From: Saccharothrix violaceirubra
Lineage (GTDB): Bacteria > Actinomycetota > Actinomycetes > Mycobacteriales > Pseudonocardiaceae
DNA: 64,000 bases
Assembly: GCF_014203755.1 (NCBI RefSeq)
Contig: NZ_JACHJS010000001.1
Coordinates: 4,960,001 to 5,024,000, forward strand
Direction of reading: 5' to 3'
How positions within the stretch are numbered: the stretch's first letter is position 1; every line of letters starts with the position of its first letter. Of the stretch, positions 1 through 64,000 are shown piece by piece. Under the pieces are notes generated by a model that was not told the DNA's origin, did no database searches, and saw nothing but the letters and a program-made list of their open reading frames with translations. The position numbers and the translations under genes are program-made.

Positions 1-1052
1 ATCTGGGCGGCGGGCTCGACGGGCACGGACCTCGGTGCGACGCCGAGCGCGTCGAGGAACACGCGCACGGCCGCGTCCGGCGGCAGCGGTGCCGCGACCG
101 GGTCGAAGCCGCGCAGGTCCACGTGCAGGCGACCGTCCGGGAACCGCGCGCGGTGCGCCCAGTGCAGCGCCAACCACGTCTTGCCCACTCCCCCGCCGCC
201 GCTGAGCACGGCGATCGCCGGTCGGCCGGGGGCGAGCAGGGCGTCCAGCCGGGCCAGTTCGGCGTCGCGGCCGATCAGAAACGGTGGTGCGACCGGGAGG
301 CGGTGTGGTGCCCGGCGCTCCTCGACGGCGGTGTCGGTGAGCAGGGACCGGTGCAGCGCGCGCAGTTCCGGGCCCGGTTCGGCGCCGAGGTGGTCGATCA
401 GGCTCGTGCGGACGACCTGGTAGTGGCGCAGGGCGTCGGCCGGGCGGCCGGCGCCGTGCAGGGCGCGCATCAACTGGGCGGCCACGTGCTCGTCCAGCGG
501 GTGGGCGGCTGCGCGCACGGGCAGTTCGGCCAGGAGTTCGGCGTGCCGGCCTTGGGCCAACGCCAGGTCGACGCGGCGGCGGTCGGCCTCGGCGTGTTCG
601 GCCTCCAGCGTCCGGCGCACGGCATCCGCCCACGGGGTGTCGACGCCGCTGAGCGGTTCGGTGCGCCACAACGCCAAAGCGCGCTCCAGGACGCCGAGCG
701 CCGCCTGGTCGTCGAGTGACCGGGCCTGGCGGACCAGGTCGCGGAAGCGGTGCAGGTCGACGGAGTCCGGCGGCACGGTCAGCGCGTAGCCGCCGTCGCG
801 CCGGATGATCGTCGCACCGGTGCCGGCCAGCACGCGGCGCAGCCGGGACAGGTACGTGCGCAGCACCGACCGTGCGCGCAGCGGCGGGCGGTCGTCCCAC
901 ACACGGTCGAGCAGCCGGTCGGTCAGGACCACGCGACCGGGATCGACGAGCAACGCCACCAGCACGCACCGCTGCCGGGCGTGCCCGGGATCGACGCGCA
1001 CGCCGTCGATCCGGACCTCGACTCCGTCGAGCAGCCGGAACTCCACCCCCAT
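1..1052 (-). CDS. AfsR/SARP-family transcriptional regulator (3' end outside window)
   Basis: The frame opens at ATG 1052-1050 behind an AAAGG-like ribosome site and is still open at base 1, so the C-terminus is missing. The translation begins MGVEFRLLDGVEVRIDG and carries, in order, an OmpR/PhoB-like winged-helix domain (about residues 1-95), a bacterial transcriptional activation domain (about 100-245, with the typical stretch around LGAEPGPELRALH) and the start of an NB-ARC/STAND ATPase with a Walker A motif GGGGVGKTW near residue 295. This is the normal order for AfsR/SARP proteins, which activate antibiotic clusters or morphological genes. Its target cannot be read from the window; the nearest candidates are the Fic-like and P450 genes to its right. 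Recognition of the family is firm; the target is unknown. Confidence 0.9.
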   Translation of the reverse strand, partial: MGVEFRLLDGVEVRIDGVRVDPGHARQRCVLVALLVDPGRVVLTDRLLDRVWDDRPPLRARSVLRTYLSRLRRVLAGTGATIIRRDGGYALTVPPDSVDLHRFRDLVRQARSLDDQAALGVLERALALWRTEPLSGVDTPWADAVRRTLEAEHAEADRRRVDLALAQGRHAELLAELPVRAAAHPLDEHVAAQLMRALHGAGRPADALRHYQVVRTSLIDHLGAEPGPELRALHRSLLTDTAVEERRAPHRLPVAPPFLIGRDAELARLDALLAPGRPAIAVLSGGGGVGKTWLALHWAHRARFPDGRLHVDLRGFDPVAAPLPPDAAVRVFLDALGVAPRSVPVEPAAQ

Positions 1053-1162
1053 CGTGCCTTTGTACGCCTGCTGATCAGCGGGTTCAACGTTCCTCGTGCA
1101 CCCGTTCGGCGGTGTGCGCCCACGCTCGTCCCCGTGACCGGACGAACCGGAGGAGGCCGGCC

Positions 1163-1345
1163 GTGCATCCGTTCGAGGCTCTGCGCATCACCCGACGCCG
1201 ACAGCTCGACGCGGAGTCGGTGGCCGCCGGCCACCGACTTGCCCGCGAAGTCATCCGAACGGGCAGCCGACGACCACCGGCGGTGGTTCCACCGGCGACC
1301 GATTCGGCTGAAGGAAGCACGAGGAACGGGGAGTGGTCGGAATGA
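1163..1345 (+). CDS. small basic hypothetical protein (60 aa)
   Basis: A short frame starts at GTG 1163 with a good GGAGG ribosome site seven to nine bases upstream and ends at TGA 1345. The product is arginine-rich (ITRRRQLDAESVAAGHRLAR near the N-terminus), with no membrane segment or cysteine pattern. It is divergent from the SARP gene and upstream of the Fic-like gene, with a hairpin 25 bases after its stop. I do not recognise the family. The ribosome site and following hairpin favour a real gene, but the length leaves room for doubt. Confidence 0.45.
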   Translation: MHPFEALRITRRRQLDAESVAAGHRLAREVIRTGSRRPPAVVPPATDSAEGSTRNGEWSE

Positions 1346-1369
1346 TCGGCATTCGTGCGTTCCGAATCC

Positions 1370-1395
1370 GGGGCCCGCCGTGATCGACGGGCCCC
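1370..1395 (+). terminator. GC-rich hairpin after the small ORF
   Basis: GGGGCCCG at 1370-1377 pairs with CGGGCCCC at 1388-1395 around a 10-base loop. It lies 25 bases after the stop of the small ORF and 77 bases before the Fic-like gene. There is no T-tract, as is usual for actinobacterial hairpin terminators. The rest of 1053-1471 shows no further gene. Confidence 0.4.
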
Positions 1396-1471
1396 GAACG
1401 GCCCACTGGGTCGAGCATGATCCCGATGTGTACTCCTTGATGGTTCCATTTCACTTCGGCACAGTGGCCGC

Positions 1472-2623
1472 GTGACCAACCGACGTTTACCGGCGGGCTC
1501 CTGGCTGCCGGTCGGTCGACTTCCCGGGATTCCCGCCGCACTGTGCGCGGAAGGCGCGTACCTGCCCCGTCCCCTGCCGTCCACACTCGACTTCCCGGTC
1601 GCGACGTACCGCCGCGCGGCCGACGCCATGCTCCTGCTCGGCCGGCTCGACGAGGCCGCCACGCGCTCGCCGGTGCGGTCCACCCTGGTGCGCGCGACGC
1701 GGGTGCGCGACGCCCGCAGTTCGGCGAACCTGGCCGGCATCGTGCTCGGCCTGACCGAGGCGTTCGCCGAAGAACTCCTTGTCTCCCAAGGAGAAGGTCC
1801 GCTGCCGCGCACGGGGCACAGCCGCCTGGTCACGCCCTTCCTCGCCGCCTACCGGTACGGGCTGGACCGGGTGGGCGCGGGCGAACCGGTCGACGACACC
1901 ATGATCGGCGGGGTGAGCGCGATCATGACCGGCGCACCGGGGCCGCGGCGGCGCACGGGCGTCGGGTGGCTGGGCCGCAAACCGGAACGGGCCTACCTGC
2001 TCACGGCTTCCGGCGCGCACCTCGCGGCGTCGGTCGAGCAGTGGTCGACGACGGCGCGCGAGATCAGCGACCAGCCCGTCATCCTGAAGATCGGACTGCT
2101 GCACTACCAATTGGAAGTGCTGCAACCGTTCCCGACGGCCAACGGGCACGTCGCGCGCACCTATTCGATGTTGGCGATGGTGGAAAGCGGACTGCTGCGC
2201 GATCAGGTGCTGCCGCTCTCGGTGTGGCTCAACGACAGCCTCGACGAGTACCAGCGGCAGATCCGCCGGGTCGTCGACACCGGGGAGGTGCACCACTGGC
2301 TGGACTTCTACACCACCGCGATCCGCGACCAGGCGTACGACCAGCTCGGGCTGATCGCCGCGCTCGACGGCCTGATCGCGGAGTTCCGCCGCCTGGTGTC
2401 GGGCGACACGGTGTACGCGAAGGTCGCCGAGGACCTGGTCGGCTTCCCGGTGACCAACCACCGTGCGATCCAGGAGCGCTACGGCGTCACGCGCAAGTTC
2501 TCCACCGACGTGACCAGGCGGCTGGTGGACCTGGGCATCCTGTCGAGCTGGGAGGGACGCGGGTACCGGCAGGTGTTCGTCTGCGACCCGGTCCTCGACC
2601 TGCTCACCCTGTACCCGGCGTGA
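1472..2623 (+). CDS. Fic/DOC-family protein with degenerate catalytic motif
   Basis: A 383-residue protein with a Fic_N-like N-terminus, a Fic core and a C-terminal winged-helix region (about 310-383), the architecture of Fic AMP-transferases that modify target hydroxyls. The canonical active loop HPFx(D/E)GNGRxxR is replaced by QPFPTANGHVAR: the catalytic His is Gln218 (codon CAA at 2123), the metal-ligand acid is Thr, and the first Gly and the Arg are Ala and His. The inhibitory (S/T)xxxE(G/N) helix is also changed, to SANLAG, with Ala88 where Glu is expected. Both changes suggest that it no longer AMPylates and may act as a binding or regulatory protein, or that it uses another chemistry. 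It is monocistronic, 137 bases from the TPR-like gene that ends convergently. The family call is firm; activity is inferred. Confidence 0.85.
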   Translation: MTNRRLPAGSWLPVGRLPGIPAALCAEGAYLPRPLPSTLDFPVATYRRAADAMLLLGRLDEAATRSPVRSTLVRATRVRDARSSANLAGIVLGLTEAFAEELLVSQGEGPLPRTGHSRLVTPFLAAYRYGLDRVGAGEPVDDTMIGGVSAIMTGAPGPRRRTGVGWLGRKPERAYLLTASGAHLAASVEQWSTTAREISDQPVILKIGLLHYQLEVLQPFPTANGHVARTYSMLAMVESGLLRDQVLPLSVWLNDSLDEYQRQIRRVVDTGEVHHWLDFYTTAIRDQAYDQLGLIAALDGLIAEFRRLVSGDTVYAKVAEDLVGFPVTNHRAIQERYGVTRKFSTDVTRRLVDLGILSSWEGRGYRQVFVCDPVLDLLTLYPA

Positions 2624-2760
2624 GCCGGTGCCGATCCGGACCGACGGCCGTGGTGCACAAACGACCGTGGTGCCGCGCCGGATCACCTCGTGCCCCGGTC
2701 CGCACGGAGGACCGCCGCGCCAGGCGCGGTCGCCCGGGGGTCAGGCCGTTCGGCGCGCGA

Positions 2761-3621
2761 CTACTCCGCGTCCGGCCCGAGCGGGCTGCCCGGCGGTGTC
2801 GCGCCCAGCGCCCGAACGCGGTGCGCGGCCTGGTCGTCCACGCCCGAGTACCCCACCACCGCGCGGTCGAACTGGCGGCGTGCCGCCGCCTCCGCGCCCG
2901 TCGCCCACAGCGCGCGCCCCCAGGTCTCCCAGACGACGGCGCGGTCGGCGGCGGACGCGTCGGGTAACCGCTCGTAGGCTTTGTCGGCGCGGATCGCGTA
3001 GTCCACGGCCGCGTCGGGCCGACCGGCTTCGAGCATCAACGCGCCGAGGTGGCCCAATGCCGCCGCCGCCCCTTTCTCGTCGTGCGCGCGCAGGTGCAGG
3101 CCGAGCAGCCGGTCGCCGCAGTCGATCACCCGGTCGAGCCGGTCACGGGCCCGGAACAGGGTTTCCAGCCACCCGAGCGCGGCGACCTGGCCCTCGTGGT
3201 CGCCGAGTTCGTGCCACACCTCCCACTCGCGCATGCCCTCGGCCTCGGCCGCCCGGTGCGCACCCCGGTCCAGGAAGTACTCGGCACCCAGCCGGAACAC
3301 CCGGGCCAGCGCGGGCGTGCGGTCGAGCACCGCGCCCCGGTCGCGCAGGCGGACGGCCCAGATCTCGTCGACGTCGCCGGGCAGCGCGGTCCAGACGGCG
3401 GCCAGCAGCACGGCCGCGCGTTCGTGGTCGCCCAGGGCCACCAGCGAATCCACCGCCGCGAGCACGTCGCCCAGATCCGCGTCGACCCACTCGCCGACCG
3501 TCACCCGAACTCCGTCGCCCACGGGCAACCACCCCATCCGCACAAGATCGTCAGTCTGGTCGTCGGCGTCGATCGCCCGGTACCGCCAAGTCGTGAGACC
3601 GACCGGGTGAGAGCCGACCAC
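2761..3621 (-). CDS. TPR-like repeat protein of unknown role
   Basis: An alpha-helical, Ala/Asp/Arg-rich protein of 286 residues. Repeated pairs such as GDHERAAVLLAAVW, GRPDAAVDYAIRADKAYERL and GAEAAARRQFDRAVVGYSG have the 34-residue spacing of tetratricopeptide repeats, as in the C-terminal halves of AfsR-type regulators. There is no DNA-binding domain. It begins (GTG 3621) seven bases after the stop of the P450 gene, so the two are very likely co-transcribed. An alternative start is the ATG at 3537. A scaffolding or protein-interaction role is a guess from the fold. Confidence 0.65.
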   Translation of the reverse strand: MVGSHPVGLTTWRYRAIDADDQTDDLVRMGWLPVGDGVRVTVGEWVDADLGDVLAAVDSLVALGDHERAAVLLAAVWTALPGDVDEIWAVRLRDRGAVLDRTPALARVFRLGAEYFLDRGAHRAAEAEGMREWEVWHELGDHEGQVAALGWLETLFRARDRLDRVIDCGDRLLGLHLRAHDEKGAAAALGHLGALMLEAGRPDAAVDYAIRADKAYERLPDASAADRAVVWETWGRALWATGAEAAARRQFDRAVVGYSGVDDQAAHRVRALGATPPGSPLGPDAE

Positions 3622-3627
3622 ACACCG

Positions 3628-4791
3628 TTACCAGGAAACGGGCAGTGCGCGCAGCCCGTAGATCGGGGAATCGAAGCGGAATTCCGGCCGGTCGACGGCG
3701 ATCCGCAGGTCGGGCACGGTCGTGACGAGTGCTCGCAACGCCGCCCGCAGTTCGATCCGGGCCAGGAGCTGTCCGACGCACTGGTGCACCCCGTTGCCGA
3801 ACGCGAGGTGGTGTCGTGATTCCCGGGCGAGGTCGAGCCGGTGTGGTTCGGGGAACACGTCCGGGTCGTGGTTGGCGGCGAACAGGGAGGCGACGACACC
3901 GTCACCGGCCTTGACCGGGCAGCCCGACAGGGCGGCTTCGCCCGTGACCGCCCGCACGACCCCGTGGTGCACGGGACTGAGGTACCGCAACAGCTCCTCG
4001 ACCGCACTGTCCACAAGGGACGGATCGGCGACCAGCTCGGCCCAGCGCCCGCTCTCGTGCAACGCCAGGACCGACAGCGAGATCGTGTTGGCGGTCGTCT
4101 CGTGACCGCCGACGAGCAGGAGCACGGTCATCCCGACCGCCTCCTCGTCCGTGAGGTCGGGGAAGTCGCGCAGCAGGCGCCCGACCAGGTCGTCGCGGAA
4201 CGTGCTTCGCCGCGCCCGCACCAGTTCGGCGAGGTAGTCGTGCAACTCGGTCAGGGCGGCGCCCACCTCGGCCGCCGACAACGACCGGTCCAGGTGCGCC
4301 CGACTGCGCGTGGCGAAGAACTCCTGGTCGTCGAGCGGAACGCCGAGCACCAGGCAGATGACGTCCGACGGCACCGGCAGCGCGAACCCGGCGACGAGAT
4401 CCGCCGGGGACGGACCGGCGAGCAGCAGGTCGAGCCGCCCGGCGGTGATCCGCTCGACCTCGGGCCGCAGTTCCGCCATGCGCCGCACGGTGAACTCGCC
4501 GGTCAGCATCCGCCGGTAGCGGGTGTGCAGGGGCGGATCGGTGACCAGGAAACTGCCCGGCGCGGCCGTCCGGTCCACGACGGGCCGCAACTGCGGATAG
4601 CCGGGTCGCGCGGGATCGGAGCTGAACCGGTCGTGGTCGCGCAGTACGGCGCGCACGTCGTGGTAGCGCGTGAGCAGCAACGCCTCCTGCCCGTGCCGCA
4701 ACGACACCGGACGCACCGGGCACCGCTCCCGCAACCCGGCGAACTCCTCCGGCACCCCGAGCCGCTGTGGCCGTTCGAACGGATAGTCCAC
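3628..4791 (-). CDS. cytochrome P450 (class I, bacterial)
   Basis: A soluble P450 of 387 residues, the usual length for actinobacterial enzymes that take electrons from a ferredoxin. The I-helix oxygen-activation motif reads LVGGHETTAN, the K-helix ExxR is EELLRY, and the heme loop is FGNGVHQCVG with the thiolate ligand at Cys338. The start is GTG 4791 (translation MDYPFERPQRLG), because P450s of this type begin shortly before the proline-rich YPFERP segment; its ribosome site is weak and a GTG about 27 bases upstream is possible. No ferredoxin gene lies next to it. The substrate cannot be told from the sequence. It is followed by the TPR-like gene and preceded, head to tail, by the ROK regulator gene, which may control it. 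Confidence 0.9.
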   Translation of the reverse strand: MDYPFERPQRLGVPEEFAGLRERCPVRPVSLRHGQEALLLTRYHDVRAVLRDHDRFSSDPARPGYPQLRPVVDRTAAPGSFLVTDPPLHTRYRRMLTGEFTVRRMAELRPEVERITAGRLDLLLAGPSPADLVAGFALPVPSDVICLVLGVPLDDQEFFATRSRAHLDRSLSAAEVGAALTELHDYLAELVRARRSTFRDDLVGRLLRDFPDLTDEEAVGMTVLLLVGGHETTANTISLSVLALHESGRWAELVADPSLVDSAVEELLRYLSPVHHGVVRAVTGEAALSGCPVKAGDGVVASLFAANHDPDVFPEPHRLDLARESRHHLAFGNGVHQCVGQLLARIELRAALRALVTTVPDLRIAVDRPEFRFDSPIYGLRALPVSW

Positions 4792-4853
4792 GACACCGCA
4801 GGTTAACGCCCGCGATCCCACCGCTTCGAGGACCGAAGGGGTGCAGCCGGGCG

Positions 4854-4875
4854 GGTGCCTGAGTGGAGGACTCGC
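4854..4875 (-). repeat. single unit of the 22-bp intergenic repeat family
   Basis: Read on the minus strand this unit is GCGAGTCCT-CCACTCAGGCACC, the same 22-bp pattern (GCGAGT-N7-TCGGACACC) that occurs three times in tandem at 8129-8194, in a head-to-head block at 34081-34178, and twice at 46855-46898. It lies just after the stop of the ROK regulator gene. Confidence 0.7.
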
Positions 4876-4880
4876 GGGTG

Positions 4881-6086
4881 CTACAGGGAGGAGGTCAGGC
4901 GTTCTTCCACGTGGTCCAAGGCCATGCGGACGGCGCCCAGCGCCACGCCGGCGGCGCCCAGGGCCGACACGCGCAGCTCCACCGGTGCCAGCAGCAGGGG
5001 GCGCAGGCGTTTGCGGACGGCCTCGAAGAGGAGTTCGCCGGCGCGGGTCACGCCGCCGCCGACGACGACGCGTTGCGGATCCATCAGCAGCAACTGCACG
5101 GCCAGGCCCCGGGCGAAGCGGGCCGCGATGGTGTCGACCACCGACAGCGCGGCCTCGTCGCCCTCGCGGGCCGCGTCGAACAGGAACGCGATGTCGCCCG
5201 TGGCCTCCAACCGGTCGCGGACGTCGCCCGAGCAGCGTTGGATCGCCAGCCGCAGGATCGCGCCGGCGCCCACGAGGCGTTCGAACGCGCCCAACCCGTC
5301 GGTCGCGGCCGGCGGTTCGGCGTCCAGATCGGTGACCAGGTCGATGAAGCCGAGTTCGCCCGCCGCCGCCGACGCGCCGCCGTAGGGCTTGTCGTCGATG
5401 ACCATGCCGGTGCCGATGCGTTCGCCCCACTGCACGAACAGCAGGTTGTCGCTGGACTCGCCGCGCCAGCGCTCGGCGCGCACGGCCAGGTTGACGTCGT
5501 TCTCGATGTGCACCGGGCAGCCGAGCCACCCGCGCAGCTCCGCCGTCACGGGCAGGCCGCTCCAGCCCGCGATGCTCGGCGCGAGGACGATCTCGCCGCT
5601 GGCGTGGTCCACGATGCCGGGCGCGCCGACCGCGACCGACCACAGGTCGGCGGGCGCCACGCCGGTCTCGGCCGCGGCCTTGGCCAGGGTCGTGCGCAGC
5701 AACCGGACGAGCCGTTCGCCGGTCGCGTCGGCCGGGGTGGCGGCCTGGCGCTGGGACAGGACCTTTCCGGACAGGTCGGCCACCATCACGAGGACCTTGT
5801 GCGGGCCGATGTCGATGCCGGCCACGTGACCGAGTTCGGCGCGGAACCGCGCGCGGGACGCCGGGCGACCGACCTGGTGCTCGGTCGCCCCGGTGAACTC
5901 GACCAGTCCGGCCTCGGTCAGCGCCGTCAACGCCCTGGTCACGGCGGGCCGGGACAGGCCCGTCGCCTGGACCAATCCGGAGACGGTCGCGATCAGGTCG
6001 TCGACCGCGCGCAACGCGTTGAGCACGGCGAGGGCGTTGATCCTGCGCAGTACATGGGGCCCGGTGGCCGCGTTTCCGGCTGACAC
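4881..6086 (-). CDS. ROK-family transcriptional regulator
   Basis: A 401-residue protein starting at GTG 6086 behind a GGGAGGGG ribosome site. An N-terminal MarR-like winged helix (about residues 10-75, LSRPAVTRALTALTEAGLV) is followed by an actin-like ROK fold with the phosphate loop AGIDIGPHKVLVMVADLSG and the sugar-site segment HIENDVNLAVRAERWRG. The zinc-binding Cys cluster typical of ROK proteins (CxCGxxGC) is absent, and the phosphate loop lacks the usual Thr, so it is probably a sugar-sensing repressor rather than a kinase. It is divergent from a GntR/UTRA regulator across a 122-base gap that holds a DasR-like operator, and is transcribed toward the P450 gene. The effector is likely a sugar or amino-sugar (family inference). 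Confidence 0.9.
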   Translation of the reverse strand: MSAGNAATGPHVLRRINALAVLNALRAVDDLIATVSGLVQATGLSRPAVTRALTALTEAGLVEFTGATEHQVGRPASRARFRAELGHVAGIDIGPHKVLVMVADLSGKVLSQRQAATPADATGERLVRLLRTTLAKAAAETGVAPADLWSVAVGAPGIVDHASGEIVLAPSIAGWSGLPVTAELRGWLGCPVHIENDVNLAVRAERWRGESSDNLLFVQWGERIGTGMVIDDKPYGGASAAAGELGFIDLVTDLDAEPPAATDGLGAFERLVGAGAILRLAIQRCSGDVRDRLEATGDIAFLFDAAREGDEAALSVVDTIAARFARGLAVQLLLMDPQRVVVGGGVTRAGELLFEAVRKRLRPLLLAPVELRVSALGAAGVALGAVRMALDHVEERLTSSL

Positions 6087-6135
6087 GCACCCCTCCCGGT
6101 TCTCGTGATCCGGCACCGTAGCAGGTGTGGACCTC

Positions 6136-6166
6136 TTGACAATTGGTACAGACCACATCAGAGTAT
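6136..6166 (+). promoter_or_regulatory. promoter overlapped by a DasR/dre-like operator
   Basis: TTGACA at 6136-6141 is a perfect -35 box; GAGTAT at 6161-6166 is a weak -10 candidate 19 bases downstream. Between them, 6142-6157 reads ATTGGTACAGACCACA, an inverted repeat (TGGT...ACCA) matching 12 of 16 positions of the DasR consensus ACTGGTCTAGACCACT, which GntR/HutC-subfamily regulators recognise. It lies 52 bases upstream of the GntR gene and 56 bases upstream of the divergent ROK gene, so it could serve both. Confidence 0.55.
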
Positions 6167-6208
6167 CGAACGATTCGTTAGTAAGTCTCCCACCCGGAAG
6201 AGGCAGCG

Positions 6209-7003
6209 ATGACGAACGCAACCGCCGCGCCGGTCACCGCACACCGCGCCGGCCGGGTGCCGCGACAGCGTGGTGGCGGCGTCGACGAGGTGAAGTACCG
6301 GCTGATCGCCGACCACCTGATCGCCGCGATGAACCGGGGCGAGCACCCCGTCGGCAGCACCCTGCCCACGCTCCAGCAGCTCATGGAACGCTTCGGCGTC
6401 GCGCGCGGGACCGCCCGCGCCGCGGTGGCCGTCCTGGTCGCCGAGGGCCTGGCCACGCCGCGCCAGGGCTACGGGACCGTCGTCTCGGCCACACGCACCC
6501 GTTCCGACCAGGCAAAACCCCGCACGTTGCCGAGCGGGATCCCGCACCCCAAGGTCGTGTTGAGCGGGTGGACGGCGGCCACGCCGGACATCGCGTCGCG
6601 GCTGGGCATCCCGGCGGGGACGCTGGTCGTGCATCGCATCAGGCATCACCACACGGGTACCCGGGTCACGCGGATCGAACAGCAGTGGCTGCCGGAATCG
6701 ATCGCGACGGCGATCGAGGAGCGGACCGGGCACGACATCTCGGACCGGGACGACACGCCCCAGCCGGACCTGACGCCGCTGCTGCGGCACGCCGGGTTCG
6801 ACCCGGTGGTGGCGACGGTGCAGGTGGGCGCCCGCCTGCCCGACCACGCCGAGGCCGACACCATGCGGCTGTCGACGGACACCCCGCTGGTCGTGGTCGA
6901 CCGGATCACGCACAGCTCGTCGGGGTCGCCGGTCGAGGTCACCAGCACCGTGTCGACCACCGGGCGCACCGCACCCCGGTTCACGATCCCCATCACCGGC
7001 TAG
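6209..7003 (+). CDS. GntR-family regulator, HutC/UTRA type
   Basis: A 264-residue protein starting at ATG 6209 behind an AAGAGG site. Residues about 27-95 form the GntR winged helix (YRLIADHLIAAMNRGEHPVG ... YGTVV); residues about 115-260 are a UTRA effector domain of the kind that binds amino-sugar phosphates, histidine derivatives and similar ligands. The DasR-like operator in its own upstream region suggests autoregulation, and a second similar site lies upstream of the AraC-dioxygenase pair. The gene ends at TAG 7001-7003, which is part of the duplicated target of the IS481-type insertion, so the protein itself is intact but its original 3' flank has been displaced by 1.1 kb. Confidence 0.9.
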   Translation: MTNATAAPVTAHRAGRVPRQRGGGVDEVKYRLIADHLIAAMNRGEHPVGSTLPTLQQLMERFGVARGTARAAVAVLVAEGLATPRQGYGTVVSATRTRSDQAKPRTLPSGIPHPKVVLSGWTAATPDIASRLGIPAGTLVVHRIRHHHTGTRVTRIEQQWLPESIATAIEERTGHDISDRDDTPQPDLTPLLRHAGFDPVVATVQVGARLPDHAEADTMRLSTDTPLVVVDRITHSSSGSPVEVTSTVSTTGRTAPRFTIPITG

Positions 7004-7004
7004 A
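6999..7004. repeat. left target-site duplication (GCTAGA) of the IS
   Basis: GCTAGA at 6999-7004 directly precedes the IS end and is repeated exactly at 8121-8126 directly after the other end. It fits the NCTAGN target known for IS481 and contains the stop codon of the GntR gene. Confidence 0.9.
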
Positions 7005-7998
7005 TGTACTGCCCCGTGAGGTTGGGTACGCGGCTGGCAGGTGGTTGGCCTTTGAGTGCGGTGTGGCCGCGGTGGTGATTGTAGGTGTGCAGCCACCGCG
7101 GCAGCGTCTCGCGGCGTTCGGTCTCAGACCGGTATGCCTGGGCGTAGGCCCATTCGTCGAGCAGGGTGCGGTTGTAGCGTTCGACCTTGCCGTTGGTCTG
7201 GGGCCGGTAGGCGCGGGTGCGTTTGTGGGTGATGCCCGCCTGGGCGAGGGTGTCGCGCCACAGATTCGAGCGGTAGCAGGAGCCGTTGTCGGTCAGCACC
7301 CGCTTGACCGCCACTCCCGCCGCCTGGAAGAACGCCTGTGCCCGGTGCCAGAAGGCGACAGCGGTGTGCTTGGTCTCGTCGGGCAGGATCTCGGTGTAGG
7401 CCAGCCGGGAGTGGTCGTCCACCGCGTTGTGCAGGTAGGCGTAGCCGAGGTTCGGGCGGCCGTGGACCCTGCGCGGTCGGGCGGGGTCGCGGTGGGCCGA
7501 GCTGTTGCGCCCACCGGCCTGCCGACCGTGAACCTTGTGGCCGCCGCCGTCGGGGATGTTGCCGAGCTTCTTGATGTCGACATGCACCAGGTCGCCCGGT
7601 GCGGCGTGCTCGTAGCGGCGCACCGGCGCGGCGGTGGCCCGATCCAGGTGCGCCAGGCGGGCCAGGCCGAAACGGCGCAGCACCCGGTGCACCGTGGAGG
7701 GGTTCAGGCCCAGCAGGTGGGCGATGCGGGCCGGTCCCCACCGCCGGGCCAGGCGCACTTTCACGATCCGCCGTTCACGGCGGGTGGGCAGGCGCCCGGG
7801 GCTATGGTGGGGTCGGCTTGAGCGGTCGGCCATGCCCACCTCGCCCGACTCGCGGTAGCGAGAGGCCCAGCGGGCCGCGGTGGTCGGCGAGACCTGGAAC
7901 CGCTCGGCCGCCCGCCGCAGCGGCCAGCCCTCCTCCACGACACACCGGGCCAGGCGCAGCCTGCCCACCGGAGTCAGCGGTGCGTTAGCGTGGGTCAC
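7000..7998 (-). CDS. IS481-family transposase
   Basis: The likely start is GTG 7998 (VTHANAPLTPVGRLRLA); the frame is open further upstream but lacks a better start. Two N-terminal helix-turn-helix segments (LRRAAERFQVSPTTAARW; LLGLNPSTVHRVLRRFG) precede an rve-type DDE domain: LVHVDIKKLG, VLTDNGSCY and NGKVERYNRTLLDEW give the D, D and E. Length (332 residues) and motifs fit the IS481 family. The last codon pair, ATC TAG, straddles the IS boundary: the stop codon is supplied by the duplicated CTAG target, not by the element. The frame is undamaged, so the element may be active. Confidence 0.93.
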   Translation of the reverse strand: MTHANAPLTPVGRLRLARCVVEEGWPLRRAAERFQVSPTTAARWASRYRESGEVGMADRSSRPHHSPGRLPTRRERRIVKVRLARRWGPARIAHLLGLNPSTVHRVLRRFGLARLAHLDRATAAPVRRYEHAAPGDLVHVDIKKLGNIPDGGGHKVHGRQAGGRNSSAHRDPARPRRVHGRPNLGYAYLHNAVDDHSRLAYTEILPDETKHTAVAFWHRAQAFFQAAGVAVKRVLTDNGSCYRSNLWRDTLAQAGITHKRTRAYRPQTNGKVERYNRTLLDEWAYAQAYRSETERRETLPRWLHTYNHHRGHTALKGQPPASRVPNLTGQYI

Positions 7999-8120
7999 GA
8001 GGGCCTCCGTCGGCTTGGTGTAGACGTCGCAATCCACACCGAACCCGGAGGCCCTCCCTCATTCCAACATCATCCGACTACGTGTCGCGTCGGACGTCCA
8101 CAACCTCCCAGGGCAGTACA
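7005..8120 (-). mobile_element. complete IS481-type insertion sequence (1116 bp)
   Basis: The outer ends are TGTACTGCCC...GGGCAGTACA. The first 26 bases (7005-7030) and the reverse complement of the last 26 (8095-8120) agree at 22 positions, giving clear terminal inverted repeats. The element is flanked by exact 6-bp direct repeats GCTAGA (6999-7004 and 8121-8126), matching the NCTAGN target preference described for IS481. It holds one intact transposase gene on the minus strand. It landed in the stop codon of the GntR gene and next to a block of three 22-bp repeats. Confidence 0.95.
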
Positions 8121-8126
8121 GCTAGA
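8121..8126. repeat. right target-site duplication (GCTAGA) of the IS
   Basis: Exact copy of 6999-7004, directly after the right IS end. Joining the flanks at one copy restores the uninterrupted sequence GGCTAGACCGCG after the GntR gene. Confidence 0.9.
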
Positions 8127-8128
8127 CC

Positions 8129-8194
8129 GCGAGTCATACGTTCGGACACCGCGAGTTGTGCGTTCGGACACCGCGAAATGTGCGTTCGAGCACC
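8129..8194 (+). repeat. three tandem units of the 22-bp intergenic repeat
   Basis: Units 8129-8150, 8151-8172 and 8173-8194 are head to tail without spacers. All follow GCGA(G/A)(T/A)-N6/7-TTCG(G/A)(A/G)CACC. They lie in what was, before IS insertion, the 3' flank of the GntR gene. Confidence 0.85.
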
Positions 8195-8202
8195 CCGGAA
8201 CG

Positions 8203-8242
8203 CCCTGTGCCCCGAGTCCGCGTGCGGACTCGGGGCACAGGG
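8203..8242. terminator. 19-bp perfect hairpin, likely terminator
   Basis: Bases 8203-8221 pair perfectly with 8224-8242 (core CCCGAGTCCGC/GCGGACTCGGG) across a two-base centre. It lies between the GntR/IS region and the dioxygenase gene, both of which end toward it (GntR originally), so it may act in both directions. Confidence 0.6.
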
Positions 8243-8253
8243 ATGGGACAGGG

Positions 8254-8295
8254 CGGTGTCTTCCGTGTGATCGCCGGATCACACGGAAGACACCG
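8254..8295 (-). terminator. 19-bp perfect hairpin downstream of the dioxygenase gene
   Basis: CGGTGTCTTCCGTGTGATC at 8254-8272 is repeated as its reverse complement at 8277-8295 around a GCCG loop. It starts 36 bases after the dioxygenase stop codon, so it is its probable terminator, and it sits only 11 bases from the previous hairpin. Confidence 0.7.
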
Positions 8296-8331
8296 GACCG
8301 GGGCGCCGGGCGCGGTGCCCGGCAGCGGGGA

Positions 8332-9243
8332 TCAGCCCGCGCGCCAGAGGGCCGGGGTCGTCGGCGGCTCCCAGCCGGGCTGGGCGGTGTGGCCCTGGAG
8401 GCAGGTGAAGGTCGAACCGTTGAAGGTGACCTTCGCGCCGGCCGCGTACGCCGTGCCGACCGCCCACGTGGTGTTGCCCGGACCCGTGGGGCCGGTGGGA
8501 CCCGTCGGGCCGGTCGGGCCCGTCGGACCGGTGGGCTTGGTCGTCGTGGTGGTCGGCCGCGTCGTCGTGGTCTGCGGCACGTTCAGCACGAAGTCGTAGG
8601 CACCGGTCTTGCCGTTGCCGTCCTGACCCATGGTCATGAGCAGCCGCGGGTCGTAGATGGTGTCCGTGTTGTTGCGCGGCTCGTTCGGGAAGTAGAGCTG
8701 CGTGGTCAGGATCGACCGGCCGGGGGCCTGGACCTTGACGTGGATGTGCCGCGTACGACCCGGGTACAGGCCCGGCACGATCGTCGTCAGCGTGAACTTG
8801 CCGTTCGCGTCCGTGAACTGGTGGCCGCGGAACGTGAAGCCCACGTTGTCGTAGTTGCCCGCGTTGTCGGCCTGCCAGAAGTCCAGCAGCGCGTTCGCGA
8901 TCGGCTGGCACGCGCGGCCGAACACGTAGCCGGACACCGTCAGGCGGGTGCCCTGGGTGCTGCCGGTGATCAGCGACGTGCGCTGCGGCGAGTTCGGCTT
9001 GAAGTACGGGCCCTCGGTCTGCGGGATCGTCGGCTGGTCGCCGTCGTCGCACGCCGGGGTGAGGGCGAGCGGCCCACCCGACTCCGGGATCGTGCGGGCG
9101 AGGGCCGGGACGGCCATCAGGCCGACGGGGACCGCGACACCGGCCGCGAGGGCGGCACGCAGGACCGTCTTGCGGCTCAGGAGACCGGCATCATTCCCAG
9201 CCGGCTCGGTCGAGCTGTGTTCGCCGTCCAGAGGCGCGTTCAT
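8332..9243 (-). CDS. secreted intradiol ring-cleavage dioxygenase with C-terminal chitin/cellulose-binding module
   Basis: A 303-residue protein starting at ATG 9243 with an AAGGAG site. An N-terminal export signal (SRKTVLRAALAAGVAVPVG..., Tat-like SRK then a hydrophobic run ending ALA) leads into an intradiol dioxygenase domain (about 60-215) with the Tyr of TEGPYF and the iron-ligand segment YPGRTRHIHVKV (Tyr, His, His). A threonine-rich and collagen-like linker made of repeated GPT triplets (about 235-260) connects to a CBM5/12 module (about 262-303) with aromatic residues in WAVGTAYAAG, FTCLQGH and PGWEPP. Family knowledge: such extracellular enzymes cleave catechol-type rings and anchor to polysaccharide, as described for a biomass-degrading Streptomyces. 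It is transcribed with, and probably controlled by, the AraC regulator 45 bases upstream. Confidence 0.92.
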   Translation of the reverse strand: MNAPLDGEHSSTEPAGNDAGLLSRKTVLRAALAAGVAVPVGLMAVPALARTIPESGGPLALTPACDDGDQPTIPQTEGPYFKPNSPQRTSLITGSTQGTRLTVSGYVFGRACQPIANALLDFWQADNAGNYDNVGFTFRGHQFTDANGKFTLTTIVPGLYPGRTRHIHVKVQAPGRSILTTQLYFPNEPRNNTDTIYDPRLLMTMGQDGNGKTGAYDFVLNVPQTTTTRPTTTTTKPTGPTGPTGPTGPTGPTGPGNTTWAVGTAYAAGAKVTFNGSTFTCLQGHTAQPGWEPPTTPALWRAG

Positions 9244-9288
9244 GCCTGCTCCTTGTGGTGGGACGTCGGGGATTCATCACGAACCTAT

Positions 9289-10278
9289 TTAGGCGGTCCG
9301 GCGTGGACGATGGACTGGTGCGGCTGGTCGTGGTGAATCTCCTGGGCCGTAATAACTGTGAACGTCCACGCGCGCCGGTACGACCGGTCTCCCGGCACCC
9401 GCACGCCGGAAGTCGCCCGGACTCACCCCCGTCTCGCGGCGGAAGAAGCGGCAGAAGTAGGCAGGATCGACGAATCCGACCCGGTTTCCCACTTGGCGAA
9501 CGGTCAGGTCGGTCTTCACCAACAGCCGTTTGGCCTCGTGCGCACGCGCCTCGCGGACCAGTTGCGAGGGCGTCCGACCGGTCGCCGCCTTGACCGCCTC
9601 CGTCAGGTATCCGGGCGTCACCCCGATGTGTTCCGCGTACGCCCGCACGGACCACAGGTCGAGATCCGCACGGCCCAGCAGCCGCGCGAATTCGTCGGCC
9701 ACCGCGCCGGGGCGCGCGGGCATCGTGGCGGACGGGGTCTCGGGCAGTCGCGCGGCGCGCAGCACGAGCACGTGCAGCAGGGACCTCAGCACGGACTCGA
9801 CGCCCTCGGCGGACTCCCGGTACTCCTCCTCCAGCTCGCGCATCAGCGACGACGTCCGGTCGCGGGTGTCGTCGTCCAACGTCAGCCAGGGGCGTTCGCT
9901 CAGCCGGCGCAGCACCTCCCGGTCGGCCGGGTGGTCGATCAGGAAGTCGTCGGTGAACAGGACGACGTAGCCCTCCAGCTCGCGCACGTCGTCCCAGTGG
10001 TGCACCTGACCGGGCGAGATGACGCACAGGTGCGGTGGTTTCAGGTCCCACCGCGCGAAGTCCACGACGTGCGCGCCGCTGCCGCCGGTGACGTACACGA
10101 TCTCGTGGAAGGTGTGCCGGTGCGGGAAGGGCGCGTGCGACAGGGGACCGATGGCGTCGAACGTGCCGATCGAGAACGGCATGGAGTTGGGCAGGGCCAC
10201 CTCCAAGCGGTGCATCGGCAGCTCGCCCTCGCGCGGTGCGTCGCAGGGCGTCCCCGGTAACACCGTCGTTTCGCGCAT
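9289..10278 (-). CDS. AraC-family transcriptional regulator
   Basis: The chosen start is ATG 10278 (MRETTVLPGTPCD), eight bases after AAAGGG; an upstream in-frame start at 10335 is less likely. The protein (329 residues) has a cupin-type sensor (HRHTFHEIVYVTGGSGAHVV at about 54-75) and a C-terminal double helix-turn-helix (EHIGVTPGYLTEAVKAATG and VGFVDPAYFCRFFRRETG). It lies 45 bases upstream of the dioxygenase gene on the same strand, so it is its likely local activator, probably sensing an aromatic or sugar ligand. A DasR-like site lies just upstream. Confidence 0.88.
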   Translation of the reverse strand: MRETTVLPGTPCDAPREGELPMHRLEVALPNSMPFSIGTFDAIGPLSHAPFPHRHTFHEIVYVTGGSGAHVVDFARWDLKPPHLCVISPGQVHHWDDVRELEGYVVLFTDDFLIDHPADREVLRRLSERPWLTLDDDTRDRTSSLMRELEEEYRESAEGVESVLRSLLHVLVLRAARLPETPSATMPARPGAVADEFARLLGRADLDLWSVRAYAEHIGVTPGYLTEAVKAATGRTPSQLVREARAHEAKRLLVKTDLTVRQVGNRVGFVDPAYFCRFFRRETGVSPGDFRRAGAGRPVVPARVDVHSYYGPGDSPRPAAPVHRPRRTA

Positions 10279-10299
10279 CGTCACGACCCTTTCGTCACC

Positions 10300-10320
10300 G
10301 GACCTAAGGTCCAGACCAAT
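10300..10320 (-). promoter_or_regulatory. palindrome and DasR/dre-like site upstream of the AraC gene
   Basis: GGACCTAAGGTCC (10300-10312) is a perfect palindrome around one base. Overlapping it, AGGTCCAGACCA (10307-10318) matches 10 of 12 positions of the DasR core TGGTCTAGACCA. The site is 22-40 bases before the AraC start codon, where a repressor could block transcription of the AraC-dioxygenase unit. Confidence 0.45.
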
Positions 10321-10907
10321 TGTGCGTTGAATCACGATGGCACGACGAAGCCCGTGGCGGAACGGGAGGAAACGGGCACCCGACGGCCGACGGGTGCGAT
10401 CGACGCGAAAAGAGACCGTTCGGAGCAGTCCCCCGGGACTGAAAGGCCCCGCAAAACCGGTCGAACAGCCCCATACCGATTCTCTTATACCGCGTCGGGT
10501 GTTTTACCGGACAACCATAGGCGAGCCGCCGGGGCGGCGACACCCCCGCGTGCCATTCACACCGGCGGTACGTCCGTCCAATCATCGGACGGCTCACGGG
10601 CCGTGACCGGGGCGATAAAGAGCCACAATCGGACCCCCGCAGATCGGCGGTTCTTCGGATAACCGGGACTGCATTCGGTGCGACCGATTGCGCTTGCCGG
10701 CCGACGGCACGGGACGAATGTCGGCCGCCGAAAGCAGTACAGGCGACCTGGATCACGTCACCGTCTGTTGAAACGCGACTGCCGGAGTCTTGACGGCTTC
10801 TCGACACGGCCGCAATGATCGAGCGGCCAAATCGGATTGCGGCCACGGCGCACCCAGCGCTAAACAGCCTCCCGACAATCACCGGTCCGATACAGGGGGG
10901 TGTCGAC
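10321..10907. other. non-coding stretch between the divergent AraC and carbon-uptake operons
   Basis: About 590 bases with no convincing gene: the frames present lack ribosome sites and typical third-position GC, and base composition is visibly less GC-biased than in the genes. Apart from the promoter candidate at 10790-10819 I see no structured element. Confidence 0.5.
10790..10819 (+). promoter_or_regulatory. candidate promoter of the inorganic-carbon operon
   Basis: TTGACG at 10790-10795 and AATGAT at 10814-10819, separated by 18 bases, lie about 90 bases upstream of the first gene of the operon. They are reasonable sigma-70-like boxes in a GC-rich genome, but the -10 is a weak match. Confidence 0.35.
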
Positions 10908-11225
10908 GTGCGTGTTCTCCGACTGCTCATCGCGGCTGTCGTCGAGTTCTCCGTCCTGTTCGGCGCACCCGTGGTCGCCGACCCGCACCCGCATCGCGAG
11001 ACCACCGAGCACCAGCTGCTCATCCAGGCGCTCACCTGCGCCCTCGACCGGTGCGAAACGGGCCCCGCCGACCTGGGACCGGAACCGAAAGCCCTGGTCA
11101 CACCCCCTCCGATCGACCACGGAACCGATGCGGGCGACCACCCTGTCCTGCCCGCCGCCCTGGTCGACCCGACCGCCGCCCGTGGGCCGCCGCCGACCGG
11201 ATTCCACCCCGAGTCCGCCCTGTAA
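10908..11225 (+). CDS. small secreted hypothetical protein at the head of the carbon-uptake operon
   Basis: The likely start is GTG 10908, seven bases after GGGGGG. The 105-residue product begins with a signal peptide (VRVLRLLIAAVVEFSVLFGA, cleavage expected after the VVA/ADP region). The mature part starts HPHRETTEHQL, has two cysteines (ALTCALDRCETG) and a proline-rich tail. I do not recognise the family. It is 58 bases upstream of the SulP gene on the same strand and may be co-expressed with bicarbonate uptake; a metal- or CO2-related role (His-rich N-terminus) is only a guess. Confidence 0.6.
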   Translation: MRVLRLLIAAVVEFSVLFGAPVVADPHPHRETTEHQLLIQALTCALDRCETGPADLGPEPKALVTPPPIDHGTDAGDHPVLPAALVDPTAARGPPPTGFHPESAL

Positions 11226-11283
11226 CCGCAGTCGGAAATCAACGGCTGCGGCACCCTGTCGCGCCCACAGAAGGACCATTCCC

Positions 11284-15619
<4,336 letters not shown>

Positions 15620-15623
<4 letters not shown>

Positions 15624-16849
15624 CCGCGTCCTCTCCCCTGGTCGTCGCGGCGCTGCTGCCCGCGGCGGTGTTCCTCGGCCTGGCGGCGGCCCTGTGGCTG
15701 GGCCGCCGCCCGTCCGAGGACCTGGTGAACCGGCTCGTGGTCGGCTCGGCGGCGGCGACCGCGCTGGCGGCTGCGCTGACCGGGCTCGGCGTGCTGTCGG
15801 GCGGCCCGGTGACGGCCCGGCTCGGCACGTGGTTCGAGGGCTTCCCGCTCGTGCTCCTGGGCGACGGGGTGTCCGTACCGCTCGCCGTGCTGGCCGCGCT
15901 GCTGTGCACGCTGGTCGGCGCGTTCTCGCGGCGCTACCTGCACCGCGACCCCGGCTACGCGCGGTTCCACCTGCTGTTGGCGCTGTTCCTGGCCGGGGTG
16001 GAACTGGTCGTGCTGGCCGGGACGCTGGACCTGCTGGTGGTGGGCTGGGAGCTGACGGGTCTGTCGTCGGCGCTGCTGATCGCGTTCTTCCACCGCCGGC
16101 GCGGCCCGGTCGCGCACGGGCTGCGCGCGTTCGTCACCTACCGGGTGTGCGACGTCGGCGTGCTCGGTGCCGCGCTGGTCGTGCACCACGACGGGCCGCC
16201 GCTCGCGGCGGGCCTGCTGCTGGTGTTCGGCTCGCTGGGCAAGGCCGCGCAGTTCCCGCTGGGCGGCTGGCTGCCGCGCGCCATGGAAGGCCCGACGCCG
16301 TCGAGCGCGATCTTCTACGGCGCGATCTCGGTCAGCCTGGGTCCGTACCTGCTGCTGCGCACCGCGCCGGAGTGGGCGGACGTGGCGGCGGTACCGGTCG
16401 TGATCACGGTCGTCGGCGCGGTCACCGCGGTGTACGCGTCGCTGGTCGGCCGGGCGCAGACGGACATCAAGAGTTCGCTGGCGTTCGCGTCGATGACGCA
16501 GGTCGGCCTGGTGTTCGTGGAGATCGGCCTGGGCTGGCACGTGCTCGCGCTGGTGCACCTGCTGTGCCACGCCACGATGCGCAGCGCGCAGATCCTGCGG
16601 TCGCCGAGCCTGCTGCACGACCACCACCACCTGGAGCAGTCCCTGGGCGGACCGGTGCCGCGCACGGGTCGGCACCTGGAACGCCTGGTGCCCGCGCCGC
16701 TGCGGCGTCGGCTGTACCGGTTCGCGCTGGAACGCGGCCACGTGGACGCCGTGCTGGTGGAACGGGTGGTCGGCGGGCTCGTGCGCGCGGTCCGGCGGAT
16801 CGGCGACGCGGATGAGCGGCTCGCGGTGGACCCGGCGGTGACCCGGTGA
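15620..16849 (+). CDS. dabB: DabB, NuoL-like proton-conducting membrane subunit
   Basis: A 409-residue multi-pass protein starting at GTG 15620 in a GTGA overlap with dabA. It belongs to the complex-I antiporter-like (Proton_antipo_M) family. The charged residues of the proton path are visible: Glu in VVGWELTGLSSALL and Lys in FGSLGKAAQFPLGGWL, followed by the conserved PTPSSAIFYGA segment. The C-terminus is soluble (His-rich LLHDHHHLEQSL, then about 70 basic residues). It is shorter than typical NuoL, as DabB usually is. Its stop overlaps the next gene, another antiporter-like subunit. Confidence 0.9.
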
Positions 16850-18012
16850 TCGCGCTCGCCCCGATCGCGGTCGTGCTGGCGCTGCTGGGCGCCGCTGCCG
16901 CCGCCGGGACGCAGGCCGACGCGCGGGCGGCCCGGCGCAAGGCCGTGTACTGGACGTCCGGTGCGGCGGCGCTCGCGATCGCCGAGCTGTTCACGTCCAC
17001 TGTGGACATTCCGGTCGCGTTGGTGCACACCCGGCACGAGGCGTTGCTGTGCGCGGCGATCGCGCTGTCGGGCGTGCTGGTCGCGGCGATGGCGCCGGTG
17101 TCCACGCACCCGCCGGGGGTGTTGGCCCGCGCGCTGCTGCTGGTCGCGGTGTCGTGCGCGTTCACCGTGGTGCGGTCCGAAGTGGTCGACCTGGTGCTGC
17201 TGGCGGTGTCCGCGTGGCTGGCGTGGTCGGGGCTGCGTGGCCGACCGGGCGGCGCCGGACGGCTGTTCGCCCTGCACCAGGTGCCGAGCCTGGTGCTGGT
17301 GGCGGTCGGCGTCGCGACCGGTGTCGACGTGTTCGTGGTGCTGGGTCTGGCGATCCGGGCCGCGGCGGTGCCGGCGCACGCGTGGTTCCCCCGGTTCGTC
17401 GGCACCGCGCCGATGGGCCTGGTGGTCGCGTTCGGCACCGTCCCGCTGGGACTGGTCGTGCCCGAGTCGGCGGTCGCCACGGTCATCGGTGTCGTGACCG
17501 CGTTGTGCGGCGCGGTGTTCGCGGTCGTGCAGACCGACGGGCGCCGTTCGCTGGCGTTCCTCCTGGTGTGCGGCAACGGGATCGTGCTCGCCGGCGGTGG
17601 ATGGGCGGCGGCGGTGCTCGCCGGTTCGGGCTTGGCGATGACGGTCGGCGCGCTGGCCGCGCGCCGGGACGCGTTGTCGTTCGGCACACCGGTGGGCGAC
17701 CTGTCCCGCACGCCCCGGCTCGCGGTGGCCTACCTCGGTTTCGGGTTGGCACTGGCGGGTTTCCCGCTGCTGGCCGGGTTCGCGACCGCGCACCACCTGC
17801 TCGACCACGCGGCACCGGCCGCCGTGGCGTGCCTGCTGGTCGCGGTCGCCGTGGCCGGGATCGCCGTGGTGCGCGGATTCCTCGCGTTGTTCACCGGGAC
17901 CTCGGCGGAGACCGGCGAGCGGGACCTGACGCCGTTGGAGAACTACGCGGTCGCCGTGACGCTGGCACTGCTCGTCTTCGGCGGCCTCCTGCCCGGGGTC
18001 GCGGTGCTGTAG
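16846..18012 (+). CDS. additional antiporter-like membrane subunit of the DAB operon
   Basis: A 388-residue protein with about 11-12 hydrophobic segments, starting at GTG 16846 in a GTGA overlap with dabB. It contains the NuoM/N-like pattern VLGLAIRAAAVPAHAWFPR, FAVVQTDGRRSLAFLLVCGN and a late GFPLLAGFATAHHLL segment, but it is divergent and short. The usual DAB unit has two proteins; this looks like a third, translationally coupled subunit, perhaps extending the proton-conducting part. It could alternatively be a split-off half of DabB. Family assignment is moderately firm; its role in DAB is inferred from the operon. Confidence 0.7.
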   Translation: MIALAPIAVVLALLGAAAAAGTQADARAARRKAVYWTSGAAALAIAELFTSTVDIPVALVHTRHEALLCAAIALSGVLVAAMAPVSTHPPGVLARALLLVAVSCAFTVVRSEVVDLVLLAVSAWLAWSGLRGRPGGAGRLFALHQVPSLVLVAVGVATGVDVFVVLGLAIRAAAVPAHAWFPRFVGTAPMGLVVAFGTVPLGLVVPESAVATVIGVVTALCGAVFAVVQTDGRRSLAFLLVCGNGIVLAGGGWAAAVLAGSGLAMTVGALAARRDALSFGTPVGDLSRTPRLAVAYLGFGLALAGFPLLAGFATAHHLLDHAAPAAVACLLVAVAVAGIAVVRGFLALFTGTSAETGERDLTPLENYAVAVTLALLVFGGLLPGVAVL

Positions 18013-18133
18013 GCCTTGTGCCGTGGCATGCAGGCATACCGGGTCGGCGGTACGCGCGGTGTGGCGGGCGCGGCATGTTCGGGAGCCGGGGTGGGCAGGT
18101 CGTCCACCCCGGTTTCCCGGAAGGACCGTGACG

Positions 18134-18649
18134 ATGACCGTCCGAAGACCGCTCGGAATCCTGCTCGGCGTCCTCTTCCTGCTGACCGCCTCGGCCGGGG
18201 TCGCCTCGGCGGCCGACCGCAACTACGCGCCCGACGGCGAGGCGACCGCGTCCTCCACCTTCCCCGGCTACGCGGCGGCGAAGGTCAACGACGGCGACCC
18301 GGCGACCACGCTGGGCGCCGCGCACAGCTGGTGCAACAACGCGCTGGTCGACTACCCGCCACTGGACCCGCAGTGGGTGCAGGTCGAACTCGACCGGCCG
18401 CGCGACGTGCGCAGGATCGTCGTGTTCACCACCGACGGCTACGAACTGCGCGACTTCGACCTCCAGATCCTCTTCGAGGACGAGTCGGACTACGAGACGG
18501 TCGAGACCGTGACCGGCAACCAGGCGACGTCCGTCGAGTTCGCCGACCGCCGCCGCGACGTCGTCGGCGTCCGCGTGCTGGCCAAGCACGGACCGGACCA
18601 CCAGCCCGGCCACGTGCGCGTGAACGAGATCCAGGTCTGGAACCGCTGA
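18134..18649 (+). CDS. secreted discoidin (F5/8 type C)-like protein, copy 1
   Basis: A 171-residue protein starting at ATG 18134 behind GGAAGGA. A signal peptide (RRPLGILLGVLFLLTASAGV, ending ASAA) precedes one galactose-binding-like beta-sandwich of discoidin type: NYAPDGEATASSTFPGYAAA, VNDGDPATTLGAAHSW, WVQVELDRPRDVRRIVVFT and RVNEIQVWNR are the standard blocks. Such domains bind glycans or cell surfaces. It is followed at 120 bases by a paralogue with the same blocks, evidently a tandem duplication. Confidence 0.82.
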   Translation: MTVRRPLGILLGVLFLLTASAGVASAADRNYAPDGEATASSTFPGYAAAKVNDGDPATTLGAAHSWCNNALVDYPPLDPQWVQVELDRPRDVRRIVVFTTDGYELRDFDLQILFEDESDYETVETVTGNQATSVEFADRRRDVVGVRVLAKHGPDHQPGHVRVNEIQVWNR

Positions 18650-18770
18650 CCGATCGGTCGTAAACACTCTTACCCAAATCGGCGGTGTGCGCCGCGAGGG
18701 CGGCACGGCAGGGTTTTCCCACCGGGGCGGACTTGCCCCGGCACCACCCTGCACTCCGAAAGGACCCCTG

Positions 18771-19427
18771 GTGAGCACCCCTGTGCCAAGACCACTCCGT
18801 GCCGCCCTCGCCCTCCTCGGCCTCGCCGTCGTGATCGCGCTCGCCCCGGCCGCCGTGGCCGACCCGACCGCCGGGACGCCCGGCCTCGCCGAGATCGCGT
18901 CCACGCCGACCATGTGGACGCCGCCGTCCTCGTCGTCGACGACACCGCCACCCACGTCGTCGTCCGTCCCGTCGTCGACGATGCCGCCGGTGCCCGACGA
19001 GAACATCGCCCGGGGCGGCGTCGCCCAGGCGTCGTCCACGTTCCCCGGCTACTCGGCCGCGAAGGTCAACGACGGCGACACCGCCACCACCCTCGGCGGC
19101 GACCACAGTTGGGCCAACGCCGAGGGCCGGTCGCCGACGACCAACCCCGAGTGGGTCTTCGTCCGCTGGTCCGAGCAGCGCTCCGTCGGCCGCATCGTCG
19201 TCTACACGTCCGACGGCTACCCGTTGCGCGACTTCGACGTCCAGGTGCTGCACGAGAGCGGCGGCTGGTGGGACACCGTCCGCACGTACAACTACAACAC
19301 CTCCTCGAAGGTGTCCCTGTGGTTCGCGCCGCGCAAGACCGTCGGCGTCAAGATCCTGGCCAAGGTCGGACCCTCCCACCAGCCGATCTACACCCGCGTG
19401 AACGAGATCCAGGTCTTCGCCTACTGA
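18771..19427 (+). CDS. secreted discoidin (F5/8 type C)-like protein, copy 2
   Basis: A 218-residue protein starting at GTG 18771 behind GAAAGGA. It has a signal peptide (LRAALALLGLAVVIALAPAA), then a Pro/Ser/Thr-rich stretch (about 46-74), then the same discoidin-like domain as the previous gene (STFPGYSAAKVNDGDTATTL; RVNEIQVFAY). The Ser/Thr linker is absent from copy 1, and the Cys of copy 1 is absent here. The pair probably recognises related surface glycans; no catalytic domain is present in either. Confidence 0.82.
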   Translation: MSTPVPRPLRAALALLGLAVVIALAPAAVADPTAGTPGLAEIASTPTMWTPPSSSSTTPPPTSSSVPSSTMPPVPDENIARGGVAQASSTFPGYSAAKVNDGDTATTLGGDHSWANAEGRSPTTNPEWVFVRWSEQRSVGRIVVYTSDGYPLRDFDVQVLHESGGWWDTVRTYNYNTSSKVSLWFAPRKTVGVKILAKVGPSHQPIYTRVNEIQVFAY

Positions 19428-19659
19428 ACCCGCCTGCCGTCCGGCGGTGCCCCGGTGCCGCCGGACCAGCGGTATTCGAGCAGTCCCGGAATAAGACCCG
19501 ATCGCGCGCGACAATCACCACGCACCCCACTTAATAGTATTGCGGGCGATTGACCGAACACATTCCCGCGTCTTGTTTCGAATTGGTTCGCTTGGCGCAT
19601 CGCTTTTCGGGGACGGCTCGGTACGGTGAGTCGCAGGCCGCCCACCGAAAGGAGTGGAA

Positions 19660-21249
19660 GTGCCTGTGCCCGTTGGAAAACGCAGTGCACTCGCCCTGGT
19701 CGGCGCTGCCGCGCTGCTGCTCGTCGGCACGGCGACAGCGCCCGCACAACCCCGCCCGCACGGGATCGGCGATTGGTCGTCCTTGACCGGGGACAAAGGC
19801 GGATCGCGGTTCGCGGCAACCGAACACCGCATCACGCCGCGCACCGCCGGAAAACTCACGTTGAAGTGGGCTTTCGCCTATCCGAAGAGCCCATTCCCGG
19901 CGAAAAGCCAGCCGGCCGTCGTCGGCGGCGACATCTTCTTCGGCAGCCCCGACGGCAAGTTCCACGCCCTCGACGCGAAAACCGGCGCGAGCCGGTGGAC
20001 GTTCGACCTGGCCTCCGTCGACCCGGCGCAGCCCGGCGCCGCCGTGACCGACGCGCCGGCCGTGGCCCGGGGCAAGGTCTACTTCGGCGACAGCCGCGGC
20101 TACCTCTACGCGCTCGACCAGCGCACCGGCAAGGTGCTGTGGGCCAAGGACACCGAGACGCACGCCTCCGGCATGCACACCAGCTCCCCGCTGTACCACG
20201 ACGGCCGGATCTACGTCGGCGCGTCCAGCTCGGAGAACGTCACCTTCGACCCGAAGTACCCGTGCTGCACGTTCCGCGGCCACCTGGACTCGTTCGACGC
20301 CGACACCGGCGAACTGGCGTGGCGCTACTGGACCACGCCCGAGCCCAAGGAGACCGGCACCTGGCCCAACGGCGTGGCGAAGTACGAGCCCTCCGGCGCC
20401 GGCGTGTGGAGTTCGCCCGTGCTCGACGAGCGCACCGGCACCCTCTACGTCGGCACCGGCCAGCTCTACACGGGCACGACCGGCGACTTCGACTCCCTGC
20501 TCGCCCTCGACGCCAAGTCCGGCGCGGTGCGGTGGAAGCAGCAGGTGACCAAGGCCGACACGTGGCGTCTGCTGTGCGGCATCCCGGACAACGAGGGCTA
20601 CTGCCCCGGCCAGAAGGACGGCACCGCGCTCGACTACGACATCGGCGCCACCCCGACGATCCTGCGCGTCAAGGGCCGCACGCTCGTCGGCGTCGGCCAG
20701 AAGAGCGGCGTGTACCACGTGTTCGACGCCAAGTCCGGTGCGGTGCAGTGGCGGCGGCAGCTTTCCGTGCCGATGCCCGGCGGCGGCCTGTCCGGCATCC
20801 AGTGGGGCAGCAGCTTCGACGGCACCCGCGTGTACGCGGCGACCAACTGGGGCAATCCCGGCGTCGTCTACGCGCTGGAGCCGACCAAGGGCGACATCGT
20901 CTGGCAGACGCCCAACCCGGCCGACGGCTGCACGAAGGGCGGCGCGGCCAAGTTCCCGACCGTGTGCAAGCTCGCGCACACCCCGGCCGTGACGACCAGT
21001 CCCGGCCTGCTCTACGAGGGCAGTGTCGACGGCAAGATGCGGGTCTACGACTCGCGCGACGGCAAGGTCCTGTGGGAGTACGACACCGTCCGCGACTTCA
21101 CCGGCGTCAACGGCCTGACCGGCACCGGCAGCTCGCTGTCCGGCGGCGGCGGCGCGGTGGTGTCCAACGGGATGCTCTACGTCCAGTCCGGCTACTGGCC
21201 GGGCTACCCGAGCGACCACGGAAACGTCCTGCTCGCGTTCGGACTCTGA
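19660..21249 (+). CDS. secreted PQQ-dependent dehydrogenase-like beta-propeller protein
   Basis: The chosen start is GTG 19660, six bases after GAAAGGAG (GTG 19654 is also possible). An N-terminal signal or lipoprotein-like leader is followed by eight PQQ-type propeller blades (W-motifs such as TGASRWTFDL, TGKVLWAKDT, TGELAWRYW, SGAVRWKQQ, DGKVLWEYDT). A vicinal cysteine pair occurs in KYPCCTFRG, as in quinoprotein alcohol dehydrogenases, where a Cys-Cys disulfide lies against PQQ. The closest described type is the polyvinyl-alcohol dehydrogenase group. No cytochrome domain is fused. It is followed by a TolB-amidohydrolase on the same strand. The fold is sure; the redox substrate is not. Confidence 0.8.
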   Translation: MPVPVGKRSALALVGAAALLLVGTATAPAQPRPHGIGDWSSLTGDKGGSRFAATEHRITPRTAGKLTLKWAFAYPKSPFPAKSQPAVVGGDIFFGSPDGKFHALDAKTGASRWTFDLASVDPAQPGAAVTDAPAVARGKVYFGDSRGYLYALDQRTGKVLWAKDTETHASGMHTSSPLYHDGRIYVGASSSENVTFDPKYPCCTFRGHLDSFDADTGELAWRYWTTPEPKETGTWPNGVAKYEPSGAGVWSSPVLDERTGTLYVGTGQLYTGTTGDFDSLLALDAKSGAVRWKQQVTKADTWRLLCGIPDNEGYCPGQKDGTALDYDIGATPTILRVKGRTLVGVGQKSGVYHVFDAKSGAVQWRRQLSVPMPGGGLSGIQWGSSFDGTRVYAATNWGNPGVVYALEPTKGDIVWQTPNPADGCTKGGAAKFPTVCKLAHTPAVTTSPGLLYEGSVDGKMRVYDSRDGKVLWEYDTVRDFTGVNGLTGTGSSLSGGGGAVVSNGMLYVQSGYWPGYPSDHGNVLLAFGL

Positions 21250-21320
21250 CCGACGTCGTCGCGGAACCGGGCACCGTCCCCGTGTCCGGTTCCGCGACCC
21301 GCCCGACCGAGGAGTGTGTG

Positions 21321-24296
21321 ATGAGAACCCCGAATCACCGGCGGTTCGGCGGCTTGGCGCTGGCACTCGTGCTGGTCGCCGCCGTGCCGGTGACGTCGCC
21401 CGCGACCGCGGCGGCACCGAAGCGGACCACCACCGACATCACCGTCACCGAGGGCACCAACCTCGCCGTCGCCGCGTCACCCCGCGACGGCACGCTCGTG
21501 TTCGACCTCCAGGGCCGGCTGTTCTCCGTGCCCGCCGCCGGCGGCACCGCGAAGCCGCTGGCCGACGACTTCCTCGACCCGTTCTGGCCGACGTTCTCCC
21601 CCGACGGCTCGACCATCGCGCTCCAGTCGTTCGCCGACGGGCGGTCCCGGATCGCCACGATCAAGGCCGACGGCACCGGCGTCCGGCAGTTGTCGGACAA
21701 CCCGTTCGACGCCGTGCAGCCGGCCTGGTCGCCGGACGGGCGCAAGATCGCCTACGCCACCGGACCGGACGGCGCCAAGGACCTGTGGCAGATCGACGCC
21801 CGGACCGGCGCGATGGAACTGCTGTCCACGGACCCGGTCGACGAGAGCGCGCCGACCTACACCCCCGACGGCAGGCAGCTCACCTACCTGGCGGGCAACG
21901 AGGTCCGCAACCTGGACCTGGCGAGCCGGACGCGCACCGTCGTCATCCCGGGCGGGCAGGGCTTCCTGGCCGCGCCCTCGTGGTCGCCGGACGGCAAGCG
22001 GCTGGCCGTGCTGCGGACCGGTCAGGGCGGGCGCACGCTGTCCGTCTGGGAGAACGGCGCGCTGCGACCGGTCGCCGCGTTCGCCGACGTCTTCCCCTTC
22101 CCGGCGCGCTGGACGTCCAAGGACGAACTGGTCTACGGCGCCGACGGCAAGATCTACCGGACGAACGTCGCCTCGGGCGCGACCGTCGGCGTGCCGTTCG
22201 CCGCCACGCTGACCATCGCGCGTGACGACTACCCGCGCAAGAAGTACGACTTCGACTCGCGCGATCCGCAGCGGGTCAAGGGCATCGTGTCGCCCGCGTT
22301 GTCCCCGGACGGCAGGACCGTGGCGTTCAAGGCGCTCAACGACCTGTACCTGCTGCCGGTCGGCGGCAAGGCCAAGGCGCTCACCGACGACGACTTCTAC
22401 GAGACCGACCCGGCGTGGTCGCGGGACGGCAAGCTGTTGGCGTACGCGTCGGACAAGGGCGGCAGCGTCGACCTGTACGTGCGCGACCTGGCCACGAACG
22501 CGGAGCGCCGCGTGACCTCCGGGACCGGCAGCGAGATCGGACCCGCGTTCTCGCCCGACGGGCGTCGGCTGGCCTACCAGGACAACAACGCGCAGACCTG
22601 GACGGTCGACCTCGCGTCCGGCATGCAGACCCGCGTACTCGGGCCGCAGAACGCGCCCGGTCGCGTGAGCTGGTCCGGCGACGGCACCGCGCTGGTCCAG
22701 GCCGTGTCGGTGAACAACGCCAACCACATCCTCGTGCTGGACGTGGCGTCCGGCGCGCAGCAGACCTTCTCCCCCGGCACGTCGATCTCCACGCGCGGCG
22801 ACGACGGTCCGGTGATCTCGCCGGACGGCCGGTGGACCGTGTTCTCCCAGGACGGCGTCCTGTGGGTCACCGCGACCGCGCCCAACGGCCGGCCGACCGG
22901 TGCGTCGCGCCGGTTGACCACCGAGGCGAGCGACGCGCCGACCTGGGCGGGCGACTCGAACACCGTGCTGTACCTGAACAACGGCCGGCTCAAGACCGTG
23001 ACGCTGGCCGGTCGGACCACCGACGTCCCGCAGGACCTCACGTTCCAGCGCGACAACCAAACCGGTCGCAAGGTGATCCACGCCGGGAAGCTGTGGGACG
23101 GGCGCGACCCCACGCCACGCGAGAACGTGGACATCGTCGTCGTCGACGGCCGGATCGTGGCGATCGAACCGCACCGCGACCGTCCCCGACGCGCCGGGTG
23201 GACCTACGTCGACGCCTCCAAGTACACGGTCACGCCCGGCCTGATCGACATGCACAACCACCAGCAGATCAAGGCCAAGTCGTTCGGCGACCGGCAGGGC
23301 CGGCTGCTGCTGTCCTACGGCATCACCACGACCCGGTCCACCGGCGACCCGGCCTACCGGTCGGTCGAGGACCGCGAGGCCCTGGACTCCGGCGCCCGCC
23401 TGGGCCCGCGCCTGTTCGCGACCGGCGAGATGCTCGAAGGCCCGCAGGTCGGCTGGGACTTCGCCCGCCCGGTGCGCACCGAGCAGCAGTTGGAGCTGGA
23501 GTGGACCCGGGTGCGCGAACTCGGGTACGACCTGGTCAAGACCTACGAGACGTTCCCGGTCAAGTGGCAGGCGGCCGTGGCGCGCAAGGCGCACAAGCTC
23601 GGCGTGCCGACCACGTCGCACTACCTGTACCCGGCCGTCGGCCACGGCGTCGACATGAAGGAGCACATCGCGGGCCCGTCCAAGTGGGGCTTCGGGTTCG
23701 CCCGCGACTCGTCGCTCGGCGGCCCGTACCAGGACGTGCTCCAGCTTGCCGGGCAGAGCAAGATGCCGTTCAGCACCACCATCTTCGCGGCGAGTTCGCT
23801 GCTGGCCGACGACCCGGGTCTGGTCACCGACCCGCGGGTGCGGGCCCTGTTCACGCCGCAGGACAAGCAGGTGCTCAACGCCAAGCTGCTGTGCGCGCAG
23901 GGGCGCGGCCCGTGCGGGTTCCTCGACGGCAACGCCGAGCAGGCCCGGCGGCAGGTGCAGGTGGTCAAGAAGATCGTCGACGCGGGCGGGGTGATCCTGG
24001 CGGGCACGGACGCGCCGCTGGACACCACGGCGCTGGCACTGCACCTGAACCTGCGGGCGCTGGCGAAGTACGGGCTGAGCCCGTTCCAGGCGTTCCAGTC
24101 CGCGACCCTGCTGTCCGCGCGGCAGTTGGGCGTGGAGGCCGACCTGGGCAGCGTCGAGGTGGGCAAGCTGGCCGACCTGTCGTTCGTCGAGGGCGACCCG
24201 TCGAAGGACGTCGGGGTGTTGGCGAACGTGCGGTCGGTGCTCAAGCACGGCCGCCTGTTCACCGTCGACGAGCTGCTCGGACCGTTCCGCGGCTAG
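21321..24296 (+). CDS. secreted amidohydrolase with N-terminal TolB-like propeller
   Basis: A 991-residue protein starting at ATG 21321 behind GAGGAG. A signal peptide (GGLALALVLVAAVPVTSPA) is followed by two sets of WD40-like/PD40 propeller blades (about 50-570; recurrent SPDG(R/K) motifs as in FSPDGSTIALQSF and WSPDGRKIAYAT), then a metal-dependent amidohydrolase barrel (about 600-985). Metal-site candidates are DMHNHQQ, the Lys of YDLVKTYET, His in TTSHYLYP and HGVDMKEHI, and Asp in LAGTDAPL. Such fusions are exported hydrolases of cyclic amides or peptides; the exact substrate is unknown. A strong hairpin follows its stop. Confidence 0.87.
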   Translation: MRTPNHRRFGGLALALVLVAAVPVTSPATAAAPKRTTTDITVTEGTNLAVAASPRDGTLVFDLQGRLFSVPAAGGTAKPLADDFLDPFWPTFSPDGSTIALQSFADGRSRIATIKADGTGVRQLSDNPFDAVQPAWSPDGRKIAYATGPDGAKDLWQIDARTGAMELLSTDPVDESAPTYTPDGRQLTYLAGNEVRNLDLASRTRTVVIPGGQGFLAAPSWSPDGKRLAVLRTGQGGRTLSVWENGALRPVAAFADVFPFPARWTSKDELVYGADGKIYRTNVASGATVGVPFAATLTIARDDYPRKKYDFDSRDPQRVKGIVSPALSPDGRTVAFKALNDLYLLPVGGKAKALTDDDFYETDPAWSRDGKLLAYASDKGGSVDLYVRDLATNAERRVTSGTGSEIGPAFSPDGRRLAYQDNNAQTWTVDLASGMQTRVLGPQNAPGRVSWSGDGTALVQAVSVNNANHILVLDVASGAQQTFSPGTSISTRGDDGPVISPDGRWTVFSQDGVLWVTATAPNGRPTGASRRLTTEASDAPTWAGDSNTVLYLNNGRLKTVTLAGRTTDVPQDLTFQRDNQTGRKVIHAGKLWDGRDPTPRENVDIVVVDGRIVAIEPHRDRPRRAGWTYVDASKYTVTPGLIDMHNHQQIKAKSFGDRQGRLLLSYGITTTRSTGDPAYRSVEDREALDSGARLGPRLFATGEMLEGPQVGWDFARPVRTEQQLELEWTRVRELGYDLVKTYETFPVKWQAAVARKAHKLGVPTTSHYLYPAVGHGVDMKEHIAGPSKWGFGFARDSSLGGPYQDVLQLAGQSKMPFSTTIFAASSLLADDPGLVTDPRVRALFTPQDKQVLNAKLLCAQGRGPCGFLDGNAEQARRQVQVVKKIVDAGGVILAGTDAPLDTTALALHLNLRALAKYGLSPFQAFQSATLLSARQLGVEADLGSVEVGKLADLSFVEGDPSKDVGVLANVRSVLKHGRLFTVDELLGPFRG

Positions 24297-24301
24297 ACCA
24301 C

Positions 24302-24331
24302 GACGGGAGGCGTTGCGGCACGCCTCCCGTC
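24302..24331 (+). terminator. hairpin terminator of the amidohydrolase gene
   Basis: GACGGGAGGCGT (24302-24313) pairs perfectly with ACGCCTCCCGTC (24320-24331) across a six-base loop, starting five bases after the stop codon. Confidence 0.8.
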
Positions 24332-24400
24332 CTTCCGAAAGACGGGTCGGTGCCCGTCGGCCGAGTGGCCGACGGCACCGACCCGCGTAGGCTCGACGGC

Positions 24401-25438
24401 GTGAGCGAGCACCCGGAGCACGGCGAAGGCGGCAAGTACTCGGTCAAGGGCAAGGAGTTCACCCGCGACAGCCGGTACATCACCACCAGGGTGACCGAGG
24501 ACGGCGCGGAGGGTTACCCGGTCGAACCGGGCCGTTACCGCCTGATCGCGGCGCGCGCGTGCCCGTGGGCGAACCGCACGATCATCGTCCGGCGCCTGCT
24601 CGGCCTGGAGGACGTGCTGTCGCTGGGGTTGCCGGGGCCGACCCACGACGCCCGCTCGTGGACGTTCGACCTGGACCCCGGCGGGAAGGACCCGGTGCTG
24701 GGCATCTCCCGACTCCAGGAGGCGTACTTCAAGCGGCAGCCGGACTACCCCCGGGGCATCACGGTGCCCGCGATCGTGGACACGACCACGGGCGCGGTGG
24801 CCACCAACGACTTCGCGCAGATCACCCTGGACTTCTCCACGGAATGGCGGGACCACCACCGCGAAGGTGCCCCGGACCTGCTGCCGGCCGCGCACCGCGC
24901 CGAGATCGACGAGGTGAACCGGAGGGTGTTCACCGAGGTCAACAACGGCGTGTACCGCTGCGGCTTCGCCGGGAGCCAGGAGGCGTACGACGAAGCGTAC
25001 GGTCGGCTGTGGACCGCGCTCGACTGGCTGGAGGAACGGCTGACCGGTCGGCGCTACCTGGTGGGCGACACGATCACCGAGGCGGACGTGCGGCTGTTCA
25101 CCACGCTGGTCCGCTTCGACCCGGTGTACCACGGCCACTTCAAGTGCAACCGCGACCGGCTCAGCGGGATGCCCGCGTTGTGGGGCTACGCCCGCGACCT
25201 GTTCCAGACCCCCGGGTTCGGCGACACGGTCGACTTCGCGCAGATCAAAGAGCACTACTACGTGGTGCACCGGGACATCAACCCGACCGGCATCGTGCCG
25301 CAGGGGCCGGACCTGTCGGACTGGACGAGCCCGCACGGCCGCGAGGCGCTGGGCGGCAGCCCCTTCGGCACCGGCACGCCACCGGGTCCCGTGCGCGAGT
25401 CGGAACGGGTCGACCCGGCCCACACCCCGCTGCGCTGA
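24401..25438 (+). CDS. glutathionyl-hydroquinone-reductase-like (GST superfamily, YqjG/ECM4 type)
   Basis: A 345-residue protein starting at GTG 24401. The thioredoxin-like half carries the catalytic motif CPWANR (canonical CPWA(H/C)R) after RYRLIAARA, then a VPAIVD cis-proline segment. The C-terminal half is GST-like (EVNNGVYRCGFAGSQEAYDE, YLVGDTITEADVRLFTTLVR). The family reduces glutathionyl- or, in actinobacteria that lack glutathione, probably mycothiolyl-hydroquinones (inference). It is preceded by a terminator and so is its own unit; its stop codon lies in a small tandem repeat. Confidence 0.87.
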   Translation: MSEHPEHGEGGKYSVKGKEFTRDSRYITTRVTEDGAEGYPVEPGRYRLIAARACPWANRTIIVRRLLGLEDVLSLGLPGPTHDARSWTFDLDPGGKDPVLGISRLQEAYFKRQPDYPRGITVPAIVDTTTGAVATNDFAQITLDFSTEWRDHHREGAPDLLPAAHRAEIDEVNRRVFTEVNNGVYRCGFAGSQEAYDEAYGRLWTALDWLEERLTGRRYLVGDTITEADVRLFTTLVRFDPVYHGHFKCNRDRLSGMPALWGYARDLFQTPGFGDTVDFAQIKEHYYVVHRDINPTGIVPQGPDLSDWTSPHGREALGGSPFGTGTPPGPVRESERVDPAHTPLR

Positions 25439-25463
25439 GATCTCCCGGGCTGAGATCTCCTGG
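25434..25463. repeat. 15-bp tandem duplication at the GST-like gene's stop
   Basis: GCTGAGATCTCCCGG (25434-25448) is followed directly by GCTGAGATCTCCTGG (25449-25463), 14 of 15 bases identical. The first copy contains the TGA stop of the GST-like gene. Confidence 0.75.
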
Positions 25464-25478
25464 GTTGACGCCCGCCGC

Positions 25479-26162
25479 TCAGCCGGCGTCCTCGGCGGTG
25501 CCGTACTCGTCGTGGCGGCGCCACCACCGGTACGGCGGCTCCTGCGGGTAGCCCGCCGGCGAGTCCTCCCACTCCTCCTGGCGGCCGAGCGGGGTGAGGT
25601 CGAGCAGGCTCCAGACGGTGCCGATCTGCTCCGCCGCGCGCCCGTTGGTGAAGTAGGTGCGGTGGACCGCGTCGCCCTCGCGGATGAAGACGTTGAGCCC
25701 GAAGTACTCCTCGACGCCGAAGTCCGCCGAGAAGTCGTCGAGCGTCGTGTACCAGGGCACACCGGCCCAGCCCATCCAGGCGCGGTACCGCGCGATGTCG
25801 GCCTGCGGAGCCGCGGAGACCAGCACGAACGTGACATCACGGGCGTTGAGGTGCGCGAGGTGGCCGAGGTTGTCGGTGAACAGCGCGCAGCCACTGCACC
25901 CGCCCGCGGGCCAGTCGGCGACCCCCGGCTCGAAGAAATGCCGGTAGACGATGAGCTGACGCCGTCCCTCGAACAGGTCCGGCAGACCCACACGTCCCCG
26001 CGGTCCCTCGAAGGCGTACTCCTTCCCGACCCGGACCCACGGCAGCCGACGACGCTCGGCGGCCAACGCGTCCTTGGCCCGGGTGTGCTCCTTCTCCTTG
26101 CGCAGGAGCACTTCCCGGGCGGCGTCCCACTCCTCGACGGACACGACGGGCGGCGTCCACAC
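25479..26162 (-). CDS. DUF899-family thioredoxin-like protein
   Basis: A 227-residue protein starting at GTG 26162, seven bases after AAGGAG. It has the DUF899 pattern: an N-terminal charged helix (REVLLRKEKEHTRAKDALAA), then a thioredoxin-like fold (QLIVYRHFF, CSGCALFTDNLGHLAHLNARD, FVLVSAAPQADI, FGLNVFIREGDAVHRTYFTN). The Cys pair in CSGC is in the usual place. Members are thought to be thiol-dependent reductases, but the substrate is not established. It ends convergently with the GST-like gene, 40 bases away. Confidence 0.88.
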   Translation of the reverse strand: MWTPPVVSVEEWDAAREVLLRKEKEHTRAKDALAAERRRLPWVRVGKEYAFEGPRGRVGLPDLFEGRRQLIVYRHFFEPGVADWPAGGCSGCALFTDNLGHLAHLNARDVTFVLVSAAPQADIARYRAWMGWAGVPWYTTLDDFSADFGVEEYFGLNVFIREGDAVHRTYFTNGRAAEQIGTVWSLLDLTPLGRQEEWEDSPAGYPQEPPYRWWRRHDEYGTAEDAG

Positions 26163-26257
26163 GCGACCACTCCTTCCCCTCGGGAACGACCCGCGCGGGC
26201 CTACTGCGCAATTCCGTACCCGTGCCGTCGCCGCGCAAACTCCCGCACAATGGCGTC

Positions 26258-26914
26258 GTGCTGCTGACCCGTCTCGAACGCTTCAACCGGCGACACCCCT
26301 GGAGCCACAACGACCACTACGGCCCGTGGGTCGCCCGTCGGGTGGCCGCGTCCGGCGCGCGGCACGTGCTCGACGTCGGCTGCGGCACGGGCAACCTCGT
26401 CGCCCGGCTACGCCACCGGGCCACCACGGTCACCGGGCTCGAACCCGACCCCGCGACCGCGCGCGTGGCGGCGGAACGCTTCGCCGGCCGGTCCGGGATC
26501 ACCGTCGAGCGAGCCGACTTCGCCGCGCGCGACCGGCAGCGGCGGTGGGACGCCATCACGCTCGTCGCGGTCCTGCACCACCTCCCGCTCGAACCGACCC
26601 TGCGTGAACTGCGGGACAGCCTCACGCCGGGCGGACGGCTCGTGGTCGTCGGCTGCTACCGCGACGACAGGTCCCCGCGACTGCTCGTGGACCTGCCCGC
26701 CGTCCTCGCCAACCCCGTCGTGGGATTGCTCAGACACCCCGCCTGCGCCGACGCACCGCCGCCACACATGACGGCGCCGACCGCGGTCGCGTCCGAGACC
26801 CTGGCCGAGATCCGGGCCGCGGCCGGGCGGGAGCTGCCGGGTGCCCGGATCCGACGTCGCCTGTTCTGGCGCTACACGCTCGTCTACGACGCTCCCCCCG
26901 GACGCCGGGACTGA
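26258..26914 (+). CDS. class I SAM-dependent methyltransferase
   Basis: A Rossmann methyltransferase with motif I VLDVGCGTGNL, motif II GLEPDPA, and a VLHHLPLEPTLRELRDSLTPGGRLVVVG block. The start used is GTG 26258 (VLLTRLERFNRRHPWSHNDHYG), because homologues begin shortly before the NxRHPWSHNDHYG segment; GTG 26222 is in frame but has no better ribosome site. The product is 218 residues from the chosen start. It overlaps the 3' end of the convergent kinase gene by 31 bases. The substrate is unknown (small molecule likely). Confidence 0.82.
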   Translation: MLLTRLERFNRRHPWSHNDHYGPWVARRVAASGARHVLDVGCGTGNLVARLRHRATTVTGLEPDPATARVAAERFAGRSGITVERADFAARDRQRRWDAITLVAVLHHLPLEPTLRELRDSLTPGGRLVVVGCYRDDRSPRLLVDLPAVLANPVVGLLRHPACADAPPPHMTAPTAVASETLAEIRAAAGRELPGARIRRRLFWRYTLVYDAPPGRRD

Positions 26915-27471
26915 ATCACCCGGAACTCGCCGTGCTCGCCGAGGACCACGACGTCGGCCGCCTCCTCGACCCGTTCGGCGGCGAAGTACCGGTCCTCGGC
27001 GGGCATCCACTCGTCGACCCACCGCGACCGCGCGGCCTCGCCGTCCCGGGCCAGGCCCCGGCTCAACCGCACCTCGGGCGAGGCCCGGCAGAACACGGTC
27101 GTGGTGCAAAAGCCCCGTACCGCCGAAGACGTGCTGTACACCCCTTCGACGACCAACGGCACGTCACCGGGCAACTGCACCCAGTCGGCCAACCGGTCGT
27201 CGGGCCAGTCGTAACGGCGGTACCGCGTCGTTTTCCCGACCGCCGCGGGCTCGAACACCTCGACCCGCAGCCGAGCCAGGTCGTAGCCGTTCCCCACCCG
27301 CTCCGCCGAGGGCAGGTGGAAGTCGTCGGTGTGCACGACCACGGCGCCCAGCTCGGCGGCCAGTGCCGCGGCCAACGTCGACTTCCCCGCGGCACCCGGC
27401 CCGTCGATCCCCACCACGACCCGTCCCCCGGCTTGTGCCGCCCACGCGGCCAACCACTCCACAGTCCCCAT
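26884..27471 (-). CDS. uridine-kinase-like P-loop NTPase
   Basis: A 195-residue protein starting at ATG 27471 (MGTVEWLAAWAAQAGG). The Walker A motif is GIDGPGAAGKSTLAAALA, with VVHTDDFHLP as the metal/substrate segment and VVEGVYSTSS as a Walker B-like strand, the usual arrangement in uridine kinase and related nucleoside or phosphoribulokinase-type proteins. Its substrate cannot be settled. Its 3' end overlaps the methyltransferase gene tail to tail, and its 5' end is 28 bases from the divergent S4 gene. Confidence 0.82.
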   Translation of the reverse strand: MGTVEWLAAWAAQAGGRVVVGIDGPGAAGKSTLAAALAAELGAVVVHTDDFHLPSAERVGNGYDLARLRVEVFEPAAVGKTTRYRRYDWPDDRLADWVQLPGDVPLVVEGVYSTSSAVRGFCTTTVFCRASPEVRLSRGLARDGEAARSRWVDEWMPAEDRYFAAERVEEAADVVVLGEHGEFRVIQSRRPGGAS

Positions 27472-27499
27472 TCCCCCGACCTTAGGCACGCGGAGGATG

Positions 27500-27862
27500 A
27501 TGGGTGGCGTGGAGTCCACCCGAGTAGACCGCTGGCTGTGGGCGGTCCGCCTGACCAAGACCCGGCCCGACGCCGCGGCGGCCTGCCGGGCCGGGCACGT
27601 CCGCATCAACGACCGCCCGGCCAAGCCCGCGAGCACCGTGGTGCCCGGCGACCAGGTCCGGGCGCGGGTCGGCGACACCACGAGGATCGTCGAGGTCGTC
27701 CGGGTGATCCAGAAGCGCGTCGGTGCCGCCGACGCGGTGACGTGCTTCCTGGACCGGACCCCGAAGCCACCGCCCGAGGTCCCGGTGGCCAAGCGCGACC
27801 GGGGTGCCGGGCGTCCGACCAAACGGGAACGACGTGAGCTGGACCGCTTCCGGACGCGATGA
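27500..27862 (+). CDS. S4-domain RNA-binding protein, Hsp15-like
   Basis: A basic protein of about 120 residues with an S4 RNA-binding domain near the N-terminus (TRVDRWLWAVRLTKTRPDAA, CRAGHVRINDRPAKPASTVV) and a Lys/Arg-rich tail. This fits the Hsp15/YrfH group, which binds stalled 50S subunits carrying peptidyl-tRNA. The start may be ATG 27500 or GTG 27509 (VESTRVDRW); the GGAGG site at 27492-27496 fits between the two. Confidence 0.88.
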   Translation: MGGVESTRVDRWLWAVRLTKTRPDAAAACRAGHVRINDRPAKPASTVVPGDQVRARVGDTTRIVEVVRVIQKRVGAADAVTCFLDRTPKPPPEVPVAKRDRGAGRPTKRERRELDRFRTR

Positions 27863-27922
27863 CACCCGCCGTTCACCGCCTTCGGCTTGACTGGGCAGGA
27901 CCGCCCGAGAGAGGAGTCGTCC

Positions 27923-29239
27923 GTGGACGCCCGAGGTGACCGCATCGTCGAGGTGCTGCGCGACGCGTTCGCGGACCTGATGTCCGCCGACCCCGGCGCG
28001 TTCCGGCACAAGTTCCGCAAGATGGCCGCCGACCCGTTCGCGTTCTACCGGGGCAGCGCGTGCCTGTTCTACGCGGACATGGCGGACGAACCGGACGACT
28101 GGACCGACGAGCGCACGTCCCGGATCTGGGTGCAGGGCGACCTGCACGCGCAGAACTTCGGCACGTACATGGACTCCGAGGGCACGCTGGTGTTCGACGT
28201 CAACGACTTCGACGAGGCGTACCTGGGTTCGTACACCTGGGACCTGCGCCGGTTCGTGGCGAGCCTGGCACTGCTGGGCTGGCACAAGGCTTTCCCGGAC
28301 GACACGATCGCCCACCTGGTCCGGACGTACGTGAAGGCGTATGTCGCACAGGTGCGCAAGTTCGCCGAACACCCCGGCGACGAACTGTTCAGCCTGCGCC
28401 TGGACAACACGACCGGCCTCCTGCACCGGGTGCTGTGCCGGGCGCGGCTGGCCAGACGCGTGGACCTGCTCGCGGAGAAGACCACGATCGTCGACCACGA
28501 CCGCCGTTTCCGCCTGGACCGCAGCGGCACGCACGAACTGGACGCCGCCACCCGGGACCGGGTGCGGGACGCGTTCGATCGCTACCTGGACACCATCCCG
28601 AGCGGGAAGCGGTCGACGCGCAGCCTGAGCTACGCGGTGAAGGACATGGTGGGACGCAGCGGTTTCGGCATCGGGTCGGCGGGGCTGCACGCGTACAACG
28701 TGCTGGTGGAAGGTCGGACCCAGGCGTTGGAGAACGACGTCGTGCTGTCGATGAAGCAGGCGAACGTCGCCGCGCCGAGCCGGATCGTCCACGACGACCG
28801 GATCCGGTCGTACTTCACCGACCACGGCCACCGCACGGCCGTCTCGCAACGCGCGCTCCAGGCCCACTCCGACCCGTGGCTGGGGCACACGAGCATCGAC
28901 GGCGTGGGCTACGTGGTCGCCGAACTCTCCCCGTACGAGGCCGACCTGGACTGGTCGGACCTCACGGAACCGGCGGACATGCTCCCGGTCCTGGAGCACC
29001 TGGGCCACGCGACCGCGAAGATGCACTGCGTGTCCGACGAGGACTCCGACCAGACCCTCGTGGACTTCCAGTGCGAGGAGGCCATCGCGGCGGTCGTCGG
29101 CGGCCGGGACGAGGAGTTCACCGAGGACCTGGTCGCCTTCGCGCACCGGTACGCCGCCCGCACCCGCACCGACCACAGCCTGTTCGTGGACGCCTTCCGC
29201 TCGGGCCACATCAACGGGCTGAGCGCGACGGCCCACTGA
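27923..29239 (+). CDS. DUF2252-family protein
   Basis: A 438-residue protein starting at GTG 27923, seven bases after GAGAGGAG. It has the kinase-like fold signatures of DUF2252: RHKFRKMAADPFAFYRGSA, the GDLHAQNFGTY catalytic-loop-like segment, and FDVNDFDEAYLGSYTWDLRR, which resembles the metal-binding DFD. The family resembles aminoglycoside phosphotransferases but has no established substrate. It ends one base before the convergent restriction-enzyme gene. Confidence 0.88.
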   Translation: MDARGDRIVEVLRDAFADLMSADPGAFRHKFRKMAADPFAFYRGSACLFYADMADEPDDWTDERTSRIWVQGDLHAQNFGTYMDSEGTLVFDVNDFDEAYLGSYTWDLRRFVASLALLGWHKAFPDDTIAHLVRTYVKAYVAQVRKFAEHPGDELFSLRLDNTTGLLHRVLCRARLARRVDLLAEKTTIVDHDRRFRLDRSGTHELDAATRDRVRDAFDRYLDTIPSGKRSTRSLSYAVKDMVGRSGFGIGSAGLHAYNVLVEGRTQALENDVVLSMKQANVAAPSRIVHDDRIRSYFTDHGHRTAVSQRALQAHSDPWLGHTSIDGVGYVVAELSPYEADLDWSDLTEPADMLPVLEHLGHATAKMHCVSDEDSDQTLVDFQCEEAIAAVVGGRDEEFTEDLVAFAHRYAARTRTDHSLFVDAFRSGHINGLSATAH

Positions 29240-30190
29240 TCAGCACGAGACCGGCGGCGCCGGCTCGACGGGTTCCCCGGGCAGCGCGACCGCGTAGGCA
29301 CGGCCGGCGATCACGACGACCTCGCGATCGTCCCGGTCCGGATCGACCGCGACCAGTCGGGCCGCGACGAAGGTCCCCTTGTCCGGCACGGGAAGTCCCA
29401 GGCTCCGGGCGACACGTGGCGACTCGTTCTGGTGGCCGAGCACCACGATGCCCTCCGGCGCCAACTGCCGCCGCGCCTCACGGACCCGCTTGAGCCCGTC
29501 CGCCTGCCGGGCGACGGTCACCGCGGCCGTACGCGGGATCAGTCGACCACGCACCCGCCGGAACAGTTCGTTGACGCGCTGCTGTCCGGAGCCCTGCCCC
29601 ATGATCGCGTCGACGTCCGGCCGGGCGAGGGCGAGTAGCAGGTTCTCCGGCAGCGGTGCCCGCTCGGCCAGCCACACGATCCGCGACCGCGCCGCCGCCG
29701 TGATGGTCGTCTTCTGGTCCTTGTTCCGTCCCTTGTTGAGCACGTCCTCGGTGATGCGCAGGACACCGACGTCGAAGGTGCCCTTGCGGTCGACCGCGGC
29801 CGACAGGAGGCAGAGGTGCCCGAGCGCCTCGGTCGGTATCGACCACGTACCGCGCACCGAGAACTTCGAGTCCAGGTCGTGCCCGGCGACGCGGTAGTCC
29901 ATGCGCGTGCCCCGGTCGAGGGCGAACGCGTGCCGGATGATGATCTCGACCTTGGTCCCCAGGTAGGTCTTCTCGGTCTTCTCCAGCAGGTCGACGTCGT
30001 ACCTGCCGGTGCGCTGACCGTCCAGGACCTCGTCGAGCGACTGCCGCAGGACCTCGCCGAACGTGGCGACCATGCCGGGCACCGACCGGAACCACGCGAC
30101 GACGGCTTCCAGCCCCGGATCCGTCCCGCCGCCCGGCGGCACGGCGTCCTCCGAGGGATCGAGGGCGAACAGTGCGGTGTCGTCGGTCAC
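29240..30190 (-). CDS. NaeI-type (type IIE) restriction endonuclease
   Basis: A 316-residue protein starting at GTG 30190. By recall it aligns over its whole length with NaeI: VLRQSLDEVLDGQRTGRYDV, LEKTEKTYLGTKVEI, MDYRVAGHDLDSKFSV, RVNELFRRVRGRLI, and the C-terminal LAPEGIVVLGHQN-LGLPVP block. The catalytic residues Asp86/Asp95/Lys97 of NaeI correspond to Asp98/Asp107/Lys109 with identical spacing. Leu43 of NaeI, which when changed to Lys gives topoisomerase activity, is Val55 here, so the enzyme should cleave. NaeI recognises GCCGGC with an effector site; the same specificity is likely but inferred. It is divergent from its cognate methyltransferase. Confidence 0.93.
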   Translation of the reverse strand: MTDDTALFALDPSEDAVPPGGGTDPGLEAVVAWFRSVPGMVATFGEVLRQSLDEVLDGQRTGRYDVDLLEKTEKTYLGTKVEIIIRHAFALDRGTRMDYRVAGHDLDSKFSVRGTWSIPTEALGHLCLLSAAVDRKGTFDVGVLRITEDVLNKGRNKDQKTTITAAARSRIVWLAERAPLPENLLLALARPDVDAIMGQGSGQQRVNELFRRVRGRLIPRTAAVTVARQADGLKRVREARRQLAPEGIVVLGHQNESPRVARSLGLPVPDKGTFVAARLVAVDPDRDDREVVVIAGRAYAVALPGEPVEPAPPVSC

Positions 30191-30270
30191 CTCATGACGG
30201 TATCCGCCGCGGTGTCGTGCCCGGTGTGCGTCGCGCCGACTGTCGGACCCACCCTCTAAACTCCGCTGCC

Positions 30271-31344
30271 ATGTCCTCCTCTCCCTCGCTGCCGTCCGGC
30301 CGGGTGCACATGGTCGACCTGTTCGCCGGACCGGGTGGGCTGGACGTCGCGGCGCACTGGCTGGGCCTGTCGGTGCACGGCGTGGAGTGGGATCGCAACG
30401 CGTGTGCGACGCGGACCGCCGCCGGCCTGGCCACGCGACCGGACGACGTGCGCGCGTTCGGCCCGGCGGACTTCCCCGAGGCCACGATGCTCGCGGGCGG
30501 GCCGCCGTGCCAGACCTACACGGTCGCCGGCGGCGGCGCCGGGCGACGTGCGCTCGACCAGGTCCTCGGCTTCGTCAAGCGGATGGCCGCCGGGGACGAC
30601 CGGGTCGCGGACGACCTGGCCAAGCTCGACGACGAACGCACCGGCCTGGTGCTGGAGCCGTTGCGCTGGGCGTTGGCGGCCGACCGGCTGGGCCGGCCGT
30701 TCGAGGCGATCGTGCTCGAGCAGGTCCCGGCCGTCCTGCCGGTGTGGGAAGCCATGAAGGAGGCGCTGGAGGGCATCGGCTACCGGGCCGTCTGCGGCAT
30801 CCTGAACACCGAGGAGTTCGGCGTTCCCCAGACCCGCCGGCGCGCGATCCTGATCGCCCGCCGCGACCGGCAGCCCGAACTGCCCCGGCCCACCCACCAC
30901 GGTTACCGCAAGGGGATCCCCCGCACCGCCACCACCGACCTGCGTCCCTGGGAGACCATGGGCAGCGCGCTGCGGCGTGACCACCCGTTCGTCGTGATCT
31001 CCAACTACGGCACAGGCGGTGACCCGAAAGCGCGCGGGCGTCGGACGTCCGACGAACCTTCCGCGACGGTGACGGGCAAGGTCTCGCGCAACCGGCTGGT
31101 GTCGCCCGACGGCGCCGAGCTGCCCCGGTTCACCCTCGGCGAGGCCGGGCGCCTCCAGACGTTCCCGGTGGACTACCCGTGGTCGGGTGGTGACATCGCG
31201 CAGCAGATCGGCAACGCCATCCCGCCGCGGCTGGCCGCACACGTGCTCGCGGCCGCGCTGGGTCGCACGCTCGACCCGGCCGCGCTGGACGCCGCGATCG
31301 AGGGCAGCTGGTCGCGGACCCGCGACAGCGCACCACTGGCCTGA
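30271..31344 (+). CDS. DNA (cytosine-5) methyltransferase, partner of the NaeI-type enzyme
   Basis: A 357-residue C5-methyltransferase starting at ATG 30271. Motif I is VDLFAGPGGLDVA, motif IV is AGGPPCQTYTVAGG with the catalytic Cys, motif VI reads VLEQVPA instead of the usual ENV, motif VIII is QTRRRAILIA, and motif X is QQIGNAIPPRLAAHV. The target-recognition region lies around 215-280. It is divergent from the NaeI-type gene across an 80-base gap, the standard layout of a type II pair. It is predicted to protect GCCGGC. Confidence 0.93.
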   Translation: MSSSPSLPSGRVHMVDLFAGPGGLDVAAHWLGLSVHGVEWDRNACATRTAAGLATRPDDVRAFGPADFPEATMLAGGPPCQTYTVAGGGAGRRALDQVLGFVKRMAAGDDRVADDLAKLDDERTGLVLEPLRWALAADRLGRPFEAIVLEQVPAVLPVWEAMKEALEGIGYRAVCGILNTEEFGVPQTRRRAILIARRDRQPELPRPTHHGYRKGIPRTATTDLRPWETMGSALRRDHPFVVISNYGTGGDPKARGRRTSDEPSATVTGKVSRNRLVSPDGAELPRFTLGEAGRLQTFPVDYPWSGGDIAQQIGNAIPPRLAAHVLAAALGRTLDPAALDAAIEGSWSRTRDSAPLA

Positions 31345-31348
31345 ACCG

Positions 31349-31810
31349 TCACGCGATCGCGGGCAGCACGAACACCGCGTAACCCTCGTGATCGGGCTCG
31401 CGGGTCATGCCCAGGCGTCCGGCCAGCGCGATCGACGGTGCGTTGTCGGGCCGGGTCTCGATCAGGACGGGCCACTCGGGGCGGGTTTCCCGGGCGGCGG
31501 CCACGGCGGCCCACGCCATCTCGGTCGCGTAGCCGTGGCCCCGGTGGTCGGGGTGCAGGCGGTAGTAGAGGTTCCAGGCCGGCGGTCCGGATCGCTTTTT
31601 CGGCTGCACACCGCCGAAGCCGATCACCTCCCGGCGCAGCCTGATCGTCCAGTAGCCCAGGTCGCCCGTGCGCCACGTCTCCACGAACGCCGCCAGGTAC
31701 CCGGCCGAACGGGTCGGGTCGGCGTCGGGACGCAGGACGCGGTCCAGGGCGACGAACTCGGCGAGGTCCGCCATCGTCACCGGGTCCAGGGTCAGGCGCT
31801 CGGTCCGCAC
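31349..31810 (-). CDS. GNAT-family N-acetyltransferase
   Basis: A 153-residue protein starting at GTG 31810. It has the RimJ/RimL-type GNAT fold with the acetyl-CoA pyrophosphate loop HPDHRGHGYATE, then LIETRPDNAPSIALAGRLGM in the usual C-terminal place. It begins 19 bases after the SDR gene on the same strand, so the two are likely co-transcribed, and it ends four bases from the convergent methyltransferase gene. Substrate unknown. Confidence 0.86.
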   Translation of the reverse strand: MRTERLTLDPVTMADLAEFVALDRVLRPDADPTRSAGYLAAFVETWRTGDLGYWTIRLRREVIGFGGVQPKKRSGPPAWNLYYRLHPDHRGHGYATEMAWAAVAAARETRPEWPVLIETRPDNAPSIALAGRLGMTREPDHEGYAVFVLPAIA

Positions 31811-31828
31811 CCGGTCGAAGGTAACCGG

Positions 31829-32539
31829 TCAGGCGGGGAACGCGGAGCGTGCCGAGTAGCCGAAGTCGGCCAGCAGCGCCTGGCCGTTGACCGCACGCGA
31901 CAACGGCGTCGCCAGGAACAGCACCTGGCGCGCGACCTCCTCGGCCGTCTGCACGGGGAACGCCGCGTCGTCCAAAGCCTCGTCGCCCAGGTCGCCACGT
32001 GCCATCGGAGTATCCACAATGGACGGACAAACGCAGTTCACCCGAACACGGTCGAACTCCACGGCCAACGCCCGCGTCAACGACACCACCGCGCCCTTGG
32101 ACGCGCAGTACGGCACCATCCCCGGCACGGACACGAACGCCGAGTCGCTGGCCAGGAACACGATCGAACCGCCGTCGGACAGGTGCGGGTAGGTGTGCTT
32201 GGCCAGCAGCAACTGCCCGGTCACGTTCACCGCGATCACCGCCGCCAGGTCCGCCGCCGACGTCTCGACCAGCGGCGTGCCCACCGGCCCGGAGATGCCC
32301 GCGCACCCGACCACCACGTCCAGCCCGCCCAGCAGCGCCACCGCCTCCGCGACGCCCGCCGCCAGCGACGACTCGTCGGTCACGTCCGCGCGCACGACGT
32401 CCGCCCCGCCCGCGCGGTCCAGGGCGACGACCCGGGCACCTTCGGCGCGGAACGCCTCGACGCACGCCCGGCCGATCCCGGACGCACCGCCCGTGACCAG
32501 CACTTTCCGATCCGTGAGCGACAGCAGCACGCCACCCAT
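31829..32539 (-). CDS. short-chain dehydrogenase/reductase
   Basis: A 236-residue classical SDR starting at ATG 32539. The NAD(P)-binding TGGASGIG motif, the NNAG-equivalent VVGCAGISG, the catalytic Ser in FLASDSAFVS and the Tyr-Lys pair in PYCASKGAVVSL are all present. An Asp after the second strand (VALDRAG) suggests NAD(H) preference. It is the first gene of a small unit with the acetyltransferase. Substrate unknown. Confidence 0.9.
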   Translation of the reverse strand: MGGVLLSLTDRKVLVTGGASGIGRACVEAFRAEGARVVALDRAGGADVVRADVTDESSLAAGVAEAVALLGGLDVVVGCAGISGPVGTPLVETSAADLAAVIAVNVTGQLLLAKHTYPHLSDGGSIVFLASDSAFVSVPGMVPYCASKGAVVSLTRALAVEFDRVRVNCVCPSIVDTPMARGDLGDEALDDAAFPVQTAEEVARQVLFLATPLSRAVNGQALLADFGYSARSAFPA

Positions 32540-32674
32540 TCTGCGCCGGGCCGAAAAGTCGCGTGTTGACGGTCACTGCACCGTCGTTGTCCACCGCCGC
32601 ACGACCGACCGCACGCCGGTTGGCGCACCGGCCGCACGCGATCGAGGATGCCGGTACGTCGAGAAAGGAACGCC

Positions 32675-33445
32675 ATGACCGAGACCACCCTGTCGGACAC
32701 CTCGACCTGGCTGCCCCTGGACGGCCTGGCACCGGGCTTCGACGAGAACAAGGCGCCCACCGTGGGCGACCTGTCCGGCCGCGAGTTCGTGCTCGCGGGC
32801 GGGTTCACGGCGAAGTTCACCGAAGGCCGGGTCGAGTGGGCGGGCGGTGTCGACGACTGCGAGACGTTCCTGGTCGACGAGGACCTCTACTACACCCAGT
32901 TCCACCCCGGGTCGAAGCCGACCGAGGCCGTGTCGCTGTTCCTGGACCTGCGCGCGGGCCGGGCACTGGTCGTCACGACGACGATCAACGAGTCGGGCAC
33001 GCCGCGCGTGACCCAGGACTTCGCACCGACCACGATCGAGGGCTTCGACGTGTCCGGCGAGGAGCCGGCACCGACGCTGACGCTGGTCGGCCGCCGCGCG
33101 CTGTGGGTGTACAGCAAGCAGCACGCGTACGAGCACGTGTACCTCAGCCGGCACTGGTACACGTGGCAGTGCCTGGCGGGCCCCGAGAAGGGACTGGCCG
33201 ACACCGACGAGAACTCGACCTGGCAGCTGCGTCCGGGCATCTACGTGTTCACGTGGCGCGAGAAGGTCATCCCGTGCGCCTCGGTGACCGTGGCCGACCA
33301 CCGCGACGTGCACCGCACCCGGTCGCACGGTGTCCTCTTCGGACTCGACGAGACCGGGACGACGCCGACCCACTTCACGTTCGGCGCGCACGGTCGCCTG
33401 CTCAGCGACACGATCCACCCCGAGCAGTACGACCCGGCCCTGTAG
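32675..33445 (+). CDS. MoaF-like protein
   Basis: A 256-residue protein starting at ATG 32675 behind AAAGGAA. Two similar halves of beta-strands, with YYTQFHPGSKPTEAVSLFLD in the first and YEHVYLSRHWYTWQCLAGP-EKGLAD in the second, look like the two lipocalin-type domains of MoaF, first named from a molybdenum-cofactor/monoamine operon. There are no cofactor genes nearby, so the name should not be read as function. A hairpin follows the stop. Confidence 0.62.
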   Translation: MTETTLSDTSTWLPLDGLAPGFDENKAPTVGDLSGREFVLAGGFTAKFTEGRVEWAGGVDDCETFLVDEDLYYTQFHPGSKPTEAVSLFLDLRAGRALVVTTTINESGTPRVTQDFAPTTIEGFDVSGEEPAPTLTLVGRRALWVYSKQHAYEHVYLSRHWYTWQCLAGPEKGLADTDENSTWQLRPGIYVFTWREKVIPCASVTVADHRDVHRTRSHGVLFGLDETGTTPTHFTFGAHGRLLSDTIHPEQYDPAL

Positions 33446-33451
33446 TGCGGA

Positions 33452-33480
33452 CCGGCGCCGACCCCCGGGGTCGGCGCCGG
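33452..33480 (+). terminator. hairpin between the MoaF-like gene and trpF
   Basis: CCGGCGCCGACCC (33452-33464) pairs with GGGTCGGCGCCGG (33468-33480), 13 bp with a three-base loop. It starts seven bases after the MoaF-like stop and ends 14 bases before the trpF start, so it separates the two or lies in the trpF leader. Confidence 0.7.
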
Positions 33481-33494
33481 GTACCGTCTCGACC

Positions 33495-34106
33495 ATGTTC
33501 GTGAAGCTGTGCGGCCTGCGCACGGAGGCCGACGTGGCGACCGCGGTCGACGCGGGTGCCGACGCGGTCGGCTTCGTGTTCAGCCGCAGTCCCCGGCAGG
33601 TCGACCCGGACACCGCGCGCCGCCTGGCCGCGGCCGTGCCGGCACACGTGCTGACCGTGGGCGTGTTCCGCGAGACCCCGACCGACGAGGTGCGTCGACT
33701 GACCGTCGAGTCGGACATCCGCGCGGTCCAACTCCACGGCGACTACCCGCGGTCGGCGTTCGAGAACCTGGCTTCGCTGGACGTGCCGCTCGTACGCGCC
33801 GTGACCCTCACGCCCGAGACCGACGTCCGCGTGGGCGCGTTCGGCGAGCGCATGCTCCTGCTCGACTCCCCCGAGGCCGGTTCCGGCCACCGCTGGGACC
33901 TGTCCTCGCTGACCACCCGACCCGCGGGCGACTGGCTCCTGGCCGGTGGCCTGACGGCGGCGAACGTCGCGGAGGCCGTCGCGGAGGCCCGTCCCTGGGG
34001 TGTGGACGTGTCCAGCGGCATCGAGTCGTCACGCGGCGTGAAGGACCACGCCCTGATGCACGCCTTCGTCAAGGCAGCGCGCGAGTCCTCCACTCGGACA
34101 CCCTGA
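33495..34106 (+). CDS. trpF: phosphoribosylanthranilate isomerase TrpF
   Basis: A 203-residue TIM-barrel enzyme starting at ATG 33495. The catalytic Cys is in FVKLCGLRTE, followed by AVGFVFSRSPRQVD, AVQLHGDYP, the phosphate-binding LLAGGLTAANVAEAV and GVDVSSGIESSRGVKD. TrpF converts N-(5'-phosphoribosyl)anthranilate to CdRP in tryptophan synthesis. It stands alone, away from other trp genes. Many actinomycetes have no trpF and use PriA for both HisA and TrpF reactions. The last residues (ARESSTRTP) are encoded inside a 22-bp-repeat palindrome. Confidence 0.93.
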   Translation: MFVKLCGLRTEADVATAVDAGADAVGFVFSRSPRQVDPDTARRLAAAVPAHVLTVGVFRETPTDEVRRLTVESDIRAVQLHGDYPRSAFENLASLDVPLVRAVTLTPETDVRVGAFGERMLLLDSPEAGSGHRWDLSSLTTRPAGDWLLAGGLTAANVAEAVAEARPWGVDVSSGIESSRGVKDHALMHAFVKAARESSTRTP

Positions 34107-34178
34107 GACACGCACTCGGGCACCCCCGATCGGGGGTGCCCGAGTGCGTGTCTCGCGGTGCCTGGGTGGAGGACTCGC
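34081..34178. repeat. head-to-head block of four 22-bp repeat units
   Basis: Two units on the plus strand (34081-34102, 34103-34124) and two on the minus strand (34135-34156, 34157-34178) surround a ten-base centre CCCGATCGGG. The block covers the end of trpF and nearly all of the space to the convergent thioesterase gene. Confidence 0.85.
34105..34154. terminator. 50-bp perfect palindrome, bidirectional terminator
   Basis: Bases 34105-34129 and 34130-34154 are exact reverse complements (25-bp stem without a loop, ending GAGACACGCA/TGCGTGTCTC). It starts within the trpF stop and ends 27 bases before the thioesterase stop, so it is well placed to end both convergent transcripts. Confidence 0.8.
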
Positions 34179-34181
34179 GCG

Positions 34182-34925
34182 TCAGGCCGGTACGGCGTCG
34201 GTGATCGTCGAGACCACCAGCGAGACCAGTTCCGCCGTCGACTCCTCCAGGTAGAAGTGGCCACCGGGCAGTTCGTGGTACTCGAACGCCTGCGTGGTGT
34301 GCAGGCGCCACGCCTTGACGTCCGCACGCTCCACGCTCGCGTCGGTGGTCCCCGCGATGGCCGTCACCGGGCAGCGCAGCGGTTCCCCGCCGGCGAAGCG
34401 GTACGTGTTCACGGCCTCCAGGTCGGCCCGCAGGCTCGGCAGCACGACCGGGCGCAGGCGTGGCTCCGCGTCGAGGCTCGCCCCGCCCGCGCTGCCCAAC
34501 CGCCGGATGTGGGCGAGCAACTCCTCCTCGTCCGAGGGGTCGACCCCGGTCGAGCGCGACCGCGACGGCGCCGTCCGGGCCGACGCGAACATGCGCACCG
34601 GCAGGCGCGCACCGGCCTTCTGGAACGAACGGATCATCTCGAACGCCACGGTGGCGCCCATGCTGTGCCCGAACACCGCGTAGGGCACGGACAACAGGTC
34701 GGCGACGGCCGTGCCCGCGCCGGCGGCGAGGTCCGCCACCGAACGCGCGCACGGCTCGCCGAACCGGTCCTGGCGGCCCGGGTACTGGATCGCCACCAGC
34801 TCCACGTCCGCCGGCAGCAGGTCGACCCACGGCCGGTACCCGCCTGCCACGCCGCCCGCGTGCGGGAGGCAGAACAGGCGGAACCGGGCGTTCGGCCGGG
34901 GGGTGAAGGTGCGCAGCCAGGACAT
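34182..34925 (-). CDS. type II thioesterase
   Basis: A 247-residue alpha/beta hydrolase starting at ATG 34925 (MSWLRTFTPRPNARFRLFC). The nucleophile is Ser88 in VFGHSMGATVAFE; the late His is in LPGGHFYLEE. LFCLPHAGGVAGGYRPW and IQYPGRQDRFGEP are typical of TEII proteins that remove wrong acyl or aminoacyl groups from NRPS/PKS carriers. It lies five bases after a SARP gene in a three-gene unit (acyl-AMP-ligase-like, SARP, TEII), and is likely to proofread the NRPS of this locus, which has no other free TE in the window. Confidence 0.92.
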   Translation of the reverse strand: MSWLRTFTPRPNARFRLFCLPHAGGVAGGYRPWVDLLPADVELVAIQYPGRQDRFGEPCARSVADLAAGAGTAVADLLSVPYAVFGHSMGATVAFEMIRSFQKAGARLPVRMFASARTAPSRSRSTGVDPSDEEELLAHIRRLGSAGGASLDAEPRLRPVVLPSLRADLEAVNTYRFAGGEPLRCPVTAIAGTTDASVERADVKAWRLHTTQAFEYHELPGGHFYLEESTAELVSLVVSTITDAVPA

Positions 34926-34930
34926 CTCGA

Positions 34931-36781
34931 TCACTCCGTCGAATACTCCATGCTCGCGTGCGCCCGGTGCAGGGCCGCGAAGCGGTCGACCGCCAGGTCC
35001 TCCTCGGCGACGAGTTCCATCGCCACCGCGCGGACCAGGTCGTGGTACGCGTAGCGGTCCTGGTCGGGCACTTCCAGCAGTCGCGCGTCGACGAGCTGTT
35101 CGGTCAGCTCGCGGGCCTCGCCGACGGTCACGTCCAGCACCACGGCCGCGTTCCACACCGAGAACGTCGCCCGTTCCAGCAGGGCCAGCAGCCGGAACGC
35201 CCGGCGCGCGCCCGTGCCCAGGCTCCGGTAGCTCAACCCGACGCTCGCCCGCACGTCCAGGTCCGCGAGCTGCAACTCGTCCAGCCGCCGGCCCCGGTCG
35301 GCCAACCGGCCCGCGAGTTCCACGGGCCGCAGGTGCGGTTTCGCCACGAGCCGCGCCCCGGCGATCCGCACGGCCAGCGGAAGGCCGCCGCACAGCCGCG
35401 CGATGCGCTCGGCCGAGCGGGGGTCCGGCTGGATCCGCTGCTTGCTGACGATCCGGGACAGCAACTCCAACGACTCCGCCTGCGACAGCACGCCCAGGTC
35501 GACCACGGGCACGCCGGGCAACGCCGACAGCCGCGCCCGACCCGTGACCAGCACTCCGCACTGCGGGTTGCCCGGCAGCAGCGGCCTGATCTGCTGCTCG
35601 CCGACCGCGTTGTCCAGCACCACGAGCACCCGCCGGTCGGCGAGCCTGCTGCGGTAGAGCCGGACCCGTTCGTCCACATCGGACGGAACGTCGCGCGCGG
35701 GCACGCCGAGCCCGGTGAGCAGCTTGGCCAACGCGTCGTGCGGCCGGACCGGTGCGCTCGTCCCACGCAGGTCCAGGTAGCACTGCCCGTCCGGGAAACC
35801 GGCACGCAGGCGGTGTCCCGCGTGCACGGCCAACGCCGTCTTGCCCACCCCGGCCATCCCCGAGATCACCGCCGCGGCGGCCGACGACCGGTCCGGGTCG
35901 GGCCGCAGCAGCGCCTCCAGCGTGGCCAGGTGGTCCGTCCGCCCGGTGAAGTCCGCGATGTCCGGTGGGAGTTGGGCGGGAACCTGGTGCTGGGTGCGCG
36001 GCAGCGGCCGTGCCGGTTTGGCGGGCGTCGACGCGAGCACGCGCCGGTAGATCTCGCGGAGTTCGGCGCCGGGGTCTATCCCCATCTCGACGGCCAGCCG
36101 GCGGCGGTGCTCGTGGTAGCAGCTGAGCGCCTCGGCTTGGCGCCCGGTGCGGTCGAGCACGGTCATCAGCTGGCCGCGCAGGCGTTCGCGCAGCGGGTTG
36201 GCCCCGACCAGACCGGTCAGCTCGGCGACGAGGCCGCCGTGCCGGTCCAGTTCGATGTCCGCCGCGACGCGTTCCTCCAGGACGACGAGCCGGCGCTCCT
36301 CCAGGTCCGGTGCCGCGACCGCTTCGAGGCAGTCGGTGACACCGGCCAACGCCGGTCCGGTCCACTCGCCCAGTGCACGGGCGAAGAGGTCGGCGGCCTC
36401 GGCCGTACGACCGGCCGCCGCCGCCTGGCGACCCGCCGCCGCGACCCGCTCGAACTCGACCAGGTCGAGTCGGGCCGGGCCCACGTCGAGCACGTAGCCC
36501 GGCCGCAGCCGGGTGATCGTGCACGTCTCGCCGAGGATCTTGCGCAGTCTCGACACGTAGGTCTGGATCTGCGCGTCGGCGGTGACCGGCGGGGTGTGGC
36601 CCCACAGCATCTCCGCGATCCGCGAGTCGGACACCAGGCTGCCCCGGCCGAGCAGCAGCAGGGCCAGGACGGTGCGCAACTTCGCGGCGCGCAGGTCGAT
36701 CCGCTCGCCCGCCACGGTGACGTCCACCGTGCCGAGCAGCGTGAACCGGACCCCGCGCCGCTCAGACCGCGATCCGGACAT
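34931..36781 (-). CDS. AfsR/SARP-family transcriptional regulator with NB-ARC domain
   Basis: A 616-residue protein starting at ATG 36781 behind GAGGAGGAG. It has a winged helix (about 10-100, RAAKLRTVLALLLLGRGSLV ... TYVSRLRKILGE), a BTAD domain (about 105-250), and an NB-ARC/STAND ATPase with Walker A ISGMAGVGKTALAVHAGHRL and RRVLVVLDNAVG, then a winged-helix-like region. The order is as in the other SARP at the left edge, but it lacks the long TPR tail of AfsR. It overlaps the end of the ligase-like gene by 20 bases and precedes the TEII gene by five, so it is a pathway-specific activator candidate for the locus. Confidence 0.92.
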   Translation of the reverse strand: MSGSRSERRGVRFTLLGTVDVTVAGERIDLRAAKLRTVLALLLLGRGSLVSDSRIAEMLWGHTPPVTADAQIQTYVSRLRKILGETCTITRLRPGYVLDVGPARLDLVEFERVAAAGRQAAAAGRTAEAADLFARALGEWTGPALAGVTDCLEAVAAPDLEERRLVVLEERVAADIELDRHGGLVAELTGLVGANPLRERLRGQLMTVLDRTGRQAEALSCYHEHRRRLAVEMGIDPGAELREIYRRVLASTPAKPARPLPRTQHQVPAQLPPDIADFTGRTDHLATLEALLRPDPDRSSAAAAVISGMAGVGKTALAVHAGHRLRAGFPDGQCYLDLRGTSAPVRPHDALAKLLTGLGVPARDVPSDVDERVRLYRSRLADRRVLVVLDNAVGEQQIRPLLPGNPQCGVLVTGRARLSALPGVPVVDLGVLSQAESLELLSRIVSKQRIQPDPRSAERIARLCGGLPLAVRIAGARLVAKPHLRPVELAGRLADRGRRLDELQLADLDVRASVGLSYRSLGTGARRAFRLLALLERATFSVWNAAVVLDVTVGEARELTEQLVDARLLEVPDQDRYAYHDLVRAVAMELVAEEDLAVDRFAALHRAHASMEYSTE

Positions 36782-38531
36782 GACTCCTCCTCGCTGTCCC
36801 GAGCGGAGGGCGGTACCGACGCCGCACGTCGGCGTCCAGCTCCTCGTAGACGGGTTCGGCCGCCCGTGCCACGAAGAGGTCCCGCATGAGGGCACGCCGC
36901 GCGCGGTCGCAGCCGATCGCGGGCATGCCCGGTCCGAGGAACACCACGCTGCCGAACCTGACCCTGGTCCGACGGCGCAGCCACGAACGCAGCGCGGCGG
37001 CGAGCGACCGCAGCTCGTCCAGGTCGTGGTGCTCGACCTCCTGCACCACGACGACCTCCTCACGGCCGACCGGCACGGTGAACACGCTGGCCCGGTGCGC
37101 GCCCAGCCCCGGGAACCGCTCGGCCACCTCGCGCTCCACGTCGTGCGCGCGCAAGGTGCGCCCGGAGACGGTGAGCATGCCGTCGGCGCGGCCGAGCACG
37201 TACAGCTCGCCGGCGTCGAGCACGCCGAGGTCGCCGGTCCGGACGAAGCCGTCCTGACCGTCGTCCAGGCGCGCGTCGAAACTGCGCCGCGACTCGACCT
37301 CGTGGCCCCAGTAGCCGCGGGCGAGCCCGCTGCCCCGGACCCACACCTCGCCGACCCGGCGGTCGGGCAGTTCCCGTCCGGACTCCGGGTCGACCACGCG
37401 CACGTCGAGGCGTTCGACCCGACCGGCGCCGACCAGCACCGGGTCCTCGGGGCGTTCGGACTCGACGAGCGTGCGCTCCTCCAGTGCCGTGGCCGACACG
37501 CGCGTCCCGACCGGCGCCCGGCCGGGCGTCGACGAACTGACCAGGAACGTCGCCTCGGGCAGGCAGTACGTCGTGCGCAACGCCGCCGGGTCGAAGCCCA
37601 GCGGTGCCACCGCGTCGGCGAACCGGCCGAGCACGGCCGGGTCGAGCAACGTCGACGGCGTGTACGCGATGCGCCAGCACGACAGGTCCAGACCCGTCGG
37701 CAGGCGCTCCTCGACGGCACGCGCGCAGCGGGCGAACGCGGTCGCCGCGCCGCCGCTGATGGTGACGCGGTGGCGGTCGACCAGTTCGAGCCACCGCACC
37801 GGGTCCCGCGCGAGGTCCCGGGTCGGCATGAGCACGGCCGTGGCTCCTGCCGACAAGGCGGTCAACACGTTCATGAGACCGGTGTAGTTGTCCGGCGGCA
37901 ACCAGCTCAGCAGCCGGTCGTCCGCCGTGACGCCGAACGCCGCGCGCGTGCGCGCCAGGCCCTGTTCGAGCGCCGCGTAACCGATCTCCGTGGCCACGAG
38001 TTCGCCCACGGCCGAGCCGTAGCACAGCACGGCGGCGTCGGCCGGCCCGCGCACGACGTCGACGGGGTCGCCCGGATCACCGAGTTCGACCACGTCGGTC
38101 GCGACGCAGACCAGCTCCTCCATGCCGTCCTGGCTCAGCCACTCGTGCACCGGCGACAGGCTGCCCACGTCCGTGAGCACCACGCGGGCGCCCGAGTCGA
38201 AGGCGATGCCGGTCGCCCGGGCGAGGTGGTGGTCACGGCCGGTGGGTACCGGCGCGACCACCGGAACCACGCCGGCGTACAGGCAACCGAAAAAATTCTT
38301 CACGATCTCCGGGCCGAGAGGGCTCAGCAGGAGCACTCTGTCGCCCGGAACACACTGCTCGGACAACCACGCGGCGACCGTGCGCGCCGAGCGGTCCAAC
38401 TCGGCGTAGCTCAGTTCCGACCCGGTGGCGGCGCCGGCGGCGGCCGACGCCTCTGCGATCACTGCGATCCGGTCCCGGTCGTTCCGGGCCGGTCCTCCCA
38501 TTAATCGCCGCACCATCTGGCGGATGTACAC
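36762..38531 (-). CDS. acyl-AMP ligase (FAAL)-like protein with degenerate core motifs
   Basis: A 589-residue adenylate-forming-superfamily protein, starting at GTG 38531 six bases after GGGGG. The overall order fits fatty-acyl-AMP ligases (LLLLSPLGPEIVKNFFGCLY, YCLPEATFLVSS for YGxxEAT, GEVWVRGSGLARGYWG, FVRTGDLGVLDAGELYVLGR). The ATP loop expected as TSGSTGxPKG is CYGSAVGELVATE, and the C-terminal catalytic Lys region reads IGCDRARRAL instead of GKIxR. Adenylation is therefore doubtful; it may have lost activity or bind acyl groups without activating them. Codon 10 is TTA, the rare leucine codon used for bldA control. The gene heads the ligase-SARP-TEII unit. Confidence 0.85.
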   Translation of the reverse strand: MYIRQMVRRLMGGPARNDRDRIAVIAEASAAAGAATGSELSYAELDRSARTVAAWLSEQCVPGDRVLLLSPLGPEIVKNFFGCLYAGVVPVVAPVPTGRDHHLARATGIAFDSGARVVLTDVGSLSPVHEWLSQDGMEELVCVATDVVELGDPGDPVDVVRGPADAAVLCYGSAVGELVATEIGYAALEQGLARTRAAFGVTADDRLLSWLPPDNYTGLMNVLTALSAGATAVLMPTRDLARDPVRWLELVDRHRVTISGGAATAFARCARAVEERLPTGLDLSCWRIAYTPSTLLDPAVLGRFADAVAPLGFDPAALRTTYCLPEATFLVSSSTPGRAPVGTRVSATALEERTLVESERPEDPVLVGAGRVERLDVRVVDPESGRELPDRRVGEVWVRGSGLARGYWGHEVESRRSFDARLDDGQDGFVRTGDLGVLDAGELYVLGRADGMLTVSGRTLRAHDVEREVAERFPGLGAHRASVFTVPVGREEVVVVQEVEHHDLDELRSLAAALRSWLRRRTRVRFGSVVFLGPGMPAIGCDRARRALMRDLFVARAAEPVYEELDADVRRRYRPPLGTARRSHVRIAV

Positions 38532-38769
38532 CCGTGTCCCCCTGGATGTCAGATAACGAGTCGTCGACGAACATCCCAGGAACGCCTCGATCACGCTGTG
38601 CAGCAGAACGCGGCAGACCTGACTCCCCGCAAGGAAAATACTCACCTGAATGGCAGATGTCAACGACACGAATCAGACGGGGATTGCACCGGGTGACTAC
38701 CGGACGGACCAACCCGGTTATACCGAAACGCCCGGCCGAACAATTTTCACAAAACTCGGCCGGCCGTGC

Positions 38770-39708
38770 TCAGGACATTCCGACGAGCACCCTCCGCGAA
38801 CCCTGGAACGGGCGCCGACCGTGGCCGACCAGCAGGTTGTCGATCAGCAGCACGTCACCGAGCCGCCAGTCGACGTCGACCGCCAGTTCCAGGCCGCGGT
38901 CGCGGACCTGGAGCACGTACTCGGCCGGGATCGGCCGGTGGTCGGCGAAGGTCACGCTCTGCGGCATCTCCTCGGCGCGCAGCACCTCGGCCATGGCCTT
39001 GGCGGTCTCGTCGCCCAGCGTCGCGTAGTGCCACTGGTCGGCCTGGTTGAACCACACCTCCGCGCCCGTGACCGGGTGCTTCGTGGTCGACGGCCGCAGC
39101 TGGCTGACCCGCAGGCCGCCGTCGTCGTGCCACTGCCAGGTCGCTTCGGTCGACCGCAGGAACTCGTCGACGACCTCGCGGTCGTCGGTCTCGAACGTGT
39201 CCTGCCAGCTCTTGCCCAGGCCGAACCCGCCGTGCAGGTTCTGGGTGTAGCGGACGCCACCCGCGAACGCCTCGCGCACGTCGTCGTCCAGCGACTCCAG
39301 CCACAGCTGCGCGTCGACGACCGGCGTCGCGCCACCGGTCATGTCGGCCAGGACACAGCAGAAGAGCAGGCGCGACGGCCACGAGTGCGCGTAAGACAGC
39401 TCGTTGTGCATGGAGATCGTGAACTCGGGCGGGTACTCGGTCGACGTGTAGATGTTCGAGCCGACCTTGGTCCGCGGCGAGTTCCCGTGCACGTACGCGA
39501 GCCGGTTGGGCAGCAGTCGGTCCATCACCCCCGCGATCGTGTCCTCGGTCACGCCGAATCCCCGGAAAACCAGCGCCTTCTCCGCGACGAGCCGTTCGTC
39601 GAGGTCGGTCGCACCCTCCAGGTACTCGATCAGCCCGGCCGCCGTCGGCCGCGCGCCGACGTCCGACGGTCCGATCTCGGCCGGCGCCCAAGTGAGACGG
39701 GTGTTCAT
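38770..39708 (-). CDS. SyrP/TauD-like Fe(II)/2-oxoglutarate-dependent hydroxylase
   Basis: A 312-residue protein starting at ATG 39708. The metal triad is His101-x-Glu103 in SMHNELSYAHSW and His296 in NLLVGHGRRPF; the 2-oxoglutarate Arg is in GSRRVLVGMS. HxE instead of HxD, with NELSY, is typical of the SyrP-type branch that beta-hydroxylates amino acids, often while bound to an NRPS carrier. In this locus an Asn-like adenylation domain in NRPS2 is a plausible partner (inference). It is transcribed toward the ligase unit but separated from it by 238 bases. Confidence 0.88.
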   Translation of the reverse strand: MNTRLTWAPAEIGPSDVGARPTAAGLIEYLEGATDLDERLVAEKALVFRGFGVTEDTIAGVMDRLLPNRLAYVHGNSPRTKVGSNIYTSTEYPPEFTISMHNELSYAHSWPSRLLFCCVLADMTGGATPVVDAQLWLESLDDDVREAFAGGVRYTQNLHGGFGLGKSWQDTFETDDREVVDEFLRSTEATWQWHDDGGLRVSQLRPSTTKHPVTGAEVWFNQADQWHYATLGDETAKAMAEVLRAEEMPQSVTFADHRPIPAEYVLQVRDRGLELAVDVDWRLGDVLLIDNLLVGHGRRPFQGSRRVLVGMS

Positions 39709-39832
39709 GTGTGTTACCCCATTCCCGGAAATGCCGTGAGGGTTTTTCCCAAGGCCATCCGAGGATCACCCCGGCGACCACCGCGATCATGGCAGCCGGC
39801 GCTATACTCACACTACGCTGGAGTGATCAGGT

Positions 39833-40624
39833 CTATTCCGTGTACTGAATCCGAACGTCCCCCGAACGCGATTCGACGTCGATCTTGCGGGACGCGGTGC
39901 TGTTCTGCTCCACGTCGACTATCCGGGTGCCCGATTCCACGCTCAGCAGGACCGCGAACGGCCCGCCGCCGCGGGGGACCCGCATCACGAAATCACCCGA
40001 ACGCACGTTGGCCTTGACCTGGTCGGGGACTTCCGCGAACCGCAGGTCCGCGCCACCCGACGTGGCGGCCACGTCGATCGAGTCGGTACGCAGTCCCGAA
40101 CCGACCAGGTCACCGGACTGGACCCGGGCCCACAGCGCGCCGCCGACGTCGTCGGCCGTGATCCGCCCGGACGTCGTGGTCAACCGCAGGTCCCCGGTCA
40201 ACCCGACGACCGACAGCACACCCGACGAGGTCCGCGCGTCGACCGCCACGCGGGCCGGCACCTCGACCCGGTAGCGCACCGAGCACCCCGGCAGCCGGGG
40301 GCTCGACGGGCAGCGCGCGCTGATCCGCAACGTCGAGCCGTCCCACACCTCGCGCACCGTCGGCCGGCCGAACGACCAGTTCAGCTCCCGGTCCACCACG
40401 ACCCGGTCGGACCGGCCGGCGACCAGTTCCACGTCGACCGAACCGCTGTCCACCTCGACCCGCCCGGCCGCCCGGTCGTAGACCTGGTGCTGCGACTCGG
40501 TCCGGTTGCCGATCCAGGCCCACAGGTACAACCCGCCGAGCAGCAGACCGGCGGTCACCGCGAGCGCGCCCGCGACCAGCCAGACCGGCCGTCCGGCCCG
40601 GTGCTCGGCTGTCCGCTCGTCCAC
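39833..40624 (-). CDS. membrane-anchored DUF4097-like beta-helix protein
   Basis: A 263-residue protein starting at ATG 40624. There is one N-terminal membrane segment (VWLVAGALAVTAGLLLGGLYLW), then repeated short beta-strands with alternating SGD/SGR turns (TSSGVLSVVGLTGDLRLTTT, VQSGDLVGSGL, VRSGDFVMRV, SRSGDVRIQY) as in DUF4097/adhesin-like proteins. It begins nine bases after the response-regulator gene, so it belongs to the two-component operon and probably has a sensory or envelope role. No enzymatic motif. Confidence 0.8.
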   Translation of the reverse strand: MDERTAEHRAGRPVWLVAGALAVTAGLLLGGLYLWAWIGNRTESQHQVYDRAAGRVEVDSGSVDVELVAGRSDRVVVDRELNWSFGRPTVREVWDGSTLRISARCPSSPRLPGCSVRYRVEVPARVAVDARTSSGVLSVVGLTGDLRLTTTSGRITADDVGGALWARVQSGDLVGSGLRTDSIDVAATSGGADLRFAEVPDQVKANVRSGDFVMRVPRGGGPFAVLLSVESGTRIVDVEQNSTASRKIDVESRSGDVRIQYTE

Positions 40625-40633
40625 GACTCCCCC

Positions 40634-41275
40634 TCACCCCTGAAGGAACCGCTGCACCGCGATGACCCGGCGGTGGTCGCTGTCCTTGATCGGGATGTCC
40701 AGTTTCCCGAAGATGCTGTTCACATGTTTGGCCACCGCGCTCTCGCTCACGGACAGGGCCTTCGCGATCCCGGAGTTCGACCGGCCGGCGGCCATGAGGC
40801 TGAGCACCTCGGACTCGCGCGGCGTCAACCGGTCGAGGGGCTGGTGGCGGTGCTTGACCAGCAACTGCGCGACCACGTCCGGGTCGAGCACCGTGCCGCC
40901 GTCGAGCACCCGGCGCACCGCGTCGAGGAACTCGCCGACGTCCGCGACCCGGTCCTTGAGCAGGTAGCCGACCCCGGTGCTGTAGGTCGACAGCAGCTCG
41001 GAGGCGTACCGCTCCTCCACGTACTGCGAGAGCACGAGCAGCGCCAGGTCCGGCCACGACCGGCGCAGCACGAGCGCCGCGCGCAGACCCTCGTCCCGGA
41101 AGTCCGGCGGCATCCGGACGTCCGTGATCACCAGGTCCGGCCGTTCGGCGTCGACGGCCTTGAGCAGCGCCTCGGCGTCGCCCACCGCGGCGACCGTCTC
41201 CAGCCCGGCCAGCGCCAGGAGCCGGATGAGCCCCTCGCGCAGCAGGACCGAGTCCTCGGCGATCATCACACGCAC
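40634..41275 (-). CDS. NarL/LuxR-type response regulator
   Basis: A 213-residue protein starting at GTG 41275 (VRVMIAEDSVLLREG). The receiver domain has the acidic pair (AED), the phospho-Asp in LVITDVRMPP, and Lys in YLLKDRV. The C-terminal LuxR helix-turn-helix is LTPRESEVLSLMAAGRSNSG with VAKHVNSIFGKL. Its start overlaps the stop of the histidine kinase gene by ten bases, so it is the kinase's cognate partner. Confidence 0.94.
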   Translation of the reverse strand: MRVMIAEDSVLLREGLIRLLALAGLETVAAVGDAEALLKAVDAERPDLVITDVRMPPDFRDEGLRAALVLRRSWPDLALLVLSQYVEERYASELLSTYSTGVGYLLKDRVADVGEFLDAVRRVLDGGTVLDPDVVAQLLVKHRHQPLDRLTPRESEVLSLMAAGRSNSGIAKALSVSESAVAKHVNSIFGKLDIPIKDSDHRRVIAVQRFLQG

Positions 41276-42543
41276 GGCAGCTCCGCCCGGATCGTCGTGC
41301 CGCGGCCCGGCCGGCTGTCCACGACCAGCGCACCGTCGACCGCGGCGACCCGCTGCCGCAGGCCACGCAGGCCCGAGCCGTCGCGTTCGACCGCGCCGCC
41401 GACGCCGTCGTCGACGACCTCGACCGACAGCCGTCCCCCCACCGCGCGTCCCCCCACCGTGCGCACCGACACCTCCACGCTCTTCGCCTGTGCGTGCTTC
41501 GCAATGTTTGTGAGGCTCTCGGACACCACGAAATACGCGATCGCCTCGATTCCCGCCGATGGTCGTACGTCCACGTCCACCCGGAGGCGTACCGGAACGG
41601 GTGACCGGGCACACACGCCGGCGAGCGCCGCGTCCAGGCCGCGTTCGTCCAGCACGGCCGGGTGCAGGCCACGGACCAGGTTGCGCAGGTCGGCGAGCGC
41701 GGACTTGGCGTCCTCGTGCGCGGACACGATCACCGACCGGACCGGCTCCTCCAGGTCCGGCAACGTCTGCCGGGCGATGCCGAGGTTCATGGCCAGCGAC
41801 GTGAGCTGCTGCTGGGCGCCGTCGTGCAGGTCGCGCTCGATGCGCCGGCGTTCGGCGTCGGCCGCCTCCATCAGGCCGGCCCGGCTCTCCACCAGCGACT
41901 CGACCTTCTCGGCGAGCACGTCGCGTGCGCTGCGCTCCAACAGCGTGCGGGCCAGCAGGACGTCCAGTGCGGACAGCCCCAACGCCGCCCAGGGCGCGGC
42001 GAACAGCAGCGAGAGCCCGAGCAGCCCCAGGCCGACCGGTCCCGTCGACCGCTCGTAATCGCCGTCGACCAACCGCACGACCGCGAACAACGGCAGCACC
42101 ACGCCCGCGACCCACGAGCCGAGCACGACCGCGGCGCTCAGCGGTGCCAGCAGACCGGCGAGCAGGTGGTAGCCCACCCGACGCCAGGTGAGCTGTTCGC
42201 GCAGGCGCGCGATGAGCCGGCGGGTCGACGACCCGTCGGGCGGGTCGCGGCGGGCGACCTGGATGCCGATCTCCAGGAACGCCGCGAACCGCGTGCGCTG
42301 CACGGTCGTGGCGGCGTCCACGGTCGCGACCAGCCCGGCCAGGCAGGCGAGGCTGCCGACCACCGTCAACGCCAGCATCGCGCTCACGACGCCGAGCACC
42401 ACGAGCGCCAGGGCCGTGATGCTCGCGAGCGGCGCGCCGACGGCCAGGTGCATGGTCGCCAACCACGCGCGGCGGCTCAGCGGCTCGCGCACGACGGTCG
42501 AGAGCACCCCCGATCGGGGCATCCGGACGTCACCGGCGGTCAT
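41266..42543 (-). CDS. HisKA_3-type sensor histidine kinase
   Basis: A 425-residue protein starting at ATG 42543 (MTAGDVRMPRSG); an upstream ATG at 42579 is in frame. There are four to six membrane segments in the first 190 residues, then the dimerisation box ERRRIERDLHDGAQQQL with the phospho-His, and an ATPase domain with ESLTNIAKHAQA (N box) and GSGLRGLRQRV (G box). It forms an operon with the response regulator and the DUF4097-like gene, divergent from the MMPL transporter gene, whose expression it may control. Confidence 0.94.
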   Translation of the reverse strand: MTAGDVRMPRSGVLSTVVREPLSRRAWLATMHLAVGAPLASITALALVVLGVVSAMLALTVVGSLACLAGLVATVDAATTVQRTRFAAFLEIGIQVARRDPPDGSSTRRLIARLREQLTWRRVGYHLLAGLLAPLSAAVVLGSWVAGVVLPLFAVVRLVDGDYERSTGPVGLGLLGLSLLFAAPWAALGLSALDVLLARTLLERSARDVLAEKVESLVESRAGLMEAADAERRRIERDLHDGAQQQLTSLAMNLGIARQTLPDLEEPVRSVIVSAHEDAKSALADLRNLVRGLHPAVLDERGLDAALAGVCARSPVPVRLRVDVDVRPSAGIEAIAYFVVSESLTNIAKHAQAKSVEVSVRTVGGRAVGGRLSVEVVDDGVGGAVERDGSGLRGLRQRVAAVDGALVVDSRPGRGTTIRAELPCV

Positions 42544-42674
42544 TGTCCCACCGTACGGGCCCTTTCCAGACGAGACCATGCAACCAGTACCCGTTCTGGG
42601 GCTGTACCCAGGTGCAGGTGAAGTCGGGGGTGTGCCTTAACGACACGCAGTCGGACCATCGACAAGCTGTAACC

Positions 42675-44822
42675 ATGCTGTCTCGGATCGGGCGCTTCTG
42701 CTACCAGCGGCGCGTCTGGGTGTTCGGTGTGTGGCTCCTGGTCATGGCCGTGGGCGGCGTGGCGTTCAGCCCGCTGTTCAACAGCCTGGCGCTCAACAAG
42801 CCCTCCCAGGGCATGGAATCCAACGTCGCCCGTCAGGTGCTCACGACCGAGGGCGACTACTACGACAAGCTCATCGCGGTAGTGGACGGCGGCGACCTCA
42901 GGTCGGTTCCCGCGCAGGACGCGATGGGTCGCGCGGTCGACGAGGTCCGCGGCATCACGGGTATCAAGGAGGTCGCCGACCCGGTCGCCTCGCCCGACGG
43001 CTCCGCCGCGCAGATCACCGTGCGCTTCGGCAAGCTGCCGAAGACCGAGAAGAAGCGCGTGCTGACCGAGGCGTCCGACCGGCTGCACAAGGTCGCGGAC
43101 GACGTGCCGGGGTCGAAGGTCGTCATCGGCGGCGACGAACCGCAGGCGCAGGAGACCAACGCCACTTCGGGTGCGGACACGCTGCGCGCCGAGTTGAGCA
43201 CGTTGCCCATCATCCTGATCGCGTTGGTGGTCGTGTTCGGCGGGCTCCTCGCGGCGCTGTTGCCGCTGCTCGCGGCGATCGGCGCGGTGTGCGGCGCGAT
43301 CGCGATGGTGCTGGTGTTCTCCACGTTCCTCAACCTCGACAGCACCGTGATGTCGGTGGTGACCCTGCTGGGTCTCGGTCTGTCGATCGACTACGGCCTG
43401 CTGCTCGTGGCCAGGTACCGCGACGAACTCGCGGTCGGCCACGCGCCGGAGGTGGCCGCCGCCCGCACGTGGGCGACGGCGGGTCGGACCATCCTGTTCA
43501 GCGGCCTGACCGTGTCGGCGGCGTTGAGCGGTCTGCTGGCGTTCGACGTGGCCCGGTTGCAGACGATGGGCGCGGCGGGCATCTCGGCCACGCTGATCGC
43601 CATGGCGGCGGCGTTGACGCTGACGTCGGCACTGCTCGGGTTCTTCGGCAAGCACATCCGCCCCTCGAAGAAGGCGATCTCCCGGGAAGCGCGGGCGGAC
43701 AGCTCCGAGATCGGCGCGTTCGCCAAGCTGGCCAGGTTCATCCAGGGCCGGCCGGTGGTGATCACCGTGATCGCGTCGGCGTTCCTGGTGCTGCTCACGC
43801 TGCCCGCGTTCACCGCGACGCCGAAGCTGCCGCAGCTCGCGGGCCTGCCGCGCGACGTCATGGAGTCGGCCCGGGCCGCGGACGTGCTGCAGGACAAGTT
43901 CGGCCTCGCCGTGCAGCCGCCGGTCGTGGTCGTGGCGCGGACCGACGCGGCGACCCTCGACCAGTGGGCGCAGCGCTGGGCGGACGACCCGGCCAAGCCC
44001 GTGGCGCGGCCGGCCGAGCAGACGGGCGAGAACCTGTCGACCGTGTCGTTCGACATGGCGGGCGACAGCCAGAGCGAAGCGGCGCAGGAGTTCGTGAAGC
44101 GGGTGCGCGCGGACCGGCCGCCGGCCGAGACGTGGGTGCTCGGCGACGCGGCGGTGATCGTGGACCTGTGGGACAAGACGGTCGACGGCCTGCCGTTGGC
44201 GATCACGATCATGCTGTTGTCGATGTTCGTGCTGCTGTTCCTGATGACGGGCTCGCTCGCGGTGCCGTTGAAGGCCATCTTCACGAACGTGCTGTCGCTG
44301 GGCGCGACGATCGGCGTGATGGTGGCGATCTTCCAGCACGGCTTCCTGGCCGGACCGCTGGACGCACTGGTGGTGGGCGGGTTGAGCCCGTACATCCTGC
44401 TGCTGGTGTCGGCGTTCGCGTTCGGCTTCTCGATGGACTACGAGGTGTTCCTGCTGGGCAGGATCAAGGAACACGTCGACGAGGGCATGGAGACGAACAC
44501 CGCCGTACGGCGCGGCTTGCAGCGCAGCGGCCGGATCATCACCTCGGCCGCGGTGCTCGTGCTGATCGTGTTCACCGGCTTCACGATCGCCGACCTGGCG
44601 GACGTGGAAGAGCTGGGCATCGGCCTCTTCCTCGCGGTCCTGATCGACGCCACCCTGGTGCGTTGCGTCCTGGTCCCGTCCACGATGACCTTGCTGGGCA
44701 AGTGGAACTGGTGGACGCCCAGGTTCCTACACCCCATCCGTGACCGCTTCGGGTTGCGGGAACACGAGGACGTCCCCACCGGCACCCGGCGCCCGGAGAA
44801 CCTGGAACCCGCCGGCCGGTGA
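42675..44822 (+). CDS. MMPL/RND-family membrane transporter
   Basis: A 715-residue protein starting at ATG 42675 (MLSRIGRFCYQRRVWVFG). It has two MMPL halves of about six membrane segments, each with a proton-relay Asp-Tyr: GLGLSIDYGLLLVARYRDEL in the first and FGFSMDYEVFLLGRIKEH in the second. Periplasm-facing loops lie at about 35-180 and 380-530. Such proteins export lipids or metabolites with the proton motive force. It is divergent from the two-component operon (131-base gap). It may be a resistance or export pump, but a link to the NRPS product is not shown. Confidence 0.92.
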   Translation: MLSRIGRFCYQRRVWVFGVWLLVMAVGGVAFSPLFNSLALNKPSQGMESNVARQVLTTEGDYYDKLIAVVDGGDLRSVPAQDAMGRAVDEVRGITGIKEVADPVASPDGSAAQITVRFGKLPKTEKKRVLTEASDRLHKVADDVPGSKVVIGGDEPQAQETNATSGADTLRAELSTLPIILIALVVVFGGLLAALLPLLAAIGAVCGAIAMVLVFSTFLNLDSTVMSVVTLLGLGLSIDYGLLLVARYRDELAVGHAPEVAAARTWATAGRTILFSGLTVSAALSGLLAFDVARLQTMGAAGISATLIAMAAALTLTSALLGFFGKHIRPSKKAISREARADSSEIGAFAKLARFIQGRPVVITVIASAFLVLLTLPAFTATPKLPQLAGLPRDVMESARAADVLQDKFGLAVQPPVVVVARTDAATLDQWAQRWADDPAKPVARPAEQTGENLSTVSFDMAGDSQSEAAQEFVKRVRADRPPAETWVLGDAAVIVDLWDKTVDGLPLAITIMLLSMFVLLFLMTGSLAVPLKAIFTNVLSLGATIGVMVAIFQHGFLAGPLDALVVGGLSPYILLLVSAFAFGFSMDYEVFLLGRIKEHVDEGMETNTAVRRGLQRSGRIITSAAVLVLIVFTGFTIADLADVEELGIGLFLAVLIDATLVRCVLVPSTMTLLGKWNWWTPRFLHPIRDRFGLREHEDVPTGTRRPENLEPAGR

Positions 44823-44827
44823 TCACA

Positions 44828-44865
44828 GTGGAGTCGGCCCGCCACCCCCTCAGGGCCGACTCCAC
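44828..44865 (+). terminator. hairpin after the MMPL gene
   Basis: GTGGAGTCGGCCC (44828-44840) pairs with GGGCCGACTCCAC (44853-44865), 13 bp, starting six bases after the stop codon. Confidence 0.75.
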
Positions 44866-44956
44866 ACCCCGTCCGTGACAGCCGGACGAACGACAAGAAC
44901 ACATCAGACCAGCGTCGGACCGGGCCTCCCAGGCTCGCCCGGCCCGACGCCCCCGC

Positions 44957-45010
44957 GAGGGGTCGACGACATCCCCCGGTGTCGCTCGACCCCTCGTTCT
45001 TCTTTCCTTT
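44957..45010 (+). terminator. second hairpin with T-rich tail
   Basis: GAGGGGTCGA-CGACA (44957-44971) pairs with TGTCG-CTCGACCCCTC (44980-44995), with one bulged base, followed on the plus strand by the pyrimidine-rich GTTCTTCTTTCCTTT. This is the nearest thing in the window to a classical intrinsic terminator and lies between the convergent MMPL and XRE genes. Confidence 0.7.
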
Positions 45011-45041
45011 GAGGACTGTCGCGTTCGGACGTTCACGGACC

Positions 45042-46412
45042 TCAGGCCGGGAGGTGCACCCGCCTGGCCAAAGCCGACAGTCCGGGCATGGCCGCCTGGC
45101 GAGGTGCGGCCATCAGGTCCGAGACCAGCAGGCGCACGGCGTTGCGGGTGCGGACCTCGCCGGGTGCGACGCGTTCGGCCGTGAGCAGGGCCCGACATGC
45201 CTCGTCGGGTTTGTCCCACCGGGCATAGGCCAGGGCGGTGTCCACGAGCAGCCGGGCGCGGCGTTCGGTGGTGGGCACGGCGGCCAGGGGCAGGCTGTGC
45301 GCGTAGGCGAGCGCGGCACCGGCGTCCCCGAGCAGGTAGGCGGCGGACACCTGGTGGCTGACCAGGTTGGTCAGCGCCGCGCGATGCCGTCCGGGATGGT
45401 CGACGAGTACGGCGGTGGCGACACCGGCCTGGCCGAGCAGCTCCCGGGCGCGCTCACGATCGCCCGCACGGGCGGCGGCGTACCCGGCCGAGCAGTACAG
45501 GCTGCCGACCATCGCCGACCGCGCCGGTTCACGGCCGGTCCGGACGAGGTCGTCGGCGGCGGCGAGGGTGAGGGCGAGGGCCCGGTCGTGGTCACCGGCC
45601 CGGCGGGCCACCGACGCGAGCAGGCGCTGCGACTCGGCGCGGACGAGCGGGTCGGCCGCCAGGTTCGCCGCCCGCGCCGCACGGTCGGCGGCGAGCCACT
45701 CCAGGCCGGAGACCCTCAGCTTGATCAAGGCCCGGGTGGCCAACTGGTAGGCGGCGGCGAGCACCCGGTGCACCCCCGGTTCCGCACCGACTCCGGCGGT
45801 CGCCTCGGCGTGTCCGAGCAGGGTCGGCAGGCGGTCCGCGAGTTCGAGGTAGCGGCAGGCGCTGAACTCGTGCCGTGCGGAAGCGAGTGCCCGGGTCAAG
45901 GTCGCGATCGGGACGGCGCGGCCGTTCGGGGCCGGACCGAGCAGTGCGTCGCCGAGCCGCCGGGTGAGCACCTGCGCGGGGTCGACCCCGTCGGCACCGG
46001 CCGTACCCGGCCGGACGAGCGCCGAGCCCGCGAGGGCGGCGAATCCTGCGAGCAACGCGCGTCGACGCACCGGGTCGTCCTCCTGGTCGGGCGAGGTCGT
46101 GGCCCGGCCCACCCTAAGGCCCACCGCGACGGGTCGACGGGAACGCGCCCCGGGGGTGTCGTGGTCGGACAGGCCGAACGCCGCGTGCGGCAGCGCGAGC
46201 ACGTCGGCGAGGATGCGCAGCAGTCCCACATCCCGCAGCGGCAGCCTGCCGGTCTCCCACCGGGAGACCTGACTGGCGGAGTAGCCGCAGCGGCGGCCGA
46301 GGTCCGCCTGGCTCCAGCCCCGCGCGGCGCGGGCCGCCCGGACGACCACGCCGGGCTCCGACCGTCCACACGGCAGGGCGGCGACCAGGCCGTCGGGTAG
46401 GGGCGGTGTCAT
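45042..46412 (-). CDS. XRE-family regulator with helical-repeat (TPR-like) C-terminus
   Basis: A 456-residue protein starting at ATG 46412, seven bases after GGGAGG. The N-terminal helix-turn-helix reads ARGWSQADLGRRCGYSASQV-SRWETGRLPL (residues about 27-60). After a Tat-like or hydrophobic stretch (RRRALLAGFAALAGSALV, about 105-125), which is usual in this actinobacterial group and probably not an export signal here, come alpha-helical repeats (RAESQRLLASVARRAGDHDR, RRARLLVDTALAYARWDKPD). It is divergent from a small membrane-protein gene. Target unknown; the NRPS operon to the right is possible. Confidence 0.87.
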   Translation of the reverse strand: MTPPLPDGLVAALPCGRSEPGVVVRAARAARGWSQADLGRRCGYSASQVSRWETGRLPLRDVGLLRILADVLALPHAAFGLSDHDTPGARSRRPVAVGLRVGRATTSPDQEDDPVRRRALLAGFAALAGSALVRPGTAGADGVDPAQVLTRRLGDALLGPAPNGRAVPIATLTRALASARHEFSACRYLELADRLPTLLGHAEATAGVGAEPGVHRVLAAAYQLATRALIKLRVSGLEWLAADRAARAANLAADPLVRAESQRLLASVARRAGDHDRALALTLAAADDLVRTGREPARSAMVGSLYCSAGYAAARAGDRERARELLGQAGVATAVLVDHPGRHRAALTNLVSHQVSAAYLLGDAGAALAYAHSLPLAAVPTTERRARLLVDTALAYARWDKPDEACRALLTAERVAPGEVRTRNAVRLLVSDLMAAPRQAAMPGLSALARRVHLPA

Positions 46413-46593
46413 CACGGCGCCTCCCGGGGACGCGGCCGACACCGCCACCGTACTGGCCCGAACCGCGTCCGTCGGCCCCACTTGCAGGATCTGCACACCG
46501 CTTGCGCGACCGGTAGGGGTACGACCGGACAGGAGCAGGAGGCGGTCTCCTGGACGGACCTCGACACCGCCAGACCGACATCGGAGGTCCTCC

Positions 46594-46848
46594 GTGCGGA
46601 ACCTGCCCGTTCCACTCCACGACCGCGCGGCCGGACGCCGCCTCGCCGACCCGACGGCCGTGGTCGACCTGCTGACGCACCCGGCTGCCACCGCGGTGGC
46701 AGCGGTCGCGGTGGCTTGTGTGGTCGGCCTCGTCGCGCTCATGGCGACGGGTGTTCCGGCTCGGCACCTCGGCACGGCGACCGCGGCGTTCGTCACCGCG
46801 ACCGCACTGTGCCTGCTGCTCTTCGGGTTCGTCCTGCCCTGGCTGTGA
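46594..46848 (+). CDS. small two-segment membrane protein (84 aa)
   Basis: It starts at GTG 46594, six bases after TCGGAGG. The product has two hydrophobic segments (VAAVAVACVVGLVALMA and FVTATALCLLLFGFVLPW) after a 35-residue hydrophilic N-terminus. Family not recognised. It is divergent from the XRE regulator gene and followed by two 22-bp repeats. The good ribosome site and composition make it a real gene; no function can be assigned. Confidence 0.65.
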   Translation: MRNLPVPLHDRAAGRRLADPTAVVDLLTHPAATAVAAVAVACVVGLVALMATGVPARHLGTATAAFVTATALCLLLFGFVLPWL

Positions 46849-46854
46849 TGTCCG

Positions 46855-46898
46855 GGTGCCTGAACGCACAACTCACGGTGTCCGAACGCATAACTCGC
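46855..46898 (-). repeat. two tandem units of the 22-bp intergenic repeat
   Basis: Units 46877-46898 (GCGAGTTAT-GCGTTCGGACACC on the minus strand) and 46855-46876 (GTGAGTTGT-GCGTTCAGGCACC) are head to tail, between the small membrane-protein gene and the terminator of the MFS gene. Confidence 0.85.
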
Positions 46899-46910
46899 GA
46901 GAAGAGAGAA

Positions 46911-46944
46911 GGGCCGGTGCTTCCTGGAGGGGAAGCACCGGCCC
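46911..46944 (-). terminator. hairpin terminator of the NRPS-carbamoyltransferase-MFS operon
   Basis: GGGCCGGTGCTTCC (46911-46924) pairs perfectly with GGAAGCACCGGCCC (46931-46944) across a six-base loop, 33 bases after the MFS stop. It probably marks the 3' end of the NRPS operon. Confidence 0.8.
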
Positions 46945-46976
46945 GAGGGGGAGAGAGGATCGAGAGGGAAAGAGGA

Positions 46977-48221
46977 TCAAGAAGGACGGGGGGCGTTCAT
47001 CACCGTGTACCGGGCCGCACGGACGATCGGCGTGCCCAGGGCCACCAGGGACAGCAGGCCCATCACGGCGGCCATGCCCAGCACCGTCGGAAGCACACCG
47101 GGACCGTCCAGAAGGGGGCCGGTGAGCAGGGCGCCGAGGAAGGCCAGGCCCGAACCGAGGAGGGTCATGACGCTGACGGCCCGGCCCATCATGGCGTCCG
47201 GTGCCACGGAGACCAGGTAGATGCCGCCCGCGACGTTGAAGACGCCGCCGACGTAGCCGAAGGCGGCGAAAGCCCCGCCCAGCACAAAGGGATCGGAGGT
47301 GAAGGCCACCGGGACCACCGTCAGTGCCCAGACGGCGAACCCGCCGACCAGCAACGCCCGCATGGTCAGCCACTTGAGCCAGCGGGTGGCGGTCAGCGCG
47401 CCCAGCATGCCGCCGACACCACCGATCGCCGTGATCACACCGACCAGCAACCCGGTCCCCCCGGACTGCTTGATCAAGAAGATCACCGTGATCCCCAACC
47501 CGGCGAACACGATGTTGCTCACCGAGATCAGGATCATGGCCGTGCGCAACAGGTTCTGCGCCCAGATCCACCGGAACCCCTCGACCACCTCGGCCTTGAA
47601 GTCCCGCTTCGCCGAAGAACGCTCGTCCTGGAAGTCCTTGCGGATCAACAGCATCGACACCAACGACACCAGGTGCGCGAACGCCGTGAACACGAACGGC
47701 GTCCAGTGCAGGAACGCGAACAGCGAGCTGCCCAACGGCTGCCCCAGCGTCCCGGCCGCCCGCGACCGGGCCTCGTTCTGCCCCAACGCCGCCGAGAGCT
47801 GCTCCTTCGGCACGACATGTCGCACCGCGGACCGCTCGGCCAGGTCGTAGCAGATGGCCAACGCGCCCTGCACGAACGCCACGACCACCAGGTGCGCGAT
47901 CCACGTGTGCCCCAGGAACACCGCCACGGCGACGCTCAACGTGGACAGCACGCACCCCACGTCGGCGAGGATCATCAACCGCCGCCGGTCGACCCGGTCG
48001 ACCAGTACCCCGGCGGGCAACTGCACCAGCAGCTGCGGCAACAACGCCGCCGCGCCGACCAGACCGGCCATCGTCGCCGATCCCGTGGCCCACAGGGCGA
48101 GCATGGGGTAGACCGTGATGGTCACCCGGGTGCCGAGCAGGGTGCCGCCGGCACCCAGCCACAGCAACAGGAAGTCGCGGTTACGCCGCAACGGCGGCAA
48201 CTGTGTCTCGACCGTCGTCAT
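46977..48221 (-). CDS. MFS exporter (EntS/MFS_3 type)
   Basis: A 414-residue protein with 12 predicted membrane segments, starting at ATG 48221 in an overlap with the carbamoyltransferase stop (TGATGA). The MFS loop signature appears as GVLVDRVDRRRLMILADVG between segments 2 and 3. The subfamily resembles EntS-type exporters, which are common next to NRPS genes and carry the product out of the cell. Being the last gene of the NRPS operon, it is the likely exporter or self-resistance pump. Confidence 0.9.
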   Translation of the reverse strand: MTTVETQLPPLRRNRDFLLLWLGAGGTLLGTRVTITVYPMLALWATGSATMAGLVGAAALLPQLLVQLPAGVLVDRVDRRRLMILADVGCVLSTLSVAVAVFLGHTWIAHLVVVAFVQGALAICYDLAERSAVRHVVPKEQLSAALGQNEARSRAAGTLGQPLGSSLFAFLHWTPFVFTAFAHLVSLVSMLLIRKDFQDERSSAKRDFKAEVVEGFRWIWAQNLLRTAMILISVSNIVFAGLGITVIFLIKQSGGTGLLVGVITAIGGVGGMLGALTATRWLKWLTMRALLVGGFAVWALTVVPVAFTSDPFVLGGAFAAFGYVGGVFNVAGGIYLVSVAPDAMMGRAVSVMTLLGSGLAFLGALLTGPLLDGPGVLPTVLGMAAVMGLLSLVALGTPIVRAARYTVMNAPRPS

Positions 48222-49168
48222 CACACGGCCCCGGTCTGCGAAGGAACGCCCAGCAGGCTCCACTGGACGACGGCCATGGCGCTGAACATCTTGTACCGGG
48301 CCTGCTCGAACGCGATGCTGCGCGGCCCGTCGAGCACCTCGGCCGTGACCTCCTCGCCCCGGTGGGCGGGCAGGTCGTGCATGAACAACGCGTCGGGCGA
48401 TCCGGCGAACAGTCCATCGTGGACCTGGAACGGCGCGAACACCGTCCGCCAGTCCGGATCCGGCTTGGACGTCCCGGTGGTCTGCCACCGCGTCGTGTAG
48501 ACCACCCGCACGTCGGCCGGCAGGTCGTCCATGTCGTGCCGTTCCACGACCACCGCACCGGACGACGCGGCCTGCGCGACGGCGGTCTCCACGATCGAGG
48601 CCGGCATCCCGTAGCCGGGCGGCGTCCGGGCCTCGAAGTGCACGCCCGGGAACCGGCTCAGCGCCAACGCCAGCGCGGTGCACGTGTTGTTGCCCTCGCC
48701 GACGTAGAGCAGTCGCAGCCCGTCGAGCGTGCCGAACCGGGCGGTCAACGTGGTCAGGTCGGCCAGGGCCTGGGTCGGGTGCTCCAGTTCGCTCATGGCG
48801 TTGACCACGGGCAGCCCGGACGCGGCCAGCTCGCGCAGGTCGCGCTCGGCACCCGCGGTCCGGGCCACGAGCAGGTCGAGCATCCCGGCGAACACCCGCC
48901 CGGTGTCGGCGATCGACTCGCCGGTGTTGAGCTGGAGGTCGTTGGGGCCGTACGCGATCACGTCCGCCCCCAGCCGCAGCGCACCGCTGGTGAACGCGGT
49001 GCGCGTGCGGGTTGAGGTCTTGCTGAAGTAGACGCCGACGACGCGCCCGTGCAGCGGTCGTCCCGGTGCGTCCGCCTGTCCGAACCGCACCCCCTGGTCC
49101 ACGATGTGTCGCAGATCCCCGTCCGTCAGGTCCGTGACGGAGATCAGGGTTCCTCCGGTGCTGTTCAT
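48221..49168 (-). CDS. ornithine-carbamoyltransferase homologue (NRPS-associated carbamoyltransferase)
   Basis: A 315-residue aspartate/ornithine carbamoyltransferase-fold protein starting at ATG 49168. The carbamoyl-phosphate site is intact: KTSTRTRTAF (residues 50-59) and EHPTQ (129-133). The second-substrate loop, HCLP in OTC, is HDLP (264-267, MHDLPAHRGEEV), and the SMG region is replaced by YTTRWQTTGTSKPD. The amine acceptor is therefore probably not ornithine; a diamino acid or a peptide intermediate of this NRPS is a reasonable guess, in the manner of ureido-forming OTC homologues in other peptide pathways. It starts 26 bases after NRPS3 and overlaps the MFS gene. Confidence 0.88.
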   Translation of the reverse strand: MNSTGGTLISVTDLTDGDLRHIVDQGVRFGQADAPGRPLHGRVVGVYFSKTSTRTRTAFTSGALRLGADVIAYGPNDLQLNTGESIADTGRVFAGMLDLLVARTAGAERDLRELAASGLPVVNAMSELEHPTQALADLTTLTARFGTLDGLRLLYVGEGNNTCTALALALSRFPGVHFEARTPPGYGMPASIVETAVAQAASSGAVVVERHDMDDLPADVRVVYTTRWQTTGTSKPDPDWRTVFAPFQVHDGLFAGSPDALFMHDLPAHRGEEVTAEVLDGPRSIAFEQARYKMFSAMAVVQWSLLGVPSQTGAV

Positions 49169-49194
49169 TCCTGCCCCATGCGGTTCGGTGGTGG

Positions 49195-51984
49195 TCAGTA
49201 GGCGTGCGCGGCGGACAGTCCGGTACCCAGGTCGCCGACCAGGCGGTCGGCGTGCGCGGCGACGAACTTGTGCGCCTCGCGGCCGTTGTCGGAGTTGGTC
49301 AGGACGACGAGTCCGGTGCCCGCCGTGATCCCGGTGAGGGTCACGGCCCGGTAGCCGGGGGATTCGCCGATGTGGCCGAACTCCAGGTCGGCGCCGGTCG
49401 GGTCCACCGACGTGCCGAGGCCGAACAGGCTGCCCTCGTGCGCGACGGTGAGCATCCGCTCGGCGATCGCCCGCGTCAGGACCCGCGGGGACCGGCCCAG
49501 GTACGCGGACCGGATCTCGGCCGCCACCCGGGCCACGTCGGACGCCGTGGTCCACAGCCCGCCGCACGCGGCCGTCGACCGGTTGCGCCAGCCGCCGTCG
49601 AGCACGACGCCGTGCTCGTCGTGGCCGAGCGCGACCGGCCGGCCGGACGTGAGCGGGTGGTCGACGGCGTAGCCGCTGTCGTCCATGCCCAGCGGGTCGA
49701 GCACCAGCGTGCGCATCGCCTCCGGGAACGGCTGCCCGGTGACGTCGACGACGAGCTGCTGGAGGACCGCGTAGTGCGTGTTGTGCTTGACGAACTCGGT
49801 GCCGGGCGGGCTGACCACGTGCACCCGCGGCGGGTCGGCGGGCGGCTCGCCCTGGAGCAGGTCCAGCACGGTCGGCATGGCCGCGTCGCGGTGGTACTGC
49901 TCGTTGGACGTCTCCGACAACCCGGACAGGTTGGCCATCAGCAGCGCGGCCGTGATCGGTTCGGCGTCGGGCGGGTACGGGACCTGCCACGACGTCAGGT
50001 ACTCGTTCACGTCGGTGTCGATGTCGATCCGGCCCTGGGAGGCCAGCGCCAGCACGGCCACCGCGGTGACGTGCTTGCTGATCGAGCCGACCTGGAACAG
50101 CGTGTCCGGGGTGGTCGGCCCGCCGCCGGGGGTCAGCTCGCCGTAGCCGAACGCGGAGACGACCTCGCCGTCGGCGACCACCGCGATGGACACGGCGGGC
50201 ACGTGGTGCTCGGCCATCATCCCCAGCGGGGACGGGAAACCCTCCTCCGCCGACGAGGACGAGTCGCCGTCGAGCATCCGGCCCAGGTTGGCGATGGTGT
50301 CGTGCCGGTACAGCGTGGCCAACGACAGCTCCACCCCCTCCTCCTTCGCCACGGCCAGGAACCGGACCACGCGCAGCGAATCGCCGCCCAGGTCGAAGAA
50401 CCTGTCGTCCCGTCCCACCTGCTCGACCCCCAGGACCCGACTCCACATCGCCGCCAACCGGCGCTCGGTGTCGGTCGCCGGCGGCTGGTAGGGCTTGCTC
50501 GCCCCCAACGCGGTCCGGTCGGGGGCGGGCAGCGCCTTGCGGTCAACCTTGCCGGCCGCGCTCAGCGGAAACGCCGTCATGGTCACGAATGCCGCCGGGA
50601 TCATGTACTCGGGCAGCGACTGGGCCAGGTGCGCGGCCAACTCGGCCGGTTCGGCGGACGCGCCGGGCGCCGGGATGGTGTAGGCGACCAGCGAGTGGCC
50701 GCCCTCCTCGTCGCCCCGCGCGACCACGACGGCGTCGGCCACGGCCGGGTGCGCGACCAGACCGGCCTCGATCTCGCCGAGTTCGATCCGGTGGCCGCGC
50801 ACCTTGACCTGGTGGTCGGCCCGGCCGAGGAAGTCGACCGAGCCGTCCCGGGTGAACCGGGCCAGGTCGCCCGTGCGGTACATGCGCGAACCGGGGTTAC
50901 CGCCGAACGGTTCGGGGACGAACCGGTCGGCGGTGAGGTCGGGTCGGTTCGCGTAACCGCGGGCGACGCCGTCGCCGGCGATGTACAGCTCGCCGGTGAC
51001 GCCTACGGGCACCCGCCGGTACTTCGCGTCGAGCACGTACAGGCGGGTGTTGGGGATGGGCCGGCCGACCAGCACGCGGTCGACCGCCTCGGGCACGTCC
51101 CAGCTCGTCGACCACACCGTGGTCTCGGTCGGGCCGTACACGTTGACCAGGCGCGCGACCAACGGCCGCAACCGGGTCGCGAGCGTCTCGGGCAGCGCCT
51201 CGCCGCCGACCAGGGCGACGACGTGCGGCGGCGGGAAACCCGCCGCCAGCACCAGCTTCCAGCCCGACGGCGTGGCCTGGACGTGGCTCACGGCGTGCTT
51301 GTCGACGAGCTTGAGCAGCTCGCCGCCGTCGGCCGCCTGGGTGTCGCCCGCGAGCACGATCCGCCCGCCGGTGATCAGCGGGAGGTACAGCTCCAGGGCG
51401 GAGATGTCGAAGGACACGGCGGTCGAGGCGAGCCACGCGTGCTCGGGCCGCGAGCCGACCAGCCGTTCCATGGACTTGAGCAGGTTGATCAGGGCGCCGT
51501 GGGAGATCTGCACGCCCTTGGGCTCGCCGGTGGACCCGGACGTGAACATCACGTACGCCAGGTCCAGGCCGTCGCCGGGCACGGTGTCCGCCGGGGCGGC
51601 GCCCGCGACGTCGGCCGCGGGCACCACCGTGCCGGAGAACACCTCGGCCACGCGCTCGGCCGCGTCGGTGACGATCACCTTCGCGTCCGCCGTGGCGAGC
51701 ACCTTGGCGATGCGGGCGGGCGGGGTGGCGGCGGTGAGCGGCACGTACGTGGCGCCCGCCTTCCACACGCCCAGCATCGCGGCGGGCAGGTCGGCGCCCC
51801 GGTCGAGCAGCAGCCCGACCGCGTCGCCGCGCCGGACCCCGTTGGCCCGCAACAGGCCCGCGTACCGCGCCGCGAGGTCGTCGAGTTCGCGGTAGGTCCG
51901 CTCGACGCCGTCGACCACCAGCGCCACCGCGTCGGGTGCGGCCAGTACCTGCCGCTCGACCAGGTCGAGCACTCTGCGCGTCAT
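49195..51984 (-). CDS. NRPS3: adenylation-carrier module fused to an S12 beta-lactamase/PBP-like hydrolase
   Basis: A 929-residue protein starting at ATG 51984 in a TGATG overlap with NRPS2. It begins directly with an A domain (about 1-490; VMFTSGSTGEPKG, YGPTETTVW, YRTGDLARF, GKVDRKALP) and has no C domain of its own. Pocket residues read D-I-L-Q-L-G-V-V-W-K, close to the Gly code DILQLGLIWK. The carrier domain (about 500-570) has Ser536 in LGGDSLRVV. The C-terminal part (about 575-929) is a serine beta-lactamase/D-aminopeptidase-type domain with Ser634-x-x-Lys637 (GSISKHVTAV) and His871-x-Gly (GHIGESPG); the YxN Tyr is replaced (KHN, 733-735). It sits where a thioesterase would, so it is a probable in-cis release or cyclisation domain, like free-standing PBP-type cyclases. 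Confidence 0.9.
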   Translation of the reverse strand: MTRRVLDLVERQVLAAPDAVALVVDGVERTYRELDDLAARYAGLLRANGVRRGDAVGLLLDRGADLPAAMLGVWKAGATYVPLTAATPPARIAKVLATADAKVIVTDAAERVAEVFSGTVVPAADVAGAAPADTVPGDGLDLAYVMFTSGSTGEPKGVQISHGALINLLKSMERLVGSRPEHAWLASTAVSFDISALELYLPLITGGRIVLAGDTQAADGGELLKLVDKHAVSHVQATPSGWKLVLAAGFPPPHVVALVGGEALPETLATRLRPLVARLVNVYGPTETTVWSTSWDVPEAVDRVLVGRPIPNTRLYVLDAKYRRVPVGVTGELYIAGDGVARGYANRPDLTADRFVPEPFGGNPGSRMYRTGDLARFTRDGSVDFLGRADHQVKVRGHRIELGEIEAGLVAHPAVADAVVVARGDEEGGHSLVAYTIPAPGASAEPAELAAHLAQSLPEYMIPAAFVTMTAFPLSAAGKVDRKALPAPDRTALGASKPYQPPATDTERRLAAMWSRVLGVEQVGRDDRFFDLGGDSLRVVRFLAVAKEEGVELSLATLYRHDTIANLGRMLDGDSSSSAEEGFPSPLGMMAEHHVPAVSIAVVADGEVVSAFGYGELTPGGGPTTPDTLFQVGSISKHVTAVAVLALASQGRIDIDTDVNEYLTSWQVPYPPDAEPITAALLMANLSGLSETSNEQYHRDAAMPTVLDLLQGEPPADPPRVHVVSPPGTEFVKHNTHYAVLQQLVVDVTGQPFPEAMRTLVLDPLGMDDSGYAVDHPLTSGRPVALGHDEHGVVLDGGWRNRSTAACGGLWTTASDVARVAAEIRSAYLGRSPRVLTRAIAERMLTVAHEGSLFGLGTSVDPTGADLEFGHIGESPGYRAVTLTGITAGTGLVVLTNSDNGREAHKFVAAHADRLVGDLGTGLSAAHAY

Positions 51985-54900
51985 CACCACTCCACCGCCG
52001 TGTCGTTCCAGTCGGGCACGTCGTCGGCGGCGAGTTCGGCGGTCGCGTCGCCGTCCGGGTCGGCGGCCATGGCTTCGAGCACCCGCCGGTAGAGGTCGGC
52101 GAGCCACCGGCCGTGCTCGGGCGCGACGTAGGACGGGTCCACGGTCAGCGCCAGATGGCCGGGCACCGTCGACACCGCCAGCGGGAACTCGTTCGCGCCC
52201 TCGCCCGCGCCCTCGCCGACGCCGATGCCGCCCTGGCCGCTCTGCCCGTCCAGGTCGGTCTCGGCCGCGTCGAAGTCGCGGTAGCTGAACATGACGTCCA
52301 GCAGCCGGCCCGGTCCCGCCAGGGCGGCGATCGCGGGCATCGGCAGCGTGCGGTGCGGCCACAGCGCGGTCTCGGTCTCGAACACGCCCGAGACCAGCTC
52401 GCGCCACGTCGTGGCCCGGCCCTCGAACGCGATCGGCACGGTGTTCAGGTACATGCCGGGCACGCGTTCGACGCCCTCGACCGCCGGTCGCGAGTCGGAG
52501 ACCAGACCGCTGTGGAAGCCGCCGTCGGCGCCGAGCCGGGACAACACCGCCAGGTGCGCGCCGAGCAGCACGCTCTTGAACGGCGCACCGGCGGCGGCAC
52601 CGAGCCGCTCCAGGTCCGTCCGCAGGTCGGCGAACGCCACCGGCAGGATGTAGGACGCGCCGGGTGCGCCGGCCCACGCCTCGGGGAGGGTGAACTTCGG
52701 CAGGCCGGTGACGACCGACGTCCAGTACTCGGCGGTCTCCTCCGACGCCAACGACTTCTGCTCGGCGGCGATGAAGTCGGCGTAGCGGACGGCGGGCAGG
52801 GCGGGCAGGCCCGCGTCGCCGCCGTCGCGCTCGGCCCGGTACAGGGCCAGGAGTTCGCCGACGACCAGGCGCTGGCTCCAGCCCTCGGTGATCGCGTGGC
52901 ACACGGTCACCGACAGCCACCAGCCGTCGTCGCCGTCGACGTGCACGGTGATCCGCTCCAGCGGGGCGGTGCGCAGGTCGAACAGCGTGGCCCGCTCGTG
53001 CGCGACGAACTCGCGCATGGCGTTCTCCTTGCCCGCCTGGTCCAGGTCGCGCAGGTCGCGCGCCGAGACCGACAGCTCGGCGTGCTCGTGCACGAGCTGG
53101 AGCGGGGTGGAGTAGTCCTCCAGGTGGATCGCCGAGCGCAGGACCTCGTGCCGGGCCACCAGCTTCGCCGCCGCGCGGCGCAACGCGTCCACGTCGAACG
53201 GCGTGGTGTCGTTGACCCGGAACGACTGGCAGTTGTGGTACCGGTTCACGGTCGGGTCGGAGAGCATCTCCACGACCATGCCCAGCTGCACGCGCGACAG
53301 CGGGTACGCGTCGGCCAGGCCGCCGGGCAGCGCCGCCCGGTCCTCCGCCGACAGCAACGCGAACGGCTCGACGAGCCGCTCCCCCGGCACGGTCTCGGCG
53401 GACTCGCCCGAGATCGCCTCGGCCAGCTCGGCGATGGTCCGGTGCCGGAACACGTCCTGCACGCCGACCGTGATGCCCGCCGCGCGCAACGCGCCGACCA
53501 CCGCGACCGCACGGATCGAATGCCCGCCCACCGCGAAGAAGTCGTCGTGCACACCGACCGACGGCAGCTCCAGGACCTTCCGCCACACCTCGGCGATCTG
53601 GGTCTCCAGCGCGGTGCGCGGACCGCCCACGGCCGGCGCACCCGAGATGGCCTCGGCCAGCTCGGCGATGGTCCGGTTGCGGAACACGTCCTGCACACCG
53701 ACCTCGACACCCGCCGCGCGCAACGCGCCCACGACGGCCACCGCACGGATCGAGTGCCCACCGACGGCGAAGAAGTCGTCGTGGATGCCGACCGACGGCA
53801 GGTCCAGGACCTTGCGCCACACCTCGGCGATCTGCGCTTCGAGCGGCGTGCGCGGTCCACCGACCGCCGGAACGCCCGAGATCGCCTCGGCCAGCTCCGC
53901 GATCGTCCGGTGCCGGAACACGTCCTGCACACCGACCTCGACACCGGCCGCGCGCAACGCGCCGACCACCGCGACCGCACGGATCGAATGCCCGCCGACC
54001 GCGAAGAAGTCGTCGTGCACACCGACCGACGGCAGGTCGAGGACCCTGCACCACACCTCGGCGATCTGGGTCTCCAGCGGGGTGCGCGGCGCGTCCTCCT
54101 GCACGGGCACGCCGGAGATGGCCTCGGCCAGCTCGGCGATCGTGCGGTTGCGGAACACCTCCTGCACACCGACCTCGACACCGGCCGCGCGCAACGCGCC
54201 CACGACCGCCACCGCGCGGATCGAGTGGCCGCCGACCGCGAAGAAGTCGTCGTGGACGCCCACGGACGACCGCTCCAGGACCTTGCACCACACCTCGGCG
54301 ATCTGCCGCTCCAGTGCCGTGCGCGGTTCGGACGAGCGGACCTCGGCCGCCGCCTCCTCGACCGACGGCAGCGCGCGCCGGTCGATCTTCCCGTTGGCGT
54401 TCAACGGGATCGCGGTCAGCCGCACGACCGCGGCGGGCACCATGTACTCGGGCACGCGGGTGGCGCAGAAGCGACGCAGCTCCTCACCATCCACATCGGA
54501 CACGACGTAGCCGAGCAGGCGGACGTCGTTGCCGGTGCCGTCGGCGATCACAGCCGCGTCGGACACCGAGGGGTGGTCCAGCAGCACGTTGCGGACCTCG
54601 CCGGGCTCGACCCGGTAGCCGCGGATCTTGACCTGGTCGTCGACGCGGCCGAGGAACTCGACCGTGCCGTCGGCCGCGCGGCGCACCCGGTCGCCGGACT
54701 TGTAGAGGCGGCCCGGCCCGAACGGGTTGGGCAGGAAGCGCTCGGCGGTCATCGCGGGCTGACCCGCGTAGCCGCGCGCCACACCCGTGCCGCCGACGTA
54801 CAGCTCGCCGACCACGCCGATCGGAACCGGGTGCATGCGGGCGTCGAGCACGTACATCGTCAGACCCGGCAGCGGCTTGCCGATCGGCAGCACGTCGACG

Positions 54901-57900
54901 GTCGGCGTGCCGTGGATCGGGTGGATGCTCGTGCCGACCGACGCCTCGGTCGGACCGTACTCGTTGATCAGCCGGCAGTCCGGCGACAGCTCCTGCCAGC
55001 GCCGCACGGTCGTGCGGGTCAGCGGCTCACCGGCGACGACGAGCACGTCGGCGAGGTGCGTGCCGGCCGGGACCTGCGACGCGATCACGTCGAGGTGGCC
55101 GGGCGTGAGCTTGATGAACCCGAACGGTCCGGCTTCCAGCAGCAGCGCGCCCAGGTCGGCCAGGTCGAGGTCCTGCGGCAGGAACGCGACCCGGTGGCCG
55201 GTGACCAGCGGCGCGTACAGGTTGGGCACCACGAGGTCGAACGCGACCGAGGAGAACACCGGAGCGCCGCCCTCGCCGGCCAGCTCGTCCGCCGCCCAGC
55301 GGACGTGGTTGGCCAGGCCCCGGTGGCTGATCTGCACACCCTTGGGGCGGCCGGTCGAGCCCGACGTGAAGATCACGTAGGCGAGGTTCTCCTCGTCCAC
55401 GGCCACGTCCGGCTTGGTGTCCGGCCGGTCGGCGAAGGCCTCGCGGTCCAGCAGCACGGTCGGCACGCCGGGCACGGTGTGCTTGGACTCGGTCACGGCC
55501 ACGACCGCGCCCGAGTCCGTGACGACGGCCTCGACGCGCTCCACCGGGTAGCTCGGGTCGAGCGGCACATAGGCACCGCCCGCCTTCCACGTGGCCAGCA
55601 GCGCGGTCATCAGGGCCGGGCCGCGGTCGACGAGCACCGCGACGACCGACTCCGTGCCGACGCCCTGGTCGCGCAGGTGGTGGGCCAGCCGGTTCGCGGC
55701 CCGGTCCAGCTCGGCGTAGGTCGTGCTCTCGCCCTTGTAGGTGATCGCGACGGCGTCCGGCGTGCGGGCGGCCTGCGCCTCGAACCCGTCGAGCACCGAG
55801 CCCGCGAAACCCTCGACGACCACGTCCGGCTGCGCGAGCACGGACCGCCGCTCGGCCTCGGGCAGCGGCACGACCCTCGGGTCGCCCTGCGGGTCGGCGG
55901 CCATGGCCGTGAAGACCTCGCGGTACAGCGCGCCGATCCGCTCGACGTTCGCGCGGTCGAAGTGCGCGCTGTTGGCCATGAGGAACACGTGGCCCAGGCG
56001 GGCGAGCACGGCGAGCGGGAACTCGGTCGGGCTGTCGTCGATGCTGGCCGCGTAGTCCACGAGTTCGCGGTCGACCATGGTGAAGTCGTGGAAGCTGAAC
56101 CGGACGTCGAGCAGCCGCTCGCCGCCGCCCAGCTCCTGCTGGATCACCGGCATCGGGAACCGGCGGTGCGGCCACACCTCGGCCTCCTGCGCGAACACCG
56201 CGCCGACCAGGTCGCGCCACGTGCGGGCGGTCCGGTCGTGGTGGAACGGCAGGCTGTTGAGGAACATGCCGTACACGCGCTCGGCGCCGAGCACCTCGGG
56301 CCGGCCGTGCAGGACCAGGCCGCTCAGGAAGCTCTCCTGCTCGGTGAGCCTGCTCAGCACGGTGAAGTGCGCGGCGAGCACGACGCTCTTGAGCGACGCG
56401 CCCGCGCTCGCGGCCAGGTCGCGCAGCTTCGGCTCCAGGTCCACGAACGGCACCGCGTGCGTGACCGTGTGCGGCTCGACCGAGGGGTCGCCCCAGCCGG
56501 TCGGCACGGCGAACCGGGGGTAGGTGTCGACCACCGAACCCCAGTAGGCGCGGTCGTCGGGCGAGTCCAGCGACGCCAGCTCGGCGGCGATGAAGTCCGC
56601 GTAGCGCAGGTCGGGCACCTCGACGGCGGCCGGTGCGCCCGTGTCGCGGATCTGCCGGTAGCAGTCGAGGACGTCCATCAGCAGCGTGTGGTGCGTCCAG
56701 CCCTCGATCACCGCGTGGCACTCGGTGATGGTGAACCACCAGACGTTCCCGTCGGCCTCGTGCGCGCCGATCCGGACCAGCGACTTCTCGGCCAGGTCGA
56801 ACGGGTTCGCGCGCTCGTGCGCCACGAACTCGCGCACGGCCGCGTCCACGCCCTCGTCGTCCAGGCCGCGCACGTCGAAGTGCTCGACGCCCATGGCGGC
56901 GTCCTCGTGCACGATCTGCATGGGTACCGAGTAGCCGTCGATGTCGATGCTCGTGCGCAACACCTGGTGCCGCGAGGAGATCACGCGGGCGGCCTCGCGC
57001 AGTGCGTCGGCGTCGAACGGCGCGTCGTCGCGGACCCGGAACGACGTGGCGTTGTGGTACGCCGCGCGCTCGCCCGAGGTCAGCATCTCCACGACCATGC
57101 CGGTCTGGATCTTCGACAGCGGGTAGGCGTCCACGACACCCTCGGGCAGGCGTGCCCGGTCGGTGTCGGAGATCAGCTCGAACGGCTGGACGCGGCGGTC
57201 GAACACGCGCTCCTCGCGGGTGTCGACCAGCGCGGACAGCGCCGCGACCGAGCGGTTCTCGAACACGTCGCGCACGGCGACGTCGACACCGGCGGCACGC
57301 AGCCGGCCGACGAGCGCCACGGCGGTCATCGAGTTGCCGCCCAGGTCGAAGAAGCTGTCGCCGGCACCGACGCGGTCGATGTTCAGCAGGTCGCCGAACA
57401 GGCTCGCGATGCGCTCCTGGGTCGGCCCCTCCGGCGGCAGGTACGCGGCCTTGGCCAGCGCGTCGTCGGTCGGCGCGGGCAGCGCGCGCTTGTCCAGCTT
57501 GCCGTTGTTGGTCAACGGCAGGCGTTCGAGCACCACGATCGCGGCGGGCACCATGTACTCGGGCAGCCGGGCACCGATGAACTCGCGCACCTCGCGGGGC
57601 GACGGCTGCGCACCGGCCTCGGGCACGACGTAGCCGACGATCCGGCGGTCGCCCGGCACGTCCTCGCGCAGCAGCACGGCACCGTCGAGCACACCGGGGG
57701 ACGAGGTCAGCACGGCCTCGATCTCGCCCAGCTCGATCCGGAAACCGCGCACCTTGACCTGGTCGTCGATGCGGCCCAGGAACTCCAGGCTGCCGTCCGG
57801 GTTGCGCCGCGCGAGGTCGCCGCTGCGGTACAGCCGCTGCCCGGCCACGAACGGGTCCGGTACGAACCGCTCGGCGGTCAACGCCGGGCGGTTGAGGTAA

Positions 57901-60443
57901 CCGGAGGCCACACCCGGACCGCCGACGTGGATCTCGCCCGGGACGCCGACCGGCACGAGGTTGCCGTTCGGGTCGTACAGGTGCACGCGCAGGTCGGCCA
58001 GCGGCACGCCGACCGGGTTGCGCCAGCCGTCGGCCACGTCGGCGGCCGTGACCTCGTAGTACGTGGTGTGCACGGTCGTCTCGGTGATGCCGTACATGTT
58101 GAGCAGCTTGGGCCCGGCGGTGCCGAAGCGGTCGACCCACGGCCGCAGCTCGCCCATCTCCAGCTTCTCGCCCGCGAAGACCACGGCGCGCAGGCGCAGC
58201 GCGTCCAGGCGCGGGTCGTCCGCCTCGGCGAGGTTGACCAGGCCCTTGAACGCCGACGGCGTCTGGTTGAGCACCGTGACGTCGTGCTCCAGCAACAGGT
58301 CCAGGAAGTCCTCGGGCGAACGCGTGACCGACTGCGGCACGACGACGAGCTTGCCGCCGTAGAGCAACGCGCCCCACATCTCCCACACGGACACGTCGAA
58401 CGCGTAGGAGTGGAACAGCGGCCACACGTCGTCCGGGCTGAACGCGTAGTGCCGGTGGCCCGCGTAGAGCAGGCGGGCCACGTTGCGGTGCGTCAAGCAC
58501 ACGCCCTTGGGGCGGCCGGTGGAGCCCGACGTGTAGATCACGTAGATCGGGTCGTCGGCGCCGGTCCCGAGGTCCACATCGGACTCTTCGTGCGCCGCGA
58601 TCGCCGGGTCGCCGTGCACGACGCGCGTGCCCTCGGAGAACTCCGCGACGACGTCCCGGGTGGCGGCGTCGGTGATCACGACGGTCGTGCCCGCGTCCTC
58701 GACCATGAACCGCAGCCGGTCCACCGGCACGGCCGGGTCCAGCGGCAGGTACGCGGCACCGGCCTTGAGCACGCCCAGGATCGACACCAGCACGTCCGCC
58801 GAGCGCGGCAGGCAGATGCCCACCAGCGACCCCGGCGTGACGCCGACGGAGACCAGGTGGCGGGCCAGCCGGTTCGCGCGGGCGTTCAGCTCGCCGTACG
58901 ACAGCACCTCGTCGCCGAACACCACGGCGGGCGAGGTCGGCGCCGCGGCGGCACGGGCCGCGAACAGCGCGTGCACGCCCTGGTCGACGGTGAACGAGAG
59001 GTCGACCTCGGAGCGCACGAGCAGGTCGCGCTCGGCCGCGTCGACGAACTCCAGCTCGGACACGCGCGACTCGGACGCGGCGATCACCGCGTCCAGCAGG
59101 CCGAGGTAGTGGCCGGCGAGCCGCTCCACGGTCGTCCGGTCGAACAGCGCGGTCGCGTACTCCAGCTCCAGGCGCAGCGCGCCGTCGCGGCTCTGCTTGA
59201 CCAGGGCGGTCAGGTCGAACCGGGACACCTGCGAGGGCAGGTCGAGCGGCGAGACCTCCAGGCCCGGCAGCGCGAACAGGTCGTCCTGCGCCTCGTGCAG
59301 CGTGAACGCCACCTGGAACAGCGGCGTGCGGGACATGTCGCGCTGCGGCTGGAGTTCGTCGACCAGGCGGGCGAACGGCACCTCCTGGTGGTCGAACGCC
59401 TCGTAGACGGCGGTCCGCGTGTCGCCGAGCAGCTCGGCGAACGTGGTCGCGGGCGTCCAGCGGGTGCGCACGACCAGGCTGTTGATGCCGTAGCCGATCA
59501 GGCGCTGGAGTTCGGGCCGGGTGCGGCCGGACACCATCGTGCCGACCGCGACGTCCGTGCGACCGGTGTAGCGGGAGAGCAGGGCCTGGAACGCCGACAG
59601 CAGCACCACGAACTCGGTGACGCCGTAGCGCTTGGCCAGCTCGCGCACGCCCTGGGCGGTCGCCTCGGGCACGGACTGCCCGTGCACGGCGCCGCGCCAG
59701 TCCCGCGCCGCCGGGCGCTGCCGGTCGGTCGGCAGGTCCAGCGGTTCGAGGTCGACGAGCTGCTTGCCCCAGTAGTCGAGGTGGCGGCGGTGCGCGACCT
59801 CGGACCGTTCCCGCTCCCACGACGCGTAGTCGGCGAACTGCACGGCCGGGGGCGCCACCGCGGGCGGCAGCTTCTCCACCGCCGCGCCGTAGCCCTCGCG
59901 TAGTTCGTCCGCGAACACGCCGAACGACCAGGCGTCCCACGCGATGTGGTGGAACACGGCCACGAACACGTGCGAGTCGTCCGCCACGCGGATCAGCTCG
60001 GCCCGGACCGGCCACTCGCGCTCCAGGTCGAACCCGGTGCGGGCGGCGCGGTCCACGTGGTCGAGCACGGCGACGGGGTTGCCGTCCACGTCGTGCACGG
60101 GCAGGTCGATCACGCCGGGCTCGTCGACGACCTGCACGGCCTTGTCGTCGACCAGGGCGTAGCGGGTGCGCAGCACCTCGTGGCGGGACACGATCCCGGC
60201 CCACGCGGCACGCAGCGCGTCGACGTCCAGCGCGCCCTTGATCCGCAGGGCGACCGGGATCAGGTACTCGGCGCTGCCCGGGTCGAGCCGACCGAGGAAC
60301 CACATCTGCTGCTGGCCGTAGGACAGCGGCAGGTCACCCGACCGGTCGGCACGCGGGATCACCGCCCGCTTGGCCGACCGGCCCTGTTCGAGGCGGCGAC
60401 GCAGCAGTTCCGCGCGCCCGGCCTCGATCTCGCTCGTCGTCAC
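51984..60443 (-). CDS. NRPS2: C-A-T-C-A-T-T-T-T-C synthetase with four tandem carrier domains
   Basis: A 2819-residue protein starting at GTG 60443 in a GTGA overlap with NRPS1. Domains: C1 (about 35-460, HHIAWDA with His165/166); A1 (about 490-990, code D-V-W-N-V-A-M-V-H-K, Thr-like); T1 with Ser1038 (LGGNSMTAV); C2 (about 1105-1530, ECHAVIEGW); A2 (about 1560-2030, code D-L-P-K-V-A-E-V-G-K, Asn-like); four carriers T2-T5 (2041 to about 2350; Ser2074, 2153, 2231 and 2309 in AVGGHSIRAV each); C3 (about 2365-2790, VCHAITEGW). C2 and C3 keep the second His but have Glu for Asp in HHxxxDG. It ends in C3, which must act with the A-T of NRPS3. There is no epimerase. The short docking-like start (MTTSEIEAGRAELLRRRLEQ) may link to NRPS1. 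Confidence 0.93.
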   Translation of the reverse strand: MTTSEIEAGRAELLRRRLEQGRSAKRAVIPRADRSGDLPLSYGQQQMWFLGRLDPGSAEYLIPVALRIKGALDVDALRAAWAGIVSRHEVLRTRYALVDDKAVQVVDEPGVIDLPVHDVDGNPVAVLDHVDRAARTGFDLEREWPVRAELIRVADDSHVFVAVFHHIAWDAWSFGVFADELREGYGAAVEKLPPAVAPPAVQFADYASWERERSEVAHRRHLDYWGKQLVDLEPLDLPTDRQRPAARDWRGAVHGQSVPEATAQGVRELAKRYGVTEFVVLLSAFQALLSRYTGRTDVAVGTMVSGRTRPELQRLIGYGINSLVVRTRWTPATTFAELLGDTRTAVYEAFDHQEVPFARLVDELQPQRDMSRTPLFQVAFTLHEAQDDLFALPGLEVSPLDLPSQVSRFDLTALVKQSRDGALRLELEYATALFDRTTVERLAGHYLGLLDAVIAASESRVSELEFVDAAERDLLVRSEVDLSFTVDQGVHALFAARAAAAPTSPAVVFGDEVLSYGELNARANRLARHLVSVGVTPGSLVGICLPRSADVLVSILGVLKAGAAYLPLDPAVPVDRLRFMVEDAGTTVVITDAATRDVVAEFSEGTRVVHGDPAIAAHEESDVDLGTGADDPIYVIYTSGSTGRPKGVCLTHRNVARLLYAGHRHYAFSPDDVWPLFHSYAFDVSVWEMWGALLYGGKLVVVPQSVTRSPEDFLDLLLEHDVTVLNQTPSAFKGLVNLAEADDPRLDALRLRAVVFAGEKLEMGELRPWVDRFGTAGPKLLNMYGITETTVHTTYYEVTAADVADGWRNPVGVPLADLRVHLYDPNGNLVPVGVPGEIHVGGPGVASGYLNRPALTAERFVPDPFVAGQRLYRSGDLARRNPDGSLEFLGRIDDQVKVRGFRIELGEIEAVLTSSPGVLDGAVLLREDVPGDRRIVGYVVPEAGAQPSPREVREFIGARLPEYMVPAAIVVLERLPLTNNGKLDKRALPAPTDDALAKAAYLPPEGPTQERIASLFGDLLNIDRVGAGDSFFDLGGNSMTAVALVGRLRAAGVDVAVRDVFENRSVAALSALVDTREERVFDRRVQPFELISDTDRARLPEGVVDAYPLSKIQTGMVVEMLTSGERAAYHNATSFRVRDDAPFDADALREAARVISSRHQVLRTSIDIDGYSVPMQIVHEDAAMGVEHFDVRGLDDEGVDAAVREFVAHERANPFDLAEKSLVRIGAHEADGNVWWFTITECHAVIEGWTHHTLLMDVLDCYRQIRDTGAPAAVEVPDLRYADFIAAELASLDSPDDRAYWGSVVDTYPRFAVPTGWGDPSVEPHTVTHAVPFVDLEPKLRDLAASAGASLKSVVLAAHFTVLSRLTEQESFLSGLVLHGRPEVLGAERVYGMFLNSLPFHHDRTARTWRDLVGAVFAQEAEVWPHRRFPMPVIQQELGGGERLLDVRFSFHDFTMVDRELVDYAASIDDSPTEFPLAVLARLGHVFLMANSAHFDRANVERIGALYREVFTAMAADPQGDPRVVPLPEAERRSVLAQPDVVVEGFAGSVLDGFEAQAARTPDAVAITYKGESTTYAELDRAANRLAHHLRDQGVGTESVVAVLVDRGPALMTALLATWKAGGAYVPLDPSYPVERVEAVVTDSGAVVAVTESKHTVPGVPTVLLDREAFADRPDTKPDVAVDEENLAYVIFTSGSTGRPKGVQISHRGLANHVRWAADELAGEGGAPVFSSVAFDLVVPNLYAPLVTGHRVAFLPQDLDLADLGALLLEAGPFGFIKLTPGHLDVIASQVPAGTHLADVLVVAGEPLTRTTVRRWQELSPDCRLINEYGPTEASVGTSIHPIHGTPTVDVLPIGKPLPGLTMYVLDARMHPVPIGVVGELYVGGTGVARGYAGQPAMTAERFLPNPFGPGRLYKSGDRVRRAADGTVEFLGRVDDQVKIRGYRVEPGEVRNVLLDHPSVSDAAVIADGTGNDVRLLGYVVSDVDGEELRRFCATRVPEYMVPAAVVRLTAIPLNANGKIDRRALPSVEEAAAEVRSSEPRTALERQIAEVWCKVLERSSVGVHDDFFAVGGHSIRAVAVVGALRAAGVEVGVQEVFRNRTIAELAEAISGVPVQEDAPRTPLETQIAEVWCRVLDLPSVGVHDDFFAVGGHSIRAVAVVGALRAAGVEVGVQDVFRHRTIAELAEAISGVPAVGGPRTPLEAQIAEVWRKVLDLPSVGIHDDFFAVGGHSIRAVAVVGALRAAGVEVGVQDVFRNRTIAELAEAISGAPAVGGPRTALETQIAEVWRKVLELPSVGVHDDFFAVGGHSIRAVAVVGALRAAGITVGVQDVFRHRTIAELAEAISGESAETVPGERLVEPFALLSAEDRAALPGGLADAYPLSRVQLGMVVEMLSDPTVNRYHNCQSFRVNDTTPFDVDALRRAAAKLVARHEVLRSAIHLEDYSTPLQLVHEHAELSVSARDLRDLDQAGKENAMREFVAHERATLFDLRTAPLERITVHVDGDDGWWLSVTVCHAITEGWSQRLVVGELLALYRAERDGGDAGLPALPAVRYADFIAAEQKSLASEETAEYWTSVVTGLPKFTLPEAWAGAPGASYILPVAFADLRTDLERLGAAAGAPFKSVLLGAHLAVLSRLGADGGFHSGLVSDSRPAVEGVERVPGMYLNTVPIAFEGRATTWRELVSGVFETETALWPHRTLPMPAIAALAGPGRLLDVMFSYRDFDAAETDLDGQSGQGGIGVGEGAGEGANEFPLAVSTVPGHLALTVDPSYVAPEHGRWLADLYRRVLEAMAADPDGDATAELAADDVPDWNDTAVEW
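53400..54323 (-). repeat. four near-identical tandem carrier-domain repeats within NRPS2
   Basis: Units begin at 54323, 54086, 53852 and 53618 (minus strand) and are 237, 234, 234 and about 220 bases long. The phosphopantetheine Ser codons lie at 54224, 53987, 53753 and 53519. The units share nearly all residues from DDFFAVGGHSIRAVAVVGAL through TIAELAEAISG, and differ mainly in linkers (PVQEDAP, PAVGGP, PAVGGP) and at a few positions such as VFRNR/VFRHR. Confidence 0.95.
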
Positions 60444-63400
60444 GACGTGAACCCCTTGTCGTCCGCCGAGTGCGCGAGCACCTCGGCATCGGTCATGTGC
60501 TCGATCTCGGCGCGGATCGCGTCCTCGACGGCCTGCGCGAGCCGGGCCACGGTCGGGTGCTCGAACACCTGGCGCACGGTGAACTCCAGCGCGAACTCCT
60601 CGCCGATCAGCGAGGTGAGCCGCACCGCGAGGATCGAGTTGCCGCCGATCTCGAAGAAGCTGTCGCCGGCGCCCACGCGGTCGACGCCGAGCAGCTCGGA
60701 GATCAGGTCGGCGATGCGCTCCTCCACCACGCCGGCGGGGGCGACGAAGTCGACCCTGGCCAGCGCGTCGTCGGTGGGTGCGGGCAGTGCGCGCTTGTCC
60801 AGCTTGCCGTTGTTGGTCAGCGGCAGGCGTTCGAGCACGACGAGCGCGGCGGGCACCATGTAGTCCGGCAGTCGGACGCCGACGAAGTCGCGCAGTTCGC
60901 GCGGCGACACGTCCGCACCCGCGGCGGGCACGACGTAGCCGACGATCCGGCGGTCGCCGGGCGTGTCCTCGCGCAGCACGACGGCCGCGTCGCGCACGCC
61001 GGGCGCGTCGGCGAGGACGGCCTCGATCTCGCCCAGCTCGATCCGGAAGCCCCGGATCTTGATCTGGTCGTCGATGCGGCCCAGGAACTCCAGGCTGCCG
61101 TCCGGGTTGCGCCGGGCCAGGTCACCGCTGCGGTACAGCCGCTGACCGGGCGCGTACGGGTCGGGCACGAACTTCTCGGCGGTGAGCGCCGGGCGGTTCA
61201 GGTACCCGTCGGCCACGCCGGGGCCGCCGACGTGGATCTCGCCGGGGACACCGACCGGCACCAGGCGGCCGTGCCGGTCGTACAGGTGCACGCTCAGGTC
61301 CGCGAGCGGCACGCCGACCGGGTTGAGCCAGCCGTTCTCGACGTCCTCGCGCGTCACCTCGTAGTACGTGGTGTGCACGGTCGTCTCGGTGATGCCGTAC
61401 ATGTTGACCAGCTTGGGCGCGGAGGTGCCGAACAGCTCGACCCACGGCCGCAGCTCGCCCATCTCCAGCTTCTCGCCGCCGAACGTGACGGCGCGCAGCC
61501 TGAGGTCCCGCAGGCGCGGGTCCCCGGCGGCGGCCAGGTTGACCAGCCCCTTGAACGCCGACGGCGTCTGGTTGAGCACCGTGACGCCGTGCTCCACCAA
61601 CAGGTCCAGGAACTCGTCCGGCGAGCGGGTGACCGACTGCGGCACGACGACGAGCTTGCCGCCGTAGAGCAGCGAGCCCCACATCTCCCACACGGACATG
61701 TCGAACGCGTAGGAGTGGAACAGCGTCCAGACGTCGTCCGGGCTGAACGCGTACTCGGCATGACAGGCGTGCATCAGACGCGCGACGTTGCGGTGCGTCA
61801 GGCGCACGCCCTTGGGCCGGCCCGTGGAACCGGACGTGTAGATCACGTAGATCGGGTCGTCGACGCCCGTTCCGTTGTCCACATCGGACGCGTCATGCGC
61901 GGCGATGGCGGCGGCCTGGCGCTCGTCGTCCAGGACGACCCGGACCCCGGTGAAGAAGTCCGTCGCCACGGCGGCGTGCGTGAGGACCACGGACACGTCC
62001 GCGTCCTCGACCATGAACTTCAGCCGCTCGTCGGGCACGGCCGGGTCGAGCGGCAGGTACGCGGCACCCGCCTTGAGCACGCCCAGGACCGACACGAGCA
62101 GGTCGTCGGTGCGCGGCTGGCAGATGCCCACCAGCGACCCCGGCGTGACGCCGACCGAGACCAGGTGGCGGGCCAGCCGGTTCGCGCGCTCGTTCAGCTC
62201 GCGGTACGACAGCACCTCGTCGCCGAACACCAGCGCGGTCGAGTGCGGGAACCGGGCGGCGGACTCGGCGAACACGGCGTGCAGGCCGCGGTCGACCGCG
62301 TAGCCGGGGTCCGCCGGCCGGGCCACGAGCAGCGCGTGCTCGGCCTCGTCGAGGAATTCCAAGGCGGACAGGCGCTTCCCGGCGTCGGCGGTGGCCGCCT
62401 CGACCAGGCCGAGGAAGTGCCCGACGAACCGCTCGACCGTGGACCGGTCGAACAGCGCCGCCGCGTACTCCAGGTAGCCGGTCACGCCGCCGTCGCCACG
62501 CCGCTGCATCAGCAGCGTGAGGTCGGTCTTGGCCACCCGCCACGCGTCGGCGAACTCGTCCACGTCGGACGCGTCGTCGGTGGTGCCGGTCAGCCCTTCC
62601 TCGTGGAAGTCGAACGACACCTGGTAGAGCGGCGTGCGGGACAGGTCGCGCGGCACGTCGAGCGCGTCCACGACCCGGTCGAACGGCGCGACCTGGTGGG
62701 CGAACGCGCCGCGTGCGGCGTCGCGGACGCGGACCAGCGCGTCGGCGAACGTCGGGTCGTCGCCCAGGTCGCCGCGCACGACGACCGAGTTGAGGAAGAA
62801 CCCGACCAGGTCGGCCAGTTCGGGCCGGTCGCGACCGGCGACCGGGCTGCCGACCGCGATGTCGCCCTGGTCGGTGTAGCGGGCCAGCAGGACCATGTAG
62901 CAGGCGAGGAACGCCATGTAGGGCGTGGCGCCCTGACGGCGGCCGAGGTCGGCCAGGCGGTTCGCCAGCGCGGGCGGCACGTCGAACGCGACCATGCCGC
63001 CGCGCGCGTCGCGCTCGGCGGGCCGGGGCCGGTCCGTGGACAGCTCCAGCGGCCCCAGGCCCGCCAGGTTCGCCCGCCAGTACGCCAGGTCCCGCTCGAC
63101 CTGCTCGCCGGTCACGTGCTCGTGCTGCCACAACGCGAAGTCCGCGTAGTGCAGGCCGACCGCGGGCAGGTCCGGCTCGCGGTCGCCCTGGTGCGCCGCG
63201 ATCAGCTCGCGCAGCTCGCGTTCGAGCACCACGCTGGACCAGCCGTCGCACGCGATGTGGTGCACGGTCAGCAGCAGCAACGACTCGTCGTCGGAGACCG
63301 GCATGAGCAGCGCCCGCCACAGCGGGCCGCCGGCCAGGTCGAACCCGCGCGAGAGCTGGGCCCGGACCTGGTCGAGCCGGTGCGGCTCGTCGCCCTCGAC

Positions 63401-64000
63401 CAGGGTCAGCTCGACCTTGCCGGGGTCGCCGATCCGCTGGGCCGGCACGCCCTGCTCGGACACGTAGGTCGTGCGCAGCACCTCGTGCCGGACCTCCAGC
63501 GCGTTGAGCGCGGCCCGGACGGTGTCCGACGGGATGTCGCGAGACACCCGCAGGAAGATCGGGGTGACCCACTCCAGGCTGCCCGGCCGGAGCTGGTCGA
63601 GGAACCAAAGCCTGCTCTGGCCGGTGGACAGCGGCAGCGTGCCGCCGGTGCGCGGCCGGGCCACGACCGGCGCGACCGAGCCGCCGGTCAGTTCGGCCTG
63701 CGCCCGCACGGTCGGCGAGGTGAACAGGTCGGACAGCCGCACGTCGGCACCGGTCTCCTCGCGCAGCCGGCCGGCCAGCCGGGCGAGCAGGATCGAGGTG
63801 CCGCCGAGCTGGAAGAAGTCGTCGTCCGCGCCGACGCGGTCCACGTCGAGCACGGCACGCCACGCCCGTGCCACGGCGGTCTGCGCGGCACCGACCGGTT
63901 CGACGTGCTCCGGTCGGGCGTCGGCGACCGCGAGGTCCGGGTCGGGCAGGGCGTTGCGGTCCACCTTGCCGCTCGCGGTCGTGGGCAGCGCGTCCAGCGC
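60440..64000 (-). CDS. NRPS1: partial synthetase, (A)-T-C-A-T (5' end outside window)
   Basis: The frame is open at base 64000, where it encodes the end of an A domain (SGKVDRNALPDPD). Then follow a carrier (DDFFQLGGTSILLARL, Ser codon near 63796), a C domain with a canonical HHIACDGWS, an A domain (VIYTSGSTGRPKG, RSGDLARRNPDGS) with pocket residues D-M-W-N-T-G-M-V-H-K, near the Thr code DFWNIGMVHK, and a final carrier (DSFFEIGGNSILAVRL). It ends at TGA 60440 and overlaps the NRPS2 start, so the three NRPS genes are coupled in order. The start module, and any MbtH-like gene, lie to the right of the window. Confidence 0.93.
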   Translation of the reverse strand, partial: ALDALPTTASGKVDRNALPDPDLAVADARPEHVEPVGAAQTAVARAWRAVLDVDRVGADDDFFQLGGTSILLARLAGRLREETGADVRLSDLFTSPTVRAQAELTGGSVAPVVARPRTGGTLPLSTGQSRLWFLDQLRPGSLEWVTPIFLRVSRDIPSDTVRAALNALEVRHEVLRTTYVSEQGVPAQRIGDPGKVELTLVEGDEPHRLDQVRAQLSRGFDLAGGPLWRALLMPVSDDESLLLLTVHHIACDGWSSVVLERELRELIAAHQGDREPDLPAVGLHYADFALWQHEHVTGEQVERDLAYWRANLAGLGPLELSTDRPRPAERDARGGMVAFDVPPALANRLADLGRRQGATPYMAFLACYMVLLARYTDQGDIAVGSPVAGRDRPELADLVGFFLNSVVVRGDLGDDPTFADALVRVRDAARGAFAHQVAPFDRVVDALDVPRDLSRTPLYQVSFDFHEEGLTGTTDDASDVDEFADAWRVAKTDLTLLMQRRGDGGVTGYLEYAAALFDRSTVERFVGHFLGLVEAATADAGKRLSALEFLDEAEHALLVARPADPGYAVDRGLHAVFAESAARFPHSTALVFGDEVLSYRELNERANRLARHLVSVGVTPGSLVGICQPRTDDLLVSVLGVLKAGAAYLPLDPAVPDERLKFMVEDADVSVVLTHAAVATDFFTGVRVVLDDERQAAAIAAHDASDVDNGTGVDDPIYVIYTSGSTGRPKGVRLTHRNVARLMHACHAEYAFSPDDVWTLFHSYAFDMSVWEMWGSLLYGGKLVVVPQSVTRSPDEFLDLLVEHGVTVLNQTPSAFKGLVNLAAAGDPRLRDLRLRAVTFGGEKLEMGELRPWVELFGTSAPKLVNMYGITETTVHTTYYEVTREDVENGWLNPVGVPLADLSVHLYDRHGRLVPVGVPGEIHVGGPGVADGYLNRPALTAEKFVPDPYAPGQRLYRSGDLARRNPDGSLEFLGRIDDQIKIRGFRIELGEIEAVLADAPGVRDAAVVLREDTPGDRRIVGYVVPAAGADVSPRELRDFVGVRLPDYMVPAALVVLERLPLTNNGKLDKRALPAPTDDALARVDFVAPAGVVEERIADLISELLGVDRVGAGDSFFEIGGNSILAVRLTSLIGEEFALEFTVRQVFEHPTVARLAQAVEDAIRAEIEHMTDAEVLAHSADDKGFTS

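Follow-up and report, generated by a model that had tools for sequence, protein, structure and literature searches.

A nonribosomal peptide synthetase (NRPS) of Saccharothrix violaceirubra, designated NRPS2, holds four adjacent carrier (PCP) domains between a single adenylation (A) domain and a condensation (C) domain, where one carrier per module is the usual NRPS arrangement. Judged from its sequence, the array is an extreme member of the known tandem-carrier kind, and it was found once in the material searched. It lies within the window, by which we mean the whole stretch of 64,000 nucleotides that was analyzed (contig NZ_JACHJS010000001.1, positions 4,960,001 to 5,024,000).

Architecture of NRPS2

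The domain order of NRPS2 is C-A-T-C-A-T-T-T-T-C (Table 1). Pfam identifies three C domains, two A domains and five PP-binding stretches, one of which is T3 and the other four the array, placed between the second A domain of the protein (A4) and the third C domain (C5). Domains are numbered along the assembly line, so that A2 and C3 of an earlier sequence-only reading are A4 and C5 here. That reading described four tandem PCPs between one A and one C domain, with intact GGHSI motifs and repeat lengths of 237/234/234 bp, a description that translation, TRF and Pfam all confirm. The four cores span 64 residues each at a spacing of 79/78/78 residues, and each contains FFAVGGHSIRAV, retains the phosphopantetheine serine within GGHSI and scores above 100 bits against our own PCP profile. 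TRF reports the array at 53407-54326 with a period of 234, 3.9 copies and a score of 1296, the top of 18 rows for the window. A single-sequence AlphaFold prediction repeats a similar set of helices four times, with a mean pLDDT of only 63. By its domain order, A4-T4a-d-C5 is a tandem-carrier module, having at least two adjacent carriers with one A domain before them and a catalytic domain after. Among the 73 carrier matches listed for the genome (E ≤ 0.001), these four alone lie within 500 bp of each other.

Table 1. Coordinates in the window of NRPS2, its domains and associated genes
Feature	Coordinates	Strand	Remarks
NRPS1, in-window part	60440..64000	-	extends 1446 bases into L003; whole protein A1-T1-C2-A2-T2
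NRPS2	51984..60443	-	2819 aa, C3-A3-T3-C4-A4-T4a-T4b-T4c-T4d-C5
C4 condensation domain	55824..57143, approximate	-	CHAVIEGW, KSVVLAAH
A4 adenylation domain, preceding the array	54354..55823, bounds approximate	-	code by eye DLPKVAEVGK
PCP T4a core	54111..54302	-	aa 2048-2111; Ser intact in GGHSI
PCP T4b core	53874..54065	-	aa 2127-2190; Ser intact in GGHSI
PCP T4c core	53640..53831	-	aa 2205-2268; Ser intact in GGHSI
PCP T4d core	53406..53597	-	aa 2283-2346; Ser intact in GGHSI
C5 condensation domain, after the array	52044..53396, approximate	-	CHAITEGW, KSVLLGAH
NRPS3	49195..51984	-	A5-T-beta-lactamase/PBP-type domain with SxxK (SISK)
Carbamoyltransferase	48221..49177, start approximate	-	ornithine carbamoyltransferase family, below equivalog cut-off
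MFS exporter	46977..48233, start approximate	-	44% identical relative adjoins the carbamoyltransferase gene in G009
TauD-family oxygenase	38770..39708	-	candidate hydroxylase of the array-bound residue

Divergence and selection

The cores are alike but not identical. Pairwise identities are 57-60 of 64 residues (89-94%) and 164-178 of 192 nucleotides (85-93%), every pair differing at 14-28 nucleotide positions. These differences fall at the third position of 9-21 of the 64 codons, at the first position of 2-5 and at the second of 1-2. By the NG86 method, dN ranges from 0.03 to 0.06 and dS from 0.16 to 0.52, with dS exceeding dN in all six pairs and dN/dS of about 0.09-0.30. Low dN/dS and retained serines at this level of synonymous divergence indicate that function was maintained in every copy. 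On these sequence grounds, the array PCPs are distinct copies under purifying selection, the pattern that would be expected if four working carriers were selected.

Variation is confined to ten of the 64 core positions, all outside positions 17-41; this segment, which surrounds Ser27, is identical in all four PCPs, and the parts recognized by partners are therefore probably equivalent. Elsewhere, Leu-Pro at positions 11-12 is replaced by Arg-Ser in T4a and Val-Glu at positions 42-43 by Ile-Thr in T4d, and at position 52 Asn and His alternate along the array (Asn-His-Asn-His). The copies also carry private sites, and the host genome is assembled as a single contig of 7.35 Mb.

Origin of the array

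In a tree of 552 carriers, composed of the carriers of listed database-search matches (best 120 per search) and that of NRPS3, the four array PCPs form one clade with a support of 0.989. The nearest carrier outside this clade is 78% identical (P0135) and the others are at most 71% identical, among the matches listed. The single clade suggests that, to the extent of the sampling, expansion of the array took place in this lineage.

The order of the duplications is less clear. At the nucleotide level, T4a pairs with T4c and T4b with T4d in 1987 of 2000 codon bootstraps, a split that favors duplication of a two-PCP block. This scheme disagrees with the linkers, which are alike after T4b and T4c and different after T4a, and with the protein tree, which groups the first copy with the fourth and the second with the third, at weak support values of 0.755 and 0.585. 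We did not adopt it. The sequence-only reading had attributed the similarity of the copies to recent duplication and/or gene conversion. A common origin is supported, but a very young age is not, given dS of 0.16-0.52 and purifying selection that keeps the proteins alike. For gene conversion, clustering of identical sites was tested by permutation of sites (p = 0.02), weak evidence that amounts to a hint of exchange among the array copies.

Another genus of the family offers a comparison. Its loci L031 (genome G569), L032 (G500) and L033 (G521) have in common the upstream gene, the beginning of the NRPS gene that comes next and an A domain with carriers after it; L031 has three carriers in tandem (TTT), and L032 and L033 have two (TT). 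Copies 2 and 3 of the G569 array differ at 3 of 210 nucleotides, and copy 1 differs from both at 37-40. Carrier number looks labile at this locus on the sequences compared, though all three genomes are drafts of about 30-40 contigs in which near-identical copies could be misassembled. An SbnB-like gene is found near the G569 array, much as diaminopropionate genes are found near the array of the window.

Occurrence of adjacent carriers

To judge how unusual four adjacent carriers are, we scanned 269 proteins, NRPS2 included, with our own carrier profile; they come from three database searches, each represented by the best 120 of thousands of matches. The longest carrier run is one in 251 proteins, two in 10, three in seven and four in one, which is NRPS2 itself. 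None of the 269 proteins is an NRPS2 orthologue with the same array. Non-self matches to a query of the array plus C5 (best 120 of 4157) are 44-54% identical over 65-72%, and a scan of genome contigs for an NRPS2 orthologue returned four matches of 22-25% identity.

Genome searches give a similar picture. A three-carrier profile (E ≤ 1e-30) matched one of 396 genomes of the phylum (the window's own), three of 298 of the order and 11 of 297 of the family, both counts including the own genome, and three of 249 from another family of the class; these genome sets overlap. Three carriers were counted at the matched loci of G569, G686 and G768 and two at every other non-own locus. When the phylum sample was searched with the array itself, the one match besides its own was to a single carrier. 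Such searches reveal arrays that resemble the queries and may miss others. Among open-access PMC literature, with subscription papers largely outside the search, we found no paper on four adjacent PCPs. The earlier suggestion that four nearly identical PCPs are unusual in an NRPS accordingly holds within the genomes, proteins and literature searched.

The TTT arrays of P0139, P0157, P0188, P0162, P0127, P0134 and P0145, and of loci in G569, G686 and G768, likewise consist of adjacent carriers within a single chain, and those that were read (P0139, P0157 and G569) closely resemble each other within the array. In P0139, the array comes after C-A and before another PF00668-type stretch, just as the array of NRPS2 follows an A and precedes a C domain. 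They differ in having three carriers and other sequences, and in P0127, P0134, P0145 and P0162 they are N-terminal. Because three-carrier arrays occur in several lineages, the kind is already known and it is the size of four that is new. We also note a near-identical carrier pair with GGDSMTAIQVVWLANQAGI that recurs in six g244 genomes (G469, G636, G621, G521, G656 and G680; L021-L024, L026 and L027).

Gene cluster and assembly line

The genes follow in the order NRPS1, NRPS2, NRPS3, carbamoyltransferase and MFS exporter, with overlapping NRPS reading frames. Upstream of NRPS1 are genes for MbtH, SbnB, SbnA, a carrier, FabH and FabG; SbnB and SbnA, for 2,3-diaminopropionate synthesis, both exceed the NCBIfam cut-off. 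Next to the NRPS genes but on the opposite strand, positions 5739-20000 of L003, the stretch of the same genome beyond the window edge, encode a free C domain, an AT together with a carrier, an SDR, a ketosynthase and KR/DH proteins, a set that reads as resembling lipid-synthase or PUFA-synthase-like sets. The A-domain codes, read by eye from an alignment, are DAWQFATIDK (A1), DMWNTGMVHK (A2), DVWNVAMVHK (A3), DLPKVAEVGK (A4) and DILQLGVVWK (A5). On the basis of the GrsA positions, we take A1 to be Gln-like, A2 and A3 Thr-like, A4 Asn-like and A5 Gly-like, all low-confidence guesses. Collinear reading of the line predicts a five-residue lipopeptide.

NRPS3 lacks a C domain of its own and begins with A5, which provides C5 with a normal acceptor. 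Its C-terminus matches PF00144 at 153.8 bits and contains SISK, the SxxK motif of PBP-type thioesterases. Enzymes of this type are described as standalone cyclases that act at a terminal D-residue (PMC7565604); the A5 code, read by eye, is Gly-like and so points to an achiral residue. We observe that the beta-lactamase/PBP-type domain of NRPS3 is fused in cis to A-T, and that many of the listed relatives of array plus C5 carry PF00144.

Two further observations concern the surroundings. A fatty acyl-AMP-ligase-like protein is encoded at 36762-38669, directly downstream of the TauD gene, and may activate the lipid for the pathway to which TauD is assigned; the congener clusters searched contain no specific relative of it. 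At 29240-31344 of the window, a NaeI-type restriction endonuclease (PF09126, 308 bits) stands beside an opposite-strand C5-cytosine methylase, and the two are likely a restriction-modification pair.

The oxygenase and the congeners

No hydroxylase was seen inside the operon. The TauD gene lies about 7 kb from that of the exporter. The genes in between look unrelated and encode a regulator, an MMPL transporter (without a match in a PHROGs scan), a two-component system and a DUF4097 protein. The TauD product is 64-65% identical to proteins of the congeners G009 and G008, the only relatives above 46% identity in 25 genomes of the genus (E ≤ 1e-40). In both, an A-T module with the code of A4, read by eye, has a single carrier and is followed directly by the TauD relative. 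On the strength of this arrangement, we count the TauD protein of the window in the pathway despite its distance. At E ≤ 0.001, its solved relatives are limited to a clavaminate-synthase-like plant protein and a TauD/TfdA-like protein. AsnO and VioC, which hydroxylate free amino acids, are absent from solved relatives at that threshold. The idea that the array serves as a waiting platform for a hydroxylase fits these data and gains support from the congener modules; from sequence comparison it is plausible.

The alternative partner named by the sequence-only reading, the carbamoyltransferase, fares less well. At E ≤ 1e-60, relatives of this enzyme occur in five of the 25 genus genomes (the own genome, G008, G009, G015 and G024), and the clusters of G009 and G008 both include one; in G009, a second TauD gene follows, together with genes for the carbamoyltransferase, for an MFS exporter and for SbnA. 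With C4-A4 as query, G009, G008 and G015 are the three best non-self genomes. G015 has the carbamoyltransferase, SbnA and a TauD relative of 36-37% identity, and none of its six A domains read by eye shows an A4-like code. An A1-like (Gln-like) code was read in the window, G009 and G015, G008 not being among those read for A1. Action of the carbamoyltransferase on the array is weakened by G015, with its A1-like code and no A4-like code in the six, and we did not retain it as the main idea.

The condensation domains C4 and C5

Among solved chains, McyA matches C5 best, followed by AmbE. The class of C domains named CmodAA is marked by [K/R]SVLLAAH and has been reported with a strict DG in the HHxxxDG motif, with Cys for the first His in two members that perform side-chain conjugation (PMC11342130). 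Its dehydration of carrier-bound residues is described in two sources (PMC11342130, PMC10880069), one of which reports it as confirmed for two pathways (PMC11342130). Here, C5 has KSVLLGAH and C4 has KSVVLAAH, and C3 lacks both such a stretch and an EGW-type motif; in C4 and C5 the first His is Cys and DG is replaced by EG, so we call them CmodAA-like rather than members. C domains of this EGW type are common among the listed relatives. By analogy, C5 would be expected to dehydrate and/or condense the array-bound residue.

Comparison with known systems

Fungal iterative NRPSs of the BEAS/BSLS type are self-sufficient and are not known to involve other elongation proteins. NRPS2 does not stand alone in this way, with NRPS1 before it and NRPS3 after it in overlapping frames. 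Its domain order matches that of the fungal BEAS and BSLS (C-A-T-C-A-MT-T-T-C), including the terminal C, except for MT and two more T domains. Those enzymes are iterative and have two carriers, whereas the bacterial set is collinear and ends in an A-T-release protein. In BEAS/BSLS, both tandem T domains are reported to be needed for efficiency, although each works without the other (PMC11026467). KorC, the koranimine NRPS, also has tandem carriers served by one A domain, which is reported to charge both with the same amino acid (PMC9640594). In that system the A domain comes from another protein, KorD, and two carriers are implied; in NRPS2 there are four, in cis after the A domain.

PUFA synthases, reported to have four to six carriers per chain (PMC13291983), resemble the array in that many carriers share one chain. 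More tandem ACPs are described to raise output with an unchanged profile, array structure mattering too, and single inactivation has the same effect at each position (PMC5067506). These are ACPs of an iterative lipid synthase, in a chain with KS, AT and KR, whereas the array consists of PCPs that an A domain loads within an NRPS module, and neither KS nor AT is among the Pfam matches of NRPS2. The AMB line (AmbB, AmbE) is reported to combine a CmodAA-type C domain with the Fe(II)/2OG oxygenases AmbC and AmbD (PMC10880069), a setting that resembles that of the window, and AmbE is the second-best solved match of C5. It differs in its product, and the available part of its description has no such carrier array (PMC10880069).

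Role of the array

We give about even weight to the proposal that four equivalent carriers of module 4 raise occupancy at a slow step and thereby allow higher throughput of the same product. The pentamodular line would run A1-T-C-A-T / C-A-T-C-A-T4-C / A-T-release, with the array as module 4. A4 would load its amino acid onto any of the four PCPs, each of which, after extension by C4, could serve as donor for C5. Meanwhile the chains would wait for slow steps, for which trans-acting hydroxylation by the TauD protein and dehydration/condensation by the CmodAA-like C5 are the likeliest candidates; four slots would keep these steps supplied, so that throughput rises and the product stays unchanged. 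Loading of all four carriers, the substrate, hydroxylation on the carrier and the throughput benefit are what we infer; the architecture, the four intact serines, purifying selection, a single origin and variable carrier number at the other locus of the family are what the sequences show. The flux idea of the sequence-only reading likewise fits the array. The chemistry does not need an array, as the congeners G009 and G008 have a single carrier and carriers never adjoin in 251 of the 269 proteins listed; with one carrier at the comparable module of G009 and G008, the array is at most an optimization.

Other explanations carry less weight. Near-neutral expansion, in which tandem duplication in a repetitive gene is tolerated and brings no benefit, draws on the variable carrier number at the other family locus, with its very young third copy, and on exact runs of up to 50 nucleotides (T4b/T4d) that favor unequal recombination. 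Four retained serines and low dN/dS at the observed dS imply that the copies were kept functional, and we consider this account unlikely. A division of labor, with individual PCPs specialized for loading, hydroxylation or transfer to C5, would find its footing in the differences at core positions 11-12, 42-43 and 52 and in the nucleotide pairing of T4a with T4c and T4b with T4d, yet the stretch around the serine is the same in all four and so few positions vary that specialization seems rather more doubtful still. The resemblance to BEAS/BSLS raises the further prospect that the NRPS2 modules are reused and the tandem carriers park growing chains, as in fungal cyclooligomer synthetases; the sequence-only reading had also named iterative loading. 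Since C5 finds a normal acceptor in NRPS3 and a donor comes from NRPS1 in a collinear set, iterative use of this kind is improbable. Finally, the number of nucleotide differences, the private sites and the one-contig genome make a simple assembly duplication unlikely, and that the true carrier number is smaller is barely credible.

An extended form of the throughput proposal is tentative. The array would act as a processing deck on which TauD hydroxylates the residue of each carrier in trans and the CmodAA-like C5 dehydrates it, as a parallel feed or, in the boldest version, with iterative use of NRPS2.

The reason for tandem carriers in synthetases is a practical question for the engineering of yield, and carrier number is described as raising flux in PUFA synthases (PMC5067506). 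A natural four-carrier array, congeners with one carrier and a family locus with two or three would together provide a clean test of carrier number versus flux in an NRPS. If the processing-deck reading is true, this would be the largest PCP array found in an NRPS module in the material searched, and carrier number, not chemistry, would set the rate of the pathway.
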